NCBI RefSeq assembly: GCF_903772925.1
Contig: NZ_LR812090.1
Span: 2,748,333 to 2,812,332 of the forward strand
DNA length: 64,000 nucleotides
Origin: Alteromonas macleodii
GTDB taxonomy: Bacteria > Pseudomonadota > Gammaproteobacteria > Enterobacterales > Alteromonadaceae
Reading direction: 5' to 3'
Of this stretch, positions 1-64,000 are shown in pieces. The notes below the pieces were generated by a model. It made no database searches, was not told where the DNA came from, and was given only the letters and a program-made list of their open reading frames with translations. The translations under genes and the position numbers were made by a program. Numbering within the stretch: the stretch's first letter is position 1; the number at the start of each line of letters is the position of its first letter.

Positions 1-323
1 GGAGCTTGCGAACCTCCTAATTGATGCGTTTTATATATTTTCACTCATCGTATATTGAATATCATCATGAGGTGGAACGAACTGGAGTAATAAGCTATTT
101 CATGATGAGAGTACTGGCACACCAATCACAGTTTTCCTGTACTAATCTCCCATCTACAGGTAAAGATGACGACTAATATATTACGTAAAACCAAAATAAT
201 TCCTCCGTTTAACTTTAACACGCTAGCCCACTCTGAAAGCCACCTGTAATATAGGGTAATGTGTAGAGCTAATTTGTCTTATATCACGTCAATTTATGCG
301 AACAAGCATCTAAAGGAATAGCT
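1..323. other. Non-coding left edge, nothing recognised
   Basis: No convincing reading frame, RNA gene or IS end is visible in these 323 bases. The last part must contain the promoter and leader of the gene starting at 324. The stretch is AT-rich and may continue an intergenic region outside the window. Confidence 0.4.
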
Positions 324-1211
324 ATGGCAGCCAAATCAACTATCACTCATCAATATGATTTACAAATGACAGTCATAGACATCGTGGCATTGCCTGAAGA
401 ACGCTGCGTGGCCTTGAGTTGGAGCCAAGATAGTGGGTATCAATTTATTGCGTTACAAGAAGGTAACTTTGTTCCTCTTTCCTACACGATATCGTATGAC
501 TTAGAAGAACTCTCATGTGCTGCCTTGTTTAAAACTACATCTGGATTCGGCTGTGTATTCCCCGATAGTGTTGTTACCTATACGCTCTCAGATAGTCACT
601 TTCAAACATATCCTTTCGCCGAACCGTTTCCAATGGATGCTGCAAACCGTTCAACGTCACCGGTAAAGGCTCACATGGATGAACACACTGGTACAATCCA
701 CGTAATTTTCGAAGATTTCTTTTATAAAAGACGAGGACGGTTTATTTCAAAAATAAGTTTAAATAACAACCTTGCTCATTATTCACCATTGTATGCTTTT
801 CCGTTCAACACAGCTTGGTATCACGAATGTAGTGACATCTGTTTTGATAAAAGGCCTTTTGTGCTCGCCATTAATTGCCCATCACTATGGCACAAAAGAG
901 AGCCGTGCCCTTCGCGATCAACGCACCTAACGGTGATCAATGATGATGGTATCTCTAACGTGACTTCGACTGAACACGGCCATGGGAGCTTTTCTTCAGA
1001 TAAACAACACCTGATGGTTAAAACAATCTTCAGTCCCTATAGCATTCATTTTTATTCTCTATCGGGTGATAAAGCATTTGTTCTAAACTTAACACCCAAG
1101 CGGGTACTGGGAAACATTGATAAGAAGTGGTTGACACTCTTCGATAAATTTAACGACACTTTATGGCTTGCTCGCGATTATGATGTAACTCAGGTAAAGC
1201 TCTTGCGATAA
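324..1211 (+). CDS. Hypothetical protein, possibly beta-propeller-like
   Basis: A 295-residue protein of no family I recognise. It starts at an ATG preceded by AAAGGA at good spacing. It has no signal peptide or membrane segment. The chain is rich in short hydrophobic/aromatic beta-strand-like stretches separated by polar turns, which would suit a WD40- or Kelch-like propeller, but no diagnostic repeat can be read by eye, so this is only an impression. It is followed by about 280 non-coding bases and then an IS1202-like element, and lies in the accessory region next to tRNA-Pro. Function unknown. Confidence 0.6.
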   Translation: MAAKSTITHQYDLQMTVIDIVALPEERCVALSWSQDSGYQFIALQEGNFVPLSYTISYDLEELSCAALFKTTSGFGCVFPDSVVTYTLSDSHFQTYPFAEPFPMDAANRSTSPVKAHMDEHTGTIHVIFEDFFYKRRGRFISKISLNNNLAHYSPLYAFPFNTAWYHECSDICFDKRPFVLAINCPSLWHKREPCPSRSTHLTVINDDGISNVTSTEHGHGSFSSDKQHLMVKTIFSPYSIHFYSLSGDKAFVLNLTPKRVLGNIDKKWLTLFDKFNDTLWLARDYDVTQVKLLR

Positions 1212-1400
1212 ACGCCTTACAATGCTTCGAACATAACTCTGCCAACTTCATTACACCGCTACGTTGGACTCAAATTAAGTAAAAATATGGGCAGTCCGTA
1301 AAAGGAAAGCTTTTATCGGACGAGTAAAAGTGAGTTATTGTGGCTATCTCGACAGACTCCATTGCCCCTGACGCGGTTATCTAACTGAGTTATGTCAGAC

Positions 1401-1430
1401 GTCCGCTTTACGCTCATAGCGGCCTGTCAG
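1401..1430. repeat. Intergenic imperfect hairpin repeat, copy 1
   Basis: GTCCGCTTTACGCTCATAGC followed by GGCCTGTCA. The arms CCGCT and AGCGG can pair. A close relative lies at 3968-3998 on the other side of the IS, sharing GTCCGCT.TACGCTCATAGC and a nearby CTGTCA. This looks like a dispersed intergenic palindrome rather than part of the insertion sequence, because it lies outside the target duplication. Confidence 0.45.
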
Positions 1431-1475
1431 GTAGAGTCTAAACCTATTCATAGAAACTGTCAGTTCAGATATGAG

Positions 1476-1491
1476 CTACTACAATTTATTA
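1476..1491. repeat. 16-bp target site duplication, left copy
   Basis: The sequence CTACTACAATTTATTA directly precedes the left end of the IS1202-like element and is repeated exactly at 3880-3895 directly after its right end. A perfect 16-bp direct repeat abutting both inverted ends is the footprint of a single, intact insertion event. Confidence 0.92.
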
Positions 1492-1498
1492 TGTTAAC

Positions 1499-1572
1499 AC
1501 CAAGCGATTCTGTCGGTCTTTAATTACCACGCGATTTTGTCGCATTCACTAATTACCAAGGGAATTTGACGG
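1499..1572. repeat. Three 18-bp iterons at the left IS end
   Basis: Copies at 1499-1516, 1526-1543 and 1555-1572 follow the pattern ACCAmGsGAwTyTGwCGs, spaced 27 and 29 bp, about three helical turns' worth, so they would lie on similar helix faces. Two inverted copies occupy the right end. Probable transposase-binding sites. Confidence 0.7.
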
Positions 1573-1625
1573 TTATCTTTTAACCATGTTTCTTCTTTGC
1601 TTTTTGCATAGGAGAGACGCTGAGG

Positions 1626-3161
1626 ATGATCATGTTAAATTCCAAAGCGCAATTGACTGTAGACGTTATTGCCAAGGTTGCTGAGCGCAAGATAACCATT
1701 GCTAATGCCGTCAAACTCCTGAATAAATCCAGACGTACCATTGAGCGTTACTTGAAGCGTTATCGTGAAGTCGGTATTCGTTTTGTGGTTCATGGAAATA
1801 CAGGTAACGAACCAGTCAACAAAACATCAAATTCATTGAAGCAGCAAGTTCAATCACTTATCCGAGAGAAATATTACGATGTCAATCTGCTTCACTTGGG
1901 AGAGTTGTTGCAAGCCAACGAACACATTGAAGTAAAGCGTGAAACTCTGCGTAAGTGGGCGCATGATATTCATCATGTGAAACGTGCTAAACGCAGACGT
2001 GGCCGTGTACACAAGCGTAGAGAGCGTATGGAAAGCGTGGGATTAATGTTGCAAATGGATGGCAGCACACATCGGTGGTTTGGCACCCAAAAGACCTGTT
2101 TGATTGCCATGATTGACGATGCCAACAGCCAGTTGTTTGCCGAGTTTTTTCATGCCGAAACAACCGCTGGCTGTTTGAAGCTACTGCGCTCGGTGGTGGA
2201 GAAAAAAGGCGTATTTAAAACTTTGTATGTTGATCGCGCAGGTATATTCGGTGGACCTAAACGTTGCAACTTCTCTCAAGTACAGCGGGCATGTGAAGAG
2301 CTGGGTATCGAAATTATCTTCGCCAGCTCACCACAGGGTAAAGGGCGAATAGAACGGGCGTTCGATACCTTGCAAGATAGGCTCGTCCCTGAGTTTAGAA
2401 TGCGCAATATCACTGATATGGCAGCGGCCAATGCGTACCTTCAGCATGTCTTTATCCCGCAGGTCTGGCATAAAAAAATGACCGTAAAGCCATCTACGAC
2501 GGATTCTGAATATCAACCGATACCCAATCACGTCAATCTTGATGATATCTGTATAACCAAAGTGCACCGCAAAATCCGCAACGATCATACCTTCACTTAC
2601 AAAGGGCAATTTTACTTTATTGAGTCACCCATAAAACACTCAATTGCCCATCAGAAAATCGAAATCAGAAACGTGATCGGCAAGCAGTTTGATGTCTACT
2701 TCGCAGGTAGAAAACTAACGGTATCACCAGTGATAGAGCCAACGAAAGCGCCGCTAGACAAATCCTATACGACGCACTCAGAAGACATTGAGATACAGAA
2801 AAAACTTGATGTACTGGCGTTGGCAGACAAGCTTGGCAATGTAGCAGAGGCGTCTCGTCTGAGCGGCGTATCTCGCGATACTATCTACCGACACCGAAAA
2901 CTTGTGAAAGAAGGTGGTGCCGACGCGTTAAAGCGCCAAGAACCTCCGAGCCTACATCATAAGAATCGTACTGACAAAGCTACCGAGCAAATCGTAATTG
3001 AGTTCTCGCTAGCCAATCCACATCTTGGTCAAGTGCAAGTGTCACGACTGCTCAAATCTGAGCGGAACGTCACGATACATGCTAGCGGCGTCCGCAATAT
3101 CTGGCTAAGGGAAAAGATGAACACTATGGCGCTGAGAATAGACAAATCATCTGTAAAGTAA
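1626..3161 (+). CDS. IS1202-like DDE transposase
   Basis: A 511-residue transposase with an N-terminal helix-turn-helix (about residues 10-50, KSRRTIERYLKRY), a basic linker and an RNase H-like catalytic core. The likely triad is D145 (QMDGS), D203 (YVDRAG) and E243 (GRIERAF), the spacing and wording typical of ISNCY/IS1202 transposases. The C-terminal ~115 residues hold a second helix-turn-helix (GVSRDTIYRHRKLV) resembling the leader domain of IS481/IS3-type proteins, which I would not expect by default. The start may be the internal ATG at 1632, which has GAGG at better spacing. The frame is uninterrupted, so the element may be active. The next gene starts 5 bp after the stop. Confidence 0.88.
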   Translation: MIMLNSKAQLTVDVIAKVAERKITIANAVKLLNKSRRTIERYLKRYREVGIRFVVHGNTGNEPVNKTSNSLKQQVQSLIREKYYDVNLLHLGELLQANEHIEVKRETLRKWAHDIHHVKRAKRRRGRVHKRRERMESVGLMLQMDGSTHRWFGTQKTCLIAMIDDANSQLFAEFFHAETTAGCLKLLRSVVEKKGVFKTLYVDRAGIFGGPKRCNFSQVQRACEELGIEIIFASSPQGKGRIERAFDTLQDRLVPEFRMRNITDMAAANAYLQHVFIPQVWHKKMTVKPSTTDSEYQPIPNHVNLDDICITKVHRKIRNDHTFTYKGQFYFIESPIKHSIAHQKIEIRNVIGKQFDVYFAGRKLTVSPVIEPTKAPLDKSYTTHSEDIEIQKKLDVLALADKLGNVAEASRLSGVSRDTIYRHRKLVKEGGADALKRQEPPSLHHKNRTDKATEQIVIEFSLANPHLGQVQVSRLLKSERNVTIHASGVRNIWLREKMNTMALRIDKSSVK

Positions 3162-3166
3162 TCAGG

Positions 3167-3805
3167 ATGTTGAAAATCGGACTTGAAACTGTATTTATAT
3201 ACAGTTACTTTAGGATTGTTAATTTTAATGATCCTGAAGGCGCACATGTTTTGAAATTTACGATGATATATGGTCCATCTGGAGTAGGTAAGGAAAGTGT
3301 TGCTAGGGAGCTGGCAAAAAGAAAAAACTGGCGATTGTTTCCACAGCATTTGGCCTTCGACATTTCGTGTGCAGTGATCGGATTCGGTAATGATGGCTTT
3401 GAGGCATATCAGCGTCAGACATGCATTGAAGCCTTCCAAACGCTGATCGATAACAACACCAATGGATTGGTGTTTACGTTTTGCTATGTTCACCCCGCTA
3501 GTAACTATTTCATTAACGACCTGCTTGAAATGTTAGAGCGAAACGACATTAGCCCTAATTTCATAAGATTATCTTGTACTTACGATGAGCACGTATGCAG
3601 AGTTATCGACGAAAGACGGAAAAACACCAACAAGATTCAGTCGAAAGAGTACCTTGACAATTATCTAGATAAATTTGATTTTTCAACTGATATACCAAAG
3701 GTAAAAACATTCCATTTAGACAATACAGGAATGTCTATTAAGGCAACTGCGGCAGAGATTGAACGCTACCTAGCCACGACTACGGAGAAAAGTCTATTGT
3801 CATAG
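3167..3805 (+). CDS. P-loop kinase-like passenger gene of the IS
   Basis: A 212-residue protein inside the IS ends, 5 bp after the transposase and probably co-transcribed. It has a Walker A motif GPSGVGKES (about residues 35-43) placed as in small P-loop kinases (shikimate/zeta-toxin/AAA_33-like), and an ERRKN segment that could form the arginine-rich lid. No substrate signature is recognisable. The true start is uncertain: the first ~31 residues look atypical, and a TTG at 3251 behind GAAGG, or the ATG at 3263, would place the P-loop at the N-terminus as usual for such kinases. Not required for transposition by any known mechanism, so a cargo gene. Function unknown; resistance, toxin-like or regulatory phosphorylation are all possible. 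Confidence 0.7.
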   Translation: MLKIGLETVFIYSYFRIVNFNDPEGAHVLKFTMIYGPSGVGKESVARELAKRKNWRLFPQHLAFDISCAVIGFGNDGFEAYQRQTCIEAFQTLIDNNTNGLVFTFCYVHPASNYFINDLLEMLERNDISPNFIRLSCTYDEHVCRVIDERRKNTNKIQSKEYLDNYLDKFDFSTDIPKVKTFHLDNTGMSIKATAAEIERYLATTTEKSLLS

Positions 3806-3879
3806 CCTCAAACCGATGCTAATTTCAAAGCGTCAAAATCGCTTGGTAGTTAGACCGTCAAGTTCCCTTGGTTATCACA

Positions 3880-3895
3880 CTACTACAATTTATTA
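3880..3895. repeat. 16-bp target site duplication, right copy
   Basis: CTACTACAATTTATTA, identical to 1476-1491, directly follows the right end GGTTATCACA of the element. Confidence 0.92.
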
Positions 3896-3967
3896 CTGTG
3901 ATTTTCATTGCCTCCCCTTTCTCTTGAAAAATCATATTCAGTGTTTTAATGGGACGAGATGTTAGAT

Positions 3968-3998
3968 GTCCGCTCTACGCTCATAGCCGACTTCTGTC
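3968..3998. repeat. Intergenic imperfect hairpin repeat, copy 2
   Basis: GTCCGCTCTACGCTCATAGC followed by CGACTTCTGTC. It matches the copy at 1401-1430 and can fold through GTCCGCT against AGCCGAC with one mismatch. The two copies lie in the interval that was one intergenic region before the IS inserted. Confidence 0.45.
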
Positions 3999-4041
3999 AC
4001 TCAAAAGTGCGGCTACGAAGTATTCCGGAATTCGCGACTTT

Positions 4042-5061
4042 CTATGTTTGATATAAATAATTATTAAGCACTTCAACTAACTCAAGTGCTTCACTTTTTG
4101 ACAGATAAGGTATCTTTACAGTCCTAGCCCAAAAGAAAGTTTTACCCGTTTTTAGTTTCACTTGTGAAAAAGGCATAGCCAACATTCTGTTATCCTTCCG
4201 GTTCGGGGTAGGAGTCAAAAATTCTACATCTCGATACAGAGTTTCACTGTCTAGAACTTTAATCTCACCTTTTACTTTTGCGGCAGCAATTAAGCCGCAC
4301 CATTCGTGCGAAAAGAAAACAATATCATCTACATGAATATCGTGAACAAAATTCTTTGCGTCACCATATGCTTCAAGACGACTATTATCTATCATCGACC
4401 AAATAGAGTTCTCATCCCAACGACGATTTGTGTCGAATATTACGCCTTTCACAACTCTTGGGTTTTTGTGTTGATCATGTGGAAGTGCAAAGAATTCAAA
4501 GTAATTTTCTCCAGCGAGTTCATAAAACCTATATGGTAGGTAATAAATAGAAATACCGTTCTTCTTCCAGTAATCAACGTGAGAAATTAGTGATTGATCG
4601 GCTGCACTGCCGATAACTAATAGATGTTGTTTATTGTTCATTTTTTCAGGCTCTAGTTCGTGCTCAAGGCCGAAAGCTTCTTTGTGAGCTTGAACTAGCG
4701 ACGTTTCGTTTTGACTATGCCGTATAAATTTTTCTTCTAATTTTTGGTAGCTCCATTGACCAGCGTTTTGCATGTATCTTAGAGCTTGATTGACGGCGTC
4801 TTCCCCATCAGTTGAACGCTTTAAGCTAAATAATAATAATTCACCAATTTCATTGAGAGCATATATATCCGCTCCTACTGGCCGCTGTTTTCGCTGAAAC
4901 GCAGGCATTAATCTAGCTTCTTCAAACAATACATCTAAAATACTACTTGCAATTAAGTTCTCTAGATTATCCGCAAGCTTTCCAAAACTCGAAAAGTCTT
5001 TGAACTCCAAAGGTTCTAATTTCTTAAAAACGGTGGCTTGTTCTTCTATTTTGTAGAGCAT
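4042..5061 (-). CDS. Predicted PD-(D/E)XK-like nuclease with possible PUA/EVE-like C-terminal domain
   Basis: A 339-residue protein, starting at the ATG at 5061 behind AAGGAG; an in-frame upstream ATG lacks a ribosome site. Residues about 25-105 resemble the NucS/DUF91 type of restriction-endonuclease fold: GADIYALNEIGELLLFSLKR followed by a VNQALRYM helix. D65 and K81 fit the catalytic pattern, but the usual glutamate of the E-x-K motif is a serine (S79), so activity is uncertain. Residues ~135-175 continue in the NucS-like manner (LLVIGSA..., GISIYYLPYRFYEL). The last ~130 residues (VDDIVFFSHEWCGLIAAAKVKG) have the look of a PUA/EVE/ASCH nucleic-acid-binding fold; this is a weak assignment. 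It is divergent from a WYL regulator with an operator-like repeat between them. A restriction-type defence effector is the working hypothesis, not a demonstrated function. Confidence 0.6.
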   Translation of the reverse strand: MLYKIEEQATVFKKLEPLEFKDFSSFGKLADNLENLIASSILDVLFEEARLMPAFQRKQRPVGADIYALNEIGELLLFSLKRSTDGEDAVNQALRYMQNAGQWSYQKLEEKFIRHSQNETSLVQAHKEAFGLEHELEPEKMNNKQHLLVIGSAADQSLISHVDYWKKNGISIYYLPYRFYELAGENYFEFFALPHDQHKNPRVVKGVIFDTNRRWDENSIWSMIDNSRLEAYGDAKNFVHDIHVDDIVFFSHEWCGLIAAAKVKGEIKVLDSETLYRDVEFLTPTPNRKDNRMLAMPFSQVKLKTGKTFFWARTVKIPYLSKSEALELVEVLNNYLYQT

Positions 5062-5121
5062 TTTTGCACTCCTTCGAATGATCATTCAGTAAAATAAGAT
5101 AAGGTATAGTGATTACAAGGC

Positions 5122-5138
5122 GCGACAATATGTGTCGC
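5122..5138. promoter_or_regulatory. Candidate WYL-regulator operator, site 1
   Basis: Perfect inverted repeat GCGACA-N5-TGTCGC in the divergent intergenic region, 20 bp before the regulator start codon and 61 bp before the nuclease-like gene. It follows a possible -10 box TATAGT (5105-5110) by 11 bp, so a bound protein would cover the transcription start. A near-identical repeat lies at 6183-6201. Confidence 0.6.
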
Positions 5139-5158
5139 ACGTGTAAGGACGAATTGAG

Positions 5159-6178
5159 ATGAGTCAGATAACAGAACGGAATACGCTAAGTCGCCAGTGG
5201 GAAATCTTGAGACTCTTACCTTCAGTTGGCGTAGGTATATCGGCCAGAGAACTAGTGAAAAGGCTTACAAGCTTAGGTTTTAATGTTTCAAAGCGTACTG
5301 TAGAGCGAGATTTAAATGAGCTGTCTCGACAGTTTCCCTTGCTCTGTAACGACAAAAGTAGACCTTATGGCTGGCGCTGGATGGATAATGCTTCGTTTGA
5401 TATACCTAATCTCAGCATCAGTGATTGTGTTTCCCTGGCAATAACCGAAGAAGTTGTAGCTCCACTACTGCCACCCTCGGTTTTAAGACCATTAAAGCCA
5501 CGTTTCGAATATGCTAAAAAACATTTGCAAGAAGCGAATAGAGATCATGCTCTTGCTCAATGGACGGATAAAGTCGCCATTCGAACACCATCAATGCCTT
5601 TACTCCCTCCAGCTATTGACGGACAAGTCCTTAACATTATCCAGAGTGCTCTGCTAGATGATAAGCAAGTAAAAGTTGTTTATTCGGGTGTTTGGGCAGA
5701 AGAGGCTAAAACACTCGTGTTACACCCCCTCGGGTTGATTCAGCGAGGTAAGATACTTTATTTAGCTGCCACAGCATTTAGCTACAGTGATATCCGTTTG
5801 TATGCGTTACAGAGAATAAATGCCGCTGAACAGCTGGAGGACAATATTGATAAGCCAGTAAATTTTTCGTTGCAACATTATATCGATTCTGGTGCTGCTG
5901 AATTTAGTTTGAGTGGTGACATTGCTTTTGAAGCTCGAATTCATCGTTCGGTCATCAACTATCTTTTTGAGACTCCGCTATCCCATGATATGAAGGTTAA
6001 AGAAACTAATACTGACTGGCTTAACCTTACTGCCACCGTCAAGGATTCTTGGCAGTTCAGATGGTGGCTACGTTCACAAGGGAGCAGTATTGAAGTGCTC
6101 GCGCCTACGAATTTGCGACAAACAATTAAAAATGAAGTCACCGCATTATCCAATTTGTATAAAGTAAATGATTTTTGA
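5159..6178 (+). CDS. WYL-domain transcriptional regulator
   Basis: A 339-residue regulator. Residues ~10-75 form a DeoR-type winged helix-turn-helix (ISARELVKRLTSLGFNVSKRTVERDLNEL), followed by a middle linker and a WYL-type Sm-like domain at ~155-230 (KVVYSGVWAEEAKTLVLHPLGLIQRGKILYL is split over this span, then RLYALQRI), and a C-terminal WCX-like extension. The family (for example BrxR and CapW) is known for ligand-responsive control of phage-defence loci. The gene is divergent from the nuclease-like gene and 72 bp upstream of the UDG-like gene, and both flanks carry a GCGACA-N5-TGwCGC repeat. Most likely a repressor of its own locus. Confidence 0.85.
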   Translation: MSQITERNTLSRQWEILRLLPSVGVGISARELVKRLTSLGFNVSKRTVERDLNELSRQFPLLCNDKSRPYGWRWMDNASFDIPNLSISDCVSLAITEEVVAPLLPPSVLRPLKPRFEYAKKHLQEANRDHALAQWTDKVAIRTPSMPLLPPAIDGQVLNIIQSALLDDKQVKVVYSGVWAEEAKTLVLHPLGLIQRGKILYLAATAFSYSDIRLYALQRINAAEQLEDNIDKPVNFSLQHYIDSGAAEFSLSGDIAFEARIHRSVINYLFETPLSHDMKVKETNTDWLNLTATVKDSWQFRWWLRSQGSSIEVLAPTNLRQTIKNEVTALSNLYKVNDF

Positions 6179-6182
6179 ACGC

Positions 6183-6201
6183 TGCGACAAGTTATGACGC
6201 A
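6183..6201. promoter_or_regulatory. Candidate WYL-regulator operator, site 2
   Basis: Inverted repeat TGCGACA-N5-TGACGCA with one mismatch pair, the same half-site and the same 5-bp spacer as the site at 5122-5138. It lies just after the regulator stop codon and about 50 bp before the next gene, where it could control that gene separately. Confidence 0.55.
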
Positions 6202-6250
6202 GGTTAGATGTAAGTTTTGTGTTTAAGTTGAAAGGATAAAGGATTAAGTA

Positions 6251-6979
6251 ATGACGAAGCGCCATTTAAATGAGAAATTCAAACAATTTGCATGTTCCCA
6301 CTACGGCTGTGATGGTGGAAATTTAGATTCAAGTGTTTGGGTATGTGGCTTGGAATGGGGAACGGAGTTTAAAGACTTGGCTGATCTAGAAAAGGCAATG
6401 GAGGGACCTTTCAATGTGGGCAACTGGGATGGACAGGTACAAGAGCGTCTTAAATATCAATACAATAATAAGATTGCTTGGCTATACAGTTATCTCTATG
6501 ACTGGGAACATGGGCATAAAGAACAAGCTGTTAAACACAAACTTATGTGCTCGGATGGCATTGGATTTAAGATGAACGCTTTTCCTATTTCTTTCAAAAA
6601 TCGCTCCAGTGTATCTTGGGATAGCGATATGGCTAAGCTCATAGGACTGCATTCTTTCGACGTTTATATAGAATGGTGTATTTCACATCGAGGGCGTTTC
6701 TTTCAAAGCTTAGTAAAAAAACATAGTCCGCGAGTAATAGTATGTACCGGCAAAGGCTCGATGATGTCCTTTTTTCGCTTTTTCGACTGCGATTTGACCA
6801 CTGTAGACGACGGTGAAATGTTCAATGTTGCGCGTTGCAATGACAATAACACTCTGGTATTTGTTGTCCCATTCTTTGGTGGTGCTTCGGGTATAAATAG
6901 CTTCGACAAAATGGCTACGCTGGCAAGTAATATATCTAAGTACGCTGATAATGCCTTGGGCTCAACCGACTGGAAGTAA
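6251..6979 (+). CDS. Uracil-DNA-glycosylase-superfamily-like protein (tentative)
   Basis: A 242-residue soluble protein, start behind AAAGGAT. It is not a family I can name, but the order of motifs recalls the UDG fold: an early VWVCGLEWGTEF (motif A-like, with the acidic residue after a glycine), a central LNAFPI-like strand (here MNAFPISF), a VIVCTGKG strand, and a late PFFGGASGINSF loop where UDGs carry motif B. The classical HPS of motif B is absent. Alternatives are an uncharacterised nucleotide-binding alpha/beta protein. Its position behind the WYL regulator and the operator-like repeat at 6183-6201 suggests that it belongs to the same module as the nuclease-like gene. Confidence 0.5.
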   Translation: MTKRHLNEKFKQFACSHYGCDGGNLDSSVWVCGLEWGTEFKDLADLEKAMEGPFNVGNWDGQVQERLKYQYNNKIAWLYSYLYDWEHGHKEQAVKHKLMCSDGIGFKMNAFPISFKNRSSVSWDSDMAKLIGLHSFDVYIEWCISHRGRFFQSLVKKHSPRVIVCTGKGSMMSFFRFFDCDLTTVDDGEMFNVARCNDNNTLVFVVPFFGGASGINSFDKMATLASNISKYADNALGSTDWK

Positions 6980-7234
6980 AGGAGCATGCGAAACCTGAGT
7001 ATACACTTTGCTTTTTAGGCCTCTGCCTTTTGCGATGGAAAGTATATCGCCTTAGGGTCTGCACTGCGCACAGAAACGCAGCAGGAAAAATCATGTAAAC
7101 ACGTAAACTTATGACATTTAAATATCTTTCAGGTTAGGTCTCAAAGCACGTGTGCGAGCTCTAGCTCAGATATAAGCAACTACAGCTAAACGCGCAATCT
7201 AAAAATTGAAATAAATGGTTTTATGTTTACTGGA

Positions 7235-7262
7235 TGAAAAAAGGGCTGCAAAGCAGCCCTTA
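7235..7262 (-). terminator. Rho-independent terminator overlapping a stop codon
   Basis: On the minus strand AGGGCTGC-TTT-GCAGCCCT is followed by a run of T (7235-7240 read as A on the plus strand). The stem overlaps the stop codon of the minus-strand gene that ends at 7260. Confidence 0.8.
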
Positions 7263-7589
7263 AAGTAGTTCAACCTGCTCAGGCCATTCATCAATTGCTT
7301 CGGCTGAAAAGTAACGATGTTTCGTTACACCGAAAACATTTTCAAACTCTCCATCATCGACTTCATCTGAATTGATAAAGCCAACGATTTGTAGCTCGAA
7401 TAGTAAGAACAATAAGCATCGTTCAGATGGCTCGAAATATTTCTTCCTGAGCTCTTCTGGAAGCTGATTTGCGAGACCGTCTGAGATAACAAAACCATTC
7501 GTAACAAATTGCTCGTTCTTATGTTCGTAAACATAATCTAGGGTTTCTGGATTGAAAGGCTCTTCATCATTAACGGGGGACATCCGCAT
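7260..7589 (-). pseudogene. Hypothetical gene truncated at its 5' end by the ISL3 element
   Basis: The open frame encodes 109 residues, but its first ~11 codons (start at 7589 or 7583) are written in the left inverted repeat of the IS at 7558. The native part, from about residue 12 (FNPETLDYVY), is acidic and ends PEQVELL, with its own terminator overlapping the stop. So the original N-terminus has been lost and replaced by a chance IS-derived start. The missing 5' part is not seen right of the IS. The protein family is not recognised; an immunity- or regulator-sized small acidic protein. Whether the chimeric frame is expressed is unknown. Confidence 0.55.
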
Positions 7590-8857
7590 TCATTAAACTG
7601 ATTTTGCGAAGAATCATTTAATGGAGAGTACAGATGTCCCACGCAGGTACTATTTTAGGCATAAGTGAGTTAGAAATAGAACGTGTTCATCGACATGATT
7701 TTATTGAAGTGTGGGCAAAGCCCACTAAAAAGCCGCTATGCAAGCATTGTGAGAGTCGACATTTACGCATAAAAGCCACACATAAGCGCACTGTGAAGCA
7801 CACGCGCCAAGGTAATCAGGTGCTAACGCTACATTTAAAGGTGCCTAAATATCATTGTCGATGCTGTGGTCGTTATTTCAGGCACCCTTTTGTTGGGATC
7901 CGGCCACGCTACCGGGCATCGGAGTGCTTTCGCTTAGAAGTCTTTGAGGCGCATCACGGTGGTGTTACGCAACGTGGTATCTCTCGCACACATCGCATTA
8001 GTCCCACTACGGTAGAGCGTTGGTACCAATCACACATCAGCCAAAAATATAAAGAGATTATCAGTCGACCCTGCCCAGAGATGTTGGGGATAGATGAACA
8101 CTTTTTTACCCGTAAGAAGGGTTATGCGACGACGTTTGTAGATTTACGACATCGTAGTGTGTTTGATGTAAAACTGGGACGTTCTGAATTAAGTTTACGC
8201 TCGTACTTGCGCCACCTTCCCAATAAAGAGAACGTTAAGCTCATCGCGATGGACTTATCGGAAACCTATCGTGGTATTGCCAAACGCTATTTCCCTAATG
8301 CTACGATAGTCGCTGACCGTTTTCATGTAGTGCGCTTGATAAACCATCATTTCTTAAAAGCGTGGCAGCAACACCATCCTGAAGGACGTAAGAATCGGGG
8401 TTTACTTAGTTTGATGCGACGACATCAATGGCATTTAAGCGAAGAGAATAACAGCAACCTACAACGCTACTTAGTTGACTATCCAGTGTTAAAAACACTG
8501 TATGAGGTCAAACAGAAGCTCATCAGGTATATGCTGTTAAAGACTATGAATGAAAAACGAATGGAGAAGACATTACCGAGGTTCTTAGACTTGCTTGAAC
8601 AGTTACATCACAGTCCACTTCGTGCACTGGCCAAAACCTTAACTTCGTGGTTGCAACCTATCATCGCCATGTGGCGCTTTACACGAAACAACGGGATCAC
8701 TGAAGGCTTCCACAACAAAATGGAAATGATATCGAGAAGAGCGTATGGTTTTAGAAACTTTGAAAATTATCGAATAAGAGTGATGACCCATTGCGGATGG
8801 GATGGTGTTATCAATCGTGTAAGGTGAATGCTGATCCCCCGTTTATGGGGTAGAGCC
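7558..8857 (+). mobile_element. ISL3-family insertion sequence
   Basis: The 1300-bp element runs from GGCTCTTCATCATTAACGGG (left) to the inverted counterpart ending GGGGTAGAGCC (right); the ends share GGCTCT, ACGGGGGA and GCATTCA in order. It contains one intact transposase. The expected 8-bp target duplication is not visible: GATTGAAA left does not match GAAAATTA or GACAATTA right. The last 96 bp are duplicated in tandem (8858-8953). Confidence 0.85.
7634..8827 (+). CDS. ISL3-family transposase
   Basis: A 397-residue transposase starting behind GGAGAG. The N-terminal zinc-binding module has C36/C39 (CKHCES) and C75/C77/C78 (HCRCCGRYF), followed by a helix-turn-helix (~residues 110-135, GGVTQRGISRTHRISPTTVE). 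The DDE core shows D154 (GIDEHFF), D228 (VADRFH) and a late glutamate in NGITEGFHNKMEMISRRAYG, the classic ISL3 signature. The length is close to the family norm, and the frame is intact. The last ~21 codons and the stop lie in the tandemly duplicated segment, so a second copy of the protein's C-terminal coding end follows the gene. Confidence 0.93.
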   Translation: MSHAGTILGISELEIERVHRHDFIEVWAKPTKKPLCKHCESRHLRIKATHKRTVKHTRQGNQVLTLHLKVPKYHCRCCGRYFRHPFVGIRPRYRASECFRLEVFEAHHGGVTQRGISRTHRISPTTVERWYQSHISQKYKEIISRPCPEMLGIDEHFFTRKKGYATTFVDLRHRSVFDVKLGRSELSLRSYLRHLPNKENVKLIAMDLSETYRGIAKRYFPNATIVADRFHVVRLINHHFLKAWQQHHPEGRKNRGLLSLMRRHQWHLSEENNSNLQRYLVDYPVLKTLYEVKQKLIRYMLLKTMNEKRMEKTLPRFLDLLEQLHHSPLRALAKTLTSWLQPIIAMWRFTRNNGITEGFHNKMEMISRRAYGFRNFENYRIRVMTHCGWDGVINRVR

Positions 8858-8953
8858 GAAAATTATCGAATAAGAGTGATGACCCATTGCGGATGGGATG
8901 GTGTTATCAATCGTGTAAGGTGAATGCTGATCCCCCGTTTATGGGGTAGAGCC
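8762..8953. repeat. 96-bp tandem duplication of the IS right end
   Basis: The segments 8762-8857 and 8858-8953 are identical as read. Each contains the transposase C-terminal codons, its stop and the right inverted repeat, so the element has two consecutive right ends. Divergence resumes at GACAATTATTGG after 8953. Confidence 0.9.
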
Positions 8954-9033
8954 GACAATTATTGGACAGTTTTGGGACGCTTATTTCGCGAGCAATCAAT
9001 GAGCGGGGTAAGTCATTGAAAAATATGAGAAGT

Positions 9034-9110
9034 TGGTCGGTGTGAGAGGATTTGAACCTCCGACCCCTGACACCCCATGACAGTGCGCTACCAGGCTGCG
9101 CTACACACCG
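9034..9110 (-). tRNA. tRNA-Pro (GGG anticodon)
   Basis: Read on the minus strand, the 77-nt cloverleaf begins CGGTGTGTAGCGCAGCCTGG and ends CACACCGACCA with encoded CCA. The D-loop AGCGCAGCCTGGTAGCGC, anticodon loop around ATGGGGT (anticodon GGG) and T-loop GGTTCAAATCC are clear, closely matching the gammaproteobacterial proline GGG tRNA. Its 3' end points to the accessory region at 1-9000, the usual orientation for an island inserted at a tRNA 3' end. Confidence 0.95.
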
Positions 9111-9126
9111 ACCGAAAGAGCGAGTA

Positions 9127-9154
9127 AGTCTACTCAAATTTGTTCACAATGCAA
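9127..9154 (-). promoter_or_regulatory. Likely tRNA-Pro promoter
   Basis: On the minus strand TTGCAT (9149-9154) and TAGACT (9127-9132) are separated by 16 bp and lie 17 bp upstream of the mature tRNA 5' end. Confidence 0.4.
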
Positions 9155-9246
9155 CGGAATTTAGCAATAAGCCTGTTTAAGCGCTCAATTGCTAACCATC
9201 TTTGCAAATTTCTGCATTAAAACACCTAGTTGCCGCTTTTTTGATA

Positions 9247-10683
9247 TCAGGCCAAGGTAACGTAGCACACCGCAGTTACGACTAGCGCCACCAGCAGGTT
9301 CAACATTACTCCTTCTCTTGCCATGGTTTTAATATCGAACTTTTCAGTTGAGTACGCAATGGCGTTAGGTGCTGTTGCTACGGGCAACATAAAAGCACAA
9401 CTTGCGCTAATGGCCGCCGGTATCATAAGTAATTTAGGGTCAACGCCTACCGCCAGACCTGCTGCGGCCAATATTGGCATTAGCAATGTAGATGTTGCTG
9501 TGTTTGAAGTAATTTCCGTGAGGAAAGTTACGAACAAGCAAATGCCCAGTACAAGTAGTAAAACGGGTAAGGTTGCAAGCCCTGTTAACCACGAGCCCAT
9601 CAGCACACTTAAGCCTGAAGACATAAATGCTTTTGCAATACAAATACCGCCCGCAAACAAAAGCAACATTCCCCATGGGATATCGTTAGCAGTTTTCCAA
9701 TCTAGTAGTTTGTCGCGGTTGCCTTTTGCGTCTACTTCACCGTTATCATTGCCGCTATTGGTGAAAAACATGGCGGCAACACCCGCTACGGCTATAGTGC
9801 TATCACTGATAGTAGTTACCCCTATCCATGCAGTCCAAAAAGGTCTGAATATCCACGCCATTGCAACCGTTCCAAAAATGGCAAGTACACGCTTTTCGGC
9901 TTTCGTCCAGGTGCTTGGTATAGGTAAATCGATGTTTCCCACTTCTTTTATACCGCGTGCTAACCATAAAGCCATAATCGGCACACCAAGGATCACAATG
10001 GGTACACCCGTTTTCATCCAGTCGATAAAGCTGTATTCAACACCTAGTGTTTCTTCATATACGCTCATGAATATAATATTCGGTGGTGTGCCAATTGGCG
10101 TGCCTACCCCACCTAAACTTGCCGAATACGCAATACCCAGAATAAGGGCCACGCCAAATCGCGGGTTATCTACTGCATTAATAATGGCGATAGCCATTGG
10201 CAACATCATTAAAACTGTAGCCGTGTTACTAATCCACATACTAAGTACTGCAGTTGTCAGCATGAAGCCCAACACCAGTTTAAGCGGGCTGCCGCTGCCT
10301 GTTACACGCAGCATGTAAATAGCAAATCGCTTGTGTAAATTAGCGCGCTCCAACCCTTTTGACAGCATAAAGGCAGCCATTAATAATATAATGACATGAC
10401 TTCCTAACGCTGACGCAGCTTCACTGTGTGACAGCACACCAAATAGCGGAAACAGCGCGAAAGGTAAAAGTGAGGTAGCGGGAATGGGAAGTGCTTCAGT
10501 TACCCAAAGTATCGCTACAAATAGTGTGATCGCAGCAGTAAAGATTATTTCGCTAGGCTGATCTACAGCCCACAACCCCATGCCACCCAAAACAGCGGCA
10601 ATAAGCGCGAAAAGAATAATGCTGTTTTTGCGTGTTGGCTTTCGTTGTTGAATATCTGAAGAAGGTTCAGGATTTGTATGCAT
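9247..10683 (-). CDS. DASS-family (SLC13/INDY) Na+:anion symporter
   Basis: A 478-residue polytopic inner-membrane protein with about 11 hydrophobic segments. Both substrate/sodium motifs of the divalent anion:sodium symporter family are present: SNTATVLMMLP in the N-terminal half and SNTATSTLLMP in the C-terminal half, plus the GGVGTPIGTPPN hairpin loop. The family imports dicarboxylates (succinate, malate, fumarate), citrate or sulfate with sodium; the INDY-like motifs favour C4-dicarboxylates, but the substrate cannot be fixed from sequence. Start ATG lies behind GGGAAG. It stands alone between tRNA-Pro and dcd. Confidence 0.9.
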   Translation of the reverse strand: MHTNPEPSSDIQQRKPTRKNSIILFALIAAVLGGMGLWAVDQPSEIIFTAAITLFVAILWVTEALPIPATSLLPFALFPLFGVLSHSEAASALGSHVIILLMAAFMLSKGLERANLHKRFAIYMLRVTGSGSPLKLVLGFMLTTAVLSMWISNTATVLMMLPMAIAIINAVDNPRFGVALILGIAYSASLGGVGTPIGTPPNIIFMSVYEETLGVEYSFIDWMKTGVPIVILGVPIMALWLARGIKEVGNIDLPIPSTWTKAEKRVLAIFGTVAMAWIFRPFWTAWIGVTTISDSTIAVAGVAAMFFTNSGNDNGEVDAKGNRDKLLDWKTANDIPWGMLLLFAGGICIAKAFMSSGLSVLMGSWLTGLATLPVLLLVLGICLFVTFLTEITSNTATSTLLMPILAAAGLAVGVDPKLLMIPAAISASCAFMLPVATAPNAIAYSTEKFDIKTMAREGVMLNLLVALVVTAVCYVTLA

Positions 10684-10718
10684 TGCGCTTCCCGTTACTA
10701 ATAGCTTTATTATAAGTG

Positions 10719-10736
10719 CCAGGGCAGAAACCCTGG
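10719..10736. terminator. Short GC hairpin downstream of dcd
   Basis: CCAGGG-N6-CCCTGG between dcd and the transporter gene. There is no clear T tract on the minus strand, so a weak or rho-assisted terminator at best. Confidence 0.3.
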
Positions 10737-10814
10737 TTATTGCTTTTATATTTTCTATCAGTAATTAGCGGGAAACGCACGAGGCTTTTCCAAAAAAATT
10801 GTTTTTAGGTTGTT

Positions 10815-11408
10815 TTACTTACTTTCGTCGTCTGACGAAATACGGCTGGCTACTGCACCGGCTTGATCCTTATATTTCGCATCAACTCTGGCGTTATAAG
10901 GTTTTTCAGCTGGGGCTGATAACACTTCAAAGCTTAGTGCGCCTATTTTCATCTTAGGGCGAAGCGCTAAAGGTAATTTACCGCTGTTGTAAAACTCAAG
11001 AACGATGTTACCAGACCAACCTGGGTCGATTCTATGAGCCGTCACGTGAACCATTAAACCCAAACGCGCCAGTGAAGAGCGCCCGTCTAGCCAACCAACG
11101 ATATTATCCGGCAGCGTTACTGACTCGTGAGTAATGGCCAGTGCTAATTCGCCTGGGTGTAAGAAAAAGGCTTTACCTTCTTCTAGTTCAATTTCGTCGC
11201 TCATTACGTGGTCCAGCGCTTCTTGTACCTGCGCTTTTGGCCCACTTAAATCAATAAACGGTGCTTGATGGTCTTCAAACACACGAAATTTGTTACCAAG
11301 GCGGATATCTACCGTTACACCGCTAATCTGATCATAATTAGGTGTAGGCTCAATTTTTATTTTCCCATCTTGAAGATGTTGGTAGATATCGCGGTCGCAC
11401 AAGCGCAT
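10815..11408 (-). CDS. dcd: dCTP deaminase
   Basis: The 197-residue protein is full length for Dcd (E. coli enzyme 193 residues). It deaminates dCTP to dUTP, feeding dUMP and then dTTP synthesis; it acts as a cytosolic trimer. Family signatures: MRLCDRDI at the N-terminus, the substrate/catalytic segment [13 protein letters not shown], followed by [12 protein letters not shown] with the catalytic Glu in IVLEFYN. Start ATG has GAGGAA upstream. It lies downstream of mrp in the same direction with a 249-bp gap, as is common in gammaproteobacteria. Confidence 0.97.
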
Positions 11409-11657
11409 GGTGTATTCCTCATTTCGTTAGGCCGCTATTATGCGTATGTCACCGCATGCATTCAACTGCTCAAAGGCTTGTTTTATCTGCTTTTGCGCAA
11501 TTTTTATAAAGTTTTAGCGAATTTTAAATTTAAGCGCCAAAACTTGCCTCTATTTTTCCTTGGTTCAGCATCTAACTAGGCTTTAAACTAAACATTCAAC
11601 ACTATTGTGCGTCACCTGTTATTACTTAACCAAATCTCTTTCAATCTTTTTCCTTTT

Positions 11658-12764
11658 TCAATCTTTCCCAATAATGCCAATTGGGTCGCCTTTGATGTGT
11701 TTAACCGCCCCTTTGCGTGGCTCAACGGTAAGGGCTAATTGCATAGACAATGCCCGCGCAGCTTCACGGTAACTTTCACTTAAAGCACCGTCGGGTGAGG
11801 CAAGTAACAAAGGTGTACCTGCATCGCCATGCTCGCGAATATGAATATCAAGCGGTAGCTGTCCCAAAAGCGGCAGTCCGTGGCGTTCGGCAAGCGCCTC
11901 GCCCCCGTCTTTTGAAAACACATAGTCTTTGGTGCCGCAGGCTCTGCATTGGTAATAGCTCATGTTCTCGATAAGCCCGAGTACTGGCACATCGACCTTT
12001 TCAAACATGCTTATGCCTTTTTGAGCGTCGGCTAGTGCTAAGTCCTGCGGCGTTGTAACTACCACTGAAGCAGTCAGCGGTACTTGTTGCGCCATCGTCA
12101 GTTGGATATCGCCTGTTCCTGGTGGCATATCTACAATTAAGTAATCCAGCACGGGCCACAAAGTTTCATCTAGCAACTGCTTTAATGCCCTGCTTGCCAT
12201 TGGCCCTCGCCATACGGCCGCGTCTTCCTGAGGCACTAAATAACCTATTGAGTTCGCCACCAGCCCATGCGACATAAGGGGCTGCATGTGCTTATTATCT
12301 TCGCTTTCAGGGTGTGCGTCGGGGTTGCCCAACATAATGGGAATAGACGGCCCATAAATATCGGCATCTAAAATACCTACTTTCGCGCCTTCTTGCATAA
12401 GCGCAAACGCTAAATTGATACTGGTTGTCGACTTACCTACACCGCCCTTGCCAGAGGCCACTGCTATGATGTTTTTAATGTTGGTGACCGGTGCTACTTC
12501 AGTTTCTCCACTGGCAACGTTTTGTTTAAACGTAAGCTGGTCATCGCCAAGCTTCCCTTTTAGCTGGTTAAGCGCTTCTTGTTTAAGCGTATCTAACTGT
12601 GTAGCAATGCAAAATGGCAAAGTAACCGTAACGCCTGCATCTTCATTTTCTGGCTGACTAAAAGCACACCAAGGTAAGGTATCGTCTACGTCTAGCGAGA
12701 AATACTTGGCTAAAATAACAGCAACCTTTTGCGTTAGCGGCTCTGCTTTGCGAGAAAAGAACAT
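11658..12764 (-). CDS. apbC: Iron-sulfur cluster carrier ATPase Mrp/ApbC
   Basis: A 368-residue P-loop ATPase of the MinD/Mrp type that carries and delivers Fe-S clusters. I chose the ATG at 12764 (MFFSRKAEP) with AAGG upstream; the frame extends 30 codons further up but that part overlaps the metG promoter region and reads as non-coding. A degenerate N-terminal domain (1-90) precedes the deviant Walker A GKGGVGKS (residues 105-112), Walker B DMPPGTGD and the cluster-binding C-x-x-C (QCRACG). It is divergent from metG, a conserved arrangement in Enterobacterales and Alteromonadales. Confidence 0.95.
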   Translation of the reverse strand: MFFSRKAEPLTQKVAVILAKYFSLDVDDTLPWCAFSQPENEDAGVTVTLPFCIATQLDTLKQEALNQLKGKLGDDQLTFKQNVASGETEVAPVTNIKNIIAVASGKGGVGKSTTSINLAFALMQEGAKVGILDADIYGPSIPIMLGNPDAHPESEDNKHMQPLMSHGLVANSIGYLVPQEDAAVWRGPMASRALKQLLDETLWPVLDYLIVDMPPGTGDIQLTMAQQVPLTASVVVTTPQDLALADAQKGISMFEKVDVPVLGLIENMSYYQCRACGTKDYVFSKDGGEALAERHGLPLLGQLPLDIHIREHGDAGTPLLLASPDGALSESYREAARALSMQLALTVEPRKGAVKHIKGDPIGIIGKD

Positions 12765-12872
12765 AAAATGCCTTACTAGTAGTAGAATTGTGTGAATTAC
12801 GAGATGCAAAAAACGCGGTTTTCCGCTAGTATTTGCAGCCATTTTGAAACGCAAAGAATCAATAACGTCATT

Positions 12873-14900
12873 ATGTCAGAAAAACGCCGAATTCTGGTAA
12901 CCAGTGCGTTGCCATACGCAAATGGTTCTATTCACTTAGGTCATTTGCTAGAACACATTCAAACCGACATCTGGACTCGTTTTCAGCGCCTTCGCGGAAA
13001 CGAATGTTACAGTGTTTGCGCCGACGATGCACACGGTACACCGGTTATGCTTAAAGCCCAAGAGCTTGGCATTACACCAGAAGAAATGGTGGCTAGAACC
13101 CGTGCTGAACACCACCAAGACCTTGTTGATTTTCACGTTGATTACGACAACTACTATGTAACCCATTCGCCAGAAAACAAGGCATTGTGTGAAGAAATTT
13201 ACACCCGTTTAGATAATGCGGGCTACATCAGTAAACGCACCATTAATCAGCTGTTCGACCCTGAAAAAGAAATGTTCTTGCCAGACCGTTTCGTTAAGGG
13301 TACCTGCCCTAGCTGTGGTGCAGAAGATCAAAACGGCGACAGCTGTGACGTATGTGGCGCAACGTATAGCCCAACAGAAGTAAAGAACCCGCGCAGCGTT
13401 GTATCGGGTGCTACACCAGTACTACGTGAGTCTGAGCACTTCTTCTTTGACCTGCCAAAGTTTGAAGGCATGTTAAAAGAGTGGATCCGCTCAGGTGCCC
13501 TGCAGGAAGAAATGGCTAACAAGCTGCAAGAATGGTTTACTGAAGGTCTTCAACAGTGGGACATCAGCCGTGACGCGCCTTACTTCGGCTTTGAAATTCC
13601 AGGTGCGCCGAACAAGTTCTTCTACGTGTGGGTAGATGCGCCTGTTGGCTACATGGCAAGTTTCAAAAACTTCTGCGACCAAAACAACTTAGAGTTTGAT
13701 GACTTCTGGAAAGCAGACTCAGAGGCTGAGCTTTACCATTTTATCGGTAAGGATATTACTTACTTCCACTGCCTATTCTGGCCTGCCATGCTAGAAGGTG
13801 CGGGATACCGTAAGCCTACTGGCGTAAATATTCACGGTTTTGTAACCGTAAACGGTGCGAAAATGTCAAAGTCGCGCGGTACCTTTATTAAAGGCCGTAC
13901 CTACCTAGACCACCTGAACCCAGAATATCTGCGTTACTACTTTGCGTCTAAGTTGGGCGACGGTGTTACCGACATCGACCTTAACTTTACTGACTTCGCA
14001 CAAAAAGTGAATTCAGACCTAGTAGGTAAAGTGGTTAACATTGCAAGCCGCTGTGCAAGCTTTATCACTAAGCGTTTTGACGGAAAGCTGTCTGAAAACG
14101 TGATTGAGCCAGAACTTATTGCTGAGTTCCAAAACGCATCTGAAAGCATTGCTGCACTTTTCGAGAAGCGTAAGTACCACCAAGCCGTGCGCGAAATCAT
14201 GGCTCTTGCTGATAAAGCGAACCAGTTCATTGATAACAATGCACCTTGGGTAACTATTAAAGACGAGACTAAGCAGCAGTTCACACACGATGTGTGCTCG
14301 CTAGGTATCAACATGTTCCGTCTGTTGGTAATTTACTTAAAACCTGTACTGCCGGTACTTGCAGAAAAAGCAGAAGAATTCCTAAACGACTCGTTTGACT
14401 GGAATTCACTGCAAACCCTATTGAAAGGCCACGCCATCAACAAGTTTAAGCCGATGATGCAGCGTGTAGAAATGGAGAAAATCGACGCCATGGTTGAAGA
14501 TTCAAAAGAAAGCCTAGCGCCAGCAGCACCGGCAATCGACCCAGACAGCCCGCTTGCTAAAGACCCTATTAGCGACACTATCTCGTTTGATGAGTTCGCC
14601 AAGGTAGATTTACGTATTGCACGTATCGCTAAAGCTGAACACGTAGAAAAAGCTGACAAGCTTTTACGTTTAGAACTAGATTTAGGCGGCGAAACTAAGC
14701 AAGTTTTTGCAGGTATTAAGTCGGCCTACTCGCCTGAAGCCCTAATCGGTAAACATACGGTAATGGTGGCGAACCTCGCTCCTCGTAAAATGCGCTTTGG
14801 CATGAGTGAAGGCATGGTATTAGCCGCGGGCCCTGGCGGCGACGAGCTATACATTCTTGAGCCGCACGAAGGTGCAAAGCCGGGTATGCGCGTTAAGTAA
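12873..14900 (+). CDS. metG: Methionyl-tRNA synthetase
   Basis: A 675-residue class I synthetase, close to the E. coli length (677), starting at ATG 12873 ([10 protein letters not shown]). HIGH-type motif HLGH lies near residue 23; the zinc knuckle is CPSCG...CDVCG in the connective insertion; the KMSKSRG loop follows; the C-terminal ~105 residues form the EMAP-II-like tRNA-binding/dimerisation domain ([11 protein letters not shown]...). It charges tRNA-Met and initiator tRNA. Upstream in-frame ATG codons at 12792 and 12804 add residues not found in the family and are rejected. A strong terminator follows. Confidence 0.98.
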
Positions 14901-14926
14901 GCTTCAAAGCGAACATATAAAAAAGT

Positions 14927-14970
14927 AAGGTGACAGTCAGCGCTATTAAGCGACGGGGTGTCACCTTTTT
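14927..14970 (+). terminator. metG terminator
   Basis: AAGGTGACA pairs with TGTCACCTT across a 23-base loop region, followed by TTTTT. It lies 27 bp after the metG stop. Confidence 0.8.
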
Positions 14971-15857
14971 ATTTAGCTGTTAATAAAATTCTCTGATTCG
15001 TGAAGCACAATATCTTATAGATAGGTTCAAGGTACAATTCCACCTCCGCGCAAGCTCAATATTCCCCCCTTTCTAGAACTATTCAATTGGGTTCTCGCAT
15101 TCAAAAGTTGGATGTGAAATATTCATCTATAAGGAGAATCTTGGATTCATGCAAAACTAAGTAGAAACTAGTACGATAGCTAAGGTTGCTCGAAGATAAC
15201 AATAGACCTTCAAGAATCTGAGCTAAACGCCTGTTAGGCGTCTCTACCTGATGCTGAAACTTTCTCAACGCCACATTGAGGTTTGAATAACACGGCCACG
15301 AAACACCCCCATACCGCCGTAAACATTGGGCTCGATGATTAATGCAAAATGGCGAGTATTGAGAATCAATATTTAATGCCGTCATGTTTGTTTTAAAGAC
15401 GGGTCAACAACTGAGTTTAATAATCTGACTCGCAAAAACTTGCATTTCGTGGGCTCTAGATTTCTTGAACTGCATAGAAAAGAGCATTTGAACAGAGAGA
15501 ACTGTTCCTTATTTTTGGTGACTCATAACAAAATTTACATTTACCGTGAATAACTTCAAGGTCATACGTTTCCCTTAGCGTACTGACAGAACCGAGTTCT
15601 TCAACTAACTTACCTCGTTCAAGAGTTCCATTTGTTCAATTTGCGAAAAGAACCATCGATTAACAATTTTATAACCATAATTCGACAACCTCACGAGTGC
15701 ATGCTAAAGAAGAGTTTGAACTTATTGTACTTGAGAGGCTAGTACACCACCAAAACCTAACTAATGACGGAGACAAGCTGATTAAAAATTGATCAATATT
15801 TATTGAATATTTCTCGAATAAGTTTTAAATTTGTGTTTTATGAGAAAAGGAATTCCT
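14971..15857. other. Gene-poor AT-rich interval
   Basis: About 890 bases without a convincing gene. A minus-strand frame at 15101-15385 (94 codons) could encode a protein, but it has no ribosome site that I can identify and no family resemblance; it may be a decayed gene. Base composition is lower in GC than the flanking housekeeping genes. The final ~60 bases must contain the promoter of the next gene. Confidence 0.4.
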
Positions 15858-17153
15858 ATGAACTTCAAACTATCTAAATCTATACTTTATTTTGCTTTTG
15901 CTTACATATCGACTTTCTCGTTTGAGGTAAAATCAGATGAAACTGACAAAGCCAACGGAATACCTCTTAAACTAACCAGCGAGAATTATTTAGAGTTGTC
16001 TAAGAGTATTGATCTATCTGATCCAATCATCGGAAAAGCTTATGAAGCGTTACTGGCAATAATACAGGACAAAAACACAGACGCTGATATAGTTTGGGAA
16101 GGCGTTAAATCATTGCAGCTTTTATTTAGCAATTTAAATTACTCTGTTGATATTACCAATGTAGCACCCAATTGCAAATTATCAGGGAATGATAAAAAAA
16201 CAGATTTGAATTGTCTTGTAAAAAAAGTCGATATCCTTTCGGATCAATTAAGGGAAGCCAGTTACAAAGATCAATTACACTTCAATGGGAACTTAAGCCA
16301 TCAAACACGTACAAGATTCAAATCTCTTTTGACTGACGCTACATTAGTTGCACGGAAGTTAACCACAAATGAAGATAAAAACTACAAATATACGGCTAAT
16401 AGCTTCGTAGAAGAGCTCTCACTGTTTTCCAAAAAATATATAAATTCAGCGAGATTTATCGGAGGCGTTGGTTTGTCGTACTCTTATATCCCTGTAGTTG
16501 ATTACAAAATAAGAGAATCTCTTGATATTTCGCACCTAAACTTTTTTTCAACGACCCTAGAAGAAAACACTTTCAGCGGAAGTTTTTCACATAAGGGCTT
16601 CCCATCACTCAGTGCTATTGGGAAGACACCCTACTTTACTATATCAGCTCGATTCCCGTTCCTCGATATCGAAAATAGCTTTTTAACACCGGTGAAGGTA
16701 GCAAGTTCAAATGACGCCTCGAGCTTCTTCTACCAAACAAGTGTAGAATCAAAAATGTCTGTCAATTATGAAATTTCCATTGAAACATCAATAAGCAGAA
16801 TTCTTTCTGATATGTTCAACTTTGAATTGAATTCAAATCAATCTGACTGGACTTTAGGAGTAGGGTTCACAGGAATTGATTGGGACTCAACAACTAATTA
16901 TACAATTAAAGAATTTTCAAGTACCGAAACTACAAGCTTCTCACAAGGGGAAGTATTAGACACTATCACTCTGAATACACAAAAATCCTATGTAATACCT
17001 CATTACAGCTTGAATTTTCACTATATTTTGGCGGACAGTTTGACATGCGGCTTTTCAGCTAAATACCATCTTAAAAAGGATAAACCGGATTCATCTATAG
17101 ATGTGAATGGTATGACAGTGGGATTTGAAATTCGATACTATCCAACATTTTAA
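15858..17153 (+). CDS. Exported protein, probable outer-membrane beta-barrel
   Basis: A 431-residue protein of unknown family, starting at ATG 15858 behind AAAAGGAA; earlier in-frame ATGs at 15831 and 15840 lack ribosome sites. It begins with a Sec signal peptide (MNFKLSKSILYFAFAYISTF, cleavage near residue 26). Residues ~30-190 look helical. The C-terminal ~220 residues alternate polar and hydrophobic residues in strand-like blocks and end in FEIRYYPTF, with the terminal phenylalanine and aromatic-alternating pattern read by the BAM complex. The coding region is AT-rich with many AAA/AAT codons, unlike its neighbours, which suggests transfer. It sits alone between two non-coding stretches. 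Confidence 0.65.
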   Translation: MNFKLSKSILYFAFAYISTFSFEVKSDETDKANGIPLKLTSENYLELSKSIDLSDPIIGKAYEALLAIIQDKNTDADIVWEGVKSLQLLFSNLNYSVDITNVAPNCKLSGNDKKTDLNCLVKKVDILSDQLREASYKDQLHFNGNLSHQTRTRFKSLLTDATLVARKLTTNEDKNYKYTANSFVEELSLFSKKYINSARFIGGVGLSYSYIPVVDYKIRESLDISHLNFFSTTLEENTFSGSFSHKGFPSLSAIGKTPYFTISARFPFLDIENSFLTPVKVASSNDASSFFYQTSVESKMSVNYEISIETSISRILSDMFNFELNSNQSDWTLGVGFTGIDWDSTTNYTIKEFSSTETTSFSQGEVLDTITLNTQKSYVIPHYSLNFHYILADSLTCGFSAKYHLKKDKPDSSIDVNGMTVGFEIRYYPTF

Positions 17154-18688
17154 TTTACTCATGGTCGTTAGTATCACTGCAAGCTACATCAAGTAACTCA
17201 ATATAAATGATGGAATGTAAATAAGCACTCAATAATTCCGCCAAGTATAGGAGATCTTATCGCGTTTAAGAAAGATTAAAGTCATGAGCTTTACTATACA
17301 AAAGTTATCAAGTGTGGCATCAACACGAAGAATTCGCGGTTAGCCTATAGTTCGGAATAGAACAGTTAAGGCGCCCAATCCGAAATATCTCTGTATCTCA
17401 ATAACCTGCTCAATCGATGGTGCGCACAAGGTAGTTTTTAAGACTAATGCAAGTGTGCAACTAAGCAAGGACTACTCTTCTCTGCTGAGGGGCCGCGACC
17501 TAAGCACGTCGCTAGCTGTCCGATGCAAAGATCCAAAAAACGAATGAGGTTTATTCTGCGTAGTTCCATAGCTTGAGGTGTCCTTAATTCATAACGCACC
17601 GTTCTGTTATCGATTATGCTCAATTGTTAGTACCAAGTCCCGCTATGTAGAGGCATAGCCATTCCGGCTTCTCTGTTTAGTGACTCTCTACAAATATAAA
17701 GGCATGTAAACTGAACCCGCCTATTTGCGCGAATTCCCATCCGTCTTGCACTACAATTCTGGCCAGGTTTACTGAATATTCTCTAAGATTTTTCTATATT
17801 GCGCGCTTTAACTGCTTCAATGTCCGACCAAAAGAGTAAAAATTCACAGAATAAGCCAATTGACTGCGAGACGTTTGTCTTTCACTAACATGCGCCTACG
17901 TTCAACGAGTGGATTGAGATCTCTGGACGCATCACTACTCAATTTCAGCGGCTTTATCTTTTCTGGAAACTTAAAAAAGGTCTAGAGTCAGTTCAGTATC
18001 TGACGAATCATCTATAGGGCCAACTAAGAAGTTGGCCTAACGATATTGCACTAACGTCGCAGCTCGAATGGGAAATGCAGTGACATACGAATACATTTGC
18101 AATGCATGAACGGTAAGGACACTAGAGAGCCTAACCGAAATAACAACGGCCTCTTTCACCTCAATGTGTAACAAACAAAGCCATTCATCAATGCCTTCTG
18201 GTTAGAGCTTTTTAACTGTAAACGGTTGGGTAGCAGTATTGCATTTTTAAATTCAAACATCGTGGTTTTCAAAGTCCAGGTCAATGGACACTGAGAAATT
18301 ATTTAACAAGTTAGTCATGACACCTCCCCTGCATATGAAGATTGTTATATGTCCTTTACCCGCCTAAAGTAACTCATTGAATCGAATATAAAGTAGTTAT
18401 CATCTAATAACTTACGTACAGAGCCTTTCAGACCTTAGCTTTTAAACAAGTGAGCCTTTTCATTATTTTTGCGGTGACGTCGATTTCTAACTTTAATATA
18501 CAGATAGCTATTAGATTCAACCTTCATTTAAATGTTCTTTAGGCAATTACATTATTTCTTAATACCTTGCTGCAATATGAGCTAGCGACCGCCACAATTA
18601 AAGGCGACTTTAAGTTGCGTTAATCGATAGCGATCTAACCCTCTTTCTATAACGTAGTCAGCGTGATTTATTAATGAAAGAGGCACTT
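17154..18688. other. 1.5-kb interval without a recognisable gene
   Basis: No convincing gene on either strand. One perfect 8-bp hairpin (GGCCAACT-AAGA-AGTTGGCC, 18018-18037) has no T tract. On the minus strand around 17815-17960 a short frame (SSDASRDLNPLVERRRML-like) faintly recalls the region of IS110 transposases before the C-terminal domain, which would make this a decayed IS, but frames break on both sides. The remainder shows nothing I can name. Confidence 0.4.
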
Positions 18689-19528
18689 ATGGAAGATTTC
18701 TTCGGTACAAATATCAATTTATCGGAATTAACCGAAAAAGCCATATCACTGGTGATGACTTACACCCCCAAATTGCTATTGGCTATTCTTACTTTGGTGG
18801 TGGGTCTTTGGTTGGTGAATCGTTTTGTTAACCTATTGGATCACCGAATAGGAAAAAAGGACCCCACGCTAAACAAATTTTTATGCGGGCTTATTAGTGC
18901 CGTTTTAAAAGTCATGTTGTTGATTTCTGTTGCCTCTATGATAGGTATTGAAACCACCTCATTTATTGCAGTAGTTGGGGCGGCAGGTTTGGCTATAGGT
19001 TTAGCTTTACAAGGCAGCCTGGCTAATTTTGCTGGCGGTGTACTAATACTGATTTTCAAACCCTTTAAAGTGGGTGACACCATTGAAGCAGAAGGCCATT
19101 TAGGTTCTGTTGCAGAAATACAAATTCTTTACACTGTAATTAACACCTTTGACAATAGGCGTGTTGTTATTCCCAACGGGAATCTGTCCAATGCCACACT
19201 AACTAACGTTAGCGTATACGATAAACGCCGCTGCGACATGACATTTGGTATTGGCTACGATGACGATATCGACAAAGCAAAGAAAATTTTGCAGCGTTTG
19301 TTTGAAGAAGACGAGCGTTCATTGACCGAACCTGCACCTAGGATCTGCGTAGGTGGGTTAGGTGATAATTCAGTCGACCTAATGTTTAGACCGTGGGTCG
19401 GTACAGATGATTTGTGGCCTTACTACTGGGATATGCAGGAAAAAGTTAAGAAAGCCTTTGATGAAGAAGGTATTAGCATCCCTTACCCGCAGCGAGATGT
19501 GCATCTCTATAAAGCAAACAAAGAGTAA
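18689..19528 (+). CDS. mscS: Small-conductance mechanosensitive channel, MscS family
   Basis: A 279-residue inner-membrane channel, matching E. coli MscS (286). ATG 18689 is chosen because AGAGG precedes it; the ATG at 18674 has no ribosome site. Three N-terminal transmembrane helices end in the glycine/alanine-rich pore helix TM3 (VVGAAGLAIGLALQGSLANFAGGVLI), followed by the MscS beta domain (FKVGDTIE...GSVAEIQILYT) and the alpha/beta C-terminal cage. It opens under membrane tension to release solutes on osmotic downshock. Followed by a hairpin. Confidence 0.93.
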   Translation: MEDFFGTNINLSELTEKAISLVMTYTPKLLLAILTLVVGLWLVNRFVNLLDHRIGKKDPTLNKFLCGLISAVLKVMLLISVASMIGIETTSFIAVVGAAGLAIGLALQGSLANFAGGVLILIFKPFKVGDTIEAEGHLGSVAEIQILYTVINTFDNRRVVIPNGNLSNATLTNVSVYDKRRCDMTFGIGYDDDIDKAKKILQRLFEEDERSLTEPAPRICVGGLGDNSVDLMFRPWVGTDDLWPYYWDMQEKVKKAFDEEGISIPYPQRDVHLYKANKE

Positions 19529-19539
19529 CCTACTAACGT

Positions 19540-19564
19540 GGAGATAGCTTTCTAGGCTATCTCC
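19540..19564 (+). terminator. Hairpin after mscS
   Basis: GGAGATAGC pairs with GCTATCTCC over a 7-base loop, 11 bp after the mscS stop. The T tract is missing, so termination may be weak. Confidence 0.45.
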
Positions 19565-19704
19565 ATCTCCCCTTCAGATTGGGTTATAAACGCTAAAGCC
19601 TAAGGGTCTGGTACAGCAATCAACCAAATACCTAAAAGGGTTAACGCTTGTTACAGCCTTTTAGTTAAAAGCCTGGCCCGCGCTACGTGCGCGTGACATA
19701 TACA

Positions 19705-20571
19705 TTAACACCGCTGACGCAGCGTACGATTTACCGAGGAAGTCCGTACGCTGGCCCCCACCGCCGAAAAACGCGGTTTTAAATTACGTTTAGGTTTTAT
19801 GGCCGTCATAGGGATTACCCGCTTTTTCGCGAGGATTACATATACCGCGCTGCACCAAGGTAAATAAGAGGATAAATAATCCTGAAGTTTAACCGCCCCT
19901 TTCCACTTTTGTTGAAAAAAGAGCGTTGAGAACATTACTTGACGTTGTTCAACAATTTCAAATCCCAGCAACTGAAGCCAATCTTTAATGCGATAGGATG
20001 TAAAAAAACGTGCATCGTGCAAAATATTTCCGCGCTTAACGGGTAGGAACTTGGCGATACCGGCAAGACTTAATGGGTTAAAGCCACTTATGATGACATA
20101 ACCGTTTTGCGTAATAACACGGTCTACCTCTCTTAATATCTCGTGAGGGTCTTGAGCGAAATCTAACTCGTTAGCCAATAGAAAGCCATCAATACTATTT
20201 TCAGAAAAAGGTAAGGAATGCGACTGCCCTACAATGATATTTTCTCTGCTAATGGTTGATTCGCGCCTTCCATCCTGTGATTGTGAAGGTGCAACATTAT
20301 TGTCTGAGGTATTATTAGATGCAGTGTTGTCGTCTGATTGGCAGCCAAATTGATTATCAAATGGCACTTGATTGATGTGGTGCCTAATAGGGCTAGTGTT
20401 TAAATTAATCTCGGCACTTAAAGAGCCTAGCTTAACAAAGTGATACCCAAATATGCGCTCAGCATAATCGCTACACACTGTACTCACGGCATCGCGGATA
20501 TGCTCACCTGCGGGGAAATCATCCCAGCTTGTAGGGTAGCGAGGCGGTTTGGCTCTAAAGGCCGATCTCAT
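19705..20571 (-). CDS. YafS-like SAM-dependent methyltransferase
   Basis: A 288-residue Methyltransf_11-type protein (ATG at 20571; GTG 20577 is an alternative). It resembles E. coli YafS through the N-terminal GYHFVKLGSLSAEI segment and the central FSENSIDGFLLANELDFAQDPHEILREVDRVI...GYVIISGFNPLSL block. As in YafS, the glycine-rich SAM motif I is not canonical (LGSLSAEI). About 40 residues rich in N, D and S (DNTASNNTSDNNV) are inserted between the N-terminal part and the core, and the tail is basic. Divergent from gloB, the same pairing as in E. coli. Substrate unknown. Confidence 0.85.
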   Translation of the reverse strand: MRSAFRAKPPRYPTSWDDFPAGEHIRDAVSTVCSDYAERIFGYHFVKLGSLSAEINLNTSPIRHHINQVPFDNQFGCQSDDNTASNNTSDNNVAPSQSQDGRRESTISRENIIVGQSHSLPFSENSIDGFLLANELDFAQDPHEILREVDRVITQNGYVIISGFNPLSLAGIAKFLPVKRGNILHDARFFTSYRIKDWLQLLGFEIVEQRQVMFSTLFFQQKWKGAVKLQDYLSSYLPWCSAVYVILAKKRVIPMTAIKPKRNLKPRFSAVGASVRTSSVNRTLRQRC

Positions 20572-20655
20572 TAACACTGCGCGCTCTTAGGTTGCTCTGC
20601 TGTTCACAAGTCCCTATAGTAACGCATAATTCTACCTACACAAGCAGGTACTCTT

Positions 20656-21447
20656 ATGACGGCAGAAACGCTTCCTTCAGATGTAACAATTCATCCTATC
20701 CCCGCTTTTACTGACAACTACATTTGGTGCATTCACAACGGTAACAGCGCTATAGTCGTTGACCCGGGCGATGCTGAACCTGTATTAGTTTTCCTAAAAG
20801 CGAATAATTTAACGCTTAGTGCAGTGCTTATTACCCATCATCATAGAGATCATACTGGTGGCATTGCTAAGCTAGTATCTACCGTACCGGATTTACCGGT
20901 TATAGGGCCACGAGGCAACCATATAAGAGGCATCACTAAATCGGTGGCGCAGGGCGACACAGTTTCTCTTCCCGTGTTTAAAATGGCACTTCAAGTTATG
21001 GAGGTGCCGGGTCACACGCTAGATCACATTGCGTTTTTTGGGCATGGCGTACTATTTTGTGGTGATACGTTGTTTTCCGCTGGCTGCGGGCGTTTATTCG
21101 AAGGCTCGCCCGAACAAATGCATCATTCTTTGAATAAGTTAAAGCGATTGCCTGACACTACCAAGGTGTACGGCGCCCACGAATATACGCAAGCAAACGT
21201 TGCATTTGCTCTTGCTGTTGAGCCTGACAATACGGCACTAAACGACTACTCAGATTGGGTTAACGCTAAGCGAGAACAGAATCAACCTACTTTACCAAGT
21301 ACCCTAAAAGAGCAAAAAAGCATAAACCCATTTTTACGAGCTCATGAACTTTCTGTGAAAACTGCTGCCGAAGCCTATTGCGAAAATAACCTGGCTGACG
21401 ATGTAGCGGTATTTGCTGCAGTTCGCCGCTGGAAAGATGAGTTTTGA
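20656..21447 (+). CDS. gloB: Hydroxyacylglutathione hydrolase (glyoxalase II)
   Basis: A 263-residue metallo-beta-lactamase-fold enzyme that hydrolyses S-D-lactoylglutathione to D-lactate and glutathione, the second step of methylglyoxal detoxification. The metal motif H61-x-H63-x-D65-H66 (THHHRDHTGG), then VPGHTLDHIAF and GDTLFSAGCGR are all intact, and the C-terminal HAGH-type domain ends in AAVRRWKDEF. Divergent from the YafS-like methyltransferase and 64 bp upstream of mltD. Confidence 0.97.
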   Translation: MTAETLPSDVTIHPIPAFTDNYIWCIHNGNSAIVVDPGDAEPVLVFLKANNLTLSAVLITHHHRDHTGGIAKLVSTVPDLPVIGPRGNHIRGITKSVAQGDTVSLPVFKMALQVMEVPGHTLDHIAFFGHGVLFCGDTLFSAGCGRLFEGSPEQMHHSLNKLKRLPDTTKVYGAHEYTQANVAFALAVEPDNTALNDYSDWVNAKREQNQPTLPSTLKEQKSINPFLRAHELSVKTAAEAYCENNLADDVAVFAAVRRWKDEF

Positions 21448-21511
21448 TGCAAAAGTAAGCCGATTATCGTAATATTGCCGGTTTGCAGTGCTCCAAGAGG
21501 TTTCTTCATAT

Positions 21512-23176
21512 ATGCAGTTGAAGTTTTTCCCTCTATCGCCATTGTTGTTGGCGATAGGTTTAACGGGTTGTCAGATAACAGATAATAATAGTGACAACAC
21601 GCAATTAGAAAGTAACGAAAATGCTTCGCTAGAAGCGTGCAGTGAAATTCATAGCAATGAAGAAGCTATTTCTGATTGTGAGTTAGCAAGAGATGGCGTT
21701 GTTGAAGTCGTGCACCCAAATGACGATACGCTAGAAGAAGGTGCCGAACTTACCGCGACACCTGACATGCATACGCAGGCTGTTGTAACAGACGTGTGGG
21801 AACGTGCTAGCGCAAACTTTGCTTTACCTATCCCTGACAATAAACGTCTAAGTGCACAGAGAAAGTGGTACTTAAAGCACCCTGAATACATGGCTCGCGT
21901 TGTTAAACGTGCCAAGCCATTTCTTTACTACATCGCAGAAGAAATTGAAAAGCGTGACATGCCGATGGAGTTAATTCTCTTGCCTATCGTAGAAAGCGCA
22001 TTCGACCCTTTCGCCTATTCTCATGGTAGAGCAGCCGGTATGTGGCAATTTATCCCAGGCACCGGTAAGCGGTTTGGTATGGACCAAAACTGGTGGTACG
22101 ACGGGCGCCGCGACGTTGTTGCGTCAACACAAGGTGCACTGGATTATCTTACCTATTTAAATGAGATGTTTGACGGTAACTGGCTACACGCACTAGCAGC
22201 CTATAATAGTGGTGAAGGCCGTGTTCAACGAGCGATTAAAGCTAACAAACGTGCAGGTAAACCTACCGATTTTTGGAACTTGAACTTACCCAAGGAAACA
22301 CGTGCGTATGTGCCTAAGCTATTAGCCCTTGCTGATATTCTTAAAAACAAAGATGAATATGCGTACTCATGGCCAGAAGTGGAAAACGTTGCCGTTATCG
22401 AGGTAGTCGATATTGGCTCTCAGGTCGATTTAGCGTTTGCGGCCGAGCTTGCCGGCATGTCTTTGAAAGAGCTTCATGGATTAAACCCTGGGTTTAATCG
22501 CTGGGCTACATCCCCAGATGGTCCACACCGCTTAGTACTTCCCCTTGATAAAGCTCCTGCGTTTTCGCAAGCCCTTGCTAAGATTGATCAAAAAGAGCGT
22601 CTCAACTGGGTACGTCACACCGTTAAGTCTGGCGATAGCTTAGGTAAAATTGCAAAGCAATATCACACAACAGTGAAAGTGCTGAAAAGGATAAATGAGT
22701 TAGACTCATCAATGATCAGAATAGGTCAAGCGATAATGGTACCTGTAGCGCTTCAAGAGTTAGACAGCTATACCTTATCGCAAGAGCAACGTTTGGCCAG
22801 TTTACAAAACAACAGCTCTTCACAGCAAAAAGTGCGTCACACCGTTAAATCCGGTGATACGCTATGGGATATTGCGCGTAAGTACAAAGTAAGTACTAAG
22901 CAGTTAGCTAAATGGAACGGCATGGCGCCAGGTGATACGCTTCGTCCAGGAAAAACTTTGGTTATTTGGCAGAAAGGCAAAGCGCAAGCCGAGGTTACAA
23001 AAAAGCTGACCTACACAGTAAGAAACGGTGACTCGTTATCTCGTATCGCCAGCAAGTTCAATGTTAAGGTAAGTGACATTGGCAAGTGGAACTCGCTAAA
23101 CACTAAGCGCTATCTGCAACCCGGTCAAAGACTTAAACTGTATGTAGACGTGACAAGGTTGAACGCATCGAGCTAG
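21512..23176 (+). CDS. mltD: Membrane-bound lytic murein transglycosylase D
   Basis: A 554-residue lipoprotein, starting at ATG 21512 (AAGAGG 11 bp upstream). The signal peptide ends in the lipobox LTG-C20. The SLT domain (~110-240) carries the catalytic glutamate E161 in PIVESAFDP and the GMWQFIPGTG and AAYNSGEGRV motifs. Three LysM domains for peptidoglycan binding follow (about residues 370-415, 450-490 and 500-545, each beginning Y/HTV(K/R)xGDS/TL). It cleaves the glycan strand with formation of 1,6-anhydro-muramyl ends. A linker rich in acidic residues separates the lipobox from the catalytic domain. Confidence 0.95.
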   Translation: MQLKFFPLSPLLLAIGLTGCQITDNNSDNTQLESNENASLEACSEIHSNEEAISDCELARDGVVEVVHPNDDTLEEGAELTATPDMHTQAVVTDVWERASANFALPIPDNKRLSAQRKWYLKHPEYMARVVKRAKPFLYYIAEEIEKRDMPMELILLPIVESAFDPFAYSHGRAAGMWQFIPGTGKRFGMDQNWWYDGRRDVVASTQGALDYLTYLNEMFDGNWLHALAAYNSGEGRVQRAIKANKRAGKPTDFWNLNLPKETRAYVPKLLALADILKNKDEYAYSWPEVENVAVIEVVDIGSQVDLAFAAELAGMSLKELHGLNPGFNRWATSPDGPHRLVLPLDKAPAFSQALAKIDQKERLNWVRHTVKSGDSLGKIAKQYHTTVKVLKRINELDSSMIRIGQAIMVPVALQELDSYTLSQEQRLASLQNNSSSQQKVRHTVKSGDTLWDIARKYKVSTKQLAKWNGMAPGDTLRPGKTLVIWQKGKAQAEVTKKLTYTVRNGDSLSRIASKFNVKVSDIGKWNSLNTKRYLQPGQRLKLYVDVTRLNASS

Positions 23177-23255
23177 TGACTCGGCCTAGATTAGCATTAA
23201 CGCGTTTTCCTTTAAGCGGTCATATCATACGTTAAATCACGAAAAGGATATGGAA

Positions 23256-24287
23256 ATGCTAAGAATTAACCGAGAAAATCTGCGAAATAGTCACGAAACG
23301 CCTTGGTTAATTTTAGATTTAGTCATGCTAGGTATACTGTTTGTAAATCTAGCGTGGCTTATTTTCGATGCGCTTTATGCTACAGATTTTGTATACGGTC
23401 TTTTAGGTACATATTTCCCCGGCTTTCTAAACGCTTACGATCCAATTCACGCCAATTTTTTGTTGGTCGATTTAGTCTTCATTGCCATATTTTTTACCGA
23501 GTTCTGTTTTCGTTGGGCCGTTGCTATTGTTCGTAAAGAGCACTTACGCTGGTACTTCTTTCCGTTTTTGCATTGGTACGACATTATTGGCTTAATACCA
23601 ACTGGCCCTACTCGTCTGTTTCGCTTCTTGCGAATATTCTCCATACTACACCGCTTGCACAAGTTCGAAATTATCGATTTAAATCAAACCGCCGTCTTTC
23701 GCTTTTTTGCCTTTTATTACGACGTGTTTGTTGAAGAACTTAGCGACCGGATTGTTGTTAAAGTGCTAAGCGATGCGCAAAAAGATATTTCAGCGGGCTC
23801 GCCTTTGTTAGACGATATCAATGCACAGGTGCTAGCGCCCCGCCGTCTTGTCATAACCCAATGGATGGCTGGCGTTATCAACCATTTAGGGCAATCTATT
23901 CAAAGTGAAGAACATGGTGAGGTGATTCGAGAGCACGTCCGAAAAAGCGTGGGAAAAGCAGTGAGAAGCAATGCACAAGTATCCTCGCTGCATTACCTTC
24001 CTGTTATCGGCAAAACCATTGAAAATACGTTGGAAGAGTCAGTCACCGATATCGTTACTACATCGCTAGTAAACCTATTGAGCGACTTAGATGCAGAGCG
24101 CATCGACCATTTCATTTCAGTCGGCATGCACGACTACACTCCTACTGCTGACGCACTAGATAAAGAAGTGCTTAACGTTGTAAATGAATGCTTGGAATTG
24201 GTGAAAGCGCACGTTGCCCAGCAGCGTTGGAAGTCACATCTCACCGAAAAAGAATCGGCTATCCCTACTGACAAACCCAAGATTTAA
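23256..24287 (+). CDS. Voltage-sensor-like membrane protein without a pore domain
   Basis: A 343-residue protein (ATG 23256; the ATG at 23250 is too close to AAAAGGAT). Residues ~15-150 contain four hydrophobic segments in an S1-S4-like order; the fourth, LFRFLRIFSILHRLHKF, has arginines at three-residue steps as in voltage sensors, preceded by HWYDIIGLIPTGP. No selectivity-filter or pore loop follows. The C-terminal ~190 residues are soluble and rich in charged helices (RKSVGKAVRSN, ESVTDIVTTSLVNLLSD). It lies downstream of mltD. I would call it ion-transporter-like; whether it conducts anything is unknown. Confidence 0.6.
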   Translation: MLRINRENLRNSHETPWLILDLVMLGILFVNLAWLIFDALYATDFVYGLLGTYFPGFLNAYDPIHANFLLVDLVFIAIFFTEFCFRWAVAIVRKEHLRWYFFPFLHWYDIIGLIPTGPTRLFRFLRIFSILHRLHKFEIIDLNQTAVFRFFAFYYDVFVEELSDRIVVKVLSDAQKDISAGSPLLDDINAQVLAPRRLVITQWMAGVINHLGQSIQSEEHGEVIREHVRKSVGKAVRSNAQVSSLHYLPVIGKTIENTLEESVTDIVTTSLVNLLSDLDAERIDHFISVGMHDYTPTADALDKEVLNVVNECLELVKAHVAQQRWKSHLTEKESAIPTDKPKI

Positions 24288-24410
24288 TTAATTTGCAAAG
24301 CGATAGAGTCAAGATGAACGCTAGCCAGTATTCTGTTCAGCCACTGTTCATAAAAATAAGCTAATATAAAATCCTTACGAGTATAATTATAACAATTTTA
24401 GGGACTTATG

Positions 24411-24833
24411 ATGAAAATTAAACGCTGCAGAATGTTCAGCCGCTCATTTAACCACGTAATTCTAGCAATTTGTATAACGGCATTTGCTTCAGGCTGCATG
24501 GTGATCTTGCCGACCTCTTCTATTTCCACCAACCAAGAACCTGAAAAAATAGTTGACCGCATTGAATACAATGCAAACCGATGCTGGTCCACACTGCATC
24601 AGCCAATCCATAGCGATATAGTCGTAAACACATATACAATACAAAACGGCTACAAACTCACGGCCAGTCGTAAAGAAGGGAGCACCCCGCAATATCCTTT
24701 TTTACACGTCACCGTTACCCACTCAACCTACGGTAGCGAGGTATCTGTTCGAGAAGGTGAGTTTAACTTAGGCACAGACTTAAATTTAAGTGATGATGTA
24801 AATCGATGGATAAATGGCGACAATAGCTGCTAA
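24411..24833 (+). CDS. Hypothetical lipoprotein
   Basis: A small protein of 140 residues with a basic N-terminus, a hydrophobic stretch (HVILAICITAFASGC) and a lipobox FASG-C, so an exported lipoprotein. The mature part has two further cysteines (RCWST and the terminal C), which could form a disulfide. No domain recognised. Of the two adjacent ATG codons the second is better spaced from AGGGA. It sits 124 bp after the voltage-sensor-like gene and converges with the Lrp-type regulator gene. Confidence 0.7.
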   Translation: MKIKRCRMFSRSFNHVILAICITAFASGCMVILPTSSISTNQEPEKIVDRIEYNANRCWSTLHQPIHSDIVVNTYTIQNGYKLTASRKEGSTPQYPFLHVTVTHSTYGSEVSVREGEFNLGTDLNLSDDVNRWINGDNSC

Positions 24834-24852
24834 GACTGATAAGGCGTACACA

Positions 24853-25287
24853 CTATTTTTCAGTAGTAGACAGAATAATACTCGTCTCACTATTAAGCAC
24901 GCCTTTAACGCCGCGCACTTCTTTTAAAATGCCATCTAAGTGCGCGAGACTTTCGGCGGTGATAACAATAAGTAAATCCCAATTTCCGTTTGTAGTATGA
25001 AACCGCTCAACACCATTCACCTGCCTAAGCTTACTAATAAGCTGTGTAGTACTAAGCCCTTCAAGCTCGACTGACATAAGAGCTTTTATTTTGTCTGGTT
25101 GCAGCTGCTCATTAACGCGAATAGTAAAACCGTCGATCACCCCCGAATTTACTAACCTGTCGATTCGTTTTTGAACCGTATTTCGCGATAACGAGAGGAC
25201 TTCAGCAAGCACGGTCACAGGTGTTCGCGCATCGCGTTTCAATATATCGAGAAGCTCGCGATCTTTCGCATCTAAATCTACATACAT
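24853..25287 (-). CDS. Lrp/AsnC-family transcriptional regulator
   Basis: A 144-residue regulator with N-terminal helix-turn-helix (LLDILKRDARTPVTVLAEVLSLSRNTVQKRIDRL) and a C-terminal RAM/AsnC ligand-binding domain (IKALMSVELEG...GNWDLLIVITAES). GGGGAA favours the ATG at 25287 over 25293. It is divergent from the CtlX-AstA fusion, and the shared intergenic region carries repeated AGCATTAT elements, so it probably regulates that gene in response to an amino acid such as arginine; the ligand is inferred from context. Confidence 0.9.
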   Translation of the reverse strand: MYVDLDAKDRELLDILKRDARTPVTVLAEVLSLSRNTVQKRIDRLVNSGVIDGFTIRVNEQLQPDKIKALMSVELEGLSTTQLISKLRQVNGVERFHTTNGNWDLLIVITAESLAHLDGILKEVRGVKGVLNSETSIILSTTEK

Positions 25288-25328
25288 AGCCATTTCCCCA
25301 ATAGATAAACGACTCGTCGAGTCATTAA

Positions 25329-25387
25329 AGCATTATCCAAGACTAATCAGCAAAAAGCATAATGATAAAACCATTGAGCATTATGCT
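25329..25387. promoter_or_regulatory. Candidate Lrp/AsnC operator cluster
   Basis: Three related elements: AGCATTAT (25329-25336), AGCATAAT (25356-25363) and the perfect palindrome AGCATTATGCT (25377-25387), spaced 27 and 21 bp. This lies between the divergent regulator and fusion gene. Clustered helical-phased sites suit the octameric Lrp/AsnC family. Confidence 0.5.
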
Positions 25388-25500
25388 TAAACTAAATGAC
25401 AACTTGCAACACCTTGCGCATGGTTAAGTTAATTCGCCAGAGAATAAAATACACGCTCTTTTCAGTGGAAATATTTCAGCTAAAGGCTGTAGGACGTTAT

Positions 25501-27498
25501 ATGCAAGCCAGTCACATCACAAACACACGCCTAACTACGCCAAATACGGTTTTAATGGTACGCCCCTGTCACTTTCGCCCAAACAAGCAAACAGCCAAAG
25601 ACAATAGCTTTCAAAAGCCCTTTGTATTGAAGCGAGAAAATATAGAGGAAATATCAAAGAATGCGTGCATAGAATTTGATGAGATGGTTCGCACTTTACG
25701 CATAAACCATATAACAGTTGAAGTATTTGAAACTGAAGACGAAAAAACACCTGATTCCGTGTTTCCGAACAATTGGTTAAGTACACATCCCAATGGTTTG
25801 CTTGTCACCTACCCTATGTACTGCGAAAACCGCAGAAATGAAAGGCGAGGTGACATAGTCCGCTATCTGCAAAAACACTATGCCGTAGCGCAAACAACGG
25901 ATTTGTCTTATCTAGAAAAAGACAACATGATTGTGGAAGGAACAGGGGCCATGGTAATCGATCATGAAAGCAAGTTAGCCTATGTTTGCCTTTCTCAACG
26001 ATCCAACAAAAAAGCTGTAACAGCGGCGTGCAAATTAATTGGTTTAACACCTGTATTTTTTAGCGCCTTTGACTCCAACGGTACAGCCGTTTATCACACT
26101 AATGTGATGATGAGTGTGGGTAGCGACTTTGCCATTGTTGCGACTAGCATGATTAAAGACTGCGACAGGCCTTTGGTGCTATCAACACTTAAGGAATCGG
26201 GTAAAACTGTAATAGAAATTAACGAAGCGCAAGTAAATGCATTTGCTGGAAACTGCCTTGAGCTATTGAATAACAGCGGAAAACGTTTGTTACTCTTATC
26301 ACAAACCGCTTTTAATTCATTAGATGAAACGCAGCGAGCTTTGCTGCCCACCGATCTTACTTTGCTTCCTATCGCTGTTCCCACTATTGAAATGGGAGGT
26401 GGTTCCGTACGCTGTATGGTGGCTGGTATTCACCTTCAACGCAAGGTGGTTGATAGCAAAGTAAACGAGACAAGTAGACCAAGCCCACAGACACGAATTA
26501 GGTTGGTAAAAGAAGGTGATTTGGAGGGCTTACTTGCACTAGCACAAGCTGCTTCACCGGGCATGACCACATTCCCACCCGACAGATTAACACTTAACTC
26601 CAAGCTAAAACGCTCAATAATCGAAGAGCAAAAACTGTATAAAAAAGAACGGCCTGATTATTTGTTATTCGTTTTGGAGGAGCTTCATTCCGGTGAGCTA
26701 GTTGGTACATCTGCCATTTTTGGTGAGTTGGGAAAAGATGATAGTTTCTATAGTTATAAACGAGAAAAAGTAACACAGCGCAATAACGCGCTTGGTGTAC
26801 AATACACCCACGATGTGCTGCACCTTAGTCATCATTTTGAAGGCTATGCAGAGGTGGCTTCGCTTTTTCTTCTCCCCCAATACCGAAAAGACTTTAACGG
26901 CAAACTACTGACTAAAGTACGGTATCTATTCATGGGCTTGCATCAAAGTGTTTTTCCCAAAAACGTAATGGCCGATTTGCGAGGGTATGTTGACGAGGAA
27001 GGCCGCTCCCCTTTTTGGAACGCTTTAGGTAACCATTTCTTTCCAATGACTTATGCCGAGGCAGATTTATACGGCGCCGTTAACGGCAACCAATTTATTG
27101 CTGATTTAATGCCTAAGCTTCCCTTGTACGTGAACATGCTACCTGACGATGCTCAACACGCCATTGGAAAGCCTCACAATGATGGACGACCTGCCATGGC
27201 ATTACTGGAAAAAGAAGGGTTTAAGTTTACCAACTACATCGACATTTTTGACGGTGCACCAAGTATGGAAGCCGAAGTAGCAGCGCTTAAGACTGTTCAA
27301 ACGACGAAACAAATCAAGGTAGAAATCGCTCATAGTGTTACAAAAGGCAGGTTGATGCTTGTGGCAACCCGAAACCAACCGTTTTATGCCATGATGGCCG
27401 AAGTGAATGAGCAAGGCGAAATTGCTGTTATCTCTCAAAGAACTGCACAAGCGCTAAACCTAAGCTCCGGAAATACAATTTTACTTTCTGAGGTTTAA
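25501..27498 (+). CDS. Fusion of CtlX-like amidinotransferase-fold hydrolase with arginine N-succinyltransferase AstA
   Basis: A 665-residue two-domain enzyme from ATG 25501 (AGGA upstream; the frame extends 35 codons further up but reads as untranslated leader). Residues 1-315 match the CtlX/citrulline-utilisation hydrolase branch of the guanidine-modifying superfamily: FPNNWLSTH near 88, YPM.CENRR, the catalytic histidine H199 (AVYHTNVMM) and cysteine C305 (GGGSVRCMVAG). Residues ~332-665 are a complete AstA: succinyl-CoA:arginine N-succinyltransferase landmarks MADLRGYVDEEGRSPFW, LMPKLPLY and EGFKFTNYIDIFDG. AstA begins the AST arginine-catabolic route; astB, astC, astD and astE are not in the window. 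The first domain could hydrolyse arginine, citrulline or succinylarginine; which is open. Divergent Lrp/AsnC regulator. Confidence 0.88.
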   Translation: MQASHITNTRLTTPNTVLMVRPCHFRPNKQTAKDNSFQKPFVLKRENIEEISKNACIEFDEMVRTLRINHITVEVFETEDEKTPDSVFPNNWLSTHPNGLLVTYPMYCENRRNERRGDIVRYLQKHYAVAQTTDLSYLEKDNMIVEGTGAMVIDHESKLAYVCLSQRSNKKAVTAACKLIGLTPVFFSAFDSNGTAVYHTNVMMSVGSDFAIVATSMIKDCDRPLVLSTLKESGKTVIEINEAQVNAFAGNCLELLNNSGKRLLLLSQTAFNSLDETQRALLPTDLTLLPIAVPTIEMGGGSVRCMVAGIHLQRKVVDSKVNETSRPSPQTRIRLVKEGDLEGLLALAQAASPGMTTFPPDRLTLNSKLKRSIIEEQKLYKKERPDYLLFVLEELHSGELVGTSAIFGELGKDDSFYSYKREKVTQRNNALGVQYTHDVLHLSHHFEGYAEVASLFLLPQYRKDFNGKLLTKVRYLFMGLHQSVFPKNVMADLRGYVDEEGRSPFWNALGNHFFPMTYAEADLYGAVNGNQFIADLMPKLPLYVNMLPDDAQHAIGKPHNDGRPAMALLEKEGFKFTNYIDIFDGAPSMEAEVAALKTVQTTKQIKVEIAHSVTKGRLMLVATRNQPFYAMMAEVNEQGEIAVISQRTAQALNLSSGNTILLSEV

Positions 27499-27555
27499 GC
27501 CTAATACGGTATCCCAATCATAGAAGCTATTAAACGTTTCTCTTTACCAAATAAA

Positions 27556-27584
27556 AAAGCCCGCAAAATTGCGGGCTTTCTTTC
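27556..27584. terminator. Bidirectional terminator between the fusion gene and cysS
   Basis: AAAGCCCGCAA pairs with TTGCGGGCTTT over two loop bases; T-rich on the right and A-rich on the left, so it can serve both converging genes. Confidence 0.8.
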
Positions 27585-27607
27585 TGTCAAAAAGTACAGG
27601 CTACTAA

Positions 27608-28990
27608 TTAGGCTTTACGCCACGTCGTGCCGCTTGGGCCGTCTTCTAACACTACGCCTTTCGCGTTTAATGCATCACGCGCTGCATCTGCAGCTGCCCA
27701 GTCTTTAGCTGCACGAGCATCATTACGCTGTTTTATTAACGCTTCAATTTCAGCGGCTTCGTCATCGTTACCTTCACCACCTTTAAGGTAAGTATCTGGG
27801 TCGCTTTGAAGCATTCCCAAAATAGCGCCTAACCGTTTAAGAACAGCAGCCAGTTTACCTGCTTCTTCAGCATTGTCTTTTTGGCGGTTAAGCTCACGTG
27901 CTACATCGAACAATATAGAAAACGCTTCAGGTACGTTTAGGTCATCATTCATAGCTGCTTCGAAACGCGCTAAATAGCCGCCGTAACTAAGGTCTGTACT
28001 CTCGTCTACCACAACGCCACGCAGCGCAGTATATAAACGCTCTAGGGCTGCCTTCGCTTGAGTTATGTTGTCTTGAGAGTAACTTAACTGGCTACGATAA
28101 TGCGCCGACATCAAGAAGAAACGCAAGGTTTCTGAGTCGTGCTCTTTAAGCACATCGCGCAAGGTAAAGAAATTGCCTAACGACTTAGACATCTTTTCAT
28201 CATTAACTTGAACCATACCCGCGTGCATCCACACGTTTACGTATGGCGTATCGTATGCGCAGCACGACTGAGCTACTTCGTTTTCATGGTGCGGGAAGGT
28301 TAAATCTGAACCACCGCCATGAATATCAAAGTGTGCGCCAAGGTGCTTGTGGTTCATAGCAGAACACTCAATGTGCCAGCCCGGACGACCTTCGCCCCAT
28401 GGTGACTGCCACGCAGGCTCTCCCGGCTTGGTAGTTTTCCACAATACAAAATCTAGCGGGTCGTCTTTACCTGCCGCCACTTCAACACGGGCACCTGCTT
28501 TAAGCTGCTCTAGGTCTTGCTTACTCAGCTTGCCATAATCTTCATACTTGCTTACGTCGAATAGTACATCGCCGCTTTTAGCTTGATAAGCATAGCCTTT
28601 ATCCATAAGACGTTGAATAATTTCAATGATCTCATCCATATGGCCACTTACTGTTGGCTCAACGTCTGGTTCTAGTAAGTTAATCGCCGCAAAATCTTCG
28701 TGCATCATAGCGATAGTACGTGCAGTTAGTGCCTCAAAGCTTTCGCCATTTTCATTGGCGCGAGCGATAATCTTATCGTCGATATCCGTGATATTACGCA
28801 CGTACTTCACGTCTAAACCAAGGTGACGCAAGTAGCGTACTAAAACATCGAAACTTAGGTAGGTACGGGCGTGACCCATGTGACTTAGGTCATAAACAGT
28901 AATACCACACACATACAAACCCACTTTCCCTTCTTGAAGCGGAACAAACTTCGCTTTTTCACGGGTTCGGGTATTGTAAAGATGTAGCAT
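27608..28990 (-). CDS. cysS: Cysteinyl-tRNA synthetase
   Basis: A 460-residue class I synthetase, the same size as the E. coli enzyme (461). Zinc/substrate site C28 in [13 protein letters not shown]-type motif [14 protein letters not shown] and HHENE zinc ligands, and the KMSKSLGNF loop are all present. Start ATG behind AGGAAA. It charges tRNA-Cys. Divergent from ppiB, an arrangement also found in E. coli. Confidence 0.98.
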
Positions 28991-29120
28991 GTCTATATTT
29001 CCTATTTGTCATAATTTTGGGGCGCAAAGTTTAGCACTGTCACGATTTAAATGGTACAAGCCTTTTGCAGCGATATTGCTGTTATTTGCCATACGCGTCT
29101 CTTTGAGCTGAGCACCCGTT

Positions 29121-29162
29121 TGCGCTATCGACTCGTTTTGCGCTATCGACTCGTTTTGCGCT
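29121..29162. repeat. 18-bp tandem repeat, 2.3 copies
   Basis: TGCGCTATCGACTCGTTT occurs at 29121-29138 and 29139-29156 and continues as TGCGCT to 29162, in the cysS-ppiB divergent region about 50 bp before the ppiB start. It may overlap the ppiB promoter and could vary in copy number. Confidence 0.85.
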
Positions 29163-29209
29163 AAAATGCCCCCACTTTACATGTACGCTAACACACAGGA
29201 CAAACCACA

Positions 29210-29701
29210 ATGGTTACGTTAAAAACAAATTTCGGTGACATCACCCTAGAGCTTTTTGAAGATAAAGCACCTAAAACAGTAGCTAACTTCCTTTCTTACG
29301 TAGAAGACGGCTTTTTCGACAACACTATCTTTCACCGTGTAATTAACAACTTTATGGTCCAAGGTGGCGGTTTTACGCCTGACATGGAACAGAAAGATAC
29401 TAAAGAGCCTATCGAAAACGAAGCAGACAACGGTGTTGCAAATGAAGTAGGTACCATCGCGATGGCGCGTACTCAAGACCCACACTCAGCTACTGCACAG
29501 TTTTTCATTAACGTGAACAACAACGACTTCCTTAACCACACTAGTAAGTCTGTAAACGGTTGGGGTTACTGTGCTTTCGGTAAAGTGGTTGAAGGTATGG
29601 ACGTGGTAGAGAAGATCAAAGCGGTTAAAACCGGTAACAATGGCTACCACCAGGATGTACCTGTTGAGCCAGTGATCATTGAAAAAGCAGTTGTAGCCTA
29701 A
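29210..29701 (+). CDS. ppiB: Peptidyl-prolyl cis-trans isomerase B (cytosolic cyclophilin)
   Basis: A 163-residue cyclophilin without signal peptide, so cytosolic (PpiB rather than PpiA). Active-site landmarks [13 protein letters not shown] (catalytic Arg in FHR), the [17 protein letters not shown] core and the [13 protein letters not shown] segment are intact. It speeds proline isomerisation in folding. AGGACA lies upstream of ATG 29210; a terminator follows at 29784. Confidence 0.97.
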
Positions 29702-29783
29702 GTAACTGCTTAGATAACAGTCAAATACCTAACTGAATGTTGGCTTGGCTGGCATGCTGTTCAAAACAAGCCTTTAGTTATAT

Positions 29784-29814
29784 AAAAGCCGCGTGATCGT
29801 TAACGCGGCTTTTT
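29784..29814 (+). terminator. ppiB terminator
   Basis: AAAAGCCGCGT pairs with ACGCGGCTTTT, followed by T residues. It ends about 20 bp before the lpxH start. Confidence 0.85.
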
Positions 29815-29835
29815 AAACCACACTTAAGAAGATTT

Positions 29836-30564
29836 ATGTCGTTCACCTACTTCATTGCTGATTTACACCTAAGTGCAGACCGTCCAGATATAACAGAGTG
29901 TTTAATGCGCTTTTTAAAAGAAGACGCGATTAACGCCGACGCACTATATGTTCTTGGTGACTTATTTGAAGTGTGGATTGGCGACGACAATGTTACCCCG
30001 TTTAATACTGCTATAGCGACAGCCTTTAAAGAGGTAAGTCAGCACTGCCCGATTTACTTTATACACGGCAATCGCGATTTCGCGATACGAGAAAAGTGGC
30101 TATCAAAAGGAGGCATGACCCTGTTAAACGAACAAGAGGTCATAGACTTGTACGGCACGCCTACCCTGCTGACCCACGGTGACGAGTTATGTACTCGTGA
30201 TGTTGCCTATCAGAAGTTTCGCAAGAAATCTCGTGGTTGGTGGTGGCCTCGTTTAATGCTTGCCCTTCCTTTATGGTATCGCCAACGCGTAGCCGATAAT
30301 GGCCGTAAGGAAAGTAAGGCTAAGCAACAAAACCTTAAACCAGATATCATGGATGTTACACCTGAAGAGGTGGTGAAAGTGATGGAAAAGTGGGGTGTGC
30401 AGCGCATGATCCACGGCCATACACACAGGCCAAACATTCACAGCCTTGAAGCTAATGGCAAACCTGCCACGCGAATTGTACTGGGTGATTGGTACGATCA
30501 AGGTAGCGTTTTAAAGGTTACAGGAAACGACGTGATGCTGCAGCAACATAACTTTAGTAAATAG
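29836..30564 (+). CDS. lpxH: UDP-2,3-diacylglucosamine diphosphatase
   Basis: A 242-residue calcineurin-type metallophosphoesterase, the usual LpxH length. Metal-binding motifs in order: DLHL (near residue 9), GDLFEVWIGDD, GNRDF, THGDELC and the C-terminal HGHTHRP. It hydrolyses UDP-2,3-diacylglucosamine to lipid X and UMP in lipid A synthesis at the inner membrane. The position behind ppiB is the E. coli order (cysS < > ppiB-lpxH). Confidence 0.97.
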   Translation: MSFTYFIADLHLSADRPDITECLMRFLKEDAINADALYVLGDLFEVWIGDDNVTPFNTAIATAFKEVSQHCPIYFIHGNRDFAIREKWLSKGGMTLLNEQEVIDLYGTPTLLTHGDELCTRDVAYQKFRKKSRGWWWPRLMLALPLWYRQRVADNGRKESKAKQQNLKPDIMDVTPEEVVKVMEKWGVQRMIHGHTHRPNIHSLEANGKPATRIVLGDWYDQGSVLKVTGNDVMLQQHNFSK

Positions 30565-30739
30565 CAGTCTTTCGAACGAATCAACGCTTCCTCTTTTTTC
30601 AGGCCATCTCGACAATACTAGCGTTTTGCCGATCATCATTTCTTACAAACTAGTCCAAAGTACATGCGTTACGCGCTGGCTTAATTTTTGTTCTGTGGTA
30701 TAAAGAATAAAAGCAAGTTAGTCATCATGGACGGTGTAA

Positions 30740-31354
30740 ATGACAGATGTTCTTCTTTCCCCTGCAAATTTCTGGTTTAGCATTGCGCTTATAGCCGTAT
30801 TCTTTGTTTTTATATTAGAACTTATAAGTACTATTTTCGGTGCGAGCTTTTTGGGGCTTGGCGACGACTTTGCTGAAGTCGATGGCGAAGGCTTTTTAAG
30901 TACATCGCTAGCTAACTGGTTAAATATCAATAAAGTCCCTTTCCTCATATACCTAATTGTATTGCTTACTTTATTTGGGCTTGCAGGCCTAATGCTAAAC
31001 GGCTTAACAGCCAGCATATTTAAAATTACTTTGCCTGCTGCTATCTCTGTTCCTCTCGCCTTCGGTGTTGGGCTGTTTGTTGCAGCCAAAACCGTAAAAA
31101 TTATCGCCAGTGTATTACCAAGCGTTGAGTCTAGTGCGGTCAATAGCGAAGATTTTATCGGGTCCGTGGCGGAAATCACCATTGGTAAAGCAAGCCGTGG
31201 TAATCCTGCAGAAGCGAAATTTACTGACCATTATTCTCAGCCTCATTTTGTGTTAGTTGAACCATTCGAAGATGAAGAATTGTTCGCACAGGGAGAGCGC
31301 GTCATTTTAGTTCAGAAAAAACAACACAGCTGGTTAGCCACCCGCTATCTATAA
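30740..31354 (+). CDS. yqiJ: YqiJ-like membrane protein with OB-fold domain
   Basis: A 204-residue protein with three or four N-terminal membrane segments (10-30, 62-85, 95-120) and a C-terminal OB/NfeD-like beta domain (~135-204, VGSVAEITIGKASRGNPAEAKF split, then GERVILVQKKQHSWLATRYL at the end). It lies 18 bp upstream of a flotillin gene, the standard YqiJ-YqiK pairing, and NfeD-like domains typically work with SPFH proteins in membrane microdomains. Confidence 0.85.
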   Translation: MTDVLLSPANFWFSIALIAVFFVFILELISTIFGASFLGLGDDFAEVDGEGFLSTSLANWLNINKVPFLIYLIVLLTLFGLAGLMLNGLTASIFKITLPAAISVPLAFGVGLFVAAKTVKIIASVLPSVESSAVNSEDFIGSVAEITIGKASRGNPAEAKFTDHYSQPHFVLVEPFEDEELFAQGERVILVQKKQHSWLATRYL

Positions 31355-31372
31355 CCTAAAAGAGATAAAAGT

Positions 31373-33142
31373 ATGGATACAATTCAACCATCTAACTTGC
31401 CGTCAATACTCTTTATTGCCGGTGCTATCGTTGTAGGGCTTATTGTTATAGGCCTTATATTTGCCAAACTTTATACCCGTGCGACCAAAGAAACTGCGTT
31501 CGTAAGAACCGGTCTAGGCGGTGAAAAAGTGATAAAAGACGGTGGCGCTTTGGTTCTACCTGTTGTTCACGAAATTATTCCGGTGAACATGAATACCCTT
31601 CGTATAGAAGTAGAGAAAATACAAAAAGACGCGTTAATCACTAAAGATCGTATGCGTGTGGATGTAAAAGCCGACTTCTATTTGCGTGTAGCACCGAATG
31701 CCAACGGCATTTCAATGGCTGCGCAAACGCTCGGTACTCGCACCACCCGCGCTGAAGAAGTCAAAAAATTAATGGAGTCGAAGTTTGTTGACGTATTACG
31801 TGCCGTAGCTGCTGAAATGAGCATGACGGAAATGCACGAGCAGCGCGCTGATTTTGTACAAAAAGTTCAGCAGAGTGTTGCTAACGACCTTGAGAAGAAC
31901 GGTTTAGAACTTGAATCGGTAAGTTTAACTGGCTTCGATCAGACAGACCTTCAGTTCTTTAATGAAAACAATGCATTCGATGCTGAAGGCCGCGCTCGAT
32001 TGACCAAAATCATTGAAGAAAAGCGCAAAGAAACGAACGACATACAGCAAGAAAACCGTATTTTCATTGAGCAGCGTAACCTAGCTGCCGAGAAACAATC
32101 GTTGGACGTAAAACGCGATGAGGAAGAAGCCCGCCTGGCGCAAGAACAAGTACTTGCTTTTAAGCGCCAAGAGCAAAAAGCTGAAATTGCTAAACAGCGT
32201 GAAATGAAAGAACGTGAAGAGCGCGAAGCAGAAATTGCTAAAAACCGTGCTATCGAAGCGGCAGAAATTGAGAAATCTCGTGAAATAGAAACTCAGGAAA
32301 TCGCCAAGCGCCAGGCGCTAGAACAAGCGCGCATTCGCCAGCAACAAGAAGTTGAAGTTTCAGAGCAAGTGAAGCAAATTGCTGTTGCTACCAAGTCGGA
32401 AGAAGAGTCTGCTGCACGCGCTAAAGCTGCCGAAGCTGAAAAGCAAAAGGTGGAAAAAGAAGAAGCAGTACTTACCGCTAAATCGGTAGCAGAAGCTGAG
32501 CGTAAGAAGCAAATTGAAGTTATCGATGCTCGCAAAGAGGCGGAGCGTGAAGCTGTAGGTATAACTGTTGAAGCACAAGCTAAGAAAGAAGCGGCTGAAA
32601 ACTCTGCTGCCGCAATTCTTACAGAAGCCAAAGCTGCAGCTGATGCTAAAATGCTGCAAGCCGACGCGGACGAGAAAGTGCTTGCCGTTGAAGCGCAAGG
32701 TAAACAAGCGCTTTACGAAGCTGAGAATACGCTCAAGACCGAACAAATTGAGCTACAAAAAGCCCTTGCGATGCTTAAGGTATTACCTGAACTTGTTGAG
32801 CAAGCGGTTAAGCCTCTTGAAAACATTGAAGGTATTAAAATTTTACAAGGCTACGGCCAAGGTAGCGGTGCAAAAGGTGAGCATACCATTGCAACCTCGG
32901 GCAACGGTTTGGCTGAGCAAGTAACACAGGCAGCGCTAAATTACCGTGCTAACGCCCCACTGGTAGACTCTATGCTGCGTGAAGTAGGTTTAGTCGATGC
33001 CGACAATGGCTCTTTAGCAGACTTGGTTACCGGCAACAGCGATATTTTGGCAAAAGCAGGCGCAGTCAAGCCCAAGCCGGTTGTAGCTGCACCAGAAAAC
33101 CTAAATGGCCATACAGCGCAGGACAGCCAACCTATTGAATAA
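31373..33142 (+). CDS. yqiK: Flotillin-family SPFH protein (YqiK)
   Basis: A 589-residue protein with an N-terminal membrane helix (SILFIAGAIVVGLIVIGLIF), an SPFH/band-7 domain (~35-210), a long coiled-coil region (~215-470) rich in A, E and K with repeated EIAKxR(A/E)-type segments, and a flotillin C-terminal region with a conserved GQGSG-like stretch. It should oligomerise at the inner membrane with the preceding NfeD-like protein in one operon. Start ATG has AGAGA upstream; a strong terminator follows at 33177. Confidence 0.92.
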   Translation: MDTIQPSNLPSILFIAGAIVVGLIVIGLIFAKLYTRATKETAFVRTGLGGEKVIKDGGALVLPVVHEIIPVNMNTLRIEVEKIQKDALITKDRMRVDVKADFYLRVAPNANGISMAAQTLGTRTTRAEEVKKLMESKFVDVLRAVAAEMSMTEMHEQRADFVQKVQQSVANDLEKNGLELESVSLTGFDQTDLQFFNENNAFDAEGRARLTKIIEEKRKETNDIQQENRIFIEQRNLAAEKQSLDVKRDEEEARLAQEQVLAFKRQEQKAEIAKQREMKEREEREAEIAKNRAIEAAEIEKSREIETQEIAKRQALEQARIRQQQEVEVSEQVKQIAVATKSEEESAARAKAAEAEKQKVEKEEAVLTAKSVAEAERKKQIEVIDARKEAEREAVGITVEAQAKKEAAENSAAAILTEAKAAADAKMLQADADEKVLAVEAQGKQALYEAENTLKTEQIELQKALAMLKVLPELVEQAVKPLENIEGIKILQGYGQGSGAKGEHTIATSGNGLAEQVTQAALNYRANAPLVDSMLREVGLVDADNGSLADLVTGNSDILAKAGAVKPKPVVAAPENLNGHTAQDSQPIE

Positions 33143-33176
33143 CGCTCACTAGAAAAATAGTACACTATGATGAGCT

Positions 33177-33203
33177 AAGCCCTGTTATTTAACAGGGCTT
33201 TTT
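33177..33203 (+). terminator. Terminator of the yqiJK operon
   Basis: AAGCCCTGTT pairs with AACAGGGCTT over ATTT, followed by TTTG and a further TTTT. Confidence 0.85.
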
Positions 33204-33333
33204 GTTTTCGGGCGTTTTTGCGAGTAATATTATGTTTTGCAGCTTTAATTTCCAGCACTTAGATCGACGTTGAACATAAAGAATACTCTTAGTGCATAGG
33301 CATATTTGAATAAAGAAGGCAGACTAAATTGTT

Positions 33334-33513
33334 ATGAAGTCGCTACCTGAAGAGCCGGAAAAACCATTAAGAGACGATTGTTGCGGCGGTGGTTCGTGTT
33401 GCCCATGCATTTGGGACGTGTATTTTGAAAAACTTGATAAGTGGAAAGAAGCAAAGCGAGAATTCGACGAACTAAATAATAGTGAGTCATCAAACACCGG
33501 GGCACAGGAGTAA
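33334..33513 (+). CDS. Small oxidoreductase-like protein (PF09791 type)
   Basis: A 59-residue protein (ATG 33334, stop TAA at 33511). It has a cysteine-rich block DDCCGGGSCCPCIWDVYFE, the hallmark of the short oxidoreductase-like N-terminal family found in proteobacteria and mitochondria, and then a charged helix and an acidic tail. Five of the cysteines lie within ten residues and could bind metal. Function unknown. Confidence 0.8.
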   Translation: MKSLPEEPEKPLRDDCCGGGSCCPCIWDVYFEKLDKWKEAKREFDELNNSESSNTGAQE

Positions 33514-33900
33514 CGGTTCGTACTCGTTCTTGGGATTATCGTGTTCGCTATTACTATTACCTACTACTAGGGAGCCCTCAAACTCGCTACCTTGCTCTAA
33601 TATATGCGGGAATTATGCGTGAATAAAAACGCCGCATTGCAGTTTAAGCGTTCCATTTTTTAAACTTCTCATTTACAAATATTCCTTCTACTGCTATTTT
33701 AACTTAATCGATTAAGATTTTACTTTACCGCGTATTACAATCATATTGAGTTACACCACGGTAAAAGATTAAGAATTAAGCTAAGCCTTTTATACGGTCA
33801 ACTATAAGCCTGTCAGGCTGGTAGTGCTTAACCCGTAGGAATGTGTACTTGCGAACAAGAGCAGTACGAGCTAGCGCATGCTGAGTTTTGGAGAATTATC
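33514..33900. other. Long leader region of the sucrose-phosphorylase-type gene
   Basis: About 390 bases without a gene. It contains the LacI-type palindrome at 33713-33726 and must hold the promoter of the next gene. An in-frame ATG at 33841 gives 20 extra residues but lacks a ribosome site. Nothing else is recognised. Confidence 0.5.
33713..33726. promoter_or_regulatory. Candidate LacI-family operator
   Basis: Perfect 14-bp palindrome CTTAATCGATTAAG with the central CG typical of LacI/GalR-family operators, 188 bp upstream of the GH13 gene. No LacI-type regulator gene is in the window, so the regulator would act from elsewhere. Confidence 0.5.
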
Positions 33901-35397
33901 ATGTCTATACGCAATGGCGTTCAACTAATCACCTATGCTGATCGATTAGGCGATGGCAATATCGATAGCCTGACAGCAATACTTGAAGGTCCATTAAATG
34001 GCCTGTTCACCGGTGTTCACATTCTTCCTTTTTACTATCCTTACGATGGTGAAGACGCAGGTTTTGACCCTATTGACCACACGTCAGTGGATGAGCGCTT
34101 GGGCGATTGGAACAGCGTTAGAAAACTGGGTGAGTCTGTAGATATTATGGCTGACCTTATTGTTAACCATATGTCTGGACAAAGCGAGGCGTTTAAAGAC
34201 GTTTTGAAAAACGGGCGCGAATCTACCTATTGGCCACTATTTTTAACTAAAGAAGATATTTTTAAGGGTAATGACCCAGCGCAAATCGACGAACAAATAG
34301 CAAAAGTGTTCCGCCCTCGCCCAACGCCATTTTTTAGCGATTATGAAGTAGGCACAGAGACTGGTAACCCAGAGACGGTTCCATTCTGGACCACTTTTAC
34401 CTCTAATCAAATCGACATTGATGTAGAGTCACAGCTGGGCAAAGACTATCTATCATCTATTCTTCAGTCATTTACTGAAAGTAATGTTGACCTTATACGA
34501 CTTGACGCAGCAGGCTACGCCATAAAACGCGCAGGCTCGAACTGCTTTATGCTTGAAGAAACCTTTGAATTTATTGAAGAGTTATCAAACCGAGCGCGTA
34601 ACATGGGCATGCAATGCTTAGTAGAAATTCACAGCCACTATCAGACTCAAATTGATATTGCCGCACGTTGCGACAGCGTCTACGACTTTGCTTTACCACC
34701 ACTTGTACTGCACACCTTGTTTACTAAAAATGCAGACGCATTGGCACACTGGCTTTCTATTTCGCCACGAAACTGCTTTACCGTACTTGATACCCACGAC
34801 GGTATTGGGATTGTCGACGTTGGTGCAAGTGGTGACAAACCTGGCCTTTTAAGTGCTGAAGCAATTAACGCACTTGTAGACCAAATACATGAAAACTCTA
34901 ACGGTGAATCTAAGAAAGCCACAGGCGCAGCGGCGAACAATGTCGATCTTTACCAGGTTAACTGCACCTATTATGACGCATTGGGTAAGGATGATTTCGC
35001 CTATTTAGTTGCTCGCGCTATTCAGTTCTTTAGCCCGGGTATTCCTCAGGTTTATTACGGTGGCTTACTTGCGGCCCATAATGATATGGAACTACTCGCC
35101 AACACCAATGTTGGTCGTGACATTAACCGCCCTTATTTGTCTTCCACTATGGTCGAAGAGGCAGTTAAAAAGCCAGTAGTTAAAGGCTTAATGCAGCTAA
35201 TAACCCTAAGAAACGAAAGCGATGCCTTTAATGGCACGTTTGACGTAAATTACAGTGATAATGTTTTGACTCTGTCTTGGGCAAATGGCAACAATGCAGC
35301 GTCACTACACGTAGATTTTAGCGTGATGGACGCGACTATTAAGACAGTTGCAGACGGTGAAGAAAGCGTATTGTCTATTAGTTCGTTAATCGCTTAA
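33901..35397 (+). CDS. Sucrose-phosphorylase-type GH13 glucoside phosphorylase
   Basis: A 498-residue enzyme (ATG 33901 behind GGAG; an upstream in-frame ATG at 33841 is rejected). It has the GH13 subfamily 18 layout: N-terminal QLITYADRLGDG, HILPFYYPYDGEDAGFDPIDH, catalytic nucleophile D202 (DLIRLDAAGYA), general acid/base E242 (CLVEIHSHY) and the transition-state aspartate in LDTHDGIG (297-300). The family phosphorolyses sucrose or related glucosides (sucrose 6'-phosphate, glucosylglycerol, glucosylglycerate) to glucose 1-phosphate. Which substrate cannot be told by eye. It stands alone, without transporter or kinase beside it. Confidence 0.87.
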   Translation: MSIRNGVQLITYADRLGDGNIDSLTAILEGPLNGLFTGVHILPFYYPYDGEDAGFDPIDHTSVDERLGDWNSVRKLGESVDIMADLIVNHMSGQSEAFKDVLKNGRESTYWPLFLTKEDIFKGNDPAQIDEQIAKVFRPRPTPFFSDYEVGTETGNPETVPFWTTFTSNQIDIDVESQLGKDYLSSILQSFTESNVDLIRLDAAGYAIKRAGSNCFMLEETFEFIEELSNRARNMGMQCLVEIHSHYQTQIDIAARCDSVYDFALPPLVLHTLFTKNADALAHWLSISPRNCFTVLDTHDGIGIVDVGASGDKPGLLSAEAINALVDQIHENSNGESKKATGAAANNVDLYQVNCTYYDALGKDDFAYLVARAIQFFSPGIPQVYYGGLLAAHNDMELLANTNVGRDINRPYLSSTMVEEAVKKPVVKGLMQLITLRNESDAFNGTFDVNYSDNVLTLSWANGNNAASLHVDFSVMDATIKTVADGEESVLSISSLIA

Positions 35398-35537
35398 GTC
35401 ATAAAATACAAGACTACTAAGGCGAGTACTGCTGATCTGCTCAGTACTCGCCGTTCTTAGCCGTCCTTACCTAATTCGCTGTTTAACGTTTTCATTATTT
35501 TCAGCTAAAACAAGTTTATTTGGCAGCCTGAGTCGCA

Positions 35538-35960
35538 TTATCTGTAGTTATCGTTGTAGGCCCTACCCCAATCACATAGCTGTCGTAGAGTTGGCTCTAA
35601 CGTGCGACCTAATTCAGTAAGTGAGTACTCCACACGAGGAGGTACTTCAGCATACACCTTCCGGTTAACCAAGCCATCGCGCTCTAACTCTCTTAACTGC
35701 TGAGTAAGCATTTTTTGTGTGACGCCTTGCAAACGTCTTCGTAATTGACTGAAACGTAGTGTTTTATGACAAAGGTGCCACAAAATAACGCCTTTCCATT
35801 TACCACCGATAATCTCAAGCGATACCGCTACACCGCAAATGTATTGCTTAGGGTCGTTTGAGCTTTCACTAGCGCACTGTTTTGCATTCGCGGCGTTACC
35901 TTCGACTTTAGTAATCGTATCGCACGGCTCTGTTTCTACACTTTTCAAATTTGTTCCCAT
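35538..35960 (-). CDS. HxlR-family winged-helix regulator
   Basis: A 140-residue regulator with the HxlR core: LEIIGGKWKGVILWHL, LRFSQLRRRLQGVTQKMLTQQLRELERDGLVNR split over recognition helix and wing, and PPRVEYSLTELGRTL. Several cysteines lie in the N-terminal half (CDT, CAS, ICG, LCH), which in redox or quinone/aldehyde-sensing members act as sensors. Start ATG behind GAGAGGG. Divergent from the AcuI/YhdH gene, which is probably its target. Confidence 0.9.
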   Translation of the reverse strand: MGTNLKSVETEPCDTITKVEGNAANAKQCASESSNDPKQYICGVAVSLEIIGGKWKGVILWHLCHKTLRFSQLRRRLQGVTQKMLTQQLRELERDGLVNRKVYAEVPPRVEYSLTELGRTLEPTLRQLCDWGRAYNDNYR

Positions 35961-36056
35961 TTCGCCCTCTCAGCTCAATCAAGCAAAAGATACTGCTTCA
36001 ATATCAGCTCGCCTTTTGCAAAAGCACACAAGCGAAAAGCTAAATATAACTCCAAT

Positions 36057-36093
36057 AGTATCTTTTAGGGTACTACCATACTAAAAAGTGTAT
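36057..36093. promoter_or_regulatory. Candidate HxlR operator region
   Basis: AGTA-N10-TACT (36057-36074) followed closely by TACTA elements (TACCATACTA) in the 197-bp divergent region between the regulator and the reductase gene. Palindromic TACT/AGTA half sites are typical of HxlR-type operators. Confidence 0.35.
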
Positions 36094-36157
36094 ACTTGCA
36101 CAAACTTCATATATAGTCACAATGGGCAGTGTAAATTTTCGACCAACGGAGACAGGT

Positions 36158-37147
36158 ATGACATCGTTTAAGGCTTTGCTTGTAGAAAAACAGGAAGACA
36201 AATCATTTACTCGCTCCATCACGGAGCGTTCACTTGATGATTTGCCAGACGGCACGCTGCTCATCAAGGTTGAGTATTCATCACTTAACTATAAAGATGC
36301 CTTGTCTGCGACAGGTAACCCTGGTGTCAGCAGAAATTTTCCCCATACCCCTGGTATCGATTCAGCGGGCACTGTGGTGTCATGTGATGACGGCCAGTTC
36401 AAAGAAGGCGATGAGGTTATCATCACAGGTTATGACCTTGGCATGAATACCTCCGGTGGCTTTGGCGAGTACATCCGTATACCCAGTGGATGGGCGGTAC
36501 CTAAGCCAGATGGCCTTACGTTAAGGGAATCTATGGTTATTGGCACTGCTGGCTTCACAGCTGGGCTATCAGTACAAGGGTTAGTTGAACACGGCATAAC
36601 ACCTGATAAAGGTGATATCTTGGTAACGGGTGCTACAGGTGGCGTGGGCTCTGTGGCAGTTGCACTACTAGCCAAAGCTGGCTTTTCTGTAGTGGCATGT
36701 ACCGGCAAAAAAGAACATGAGTCGTTCTTGAAAACTCTCGGCGCAAATAAAGTAATAACTCGCGACGAGTTGTTAGAAAGTAAAGAGCGCCCTATGTTGA
36801 GAGAGCTATACGCGGGCGCTGTCGATACTGTAGGCGGCGAATACTTAGCGCAGGCTATAAAAGCCACCCAGTATGGTGGTTCGGTAACGTGTTGTGGGCT
36901 GACTGCTTCTGCCGATCTTAATGTAAGTGTATTTCCCTTTATCTTACGCGGCGTGTCTTTGCTAGGTATCGACTCGGTGCAATGCCCCATGCCGCCTAGA
37001 TTGAGGCTATGGGATAAATTAGCTAGCGAATGGAAACTAGACTGTCTTGACGATTTAACTGAAGAAGTTTCGCTAGATGAAGTTAGCCAAAAAATAGATG
37101 CCATATTAAAAGGCGAGCTGTCAGGCAGAACATTAGTAAAGCTTTAG
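36158..37147 (+). CDS. acuI: YhdH/AcuI-type NADPH-dependent quinone oxidoreductase (acryloyl-CoA reductase)
   Basis: A 329-residue zinc-free medium-chain dehydrogenase (ATG 36158 with GGAG upstream). It has YSSLNYKDALSATG near the N-terminus, PHTPGIDSAGTVV, the nucleotide-binding VTGATGGVGSVAVALLA and FPFILRGVSLLGIDSV late in the chain, all typical of YhdH/AcuI. The family reduces acryloyl-CoA to propionyl-CoA, relevant in marine bacteria to DMSP breakdown, or protects against acrylate; neither route's other genes are here. Divergent HxlR regulator. Confidence 0.88.
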   Translation: MTSFKALLVEKQEDKSFTRSITERSLDDLPDGTLLIKVEYSSLNYKDALSATGNPGVSRNFPHTPGIDSAGTVVSCDDGQFKEGDEVIITGYDLGMNTSGGFGEYIRIPSGWAVPKPDGLTLRESMVIGTAGFTAGLSVQGLVEHGITPDKGDILVTGATGGVGSVAVALLAKAGFSVVACTGKKEHESFLKTLGANKVITRDELLESKERPMLRELYAGAVDTVGGEYLAQAIKATQYGGSVTCCGLTASADLNVSVFPFILRGVSLLGIDSVQCPMPPRLRLWDKLASEWKLDCLDDLTEEVSLDEVSQKIDAILKGELSGRTLVKL

Positions 37148-37394
37148 CCTGTTGAACGAAGTGGCTGCCGCAATGGCAGCCTTGTACATTAACTAAAAAC
37201 AACGCGACATTTATAGAAACCTAACAGTGTTTATGCTGACAGCCGAGCCTGCCTGTGCATTTATCGCAAAGGTACTACGACACTATAGTAACGGGGAACA
37301 AACAAGGGTATTACCTGTCAACTATCAAGTGCTTAGTCAAATCATTAGCACTAATTTATAGCTGCTAAAACCATAAAATAAGGTCAGGTACTCT

Positions 37395-38042
37395 ATGTCA
37401 TCTCTTAAATCGCAAACTCAAGCAAAAGTCGACGCAGGACGAAAAAACAACCCGGCCTTTATGGAGGGTGTTGATAGAGAAATCGAAAAGGCGCGTACAT
37501 TCCAGCAGGGTGAAAAGGCGCTTGATATTAATTGCACTGCGCCGGATTTCACGCTTCCCTCTGCAACGGGAGAGTTATTTCAGCTATCCGAGGCGCTAAA
37601 TAAAGGTGCAGTGGTACTCACGTTCTATCGAGGCAGCTGGTGTCCATATTGCAACTTACAGCTAAACGCACTGCAAAATATCAATGGCGAAATTAAAGCG
37701 TTAGACGCGCAACTAGTCGCCATTAGTCCAGAGAGCCCCGACAGCAGTTTAAGCGCGGAGCAAATCAAGCAGTTACCTTTCACTGTCTTATCTGACCAGG
37801 GGGCAAAAGTTGCTGCTACGTATGGCGTCGCGTGGGAAGTGCCAGAATTTTTACTTGAGCATATGCTTAACGACCGCCAGCTTGACTTAGAAGCAATTAA
37901 TAATGGGAATAGCAATATCCTCCCTATACCCGCAACATTCATCTTAAATAAAGATGGCCAAGTTATTTGGCGCTACGTTGATGTAGATTATAGAACGCGA
38001 GCCGAACCACAAGAAATTATAGAAGCTCTTCAAAAGGGTTAA
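37395..38042 (+). CDS. AhpC/TSA-family peroxiredoxin-like protein
   Basis: A 215-residue thioredoxin-fold protein. The motif YRGSWCPYCNLQLNAL carries two cysteines as C-P-Y-C, placing it in the AhpC-TSA2-like subgroup rather than the classical 2-Cys TxxC type. APDFTLPSATGELF and VLSDQGAKVAATYGV are conserved neighbours. A likely cytosolic thiol peroxidase. It is converging on an SDR gene, with a shared terminator, and lies near a catalase in a stress-flavoured stretch. Confidence 0.87.
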   Translation: MSSLKSQTQAKVDAGRKNNPAFMEGVDREIEKARTFQQGEKALDINCTAPDFTLPSATGELFQLSEALNKGAVVLTFYRGSWCPYCNLQLNALQNINGEIKALDAQLVAISPESPDSSLSAEQIKQLPFTVLSDQGAKVAATYGVAWEVPEFLLEHMLNDRQLDLEAINNGNSNILPIPATFILNKDGQVIWRYVDVDYRTRAEPQEIIEALQKG

Positions 38043-38078
38043 CTAGACCCGCAGTGTTTGTGTACAGGTAATAATTTG

Positions 38079-38110
38079 AAAAAGGGGCGTTATGTTACGC
38101 CCCTTCTTTG
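38079..38110. terminator. Bidirectional terminator
   Basis: AAGGGGCGT pairs with ACGCCCCTT over six bases, A-rich left and TCTTT right, between converging peroxiredoxin and SDR genes. Confidence 0.7.
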
Positions 38111-38152
38111 AATAATATCTTTTTAGAAAATAAAATCTCTTTCAAAAAATTA

Positions 38153-39055
38153 TTACGGAAGATGTTTCCCGCCTGTTACGCCTAGTATTTCGGCAGTGAC
38201 ATAGCTAGATTCCTGAGACGCTAGATACAAATACGCCGGCGCAAGTTCTGCAGGCTGCCCTGCACGGCCTATAGGCGTATCTTCACCAAAGTTAGGAAGC
38301 TTACTCGGTGCTTGCCCACCACTTTGCTGTATGGGTGTCCAAATGGGTCCAGGGGCAACGCCGTTCACTCTAATACCTTTTTCTATCAACATTTTAGCGC
38401 ACGACTTGGTAAACGAAGTAATAGCACCTTTAGTTGATGAATAATCCAGAAGGCCGGGTGAAGGCTGATAACACTGAATAGATGTAGAATTGATAATGCT
38501 ACCACCTGGGGGCATATGCTTAGCTGCTGCTTTGATAATCCAAAACATAGCGAAAACGTTAGTTTCAAACGTAGTTCTAAATTGCTCGGTAGTGATATCC
38601 TCAATATTTTCAACAAACTTCTGCTTGCCGGCGTTATTTACAAGAATATCGAGACCGTCCAAAAAGGTGTTCGCCTCTTCCACAAGGGAAACACAGAAGT
38701 CTTCGTCTTTAATGTCTCCGGCTATGCCCTTAGCTTTTACGCCTGCTTCTTCTAGAATAGCAACGGTTTTATCACCATCTTCCTGTTCAGAGGGAAGGTA
38801 ATTAATGACGACATCAGCGCCTTCTCTAGCAAAAGCGATGGCAACTGCTCTACCTATGCCGGAATCTCCGCCTGTTATCAGCGCTTTTCTCCCCTTCAGC
38901 CTATCGCTCCCTCGATAAGTATTTTCGCCATGGTCAGCTGACGGGTCTAATTTTTTATCTAATGCAGGATCCGGTTGGTCATCGTTGTAATGGGTTCCAT
39001 CGTTATCATATTGAGTACGAGGGTCGGTCATTGTGTATTGGTCTTGCTTTGACAT
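38153..39055 (-). CDS. Short-chain dehydrogenase/reductase (YghA-like)
   Basis: A 300-residue SDR with strong ribosome site AAGGAGGA. An ~50-residue hydrophilic N-terminal extension (DPRTQYDNDGTHYNDDQPDP) precedes the Rossmann motif TGGDSGIGRA; NNAG, the catalytic serine in NSTSIQ and Y-x-x-x-K (YSSTKGA) are present. The extended N-terminus is a feature of the YghA/general-stress SDR group, NADP-dependent with unknown natural substrates. It stands near catalase and peroxiredoxin genes. Confidence 0.92.
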   Translation of the reverse strand: MSKQDQYTMTDPRTQYDNDGTHYNDDQPDPALDKKLDPSADHGENTYRGSDRLKGRKALITGGDSGIGRAVAIAFAREGADVVINYLPSEQEDGDKTVAILEEAGVKAKGIAGDIKDEDFCVSLVEEANTFLDGLDILVNNAGKQKFVENIEDITTEQFRTTFETNVFAMFWIIKAAAKHMPPGGSIINSTSIQCYQPSPGLLDYSSTKGAITSFTKSCAKMLIEKGIRVNGVAPGPIWTPIQQSGGQAPSKLPNFGEDTPIGRAGQPAELAPAYLYLASQESSYVTAEILGVTGGKHLP

Positions 39056-39448
39056 ATTTGTTCCTCCTTAATGAAAATACACACTCTTATGGGTGCATGA
39101 CCCATGCCGAAGGAACAAGATATTAAAGATTCGCTCATTGCAACCAAAAGCATCACGAAAGGCATAGGCAATTGAATTAAAACAAAAAAATTCAAATTTA
39201 ATTTCTATTTTTAGAATATAGATAACAGTAAAACTGTTTTAAGATATTGTTGTCAGTAAAACATTCTTACCATTGAAAAATAAGTACAGAACCACCGAGA
39301 TTTAGAGTTATTTAGTGTCCTTAAAAAGAAGTGCTCTTAATTTTAACGTAGTTCAGGACTGGTCAATTACAGGACGGGGGCACATAATAAAAAAGGGCGC
39401 CCAAGAAAGCGCCCTTCTATTTAATTTTAAACAAGTACAAAGGCTGGG
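39056..39448. other. Intergenic region between SDR and catalase genes
   Basis: About 390 AT-rich bases holding the SDR promoter region at the left and the catalase terminator at 39387-39416. Nothing else is recognised. Confidence 0.5.
39387..39416 (-). terminator. Catalase terminator
   Basis: On the minus strand AAGGGCGC-N8-GCGCCCTT is followed by TTTTTT, about 33 bp after the catalase stop. Confidence 0.85.
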
Positions 39449-41518
39449 TTAAGATCTAGCCCAGTAACGAATACTACGTAATGTCTTAATAAATTCGTCT
39501 GCTGACTTTTGTTTAAGGTCCACAAAACCGTCATCCATCATGCTATCTAAGCCAACTGCCTTGATAAGTGGCATTGCAGCATCTGTGTAGCCGATAAACT
39601 TGTTGTGAGCAAACGCATCTGAAACAAAGTCTTTTGCTTCAGGCTTGCTAGCTAACTTTTCGGCTCCTGACTTAGACATCAACAACAGAACTGCATCGTA
39701 CAATACTGACGGTCCGCCATCGACCTTCTGCTGTGCATCTACTGAATTGCCTTTATCGCACGTAACACCGCCAATCTGCGGTGCAACAATCTCGTACATA
39801 GCGCCTTCATTGTCTAAGGCGGTTTTTACATTACCAAGTAATTCACCGTCAAGTTCATCACTTACTAAGATACCCAGCTTTCTACCTTTAAACGTATCCG
39901 GCGCATTCTTCAAAATACTTAACGCATCGGATTCAGCAAGATCTTCTCTAGTTTCCATTGCAGCCTCTGCTGGCTCTGGCATTTCGCTAAAACCTAGCGC
40001 TTCAGCAACCGCTTTAGCCAAATCCTTATCAACATTTAGCAGATGTGAAACAACTCTTTCACGAATGGCTAAACGCTCTACTTTAGATAGCTCAAAAGCG
40101 AATGCATCGCGAATATGCTCCTTCTCAGTCTCAGTTTGACTAATATAAAACTGACGAGCTTGGCTGTAATGGTCAGCAAAAGTTTCTGAACGATGTCTAA
40201 CCTTTTCACCAGAAACCTCTTCATTATGTGACTGGAATCCATGAGCAGGACACGCGCGCGGATTATCTTCATCAGCTTCCCAAGAATTCGGTTCGTAATT
40301 GGCGCGCCCTTTCGGATTATGCATCGCCATGTGGCCGTCTTGCTGGAAGTGACGCATCGGGCATTTAGGCGCATTTATGGGTAGATGAGTGAAATTGGTA
40401 CTACCTAAACGTTTTAGCTGCGTATCTAGATAAGAGAAATTACGCCCCTGCAATAGTGGATCGTTGGTAAAATCTATGCCAGGTACAATGTTTTGTGTAC
40501 AAAATGCAACTTGCTCAGTTTCAGCGAAGAAGTTATCTACCACCTTATTAAGTACCATTTTACCTACAATTTTTACTGGTACTTGCTCTTCTGGAATAAG
40601 CTTGGTTGCGTCCAAAACGTCAAACTCAAAATTATCTGCAAACTCCTGGTCGAATATCTGCATACCCAACTCCCATTCTGGGAAGTCACCAGCAAGAATA
40701 GAGTTCCAAAGATCCCGACGGTGAAAATCTGGGTCAGCACCGTTGATTTTGAGTGCTTCGTTCCACACAACTGATTGCATGCCCTGCTTCGGTTTCCAGT
40801 GAAACTTCACATATTTCATTTCACCCTTAGCATTTATCAGTTTGAAGGTATGAACGCCGAAACCTTCCATAAAGCGGAATGAACGTGGAATAGCACGGTC
40901 TGACATAGCCCACATAAGCATGTGAACAGACTCTGGGCTTAAACTTGCGAAATCCCAGAAATTATCGTGCGCGGTTTGCGCTTGTGGAAAACCTCGGTCA
41001 GGCTCTTGTTTAGCCGAGTGAATCAGATCTGGAAACTTGATAGCATCTTGGATGAAGAAAACAGGAATGTTGTTACCAACTAAATCCCAATTGCCCTCTT
41101 GGGTATAAAATTTGACAGCAAAACCACGTACATCTCGCGCTAAATCTGGAGAACCTTGGTTACCCGCTACGGTAGAAAATCTAGTGAATACTGGGGTCTT
41201 TTTGCCTTTTTCTTGAAAAATATCCGCACAAGTTATATCCGAAAGTGACTCATACGTTTCAAAGTAACCGTGGGCGCCATAGCCCCTTGCATGAACTACC
41301 CTTTCTGGAATGCGCTCGTGGTCGAAATGAAATATCTTCTCACGCATTACGTGGTCTTCTAAAGCTGTTGGTCCGCGTACACCAGCTTTCAACGAGTTCT
41401 GGTCATCATGTACAGGGCAGCCTTGGGCTGTCGTCATAGTCGGATACCCATCCCCTGCTTTTTGATGTAATTCGCCGCCTTTTCCCTTGTTTCCTTCATA
41501 TTTGAATGATTCAGCCAT
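39449..41518 (-). CDS. katE: Large-subunit monofunctional catalase (KatE/HPII type)
   Basis: A 689-residue clade-2 catalase. Catalytic histidine in [28 protein letters not shown], the distal asparagine region and the proximal heme tyrosine motif ([18 protein letters not shown]) are all there. After ~500 residues of core comes the extra GATase1/DJ-1-like domain ([14 protein letters not shown]...[10 protein letters not shown]), which defines the large type. It dismutates hydrogen peroxide. E. coli HPII has 753 residues, so this one has a shorter N-terminus. Start ATG behind AAGGAA. Confidence 0.96.
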
Positions 41519-41801
41519 GATTTTTCCTTGTCATTTAAGATTGAACACATTTCACATTGTTTTTAATGCTATGCGTACCCTCTACAGCAAGTTAGATTCC
41601 ATGGATTAAACCATTAATTATCAATCACTTAATAAAATGACAGCTATATGAGTCGTCACTTTTACAAAAAGGCTAGAAAGTTTTACATGATTTGAGGCAA
41701 GGCTTAGGGCAGTCATTTCGCCCTAAGCCAATGTGGCTAAATCGCTTTTAATTTCGCGTTGGAAAAGCGAATTAACGAATCAGGTAAATGGAAGTAAGAG
41801 G

Positions 41802-42818
41802 CTAAAAACCTTCTAGTACAAGCTTACCAATTGCGCGCCCTTCTTCCAGAGTTTTGTGCGCCTCTATTAGGTTGGCAGCATTAATTTTCCCCAAGTGTTT
41901 GCCTACGGTAGTCTTAATTTTACCCTTATCGATGAGCCCTGCTATGTGAGCTAGAAGACGACTTTGTTCTGCCATATCATCAGTTTCAAACATAGAGCGG
42001 GTGAACATGAACTCCCAGTGTAACGACAAGCTCTTTTGTTTAAGCTTTGCTACATCCAAACTTTCTGGGTCGTCAATTAATGCAAGCTTACCTTTCGGTT
42101 TCATCACCTCTACATAAGTATCGATATACTGGTGGGTATTATTTAAACTTGCAACGTGTGTCACTTCACCAATTTTTAACGATTTAATTTGTTCTGCCAT
42201 GGGTTTACTGTGGTCAACCACGTAATCGGCACCTAATTCCTGCACCCATTGTTTAGAGCTTTCTCGCGATGCAGTAGCTATAACCGTTGCACCCGTAAGC
42301 GTTTTGAGAAGCTGAAGCATAATAGAGCCCACACCACCAGCCGCGCCTACGACAAGCACCACTTCGTCACTTTGTTCGTCCTGCTGCTTAAGGGCAAGAT
42401 GGTCAAACAATAACTCATAAGCAGTAATTGTTGTAAGCGGAAGCGCTGCTGCGTCACTATCAGATAAAGACTTAGGCGCTTTACCGGCAATGCGTTCGTC
42501 GACCAGTTGAAATTCAGCATTTGAACCGGCTCGGGTTAGATCGCCAGCATAGTAAACCCTGTCGCCTACCGTAAATTCGGTAACATCAGCGCCAATATCA
42601 ACTACTTCACCTACTGCGTCCCAGCCTAGTATCTTGGGTTCTCTGCCCTCTGGGTTTACTCGCTGCCTAATTTTATAATCAACTGGGTTAACCGCTATAG
42701 CGCTTATTTTTACAAGCAAGTCTCTACCTGAAGCACTAGGTTTATCGACTTCTAAGTCCATCAATACATCAGGTTCATTTATATCGAGCGAGCGGGTATA
42801 GCCAATAGCTTTCATCAT
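41802..42818 (-). CDS. Zinc-free quinone-oxidoreductase-type medium-chain dehydrogenase
   Basis: A 338-residue MDR-family protein with GroES-like N-terminus (VDYKIRQRVNPEGREPKILGWDAVGEV split, GDRVYYAGD) and Rossmann domain (VLVVGAAGGVGSIMLQLLK). Catalytic-zinc ligands are missing, as in the zinc-binding-alcohol-dehydrogenase-like ZADH/quinone reductase group. AAGGAG precedes two adjacent ATG codons. Divergent from a LysR regulator that likely controls it. Substrate unknown. Confidence 0.88.
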   Translation of the reverse strand: MMKAIGYTRSLDINEPDVLMDLEVDKPSASGRDLLVKISAIAVNPVDYKIRQRVNPEGREPKILGWDAVGEVVDIGADVTEFTVGDRVYYAGDLTRAGSNAEFQLVDERIAGKAPKSLSDSDAAALPLTTITAYELLFDHLALKQQDEQSDEVVLVVGAAGGVGSIMLQLLKTLTGATVIATASRESSKQWVQELGADYVVDHSKPMAEQIKSLKIGEVTHVASLNNTHQYIDTYVEVMKPKGKLALIDDPESLDVAKLKQKSLSLHWEFMFTRSMFETDDMAEQSRLLAHIAGLIDKGKIKTTVGKHLGKINAANLIEAHKTLEEGRAIGKLVLEGF

Positions 42819-42914
42819 TCGTTTCTCCTTTAAGTAATATTTCCATCATACCCTTGATTAAATTTGCATAAACAGCACAATAATAGAAACATTATCAAAT
42901 GGTTTTTGAAAATC

Positions 42915-43841
42915 ATGTTACTCGATGACTTGAATGTTGTAATAAAAGTAGCCGAATTTAAAAACATTACGGCAGCAGCAACTCATTTAAATATGCGAAC
43001 CGCAACGGCAAGTGCGGCAGTTAAACGCGTAGAGCAAGCGCTTGGCGCTGAGTTGTTTGTTCGCACAACCCGTTCTCTCAGGCTTTCTTCTGCAGGTGAA
43101 CGTTTCCTTCCAACATGTGAACAAGCCATGTCGATGCTGACTACCGCCAAGCAGAACTTAAAAGGTGATACCGGCGTTATTGAAGGTGAACTAAGGCTTG
43201 GGTTATCGTCTGACCTAGGCCGCAATGTGATTGCCCCTTGGCTTGACGATTTTATGGAAGAGCATGAAAAAATAAGCGTTAAGATCAATTTAAATGACAG
43301 TAATATCGACTTCTATCGCGACCCAATTGACTTAGCTTTACGTTATGGCTCGCCTGACGATGCGAGCGTTTACGGGTTTAAGATATGTGATGTACCACGC
43401 TTACTTGTTGCCTCTCCGTCTTATATCAGCACTTATGGTGCACCTAAAAACTTCGAAGACCTGCAAGGTCACAACGGCCTTTTTTATCAGCTGCACGATA
43501 AAGTGTATAACGAATGGGATTTCGTACACGGCGATAAACCGGTAAAGGTAAAAATGCAGGGCAACAGGACAGCCAATGACGGTGAAATGGTAAGAAGATG
43601 GGCTGTAGCAGGGAAAGGCGTCGCCGTTAAATCAAGTTTAGATACCTGCGACGACATCATAAATGGTCGGCTTGTTACCTTATTGCCAGACTACCAACCG
43701 AAGCCCACGCAACTTTGGCTTATTTGCCCAAGCCGCCAGTCTATTACACCAGCGGTTAGGCTATTACGAGACATGCTAAAAGCGCGCTGCGCCGAGTGTT
43801 TAGCGCAGCTCAAAAAAGCAGGCGTACATACTAAAACTTAG
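42915..43841 (+). CDS. LysR-family transcriptional regulator
   Basis: A 308-residue regulator, start taken at ATG 42915 (MLLDDLNVVIKV), where the family's N-terminus normally begins; earlier ATG 42864 adds an atypical segment. Helix-turn-helix at ~15-35 (NITAAATHLNMRTATASAAVKRVEQALG split) followed by the type-2 periplasmic-binding-like sensor domain (GELRLGLSSDLGRNVIAPWL...). Divergent from the oxidoreductase at 41802. Confidence 0.92.
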   Translation: MLLDDLNVVIKVAEFKNITAAATHLNMRTATASAAVKRVEQALGAELFVRTTRSLRLSSAGERFLPTCEQAMSMLTTAKQNLKGDTGVIEGELRLGLSSDLGRNVIAPWLDDFMEEHEKISVKINLNDSNIDFYRDPIDLALRYGSPDDASVYGFKICDVPRLLVASPSYISTYGAPKNFEDLQGHNGLFYQLHDKVYNEWDFVHGDKPVKVKMQGNRTANDGEMVRRWAVAGKGVAVKSSLDTCDDIINGRLVTLLPDYQPKPTQLWLICPSRQSITPAVRLLRDMLKARCAECLAQLKKAGVHTKT

Positions 43842-43862
43842 CTTAATCATGATGTGTTACGC

Positions 43863-44342
43863 TTATCGCTTCACTCTTGAAGTAAGCTGTTTGTATGCTT
43901 CGTCAAAGCCAGCTAATGATATGGGTAGGGTAACTTGCTGGTTCTCAGACTTTTGAAATGCGACTAGCATGGTTCTACCGTTATTCATTTGGTCTAAAAG
44001 CTCACTATCTATTTTAATTATACTTTGGCAAGTCTTTCCATCACACCCGGAAAAGGGTACTTGTAATGGAGCAAAGTCATCTATTTTTACTCCGACCCCA
44101 TTTTTAGTAAGCGTATTTTTAGGTAGCTTTATTATTAAAACGGGGAAATTCTTTGAATAAGAATAATCAACGTTAACGCCCAATAACACCTTAGTTGCTT
44201 TTTTATCTTTGGCAACAAGTTGGCTAAGCGTGCACACTGAAGAATCATTGCACAGTAAACTCCAACTTTCATAATTGCTCGTTGTTACAGCCCATGAAGA
44301 AAACGATGCGAGTATCGAACTAACTAACACTAAATATTTCAC
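43863..44342 (-). CDS. IalB-like exported protein
   Basis: A 159-residue protein with signal peptide (MKYLVLVSSILASFSSWA). The mature part follows the invasion-associated locus B family: SWSLLCNDSSVCTLSQ with a cysteine pair, VLIIKLPKNTLTKNGVGV, the second pair SGCDGKTC, and the terminal LPISLAGFDEAYKQL. Four cysteines would give two periplasmic disulfides. Role in free-living marine bacteria unknown. Confidence 0.83.
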   Translation of the reverse strand: MKYLVLVSSILASFSSWAVTTSNYESWSLLCNDSSVCTLSQLVAKDKKATKVLLGVNVDYSYSKNFPVLIIKLPKNTLTKNGVGVKIDDFAPLQVPFSGCDGKTCQSIIKIDSELLDQMNNGRTMLVAFQKSENQQVTLPISLAGFDEAYKQLTSRVKR

Positions 44343-44358
44343 TTCTACCTCTTAACGA

Positions 44359-44380
44359 AAATGGGGAGCTTATGCTCCCC
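44359..44380 (-). terminator. Terminator of the PEP-CTERM gene
   Basis: GGGGAGC pairs with GCTCCCC over TTAT, followed on the minus strand by ATTTTC, 19 bp after the stop of the gene at 44399. Confidence 0.65.
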
Positions 44381-44398
44381 TTATCATAGTTATTTTTA

Positions 44399-45652
44399 CT
44401 ATTTACGCTTTCTTAATAGGAAAGTGCTGAATAGCGCACCTAGCATAAGGAACAAGGTACTAGGCGCAGGAACTTGGGTCGGGTCTGGTACGAATACAGT
44501 AACTGCATTTTGGTTCATATTAATAACACCTGAACCATCGAATGTTAAGCCAGTTACAAACGCATCTGGCGTAGGTTCAAGCATATTCGAAACGTCAATC
44601 CCCATAATTCTGAAGCGATCTACAGGTGAAGTGAAGTCGTACTCTACACCTCCAGTAATATCTGTATTTGTGTCTATCCAATCCATAACGCCATTGTCCC
44701 AAAGGAATAGGTCAAACAGGTTGTCATCATAACCTTCTGGCAAAAGAACCGAAGCGATATTTGGGCCACTATTTACAATGTAGTCATAGCCTACTGCTAC
44801 GTCTGGATCGATGAAAACAAGTTCGTCTGGATCATCAATAGAAAATTCAAATTCATAGTCAGTCGGTGTTTCTGGATTAACAATTGGCAATATAGGGTTT
44901 TCTGGATTATCACCTGGTAACACACCATCACGAATAGCAAATTTCCAAATTCCAGGCGTGCCCGTATTGCTGTTACTTTCGTCTATATCAGCAATAGCTG
45001 CAGTTTGAGAACCAGGTACCGTGAAAAAGTTTTCGCCATCGCCTGCGTCATATCCCGCTTGAGCAGGAACACCGTCCGATGCTTCTCCTGAAGTCCAGCC
45101 GATATCTTCATATCTAAACTCAACATCGAAATTACCTGCACCAGTGTCTTCTCTATCGATTAGCACTAACTGAAACGTATTCGTAGGATTACTGTTTGAT
45201 GCAAAATAGCCTACATCGTTCCATGTTACAACGAGCGTATCTTCGTTCGGCGAGCCAATGAATACCTCACCGCAATCGTCACAGCTAGTATCCACATCCC
45301 CCCAGAAGGGCGCTATCATAGGCTGATTAGTGTTTGGAAAAGGTACAGGCGTATAGCTACTGACGGCGCTATTAAACGTAATATTACCGTTGTTGTTAAT
45401 GAAGAATCTATCGTATGAAGTACCAAAGAAATTTACGCCGCTATCAAAACCAAGCGCTTCGTAAGTGTTAAATACGATTGGGCCCGAAGAACCATCGTCG
45501 TTACGCTCCATCGCTAGGCTACCAAATCCGCTTTCTGTAGAGCCTTCCCATCCTGACAGGAGTACAGAAGCATTGGCAGAGGTACTTGAGACAGAAAATG
45601 CTAACGCGGCACTTGCAAGCAGAGATAATCTAAAACGCGAAGGTTTACTCAC
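44399..45652 (-). CDS. PEP-CTERM surface protein with nidogen-like domain
   Basis: A 417-residue exported protein, apparently starting at GTG 45652 with AAGGA upstream. Signal peptide to about residue 28 (SANA-SVLLSG). Residues ~60-240 follow a NIDO-type pattern (GNITFNSAVSSYTP, PMIAPFWGDVDTS, LVVTWNDVGYF, NTFQLVLIDRED). The tail VPAPSTLFLMLGALFSTFLL followed by RKRK is a PEP-CTERM sorting signal for exosortase/archaeosortase-type processing. No exosortase gene lies in this window. Probably an extracellular-matrix or surface component. Confidence 0.88.
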   Translation of the reverse strand: MSKPSRFRLSLLASAALAFSVSSTSANASVLLSGWEGSTESGFGSLAMERNDDGSSGPIVFNTYEALGFDSGVNFFGTSYDRFFINNNGNITFNSAVSSYTPVPFPNTNQPMIAPFWGDVDTSCDDCGEVFIGSPNEDTLVVTWNDVGYFASNSNPTNTFQLVLIDREDTGAGNFDVEFRYEDIGWTSGEASDGVPAQAGYDAGDGENFFTVPGSQTAAIADIDESNSNTGTPGIWKFAIRDGVLPGDNPENPILPIVNPETPTDYEFEFSIDDPDELVFIDPDVAVGYDYIVNSGPNIASVLLPEGYDDNLFDLFLWDNGVMDWIDTNTDITGGVEYDFTSPVDRFRIMGIDVSNMLEPTPDAFVTGLTFDGSGVINMNQNAVTVFVPDPTQVPAPSTLFLMLGALFSTFLLRKRK

Positions 45653-45825
45653 GGGAACGTCCTTGTAATTAATGTTAATTAAATTTTTTATATATCATCA
45701 AGATGTTAGCAAACTCCAGGCCAAATAATTTTCCCATTAAAAATCAAAAAGATAAAATAATCTGAATTTATAAATTAAATCATATGTAAAAGAAACCGAC
45801 ATCCCTGTCCTGCCTTTCAGTTGTA

Positions 45826-47475
45826 CTATCGCTTGTATTCAGCAGGTGCACCTTTACTAGGTGTGCTTGCTTTAATGAATTCACGTAGGTCTTGGTTAGA
45901 CTGTTTCAAGTCATCGCGACGTAGGTACATCATGTGTCCGCTGCGATAACCTTTAAAGCTTAAACGGTCTTTTAAAGTGCCACTTTGATCTAGCTGCCAC
46001 ATGGTATATTTGGCATCAAAGTAATTCGTTGCACCATCGTAATAACCCGCTTGAATCATTACATTTAGATATGGATTTTGCGCCATGGCTAATCGTAAAT
46101 TCTGCCCCGTTTGATTGTTACTTCTATCCCACGGATGCACGTTTCCGAACATGTTGTACTTAATGTCGGTTTTGTAGTTTAACTCTTCACGCAAATAGTA
46201 ATTAATAGCAGGCGTGAAGGAATGTAGCCATGAGGTCAATTCAGCCCAATAGTCAGGGCGATCGCCACTTTGCTTAGCATCTATACCCAAATAGCGACTA
46301 TCCAAACGGCCTAAGGTCTTCCCTTCGTCTCGCAATAAGTCTTTCCAGAAGAAAGCTGTGCTTACATCTAAGTTATTTTGCGCAATAGACGCTTCGCTTA
46401 AACCAGAATAACGCGCCATTTGTTTTAGTACATCACGCTTCTCTGTATCACTAATAAAGCCACCTTTAGCGAGTGCCGGAATAAGCGTGTTGATAGTGAA
46501 ATTTTCAACTTCGGGTAAGAGTTCAGTTAGGTCTTTATTTTGCAGTTCTGGTTCAAGTTTATTGTGATACCAAGCAGCAGCGGCAAAATAAGGCAGGCGA
46601 TTGGCGGCCTTGACTGGCCCGTTGCGCTCAATGCCGATGTCTGTTGGTGACACCAATACGACGCCGTTTAAATACATCCACTGGCGATTTTGAAGTTCTA
46701 ATGCTAGGCCTGAAACCCGTGTTGTTCCGTAACTTTCACCGATAAGATACTTAGGCGAACGCCAGCGATTATTACGTGTAACAAAGGTATTCACCCAGTC
46801 GGCCAAATAGCTGATATCCGCGTTTACGCCAAAGAACATCTTCTTTTGTTCATCCTTCGACGGCATGCTGCCATCAGCTTTCGGCAGTACTCGGCTGTAA
46901 CCAGTGTTTACCGGGTTAACAAATACAATATCAGCAACATCTAAAATAGAATAAGGGTTGGTTTGAACGCCATAGGGCTGAACAGGGTAACCTTCGTTAT
47001 CAATATTAAGAATACGTGGGCCTGTGTATGCTACATGCATCCACACTGACGCAGAGCCCGGGCCGCCGTTGAAAGAAATGATAAGCGGGCGCTTTGTATT
47101 ATCTTTGACGTCGGTTCGCTTGTAGTACGTATAAAATAAAGTGGCAACCGCTTCGTCTTTACTGTTCCAAACCGGTTGTGTACCTGTCGTTGCGCTGTAC
47201 TTTACGCGTTTGCCAAGAATTTTGGTTTCATGCTCCGTTACTACACTACTATCAATTTTAATTGCGCGAGCGTGAGAGGCCGAGCTTTCCTCTTGGGCTG
47301 AAGCACCGGTTGTTAAACCGATGAAAGTAATCATAACTGCCATTAGCCACGCTGATGGACGGTGAGTTGTTTTAGCGCGCGCTAGTAAACGGTGAATTTG
47401 TGATTTGTGTTTTAAGTTAACCTGACTGAATAACAGGTCTCTTGTATTTCTATTGAAAGAGAGATGATTTTTCAT
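45826..47475 (-). CDS. Serine carboxypeptidase, peptidase family S10
   Basis: A 549-residue exported alpha/beta-hydrolase with a long basic N-terminus and a signal segment near residues 43-60 (LMAVMITFIGLTTGASA). FNGGPGSASVW forms the oxyanion region, the nucleophile is in GESYGTTR, and the later aspartate (GYYDGATNYFD) and histidine (SGHMMYLR) complete the triad. It trims C-terminal residues from peptides in the periplasm or outside. Downstream of no operon partner. Confidence 0.9.
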   Translation of the reverse strand: MKNHLSFNRNTRDLLFSQVNLKHKSQIHRLLARAKTTHRPSAWLMAVMITFIGLTTGASAQEESSASHARAIKIDSSVVTEHETKILGKRVKYSATTGTQPVWNSKDEAVATLFYTYYKRTDVKDNTKRPLIISFNGGPGSASVWMHVAYTGPRILNIDNEGYPVQPYGVQTNPYSILDVADIVFVNPVNTGYSRVLPKADGSMPSKDEQKKMFFGVNADISYLADWVNTFVTRNNRWRSPKYLIGESYGTTRVSGLALELQNRQWMYLNGVVLVSPTDIGIERNGPVKAANRLPYFAAAAWYHNKLEPELQNKDLTELLPEVENFTINTLIPALAKGGFISDTEKRDVLKQMARYSGLSEASIAQNNLDVSTAFFWKDLLRDEGKTLGRLDSRYLGIDAKQSGDRPDYWAELTSWLHSFTPAINYYLREELNYKTDIKYNMFGNVHPWDRSNNQTGQNLRLAMAQNPYLNVMIQAGYYDGATNYFDAKYTMWQLDQSGTLKDRLSFKGYRSGHMMYLRRDDLKQSNQDLREFIKASTPSKGAPAEYKR

Positions 47476-47666
47476 TTTTTCGTCTTTTGTGTGTCGTTAG
47501 TTTTTGGTTTTGTATTTGTTGAGCGCAAGCTAACCTGTTTTTCATACAGACCATCATTGCACTATATTTGAGACTCTATCAATTAAGACTATATCGCTGT
47601 TAATAAGTGAGCTTAACAATCAACGATAGAACTACCAATTTCTTCGATACGTTTCTGTTATGGTGA

Positions 47667-48263
47667 CTAACCCTTATCGATATTTTCAGGGCCCCTGTCT
47701 TTTATATGAGCGATGAGGTCTGGGAAAAATGTCATAAATCTCGCTTCTATTTCCTTTTTATTCGCACTTATATCATCTACCACGTGATGAAAAGTGTTCG
47801 CAAACCGAATTCGTTTAGCAACAACAGAGATGGCCCTAGCAATACCCTCTTCTTTGGCATAATCTTCAAACCAATCGTGGGTTATCATGTGCCCTACGCT
47901 ATACTGCATTGCCCTTGGCATAGTGGGCAGTCTCTGTTCTAGCAAGGAAAAACTTTGCTCTCGAAATTCATCAAAGCTTTGCGACGTGAACGTTGACCAA
48001 TGCTTTATCAGCAAATGGTCGAAATAGATATCTAGCGCCACAGGCGCAAATCGCCTGCGCTTTTTATCAAATAGTTTTTTTGCAGCCAAAACACTGTCGT
48101 GACTATCCGTAAACTTGTCCACTTCGTAGTGGTTTTTTAGACCTAGCTGAACCGCTTTTCCATAGGTATTTATATCAACACCACGCCTGAAATCGCCAAG
48201 TAAATTACCAAAGTGGGAGTCGGCAGTAGGAAGCGCTAAAAAAAGGTGAGCAAGGTAATTCAT
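47667..48263 (-). CDS. acpH: ACP phosphodiesterase
   Basis: A 198-residue HD-fold-like protein that removes 4'-phosphopantetheine from holo-acyl carrier protein. The start MNYLAHLFLALP, LLGDFRRGVD, DSHDSVLAAKKLFDKKRRR and the FDHLLIKHWSTF block match AcpH. Divergent from miaE. The ribosome site is weak. Confidence 0.92.
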   Translation of the reverse strand: MNYLAHLFLALPTADSHFGNLLGDFRRGVDINTYGKAVQLGLKNHYEVDKFTDSHDSVLAAKKLFDKKRRRFAPVALDIYFDHLLIKHWSTFTSQSFDEFREQSFSLLEQRLPTMPRAMQYSVGHMITHDWFEDYAKEEGIARAISVVAKRIRFANTFHHVVDDISANKKEIEARFMTFFPDLIAHIKDRGPENIDKG

Positions 48264-48459
48264 TTTGTAATTTAGTGGCCTCTATTTTAAGTTGTAACGG
48301 CTTACGAGTATCAAGTAAAATCGGTGCTTAGTTCAGAAGCATCGAATTTGTATTACCTCAGTCTAGGGCGCGCACAACTGCCTTGTCGACATTAATGTTG
48401 GAAGTTTGACAAATTCAAATGTAACTGAAAATTCGTAGCACTTAAAACCGAGTTTCAAC

Positions 48460-49242
48460 ATGTCTGTAATATCTTCTTCTGAAGTCACTTCTCTTCTGTC
48501 CCCCGTCGATGATTTTCTACATTGCGAGACGCCGCAGTCGTGGATTGAGGAAGCGCAGAAAGAAGAAAACCTACGGGTTATTCTTACTGATCACTTAATT
48601 TGTGAACTTAAAGCAGCGCAGTCCGCTATGTATTTACTTCGTCGCTATGTGGCTGATGAGGAAACGAGTAAAGTATTGCTTGGCTGGCTGAAGCCCTATG
48701 AAGACTTCACCTACCGCCATGAGGGCGATTGGCAATTGCTAAATACTAAACACCTGTCTAAAAACATCTTTAATGTTGAAGGTTTAGATCCCTTTAAAAA
48801 AGACATGTTAGATAAGATGGTCATGCTTATTAAAGAAGAGCTTCACCATTTTTATCAAGTACTCGAAATTATGCACGAGTTAGGCTTTGAATATAAGTCA
48901 GTGACATCAAGCCGTTATGCGAATGGGTTGTTACGTCACGTGCGCACTTACGAGCCTGAAAAGCTGGTTGATAAGCTTATTTGTGGCGCTTACATTGAAG
49001 CGCGCTCATGCGAGCGTTTTGCCAAACTCGCGCCCTATGTTTCCGAAGGTTTAGGCAAATTTTATGTGTCGCTGTTACGCTCAGAAGCCAGACACTTTGA
49101 AGATTATCTTACCCTTGCCGAGCAAATCGCCAAAACCGATATTTCAGAGCGCGTCGCTCATTTTGGAAGTGTTGAAAAATCACTTATTGAAAGTGACGAT
49201 AAGGAACTGCGTTTCCACTCCGGCGTTCCTCAATCCAACTAG
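48460..49242 (+). CDS. miaE: tRNA-(ms2io6A37) hydroxylase
   Basis: A 260-residue ferritin-like diiron monooxygenase that hydroxylates 2-methylthio-isopentenyl-adenosine at position 37 of UNN-reading tRNAs. Metal ligands are suggested by KEELHHFYQVLEIM, EARSCERFAKL and SEARHFEDYLTLAEQ, the E-x-x-H pairs of the fold. Length is normal for MiaE. Its modification substrate comes from MiaA/MiaB, encoded elsewhere. Confidence 0.94.
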   Translation: MSVISSSEVTSLLSPVDDFLHCETPQSWIEEAQKEENLRVILTDHLICELKAAQSAMYLLRRYVADEETSKVLLGWLKPYEDFTYRHEGDWQLLNTKHLSKNIFNVEGLDPFKKDMLDKMVMLIKEELHHFYQVLEIMHELGFEYKSVTSSRYANGLLRHVRTYEPEKLVDKLICGAYIEARSCERFAKLAPYVSEGLGKFYVSLLRSEARHFEDYLTLAEQIAKTDISERVAHFGSVEKSLIESDDKELRFHSGVPQSN

Positions 49243-49451
49243 CACCCATAGCCGTTTATAAATTAATCAATTTTTATTGACGGCTTTGCTTTTCTGCTGC
49301 ACACTCAGATTGTAAACATATTGTTAATGGCAGTGTTTGACGCCTTGCGGCGTGTTCGTGTTTTCTTAGTTTTACGGTTTGTCCGTGTGTTTACCCTGCC
49401 TCACAACAATATTCTTTAAAATAATAACGTTGGTGAACAAGGCGGGACATT

Positions 49452-50051
49452 ATGATTTTAAATCATCTAATTGGTATTTACACTCACCCAAGAGAAGAAT
49501 GGCAAACCATTGATACCAAACACGAAACCTATTTTTACGCGCTTACCCACATTGCTTTTATTGCACTTATTCCTTCCCTCGTAGCCTATTATTCTAGTGC
49601 GCATACAGGGTGGAGTATTGGTGCTGGAGACATAATACGGCTAAGCGAGAATACCGCTATTCTGATGGGTATCGGTATGTATTTTGGCTTAATTGCTGGT
49701 GTTGTGGCGCTGGCAGTGTTAATTCATGAGTTGGCTAAAGCGTTCGATGCAACACCTACGTATACCCAGTCACTAGAACTTGCGGCTTATACTGCGACAC
49801 CATTATTTATGGTCGGCTTTGCAGGTCTTTATCCTGAACTATGGGTAGTGATGACGGCACTGCTAGTGGGTATTAGCTACTCAGTTTACCTACTCTATTC
49901 CGGCGTACCTATTTTGATGCATATGCCAGAAGACAAAGGTTTCATTTACTCAAGCTCGGTAGTCACATGTGGGCTGGTTTTACTGGTTATTTTAATGACA
50001 GGCTCGGTATTAGTGTGGGGATTAACTGGCGGGCCAGTGTTCGTGCACTAA
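49452..50051 (+). CDS. Yip1-family membrane protein
   Basis: A 199-residue inner-membrane protein. The N-terminus MILNHLIGIYTHPREEWQTI is typical of bacterial Yip1-domain proteins, followed by five hydrophobic segments (~34-48, 73-93, 112-128, 130-150, 170-190). Function not established in bacteria. A terminator shared with purF follows. Confidence 0.88.
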   Translation: MILNHLIGIYTHPREEWQTIDTKHETYFYALTHIAFIALIPSLVAYYSSAHTGWSIGAGDIIRLSENTAILMGIGMYFGLIAGVVALAVLIHELAKAFDATPTYTQSLELAAYTATPLFMVGFAGLYPELWVVMTALLVGISYSVYLLYSGVPILMHMPEDKGFIYSSSVVTCGLVLLVILMTGSVLVWGLTGGPVFVH

Positions 50052-50082
50052 GGCTTTCAGTTATACACAAGATAGGATTGTA

Positions 50083-50107
50083 AAAAGCCGCTCTAAAAGC
50101 GGCTTTT
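50083..50107. terminator. Bidirectional terminator between Yip1 gene and purF
   Basis: AAAAGCCGCT pairs with AGCGGCTTTT over CTAAA, with T-rich sequence on both outer sides as read on the respective strand. Confidence 0.8.
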
Positions 50108-50137
50108 CTCGTTCACTATCAACTTATTTCAAAGATG

Positions 50138-51661
50138 CTAATCAGCAGCATCAATGTTATGTACATCAAGGTTACTCAGTTCAGCTTGCACCACAGGTGC
50201 TTTTCTTGCTGCCTCACCCCGCGACATATCGATGCGCTCAAGATACTCCTGGTTGATATCGGCAGTGATATAGTTACCGTCAAATACTGATGTTTCAAAA
50301 CGCTGAATCGTATCATTCTCTTCGCGAACGGCTTCAACCAAGTCAGAAATATCTTGGAAAATAAGACCGTCTGCTTGAATAAGCTCTGCAATCTGATCGA
50401 TTTCTCGTCCGTATGCGATTAACTCATTTGCCGAAGGCATATCAATACCGTATACATTCGGGAAGCGAATTTCCGGTGCCGCCGACGCAAAGTACACTTT
50501 CTTTGCACCAGACTCTCGGGCCATTTCAATAATCTGACCCGATGTAGTACCGCGTACAATAGAGTCATCTACAAGCAATACACTTTTGCCTTTAAACTCA
50601 GATGAGATGGCGTTTAGTTTACGACGCACTGACTTTTTACGCATGGTTTGGCCAGGCATAATAAAGGTTCTGCCGATATAGCGATTTTTAACAAATCCTT
50701 GGCGATAAGGCAGTTCAAGTGTGTTCGCAATTTGCAGCGCTACATCCATCGACGTTTCAGGAATAGGAATAACTACGTCGATATCAAGATCTGCCCATTC
50801 ACGCTTAATTTTTTCACCTAGCTTGCGGCCCATGTTTACGCGGGATGCATAAACTGAAATACCATCAATAAAGCTATCTGGACGAGCAAAGTATACAAAC
50901 TCGAAGATACATGGTGACGTTACCGGGTTCTCGGCGCACAATCTGGTATGAAGCTGACCTTCTTCGGTAATAAATACCGCTTCACCTGGCATTACATCGC
51001 GAACAAATTGGAAGCCTACAGCATCTAACGCAACGCTTTCAGAGGCTACCATCCACTCTTCACCTAGTTCGCTCATACGCTTACCAAGTGCAAGCGGACG
51101 AATACCATGGGGGTCACGAAAAGCTACAATACCCTGACCGATAATGGCTGCAACTACAGCATACGCACCGCGTATTTTCTTATGAACTTTAGTTACCACT
51201 TCAAATATGTGTTCAGCGCTTACGCTTAAGCCTGCTACCTGCTGTAGTTCGTGAGCAAGGATGTTAAGCAATAGCTCGGAATCTGACGTGGTATTAATGT
51301 GACGGCGTGCTATGCGGAACACTTCTTCTTGTAACTCATGTGCATTGGTTAAGTTACCGTTGTGAGCAAAGGCAATACCAAATGGCGAGTTTACATAAAA
51401 TGGCTGTGCTTCCGCAGAGCTTGACGTACCCGCGGTTGGATAGCGAACATGACCAATACCCATGTTGCCTGATAACCTTTTCATATGACGCGTATGGAAA
51501 ACATCTCGAACCAAGCCATTTGCCTTACGCAAATTAAACATATTTTGGTCGATAGTCATAATGCCTGCGGCATCCTGTCCACGGTGTTGAATAACCGTTA
51601 GACCGTCGTACAGTGACTGAGCTACGGGCGTTTTACCAACTATTCCGACTATACCACACAT
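50138..51661 (-). CDS. purF: Amidophosphoribosyltransferase
   Basis: A 507-residue enzyme, full length (E. coli 505). It converts PRPP and glutamine to 5-phosphoribosylamine, the first committed step of purine synthesis. The N-terminal nucleophile cysteine directly follows Met (M-CGIVGIVG); the glutamine amidotransferase domain is followed by the PRTase domain with the PRPP loop [15 protein letters not shown]. The gene is downstream of cvpA with a 14-bp gap, the same cvpA-purF operon as in E. coli, which is PurR-regulated there. Confidence 0.98.
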
Positions 51662-51675
51662 GTGCGTTACCTATT

Positions 51676-52164
51676 TCAAGCGGGATTTAAGAAACTGGAG
51701 GAGTCTTTCACATAACTGAAAAACCACTCAATGATGACACCAAACTCTGGAATGAGCACCGATGCTTGCCACCAATTAGAGGAAGCGGCGCCGGTGAAGG
51801 TATCCATAAAAAAGAGCAATGCGCTAACTATCAACACGCCACGCAGAGCACCAAAAACTATACCAAGGGCCCTGTCTGTGCCAGACAACCCCGTTGCTTG
51901 TACCAATTGGCTTATGACGTAATTGATCATGCCGCCCAGAATGAGCGTTGTAATAAATAGCGCAGCGATTGCAGCGCCGTTTTTCAGATAAGGATCGTCA
52001 ATGGCTGTAAAGTAAACTGCAAGGTCAGCGTAGAAATTACTTGAAATAAAGAGTGCAGCAAACCACACCACTAACGAGATGGCTTCTTTAACAAACCCTC
52101 TAATAAGGCTTATTAAGGTAGATACCGCAATGATACCCAGTATGGAAAAGTCTACCCAGTTCAT
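51676..52164 (-). CDS. cvpA: CvpA colicin V production family membrane protein
   Basis: A 162-residue inner-membrane protein starting at ATG 52164 ([10 protein letters not shown]) behind AGAGA; the frame's earlier ATG is rejected. Four hydrophobic segments, with the conserved [16 protein letters not shown] stretch near the N-terminus and [17 protein letters not shown]. First gene of the cvpA-purF pair. Confidence 0.95.
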
Positions 52165-52321
52165 CGTCTCTTTATTGCGTTGATGTTGCTTTTTGTGATG
52201 AAGCAACGAGCCTTTGGCGAGATGGCGCGCATTCTAACAGAAGATAGAAATATTACTAGTCTGTAATGCAATCCGTGACACTTCCTTTCAGTAAGCGTGG
52301 TTCAAGTAGAAAGAATTCGCC

Positions 52322-52945
52322 CTACTCAACTTTGAACGTGGTGACTTTCCCTTTGAGTTTCGTTAGCTCTTTCAAATGGGGAAGTGCCGATTCCAGTTTC
52401 TTTTTGTCTAAATCAGGGCCTACAAAAACTTTATTGAGCGGCCCCGAGCTGGTTTGAATTTTGCGACTGAACGCGCGATACCCAGCCCTTTCTAGCTTTG
52501 CCAACAATGCCTTTACGTTTTTTTCATGACGAAAGCTGCCAAGCTGAATAACCCAGCCTGCGTCATCATCGGCAGTAGCACTTTTCGTATCAACAACCGT
52601 TTGGCTCGCTAGCTCGTCCTTTTCTTCAAATGCTTTTGGCACTGGCGCTTTAGCAGCAGTAGCTTGGTCAGTACTTTTGCTGTCATCAGTACTTGAAGCA
52701 ACCAGCTCTTCATCTAACGCTGTTTCATCTTCAATCTCCACAGCCGCAACCGCAGCTTTCGCTACCCGCTCTGATGGGAAAGATTCAGGCTCTACGATGG
52801 GCTTTTTAGGTGGGTTTGCAGGAACAGAGACAAAGGGCTCTCTGTTCGTTTGCTTCTTGCCATCAAGAAAGTCTGGTAAAAAGATAACCGCTAGGGCGAC
52901 AACAATAATTGTCCCCACCAGTCTATTCTTTAATGCCGATGTCAC
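52322..52945 (-). CDS. dedD: DedD-like SPOR-domain protein
   Basis: A 207-residue cell-division protein, GTG start at 52945 with GGAG upstream. Short N-terminus, one membrane helix (~9-25, LVGTIIVVALAVIFLPDFL), a long acidic/alanine-rich periplasmic linker, and a C-terminal SPOR domain (~128-207, WVIQLGSFRHEKNVKALLAKL split) that binds denuded septal glycan strands. Order folC-dedD-cvpA-purF is as in E. coli. Confidence 0.93.
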   Translation of the reverse strand: MTSALKNRLVGTIIVVALAVIFLPDFLDGKKQTNREPFVSVPANPPKKPIVEPESFPSERVAKAAVAAVEIEDETALDEELVASSTDDSKSTDQATAAKAPVPKAFEEKDELASQTVVDTKSATADDDAGWVIQLGSFRHEKNVKALLAKLERAGYRAFSRKIQTSSGPLNKVFVGPDLDKKKLESALPHLKELTKLKGKVTTFKVE

Positions 52946-52990
52946 TGTGCTCTCCTGCTTGAATACACGGTTTTACTTACAATGCGCGTG

Positions 52991-54322
52991 TTAGTTTTGC
53001 TCAGCAAGTACGTCTGCAACGGTAACAAAAGAACCAAAAACGAGAATAAGTTCACCAGTTTGATAATCTGCAAGCGCACGTTGATATGCTGAAGTCACGT
53101 CTTGAAACGTATCTATATTCTCTATGGTTGTGCCGGCATTAACAAGTGCATTTTCAAGTACTTCTGCACTGCAACCTCGCGGCCCACTTGTTGAAGCTAA
53201 GTACCACTTGGCGTTAAGCCCTGAAAGAGGCGCCAAGGTTTCAGCAATTGACTTATCTTTGAGCATACCCACAACAACGCGCATCTGGCTAACATCGTAA
53301 CGATTTAGCCACTCTTGCATGGCCGTGGTAGCTTGTGGATTATGGGCGACATCTACGACAACAAGAGGCGATTCACTAATTGTTTGTTGGCGACCCGGCA
53401 TAGTGGTATTTTCGATAATGTCCCTAACCACGCTTTCTTCGGGCAGTAAGTCTAAAAGCTCAAGTGCTGCTAATGCTGTGCTTGCATTTTGTAGAGGGAT
53501 TTTGGGATAAGGTAACGACGCGTAGCTGTTACTCTTTCCTTTCCAGCTCCACTCGTTGTAGTCACTTGCCACTACTGTGACGAAGTCTTGCGTGGCCCAG
53601 CGTACGTTTGCCTGTAACTCATTAGCCACATCGTAAAGAGAAGATGGCGGAAACAGTTCACCCACTACTGCACTACCATTTTTACGCATAATACCGGCTT
53701 TCTCACGAGCAATTTTTTCCCGTGTATTGCCAAGCCAATCCTGATGATCAAGGTCAATAGTCGTAATAACGGCAAGATTAGGGTCTATAATGTTCGTAGC
53801 ATCCAAGCGTCCACCTAAACCAACTTCAAGAATAACTACATCGACTGCCCATGGCTGCATCATTTTCATTGCAGCGAGCGTACCAAATTCAAAATAAGTT
53901 AAGGTGATGGGTTCGTCAGCATTGCTCTTTCGCGCACTTTCTACAAACTCAAAAGCATCGACAAATTCACTGGCAGGCGGTAATTCGCCATTGTAACGCA
54001 CCCGTTCACGGTAATCGGTTAGATGAGGTGAGCTGTATACCGCAACACTTTTGCCTTGCGATAACATGGCTTGTTCAAGCAAGCGGCAAGTTGTGCCTTT
54101 CCCATTTGTTCCTGCGACGGTAATAACCAGCGACTGACTGAGCGATAATGCCATGGCGTTAGCCACTTCTTTCACTCTGTCTAGCCCCATATCGATGGCG
54201 CTAGGATGAATAGATTCTAGGTAGGATAACCACTGACTCAGGCTTTTTTGCGAAGCTGAAGGCGCAGAGGCGCCTTCTTTATTTGGCACTGAGCCAGGTT
54301 TTAAATTGTTTTCGTTATTCAC
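52991..54322 (-). CDS. folC: Bifunctional dihydrofolate synthase/folylpolyglutamate synthase
   Basis: A 443-residue Mur-ligase-type enzyme. P-loop VAGTNGKGTTCRLLEQ, LEVGLGGRLDATNII and the VVDVAHNPQA segment mark FolC. It adds glutamate to dihydropteroate and extends folylpolyglutamates. The start is GTG 54322 whose first base overlaps the last base of the accD stop codon (TAGTG), implying translational coupling. The C-terminal domain starts around residue 300. Confidence 0.97.
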   Translation of the reverse strand: MNNENNLKPGSVPNKEGASAPSASQKSLSQWLSYLESIHPSAIDMGLDRVKEVANAMALSLSQSLVITVAGTNGKGTTCRLLEQAMLSQGKSVAVYSSPHLTDYRERVRYNGELPPASEFVDAFEFVESARKSNADEPITLTYFEFGTLAAMKMMQPWAVDVVILEVGLGGRLDATNIIDPNLAVITTIDLDHQDWLGNTREKIAREKAGIMRKNGSAVVGELFPPSSLYDVANELQANVRWATQDFVTVVASDYNEWSWKGKSNSYASLPYPKIPLQNASTALAALELLDLLPEESVVRDIIENTTMPGRQQTISESPLVVVDVAHNPQATTAMQEWLNRYDVSQMRVVVGMLKDKSIAETLAPLSGLNAKWYLASTSGPRGCSAEVLENALVNAGTTIENIDTFQDVTSAYQRALADYQTGELILVFGSFVTVADVLAEQN

Positions 54323-55167
54323 TAATTCTTGTAATGCAACTTAACCAACAGGCTGTGTAATCTATCACGCATATCTCTGCGGTCAATGATCATATCAATT
54401 GCACCTTTCTCAACAAGGAATTCACTGCGCTGGAAACCTTCCGGCAGCTTTTCTCTTACTGTTTGCTCGATTACGCGAGGGCCCGCGAAGCCAATAAGCG
54501 CCTTTGGCTCTGCTACGTTTACGTCACCAAGCATTGCCAAGCTTGCAGATACACCACCCATTGTTGGGTCGGTAAGCACACTAATATAAGGCAAACCTTT
54601 TTTGCTCATCTTAGCAAGCGCTGCAGATGTTTTAGCCATTTGCATTAGTGACATAAGCGCTTCTTGCATACGCGCACCACCACTTGCACTAAAGCAAATT
54701 AGCGGCATATCATTTTCTAAACATGCATTAACAGCGGCAACGAAACGTGCACCTACTACTGAAGCCATTGAACCGCCCATAAACGCAAATTCAAAACATG
54801 CAACGACGACAGGCATACCTTTTAACTTGCCCTGCATTACCACTAGGGCATCTTTTTCGTTAGTCGACTTTTGCGCTGCGACAATACGATCTTTGTAGCG
54901 TTTAGAATCTTTAAACTTAAGTACGTCTTGCGGCTCGTGCTCTGCACCTAACTCAACGCGATCGCCATCGTCTAAGAAGGCATCGATGCGACGGCGCGCA
55001 GTAATGCGCATGTGGTGGTCGCATTTAGGGCAAACTTCCTGAAGTTTTTCCAGTTCGCTCTTATACAGCACGGCTTGGCATGAACCACACTTTGTCCATA
55101 TACCTTCTGGCACATTACCTTTGGTTGAAGTTTGCGTGCGAGGAAGAATTTTTTGAATCCAGCTCAT
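54322..55167 (-). CDS. accD: Acetyl-CoA carboxylase carboxyltransferase beta subunit
   Basis: A 281-residue subunit. The N-terminal zinc ribbon CGSC...CPKC (residues ~27-49) precedes the crotonase-fold core with [20 protein letters not shown] and [13 protein letters not shown], binding acetyl-CoA with AccA. The stop overlaps the folC start by one base. Starts behind AGGA. Confidence 0.98.
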
Positions 55168-55476
55168 GGAAATTGAATCCTTTGTTTTTGTTTGCCGACC
55201 ATGACGATTAATGTTTGTTCATACTTGTGGTCAACAACACATTAAATTTTTAAGTTTCATACTGTATTACAAAGAAAAAATACGTAACACAATAGAACAG
55301 CTACCTAATATAGCGCGCTATTAGACCACAATACAACGAAATGGAAAAAACAAAACTGGTCTTAGAAGTTGGCAAGCAGTGGTTTGGGGGTGGTGCATTT
55401 GATTTTGCCTAAGTTAACTACCGTAAAAAAGGCAGCTAACTCAGGCGTGAGTTACATCGGCCGCGAGGCAAAAGGC
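55168..55476. other. truA-accD intergenic region
   Basis: About 310 bases. A small hairpin TAACTCA-GGCG-TGAGTTA (55437-55454) lies just downstream of truA on the minus strand. The remainder is AT-rich near accD and should carry its promoter. Confidence 0.5.
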
Positions 55477-56268
55477 TTATACTTCTGGGAGAAAAAGCGG
55501 GCCTAACGGCGGTTTAGGCAAGTTATGCTCTTCAGGGTAAGTTACATCTACCAGATACAAACCATTTGGCTTTGCCGTGGCTGCTGATTTGCTTCTATCT
55601 TTTAGGCTTAATAAGTGAGCAATCCAATTAACGTCTTGCTCACCTGCCCCAATTTCAACTAGCGCGCCGGTGATATTGCGAACCATGTGATGCAAGAACG
55701 CATTGGCACGAATATCAATAATCACATAGCGACCTTGGCGATACACACTTACATCGGTCACATTGCGAAACGGGGTTTTACTTTGGCACAACGCCGCACG
55801 GAACGACGTAAAGTCCTGTTCACCCAATAGCGCTTGGGCAGCAAGGTGCATTTTTCTCTCGTCTAATTCACGGTGAATGTGGGTAACGCCCGAGTTCAAA
55901 ATTGCTGGGCGCATTTTTGCATTATGGATAACATAGCGATAGCGGCGATGGGTAGCAGAAAAACGAGCATGAAAATCATCGCTTACGTTTTTCGCCCAAG
56001 TAACGGCAACAGAGTTTGGAAGGTTAGCGTTAACCCCAAGCGTCCATGCGCGCTCTGAACGTGGAGCATCACAACTGAAGTGAACCACTTGCCCAGTCGC
56101 GTGCACACCAGCATCAGTGCGTCCAGCGCATTGCACTTCAATAGGTTGGTTGGCTACTGTCGATAGTGCCTTTTCAAGATGCTCTTGAACACTCGGTACT
56201 TCGCGCTGGCGTTGCCAACCGTAAACTGCAGCACCGTCGTATTCAATACCTAAGGCAATTCGCCCCAT
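55477..56268 (-). CDS. truA: tRNA pseudouridine(38-40) synthase
   Basis: A 263-residue pseudouridine synthase with the catalytic aspartate in [18 protein letters not shown] and the [17 protein letters not shown] segment. It modifies positions 38-40 of the anticodon arm. Ends in a proline-rich tail ([14 protein letters not shown]). Lies between fimV and accD as in pseudomonads and Alteromonadales. Confidence 0.97.
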
Positions 56269-56390
56269 ATCAGTTTTACCCCGTTTCTTAAAAGGCGCTA
56301 AGTGTAGTCATCTCGCTTACAACATGCAATGCTGCTTATAATCAAAGCCCAGCTACTGCGTGGCAGATAAATGCAAGTTAATGAAATCAA

Positions 56391-56427
56391 AAGCGGCCTG
56401 TATATCTTATCAATATACAGGCCGCTT
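56391..56427 (-). terminator. fimV terminator/strong hairpin
   Basis: AAGCGGCCTGTATAT pairs with ATATACAGGCCGCTT, a 15-bp stem with a 7-base loop, 45 bp after the fimV stop. The following T tract is short on the minus strand (TTTGATTTC). Confidence 0.7.
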
Positions 56428-56471
56428 AATACGACAATCAATGCAGGTTTACGCCTACTCCTACAAGTGAA

Positions 56472-59400
56472 TTAAGTAATTTTTTGTAGAATTGAAGCCG
56501 CTTCCTGTTTCTGCTCTTCGCTGCCATCTTTCATTACTTCTTCAAGCAACTCCTTCGCAGCATCTGCATCTTCCATTTCAATGTATGCACGAGCCAAATC
56601 TAAATTGGCGTTTTGCCCTGCGTCTTTATCTATGTCAATTACTGTGTCTTCGTCAGAAACGCCAGTAAAGTCAGATAAACTCACATCGAGATCTAGCGCT
56701 TGGCTATCTGGGTCAAGTTCGTCAGAGTCGTCGCCATCGTCCATCAATGCTTCTACATCAAGAAAATCTTCGGATGGCGTTTGAGGCTCACTTTCCGCGT
56801 CGACATCACTTAGTAAAGCAGCTAAATCTAAATCAGGATTATCAAGCTTCAGCTCTTCCTCTTGTTCCTTTTCAGGCTCAGCTTGTTCCGCACCCTGCTG
56901 GTCCTCTTCAATTTCCACAGGCGTGGCGATATCTAAGTCCACATCATCTGGTATGTCGAGGTCGTCTAACGCTAGTTCAGAGTCATCGTCTTCAAGGGCG
57001 AAAGTTTCTTCTTCGCTATCATCCAGCGCTGATTCTATGTCATCGCCATCATCTAACTCGAAAGTTTCGTCGTTTTCATCTAGCTCGAAGGTATCGTCAG
57101 TTTCCGCTGGTTCAAGGTTTTCAGTTGCTTCAAGGTTGTCAGCGACATCGTCTTCCAACTCAAACGTGGCATCATCGTCAGCTTCCTGTTCAAGTTCGAG
57201 CGTATCTGCATCATTTTCGGTAACTGACTCTTGTGTATCTTCACTTTCGATATCGCTTGCATCTACGGCATCATCTGACTCAAGGCTTTGAAGAAGTTCA
57301 TCAAACTCAGCACTGTCTAAGTCATCGAGTATCTCGTTGTCGTCAACAGCATCGTCTTCGTCAGAGCCTGACAACCAATCGTCAAGACCAGGCACGTCAT
57401 CAAGTTCGTTGAATTCTTTTTCTTTACTCTCTTCTGAGTCATCCTCGCTTGAATCTGGCTCTTGGACTGAGTCCATGTTTTCAGCACTACCAGAGTCTTC
57501 GAGTTGTTGATCACTTTCATCAACGCCGTCGACCTCTTGCTCAAGTTCAAAGCTGTCTATTTCATCAAATGCTTCATCTAACAGACTGTCGTCGTAATCA
57601 TCACTGTCTTCTTCTGCCGGTGACTCAGATTCATCTTGGGCAAAATCATCCGATGAAGGCTCTTGTTCAGCTGAAGGCTTTTCGACTGCTGAAGGCTCTA
57701 TCTCACCGAAAGAAGGAATGTCATCCATCATTTGCTTTTCAAACGCTTCGATGGCGTCATCTAACGGATCGTCTGCATCACTTTCCGTTTTGTCTTCGGC
57801 GCTTTCAGTGGCACTTTCGAGTTCAGGTTCCGGCTCTATCTCAGCTTCTACTTCTTCCTCGAATTCCAACTCTGCTTCAGGCTCAGGCTGAGACTCTAGC
57901 TCTGCTTCTAATTCAGGCTCTAGTTCTGACTCTATATCGGCATCTTGTTCGGGCTCTACTTCAGTGCCCAACTCTGGTTGTTCTTCTGGCTCTGCGTCTG
58001 TACTAGAGCCTTGTTTAGGCTCTGCATTAGTGCTTAACTCTTGCTGCTCTTCTGACTCTAGCTCTGGTTCTGACTGTGGCTCTACAGTATCTTCAAGCTC
58101 GCTATCAGCGTCAGCTTCCGCCTCAACCTTCTCTTCAGGTGCTAATTCACCTTCTTCTGATTCAGTATCGAAGTCTAGTTCTGCTTCAGGTTCTGGCTGA
58201 GACTCTAGCTCTGCTTCTAATTCAGGCTCTGGTTCTGACCCTATATCGGTATCTTGGTCAAGCTCTGCTTCAGCGCCCAACTTTTGCTGCGCCTCGTCCT
58301 CTACCTTGTCTTCGGGTGCTAATTCGCCTTCTTCTGATTCAGTATCGAATGCAAGTTCTGCTTCTGGCTCTACATTATCTTCAAGATCGGTATCAGCGTC
58401 TGCGTCCACCTCAACCTTGTCTTCAGGTGCTAACTCGCCTTCTTCTGATTCAGTATCGAAGTCTAGTTCTGCTTCAGGCTCAGGCTGAGACTCAAGCTCT
58501 GCTTCTAGCTCAGGCTCTAATTCTGACTCTATATCGGCATCTTGTTCGGGCTCTAGTTCAGTTCCTAATTCAGGTTGCTCTTCTAGCGCTGGTTCTGTTT
58601 CTTCAGGTTGTGTAACGGTTTCGTCTTCAGCATTAAATTCTGCATCTGTGTCATTTTCAGACTCTATTTCAGATTCAAGTTCAGAAAGCAGTTCGTCTGT
58701 TAGCTGATCTACGTCTTCGCTGGTGTTAGATTCCTCAGCTTCTAGTTCAGCGAGAAGCTCATCAGTTAGAGGGTCGCTAAAGTCATCTTCGTTTTCTTCG
58801 CCGTCAGAAAGAGTTAAGTCGGTATTTTCATCGTGAGCGTCTGGGTTGGCGTCTGGGCTAACTTCTGGTTCACCTTCCAGCTCGGCTTCAAGCTCAGCGA
58901 GTAACTCGTCAGTAAACGGGTCCTCAAAATCCCCTTCATCTTCTGCTTGAGAAGGTGACTCACTTGAAGTGTTTTCATCTTCAGGCATTTGAGCAGCTGA
59001 GGGCATTTGAGCAGCTGAGGGCATTTGATCCGCTGAAGGTATTTGATCCGCTGAAGGCTCTTCCGCTAGTTCATCTTCTGCCTGAAGTTCAGCGATAAGG
59101 TCGTCGGATAGAGGGTCACTGAAATCAGCATCCGTTTCTATTTCGTCGGTGACTATTTCATCTAAATCATCAGTGATAGCATCAAGACTTTGGATAGACT
59201 GAGGTGACGGTGCCGATGTAGTTATTTCATCTTCAATATCGTCTTCGTCATCTTCTTCGCCTAAACCACCCATCATTTCAATTTGCTCTATTTCGTTAAG
59301 CAAATCGTCGGTGATCTTATCTATTTCGTTGTTTTGCTGATTTATCTCATCGTCGAGCTTACTCAGCATGTCCTCATTGATAAGGTCATCGTTACTGTCT

Positions 59401-61070
59401 AACTCATCGGTAAGGCCTGCATCAACGCCATGCTCTTCAAGCAAATCGTCAATGCTTATCTCTGGCTTATCGTCTTCATCTTCTACATTCGGTAAAGATG
59501 TATTACTTTCTTCTTCCTCTCCAGCCTCTGATACCGAATCAACAGAACTTGCAAGCAAGGCGTCTATATCGTCTTCGTCGACGTTTTCAGCATCGGAAGT
59601 TCCGTTAACCTCAGCAAGGATATCATCAGGGTCTATATCACCTGACTCATTGAGTTCATTACTTTCAGGTTCTTCGGTGCCTTGACTTTGTACATCATCA
59701 AGCAAATCATCAATATCAAAATCGTCGTCATCTACTGATACAGCTTCTTCAGTAGCCGCGGCCTCAGGCTCGCTATCATCTGCCGCATCTTCATCAAAGA
59801 TATCGTCATCACCTGAAAGGTCAAAGCCTTCTAGGTCATCTGCGTCTTTGTCATTTAACACCTTGTCTGACAGGTCATCATCATCAAATAAGCTGTCTAA
59901 CTCGCTCTGGTCAAGCTCATCATCACCAGCCTCGAACAGATCGTCTCCACCATCGTCTGGCACTAACATATCATCTTCAAGGTCAGCAAAGGTTTCTAGC
60001 TCGTCATCGAGACTCTCTTCTAAATCTGAAGTCAGAACGTCATCAAGCAGGTCGTCATCATTGAACAAATCATCATCTGACAACTCCGCTTTATCATCAA
60101 AGTCAGGGGCTAATGCGCTTGAAAGATCATCAATGTCAGCATCTGGAACCGGTACTTCATCGTTATCAGCGGTAATAGTAGGGCTAGGTGCAGGCGCCTC
60201 TTCCGGCTTGCTGTTGCGTTTCAGCAACCACATTATGAGTCCACCTACCAACAACAGTGACAGAATTGCAGAACCGATGATTAAGCTTAGCGGGCTGGTA
60301 AGTGCGCTTAAAAACGAAGACTGTTTTTCTGCTTCTCGCTGCGCTTGCTCGGCTTTAATCATATCGAGCAGTTCTTGCTGCAGCGCCACTTGCATATCAA
60401 GCTGACTCTTAACGTCACCTTCAACTTGGCTACGCAAGGTTTCTAGCTCACCGTTTACGGCCTCAACACGCTCGTACAAGCGTCTGTTTTCGTTAAGAAT
60501 CGCTTCAACATTTTCTAGTGAGGCGGCAAATTGCATACGCAGTTCGTCAAACTGACGGGTTTGTTCTTGATCTAAGCGGGTGATCTTTTGCTCAATGTCA
60601 GTTTGTGTTTGAGTGAGGTCTTGTTGGTTAACTAATGGGGATGCTGGTTTAATATTCCTTACGCTGCTACCAGGCTTGTTAAGCGTTTCAGCGAATGCCC
60701 TATCGTCTTGCTCAGCTCGCATTTGGGCTTTTTGTTTGTCGATTCTGGCAATATAACGCTCAGACGGCAGCTTCAAAATTGCGCCATCTACTAACAAGTT
60801 TAAGTTGCCATTTTCAAATGCGTTGGGGTTGAGTTCATAGATAGCAGTCATAACCTGATAAACACTCAGGTTATTGTTTTGGCGATAGCGCTCGGCGATA
60901 CGCCACAGGGTATCGTTAGCGTCTATAGGTCCGTACTCTAGACCCGAATATTGATCAGTTGCGTCTTTAGGACCTTTTAAGAAGGTAGCGCGTTCTTGTG
61001 CATCAACAGTGATTATAGGGCCAGACAAACATAATGTGAGTAAAAGTAAGCCCGTCAAATGCAATTTCAT
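56472..61070 (-). CDS. fimV: FimV-like polar hub protein, very long and acidic
   Basis: A 1532-residue inner-membrane protein; start ATG 61070 with AGGA, 7 codons after the first possible ATG. Signal peptide to ~24, a LysM-like peptidoglycan-binding segment (~44-103, PIDANDTLWRIAERYR), coiled coil (~150-245), one transmembrane helix (~261-283) and then about 1150 cytoplasmic residues very rich in D and E. The final ~45 residues (NLDLARAYIEMEDADAAKELLEEV) form the conserved FimV C-terminal TPR-type domain. Pseudomonas FimV organises type IV pilus and polar signalling. The acidic region contains near-identical internal repeats (57840-58590) and hexapeptide repeats (58983-59063). Its neighbours asd and truA flank fimV in Pseudomonas also. 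Confidence 0.95.
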   Translation of the reverse strand: MKLHLTGLLLLTLCLSGPIITVDAQERATFLKGPKDATDQYSGLEYGPIDANDTLWRIAERYRQNNNLSVYQVMTAIYELNPNAFENGNLNLLVDGAILKLPSERYIARIDKQKAQMRAEQDDRAFAETLNKPGSSVRNIKPASPLVNQQDLTQTQTDIEQKITRLDQEQTRQFDELRMQFAASLENVEAILNENRRLYERVEAVNGELETLRSQVEGDVKSQLDMQVALQQELLDMIKAEQAQREAEKQSSFLSALTSPLSLIIGSAILSLLLVGGLIMWLLKRNSKPEEAPAPSPTITADNDEVPVPDADIDDLSSALAPDFDDKAELSDDDLFNDDDLLDDVLTSDLEESLDDELETFADLEDDMLVPDDGGDDLFEAGDDELDQSELDSLFDDDDLSDKVLNDKDADDLEGFDLSGDDDIFDEDAADDSEPEAAATEEAVSVDDDDFDIDDLLDDVQSQGTEEPESNELNESGDIDPDDILAEVNGTSDAENVDEDDIDALLASSVDSVSEAGEEEESNTSLPNVEDEDDKPEISIDDLLEEHGVDAGLTDELDSNDDLINEDMLSKLDDEINQQNNEIDKITDDLLNEIEQIEMMGGLGEEDDEDDIEDEITTSAPSPQSIQSLDAITDDLDEIVTDEIETDADFSDPLSDDLIAELQAEDELAEEPSADQIPSADQMPSAAQMPSAAQMPEDENTSSESPSQAEDEGDFEDPFTDELLAELEAELEGEPEVSPDANPDAHDENTDLTLSDGEENEDDFSDPLTDELLAELEAEESNTSEDVDQLTDELLSELESEIESENDTDAEFNAEDETVTQPEETEPALEEQPELGTELEPEQDADIESELEPELEAELESQPEPEAELDFDTESEEGELAPEDKVEVDADADTDLEDNVEPEAELAFDTESEEGELAPEDKVEDEAQQKLGAEAELDQDTDIGSEPEPELEAELESQPEPEAELDFDTESEEGELAPEEKVEAEADADSELEDTVEPQSEPELESEEQQELSTNAEPKQGSSTDAEPEEQPELGTEVEPEQDADIESELEPELEAELESQPEPEAELEFEEEVEAEIEPEPELESATESAEDKTESDADDPLDDAIEAFEKQMMDDIPSFGEIEPSAVEKPSAEQEPSSDDFAQDESESPAEEDSDDYDDSLLDEAFDEIDSFELEQEVDGVDESDQQLEDSGSAENMDSVQEPDSSEDDSEESKEKEFNELDDVPGLDDWLSGSDEDDAVDDNEILDDLDSAEFDELLQSLESDDAVDASDIESEDTQESVTENDADTLELEQEADDDATFELEDDVADNLEATENLEPAETDDTFELDENDETFELDDGDDIESALDDSEEETFALEDDDSELALDDLDIPDDVDLDIATPVEIEEDQQGAEQAEPEKEQEEELKLDNPDLDLAALLSDVDAESEPQTPSEDFLDVEALMDDGDDSDELDPDSQALDLDVSLSDFTGVSDEDTVIDIDKDAGQNANLDLARAYIEMEDADAAKELLEEVMKDGSEEQKQEAASILQKIT
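57840..58590. repeat. Long imperfect repeats inside fimV
   Basis: Blocks coding for ESELEPELEAELESQPEPE followed by AELDFDTESEEGELAPEDKV recur three to four times with small changes (E/D, K/E swaps). Nucleotide identity between blocks is high (for example the stretches around 57900, 58200 and 58490), so recent duplication or recombination. Confidence 0.85.
58983..59063. repeat. 18-bp tandem repeats inside fimV
   Basis: Four to five copies of an 18-bp unit encoding PSA(D/A)Q(M/I), for example GAGGGCATTTGAGCAGCT read on the plus strand, within the acidic region. Confidence 0.85.
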
Positions 61071-61614
61071 AGCAGTCCTATATGCCCTCAAGCGTCTTTA
61101 CCACCCGGTCGTATGGGCGGATTTTTTAGCCAATCACTACAGAAAAATATATTGGCTTTTATTTTTATTCTTAAGCCACCTTGAAACCATTAATCGTCAA
61201 GCTAGCGTTTTTCAGTCTAATATGACCCTGGCAGTAAGATTTGTTTGCGCTTTTTAGAGTTCTTACTCTTCGCCTAAGTGTCTGACTGACTATTGTTTTT
61301 AACGTTGTTCTGTTCCTAACCCTACAAACTATAAACCAGTTATTCAGGGTGATCTAGTTAGACAGTAGTATTGGTCTAATCTAATGTTTAAAGTTTTGCT
61401 AAATGCTGCTTGTTTAATGCCCTTAGATTTATCTTCCCATTGCGTCAAGAACGCCAACTTCGCTACACACGTTATCTCTTTTACAGTGCAACAGACGCAT
61501 TTTTTACATCGCACCAAACACCCTGCTTAGTTTGCGTATCGGCAAGCACAGAAAAATGTTTACCTTTTCCTGTGCTTATCCGATTAATCAGAGGCAGAAC
61601 CTCTGTTGAACCGT
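61071..61614. other. asd-fimV intergenic region
   Basis: About 540 bases. It contains the fimV promoter region and a hairpin AAGCACAG...CTGTGCTT (61544-61577) 38 bp downstream of asd, which has no T tract on the minus strand. Plus-strand frames here look like chance. Confidence 0.5.
61544..61577 (-). terminator. Hairpin downstream of asd
   Basis: AAGCACAG pairs with CTGTGCTT; inner AAAA/TTTT can extend the stem. No T run follows on the minus strand. Confidence 0.4.
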
Positions 61615-62631
61615 TTACAGGTAATCGCGAATTAGCGTTTCAGCAATTTGAATGCTGTTTGTTGCTGCGCCTTTACGGATATTGTCAGAAACTACCCATA
61701 AATTTAAGCCACAAGGGTGTGTAATGTCGTTTCTAATTCTGCCCACGTGCACAATGTCGTTACCGCTAGCACTACTAACCTGAGTTGGGAACTGCTCATT
61801 TCCATCGTACACGGTAACACCTGGAGCATCGGCTAGAAGCTCTTTAACATGCTGTGCATCTATCGGAGAACGTGTTTCTAAGTGAATTGCTTCCGCATGA
61901 CCGTAAAATACAGGCACACGTACCGCAGTAGCGTTTACCAAAATACTTTGGTCACCCATGATTTTTTGGGTTTCCCACAGCATTTTCATTTCTTCTTTGG
62001 TGTAGTCGTTATCTTGGAAAACATCGATTTGAGGGATAACGTTAAAGGCAATTTGTCGACTAAATGACTCTGACTTCACTTCACGAGCATTTAGCAAACC
62101 CGCAGTTTGTTTAGCCAGCTCTTCCATGGCCTCTTTACCTGCACCAGACACTGACTGGTAGGTACACACGTTAATACGGTCAATACCAACAGCTTCTTGT
62201 ATTGGTTGAAGTGCTACTAACATTTGAATAGTTGAGCAGTTTGGGTTCGCAATTATGTTTCTATTGCGAAACTCTGCCAGTGCATGCGCGTTAACTTCTG
62301 GCACTACAAGAGGGATATCAGGCTCGTAACGAAACTCTGAAGTATTGTCGATTACAATACAGCCTTCTTCTGCTGCTAGCGGCGCAAATTTTGCTGAGAT
62401 ACTTCCACCGGCTGAGAAAAAACCTAATTGTACTAATGACCAATCGAAGTCGTCAGCATCTAATACTTCAATGTCTTCGCCTTTAAACGATACAGTACTA
62501 CCAGCTGAACGTTTACTGGCAAGCGGATACAAACGGTTTACCGGAAAGTCTCGCTCTTCTAATAGTTCAATCATGGTTTGGCCCACTAAACCAGTGGCAC
62601 CAAGTACCGCTACGTCAAACGCTTGCGACAT
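61615..62631 (-). CDS. asd: Aspartate-semialdehyde dehydrogenase
   Basis: A 338-residue enzyme reducing aspartyl-4-phosphate to aspartate semialdehyde in lysine, threonine and methionine synthesis. It has VAVLGATGLVGQTM for NADP, the catalytic cysteine in NPNCSTIQM, SVSGAGKEAMEELA and the base histidine region (RVPVFYGHAEAIHLET). In E. coli this chromosomal position holds usg, a paralogue without catalytic residues; here the residues are intact, so this is a true Asd of the shorter (Pseudomonas/Gram-positive) type. Start behind AGGAGC. Confidence 0.96.
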   Translation of the reverse strand: MSQAFDVAVLGATGLVGQTMIELLEERDFPVNRLYPLASKRSAGSTVSFKGEDIEVLDADDFDWSLVQLGFFSAGGSISAKFAPLAAEEGCIVIDNTSEFRYEPDIPLVVPEVNAHALAEFRNRNIIANPNCSTIQMLVALQPIQEAVGIDRINVCTYQSVSGAGKEAMEELAKQTAGLLNAREVKSESFSRQIAFNVIPQIDVFQDNDYTKEEMKMLWETQKIMGDQSILVNATAVRVPVFYGHAEAIHLETRSPIDAQHVKELLADAPGVTVYDGNEQFPTQVSSASGNDIVHVGRIRNDITHPCGLNLWVVSDNIRKGAATNSIQIAETLIRDYL

Positions 62632-62660
62632 AATGCTTTATGCTCCTAATAAAAAAATAT

Positions 62661-63869
62661 CTAAACCAGACTAACGGAAAAGCCTAGTTTGGTGAAAGTG
62701 TTTTGAATTTGTTTGCTGGTGTTCTTTGGCAATTGTAACTCATAGGCGCTGCACTCGCGACGTACTCTGTATTGCTTGCGCAGTGCAGAAAACGTATTCG
62801 CTACATCAGAATTCGTCTTTTCGTTATTTTTTGATGTTGTTGAAAAAGCGTTTCGCGTTATTTCGTCATCAATAGCGACATCGTACACCTTGTGAAATAC
62901 TGCTGTAAGATCTTCAACCGATAAGCGAGATGCTTCTGGCGATGCTAAATCACCGTTTATTGGGCTGGTCTTATCTAGAAAGTCGCTGAGCTCTTTATCT
63001 GGTGCTGTACCCACTACCTCACATATTTGCTCGTAAATCATTTGTGTACCGCGCACTTTGCCTTCAACAGAGTGACCCGCAATATGTGGCGTAACGAACC
63101 AAACATGGTCAAATAACGCTGTGTTTATTGCGGGCTCATTATCAAATACATCGAGCACCACCGTTGGCGCCTGTTCTTGTTGAAGCAGGTTAAGTAGCGC
63201 TTCTTCATCTATAACCTCACCCCGACATGCATTGATAAGCAGCTGGTCAGGTGTTAATGCTTCAAGAAAAGTCTGGTCGATCATCTGATACGTGGGATAG
63301 TCGCCGCCTTTAATGAAAGGCACATGAAGCGAGACAACGTCGCACGTTGCAATTTGTGCTAAATCTACAAACGACTGACCGTTGTGCTGTGTTTTACCAG
63401 TACTTGCTAACGCTTGTTGTAGCGGAGGGTCGTACAAGCAGTGTTTAACATCAATTGCCGTTAAAATACGTGATAGCGCGCTTCCCACGTTACCGGCCCC
63501 TACTATACCTACTGTCGCATTGTACAAGTCGAGCTTTTGGGCTTTTTGTGCATGTAATAAAACACTTAATACGTACTCAGCAACTGCAACGGCATTACAC
63601 CCTGCTGCGCTGCTATGCACAATACCAACCTTGTCTAGATGTATTTTATCTAGATGATTGGTTCCTGCCGTTGCTGTGGTAACAAACTTAAGCTTGTTAG
63701 CGTTCGTTAACAGTTCAGGGGTAACCTTGGTGGTAGAACGCAGCGCAAGAATATCAACATCGCACAACATCTCTGGCACAAGAGACTGCCAAGCATAGGT
63801 TTCAACTTGACCTACGCTGTTAAGGTAATCTGTGCCAAAAGGAATGGTATCTTCAAGAAGTATTTTCAT
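62661..63869 (-). CDS. pdxB: Erythronate-4-phosphate dehydrogenase
   Basis: A 402-residue D-isomer-specific 2-hydroxyacid dehydrogenase in the DXP-dependent pyridoxal phosphate route, oxidising 4-phosphoerythronate. N-terminal MKILLEDTIPFG, LRSTTKV, the NAD motif VGIVGAGNVGSAL, INACRGEVIDEEAL and the HIAGHSVEGK catalytic histidine are present, and a C-terminal PdxB dimerisation domain. Length slightly above the E. coli enzyme (378), with a low-complexity insert (TSKNNEKTNSDV) near residue 345. First gene of the minus-strand block, 29 bp before asd. Confidence 0.96.
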   Translation of the reverse strand: MKILLEDTIPFGTDYLNSVGQVETYAWQSLVPEMLCDVDILALRSTTKVTPELLTNANKLKFVTTATAGTNHLDKIHLDKVGIVHSSAAGCNAVAVAEYVLSVLLHAQKAQKLDLYNATVGIVGAGNVGSALSRILTAIDVKHCLYDPPLQQALASTGKTQHNGQSFVDLAQIATCDVVSLHVPFIKGGDYPTYQMIDQTFLEALTPDQLLINACRGEVIDEEALLNLLQQEQAPTVVLDVFDNEPAINTALFDHVWFVTPHIAGHSVEGKVRGTQMIYEQICEVVGTAPDKELSDFLDKTSPINGDLASPEASRLSVEDLTAVFHKVYDVAIDDEITRNAFSTTSKNNEKTNSDVANTFSALRKQYRVRRECSAYELQLPKNTSKQIQNTFTKLGFSVSLV

Positions 63870-64000
63870 GGCGCTAAGTGTACCTTAAGTTAGGCTTTTA
63901 GTAACCTAGCGCCCTTAATTTACTTGCTTTTAATTGGCTTTAATTTACGTCATTTAATACAGGGTTGGCTGCAATATTTAAGATAAGGCCGAAATACAAA

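Follow-up and report, generated by a model that had tools for sequence, protein, structure and literature searches.

A three-gene accessory cassette beside tRNA-Pro

The DNA analyzed here, referred to as the window, is a 64-kb stretch from the single-contig, 4.67-Mb genome of an Alteromonas strain (G000). The original prediction, made from the letters alone, had described a gene trio beside tRNA-Pro, with a WYL regulator gene, a divergent gene encoding a PD-(D/E)XK plus EVE-like protein and a downstream UDG-like gene, and our analysis confirmed that observation. The features of the locus, in window coordinates, are the following.

1626-3161: transposase-type HTH gene, in the accessory stretch left of tRNA-Pro
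3167-3805: P-loop kinase-like ORF, in the same accessory stretch as the cassette
4042-5085, minus strand: PDC-S11 family protein that joins a NucS-type PD-(D/E)XK domain to an EVE/YTH fold; translation probably starts at 5061
4064-7009: three-gene cassette, the segment common to Alteromonas sp. C1M14 (G051), in two blastn pieces, 4064-5074 and 5095-7009
5062-5158: divergent promoter region of the nuclease and WYL genes, with a TATAGT -10-like element common to G051 (by inspection)
5121-5139: operator-like site 1, CGCGACA-N5-TGTCGCA, beginning 38 bp upstream of the WYL start
5159-6178, plus strand: WYL-WCX regulator, BrxR/CapW type, by domain matches
6183-6201: operator-like site 2, TGCGACA-N5-TGACGCA, beginning 68 bp upstream of the UDG-like start
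6251-6979, plus strand: UDG-superfamily-fold protein, putative glycosylase effector and XpsR homologue, with invariant E35 and N109
7634-8827: ISL3 transposase, in the accessory stretch between the cassette and tRNA-Pro
9034-9110, minus strand: tRNA-Pro (GGG), an integration hotspot right of the accessory region

The accessory stretch thus reads, in order, HTH transposase-type gene, kinase-like ORF, the three cassette genes, a 109-aa ORF and the ISL3 transposase. The end of tRNA-Pro is duplicated on the same contig and strand in at least 14 of 59 Alteromonas genomes, and in G032 the copies bracket an integrase gene.

The regulator contains a WYL domain (6.1e-12) and a WCX domain (2.7e-10), both above cut-off, and PADLOC WYL models match it. 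Its N-terminus (approximately residues 15-60) gave HTH matches below cut-off only, with HTH_DeoR scoring 18.3 bits against a threshold of 21. Its sole matches in the PDB at E<=0.01 were five WYL-type sequences (0.0029-0.0081), none of which was identified as BrxR or CapW.

The cassette occurs at an unrelated locus

In Alteromonas sp. C1M14 (G051), the three genes are present in the window order, with DNA that is 82-85% identical and with similarity confined to window positions 4064-7009. The G051 cassette lies between peptidase-like and leuD-like genes (named by inspection), at a locus unrelated to that of the window. Three relatives contain the leuD region of G051 without the nuclease gene, and the match ends 13-15 bp past the nuclease stop codon; one cassette border therefore abuts the nuclease end. 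The match in these relatives is on the leuD side only, as the peptidase side of G051 was not found in them within ~1.4 kb of flank. The cassette appears to be a small mobile three-gene unit.

The UDG-like gene was detected in 3 of 59 genomes of the genus, 7 of 394 of the order and 1 of 369 of the class (the window's own), the nuclease gene in 3 of the 59, and the WYL gene, at >=85% identity, in 2 of the 59. A WYL gene adjoins the UDG-like gene or shares its island at four of nine UDG-like loci (G000, G051, G090 and G375; the XpsR clade, described below, was excluded), and the stretch read contained none at the other five (G032, G191, G278, G240 and Shewanella insulae), with an XRE-like regulator in its place in G278 and G240. 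Neighborhoods of the nuclease gene were read at five close-relative loci, with 15 more distant order matches lying outside this set, and at three of the five (G015, G432 and a Caballeronia plasmid) the gene has neither partner alongside; on the plasmid, it neighbors a TIR gene. Co-occurrence across strains, originally proposed as a check on the module, was therefore borne out in part: the trio is intact at the unrelated G051 locus, but the UDG-like gene or the nuclease occurs without its partners elsewhere. An obligatory association of the three genes was rejected or weakened by G032, G015, G432, L023 and L058.

In two genomes that we take to be Pasteurellaceae-like (G090 and G375), a member of the UDG-like family is found together with a distant WYL relative and with variants of the operator. 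Their WYL proteins are 98% identical to each other and 31% identical to the window WYL protein (E 5e-40). The G090 island contains UDG-like, OGFr, two Sir2, PP2C, GmrSD-type, NT5C and LRR genes, an AAA ATPase gene and a weak second UDG-superfamily match. Candidates for a second UDG-superfamily member, at L034 9867-10499 and L083 5392-6135, were rejected or weakened: both match Pfam UDG below its cut-off only, and their mutual match was weak. Because the pairing of WYL and UDG-like genes recurs among the loci read while the neighbors of the nuclease vary, the sequences look like a recurrent WYL and UDG-like core with the nuclease as a replaceable partner.

Operator-like sites mark the cassette promoters

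The sequence TGCGACA-N5-TGTCGCA, with at most two mismatches, occurs twice in the window compared with 0.21 occurrences expected, and two or more were reached in 2 of 100 shuffles. One site lies between the nuclease and WYL genes, after the TATAGT element common to G051, and the other lies just past the WYL stop codon, ahead of the UDG-like gene; both are conserved in G051. In G032, the UDG-like gene has no WYL neighbor, yet the second site is kept and similarity to the window starts there (6182). A WYL paralogue is located elsewhere in the G032 genome, near a perfect site, so control in trans is possible.

Across 17 Alteromonas loci, a site was present within 200 bp upstream of 15 of 17 WYL genes (with starts set by hand, 4 of the 17 not on a start codon, and one of the two WYL genes of L077 scanned). 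The two exceptions were L083 and L070, which has a site ahead of a partner gene instead. In 18 loci picked for holding a WYL or UDG-like gene, a site precedes 24 of 251 ORFs, namely 12 WYL genes, 8 partners (the nuclease, three UDG-like, an AAA ATPase and three FtsZ-like genes) and 4 neighbors divergent from WYL or FtsZ-like genes. The G090 variant, WGCGACA-N5-TGTCGYW, occurs with at most two mismatches at four places in 12.5 kb, three of them intergenic and one close to where the OGFr ORF is called to start (8 matches on the two strands versus 0.17 expected; 8 reached in 0 of 200 shuffles), and one further variant site, with one mismatch, lies ahead of the AAA gene.

Genome-wide, sites with at most one mismatch were barely above the reversed control, with 12 versus 8 summed over 10 genomes (forward/reversed: G000 4/3, G051 2/1, G032 3/3, G015 0/1, G191 1/0, G432 2/0 and 0/0 in the remaining four). 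Such counts are unspecific, and the case for a regulon therefore rests on position in promoters. At up to three mismatches, no site was found in L010, L024, L025, L033, L035 or L037, a single stray match was found in each of L023 and L057, and three were found in L058. Because a site is located in the nuclease/WYL promoter and another before the UDG-like gene, and because sites recur before related WYL genes and their partners, the cassette genes are probably one regulon. The idea of one regulated module is well supported, at the level of sequence, by the shared operator-like sites, the same gene order at another locus and the WYL and UDG-like pairing in distant genomes.

Alternatively, these genes could be ordinary island cargo that serves DNA repair or a stress response and has no anti-phage role. 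Transposase-type genes lie nearby, tRNA-Pro is an integration hotspot, and other WYL regulators (PafBC and SiwR) are described as controlling DNA-damage or stress responses. Ratios of dN/dS relative to G051, however, indicate purifying selection on the WYL gene (0.14) and the UDG-like gene (0.17), genes of the GmrSD-type, Sir2 and AAA (IetA-like) kinds lie at variant forms of the operator-like site in other places, and the distribution is patchy in the genus, order and class, unlike that of housekeeping repair genes. We consider the cargo explanation quite unlikely.

The nuclease-EVE protein has lost its motif glutamate

The protein encoded at 4042-5085 belongs to a family with a NucS-type PD-(D/E)XK domain and a C-terminal EVE/YTH-fold domain, and it matches the PADLOC candidate PDC-S11 (PDLC04916, E 4e-18). 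We aligned it with 56 of the 120 matches listed (489 in all; alignment A2, 57 sequences). NucS_C was found in 52 of the 57 members, the window protein itself having no NucS_C match at E<=0.1, and the PD-(D/E)XK region of the family aligns with 2vld and weakly with 5gke. The structure model was poor (mean pLDDT 58.9, with residues 1-97 below 50), and therefore the C-terminal fold match alone was used.

Position 87, the glutamate of the E-x-K motif in 54 of the 57 sequences, is serine in the window copy. By profile alignment, E87 is equivalent to E174 of NucS (numbering counted along the 2vld chain), which is part of the conserved D160/E174/K176 motif (PMC7343888). The window copy and P0015 share E38A, E65R, E71G and E87S, changes at four otherwise conserved acidic positions. 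With the E-x-K glutamate missing, the nuclease is probably inactive in this strain, and the original term "nuclease" holds for the domain but not for the window copy's motif glutamate and three further family-conserved acidic residues.

A different possibility gives the effector role to the nuclease-EVE protein, which would have retained cleavage of modified DNA and would receive abasic sites made by the glycosylase-like protein. Consistent with this possibility, the gene is open and has a dN/dS of 0.30 relative to G051, indicating purifying selection, though weaker than on its two partners; D73 and K89, invariant across the 57 sequences, are kept, as are Q100 and Y104; and the P0015 cluster, 97% identical to the window protein, has the same changes, so the substitutions are not a one-strain error. 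The four substitutions themselves argue against activity, however, as does dN to outgroups, which is higher for the window lineage (0.170 versus 0.106 for G432 and 0.193 versus 0.136 for G015), making it the faster-evolving lineage for the nuclease. We regard this possibility as very unlikely.

The UDG-like protein shares its predicted fold with glycosylases and its ancestry with XpsR

Structure prediction, originally suggested as a check on both effectors, recovered a UDG-superfamily fold for the UDG-like protein and, for the nuclease, the EVE/YTH fold of the C-terminus, the N-terminal model being poor. The five best Foldseek matches of the UDG-like model had TM-scores of only 0.40-0.57, and a BFVD search at E<=0.001 gave nothing specific, with two matches (TM 0.39-0.45) that were both UDG-annotated phage proteins. 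All 19 members of the window's clade have E35 and N109, which, judging from strand order in the model, would occupy the places expected for the catalytic and base-recognition residues (after strands 1 and 2, respectively). Many UDGs carry a histidine motif; where it would be expected, the UDG-like protein has PFFGG.

The Pfam UDG model matched none of the 19 clade members at E<=10, and searches of PADLOC, Pfam and NCBIfam at E<=1, and of PHROGs, gave no match to the window protein; neither the protein nor its profile matched PDB sequences. Relatives gave five pattern matches in viral contigs, none of which was confirmed, and no match at E<=1 in phage records. The closest named protein is from Alteromonas macleodii. 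The original statement that the trio is not a named system was therefore nearly right: the nuclease is a PADLOC candidate and the regulator matches PADLOC models, but the UDG-like protein is unmatched.

The single UDG-like query matched two Cupriavidus plasmid proteins (E 7e-8 and 5e-9), both overlapping genes annotated as transcriptional regulator, and a profile that included this pair retrieved 87 more proteins. Cupriavidus is the source of many of these and Ralstonia of some, and several carry the name XpsR family or transcriptional activator of eps genes. Alignment A1 (the window protein and 13 of 14 matches, the fragment P0003 being omitted), made without the Cupriavidus seed proteins, aligned with XpsR-type proteins in hhalign over 220 columns (probability 97.9, E 3.5e-13). 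XpsR is reported to be a transcription regulator that binds the eps promoter (PMC12928067), and a Cupriavidus homologue adjoins exopolysaccharide genes. These data are consistent with the UDG-like protein being a DNA-binding regulator like XpsR and no enzyme, in which case the cassette would be regulatory, perhaps acting on surface polysaccharide and indirectly on phage adsorption. However, the residues invariant in the window's clade are kept in 0 (E35) and 3 (N109) of 21 XpsR-type proteins (alignment A4, 21 of the 87), and no polysaccharide genes were seen by inspection in window positions 1-16000, at the G051 locus or at five Pasteurellaceae-like loci; we consider this explanation unlikely. 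Because E35 and N109 are invariant in one clade and changed in the other, the two probably differ in function, and a simple reading of the sequences makes XpsR a non-enzyme related to UDG-fold proteins. Our literature search returned no paper naming XpsR together with a glycosylase.

A model for the cassette

We propose, with a probability of about 0.5, that the three genes form a mobile, repressor-controlled phage-defense cassette in which a WYL repressor governs a Brig-like glycosylase directed against base-modified phages. Brig1 and Brig3 are UDG-superfamily proteins that restrict phages by excision of modified bases (PMC11078745; PMC13160076), and homologues of Brig1 occur in defense islands, one of them near a SIR2-domain protein. 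Modified DNA as the target would fit both folds and this precedent.

From the folds, conserved residues, recurring sites, unit shared by two loci and nuclease motif loss computed here, we infer repression, ligand release, base excision, target and defense as follows. In an uninfected cell, the WYL protein would occupy the TGCGACA-N5-TGTCGCA sites and repress the divergent nuclease/WYL and UDG-like promoters. A ligand derived from infection or damage would bind the WYL domain and release the repressor, the UDG-like protein would be made, and, acting like Brig proteins, it would excise a modified pyrimidine in phage DNA and so create abasic sites. The NucS-EVE protein was probably once a cutter of modified or damaged DNA; with its catalytic motif broken, the window protein could at best act as a partner that binds DNA or a modified base, with the glycosylase-like protein as the main effector.

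More tentatively, and with some doubt, the cassette may belong to a WYL-regulon class of anti-phage islands that is marked by TGCGACA-N5-TGTCGCA, has scattered effectors and extends over Alteromonas and Pasteurellaceae-like genomes, with XpsR as a catalytically dead relative of the glycosylase clade turned transcription activator. The effectors counted in this class are the UDG-superfamily glycosylase clade, NucS-EVE, FtsZ-like proteins, AAA ATPases and Sir2/OGFr/GmrSD. The promoter signature could reveal further WYL-controlled defense genes if it is read with gene position, since the motif alone is no rarity in a whole genome.

Comparison with known systems

BrxR and CapW are WYL repressors of BREX, CBASS and other defense islands. 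As described in PMC9122601, PMC9122589 and PMC9122588, BrxR recognizes 10- and 11-bp repeats with 5-bp spacers and has a second box elsewhere in its island, and CapW has palindromes over the -10 element. The window cassette resembles these systems in its WYL plus WCX regulator, in the inverted repeat with a 5-bp spacer that follows a -10-like element in the regulator's own promoter, and in having a further site elsewhere, at another cassette gene. Its site has a different sequence from the one given for Acinetobacter BrxR in PMC9122589, and UDG-like and NucS-EVE genes take the place of BREX or CBASS as partners.

The nuclease resembles PDC-S11, PDC entries being unvalidated candidates (PMC12813430), but the window copy is without the E-x-K glutamate. 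Its family resembles NucS/EndoMS in the PD-(D/E)XK region that aligns with 2vld and 5gke and differs from it in the C-terminal EVE/YTH-fold domain, with serine in place of glutamate in the window copy.

The window's UDG-like protein is likened to Brig1 and Brig3 by fold, with 4ZBY as its best structural match, and by description, not by sequence. Brig1 has glutamate at the base-recognition position, whereas the window protein has asparagine at the presumed equivalent; this residue, N109, would point to a uracil- or thymine-like target base. The available text of the Brig1 and Brig3 papers (PMC11078745, PMC13160076) does not mention WYL, and among the literature matches listed, no title pairs a WYL regulator with a DNA glycosylase and phage. 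The UDG-like clade may add a distinct UDG-superfamily branch beside Brig1 and Brig3, as a candidate for an anti-phage glycosylase whose presumed active site is conserved. Its relationship with XpsR, the Ralstonia/Cupriavidus eps activator, is one of homology with different key residues and a different gene neighborhood, and it suggests the UDG fold as the structural origin of XpsR.

WYL paralogues and AAA ATPases associated with operator-like sites

Of the 15 WYL-paralogue loci that we examined from Alteromonas, 13 (L071-L082 and L084) have, by inspection, a WYL gene and an FtsZ/tubulin-like gene that converge. The predicted operator-like inverted repeat, TGCGACA-N5-TGTCGCA, lies upstream of the WYL gene in all 13 of these loci and upstream of the called FtsZ-like start in three of the 13. 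The FtsZ/tubulin-like protein of the example below matches Pfam Tubulin (1.4e-35). The same type of site precedes two AAA ATPase genes, the products of which share 35% identity over 667 columns; the Alteromonas protein also has a PADLOC match to IetA (6e-41).

L073, 5490-7750: convergent WYL and FtsZ/tubulin-like pair (by inspection and Pfam)
L070, 4000-6057: AAA ATPase, 685 aa, Alteromonas
L088, 8824-10881: AAA ATPase, 685 aa, Pasteurellaceae-like genome G090

Genomic contexts of the WYL, UDG-like and NucS-EVE genes

L083, 5392-7174: WYL gene overlapping a gene with a weak UDG-superfamily match, Alteromonas genome G015
L037, 5431-6659: OGFr (by Pfam) and UDG-like pair, genome G191
Window, 9034-9110: tRNA-Pro
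L058, 6972-9071: TIR-domain gene, then NucS-EVE gene, Caballeronia plasmid

Genomes G090 (L034, L086 and L088) and G375 (L036), both of which we take to be Pasteurellaceae-like, carry a WYL island with operator-like sites. Its gene content comprises OGFr, two Sir2, PP2C, GmrSD-type, NT5C, LRR and UDG-like genes, together with a weak second UDG-superfamily match. The weak match at L083 (E 0.0053, below the cut-off) is in a gene that overlaps a different WYL gene, and this pair lies ~10 kb from a NucS-EVE gene on the same G015 contig. In G191, the OGFr and UDG-like pair lies within a ribosomal protein gene cluster, where it is flanked by L16- and L14-like genes (named by inspection).

The tRNA-Pro gene is an integration hotspot in Alteromonas, and, by our reading of the matches listed, a duplicated tRNA-Pro end is present on the same contig in at least 14 of 59 Alteromonas genomes. 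On the Caballeronia plasmid, the NucS-EVE gene immediately follows the TIR-domain gene.

Similarity to XpsR

XpsR-type regulators of exopolysaccharide (eps) genes (L024 and L025; proteins P0137-P0223) are homologous to the UDG-fold protein, and this homology suggests that XpsR itself adopts a UDG fold.
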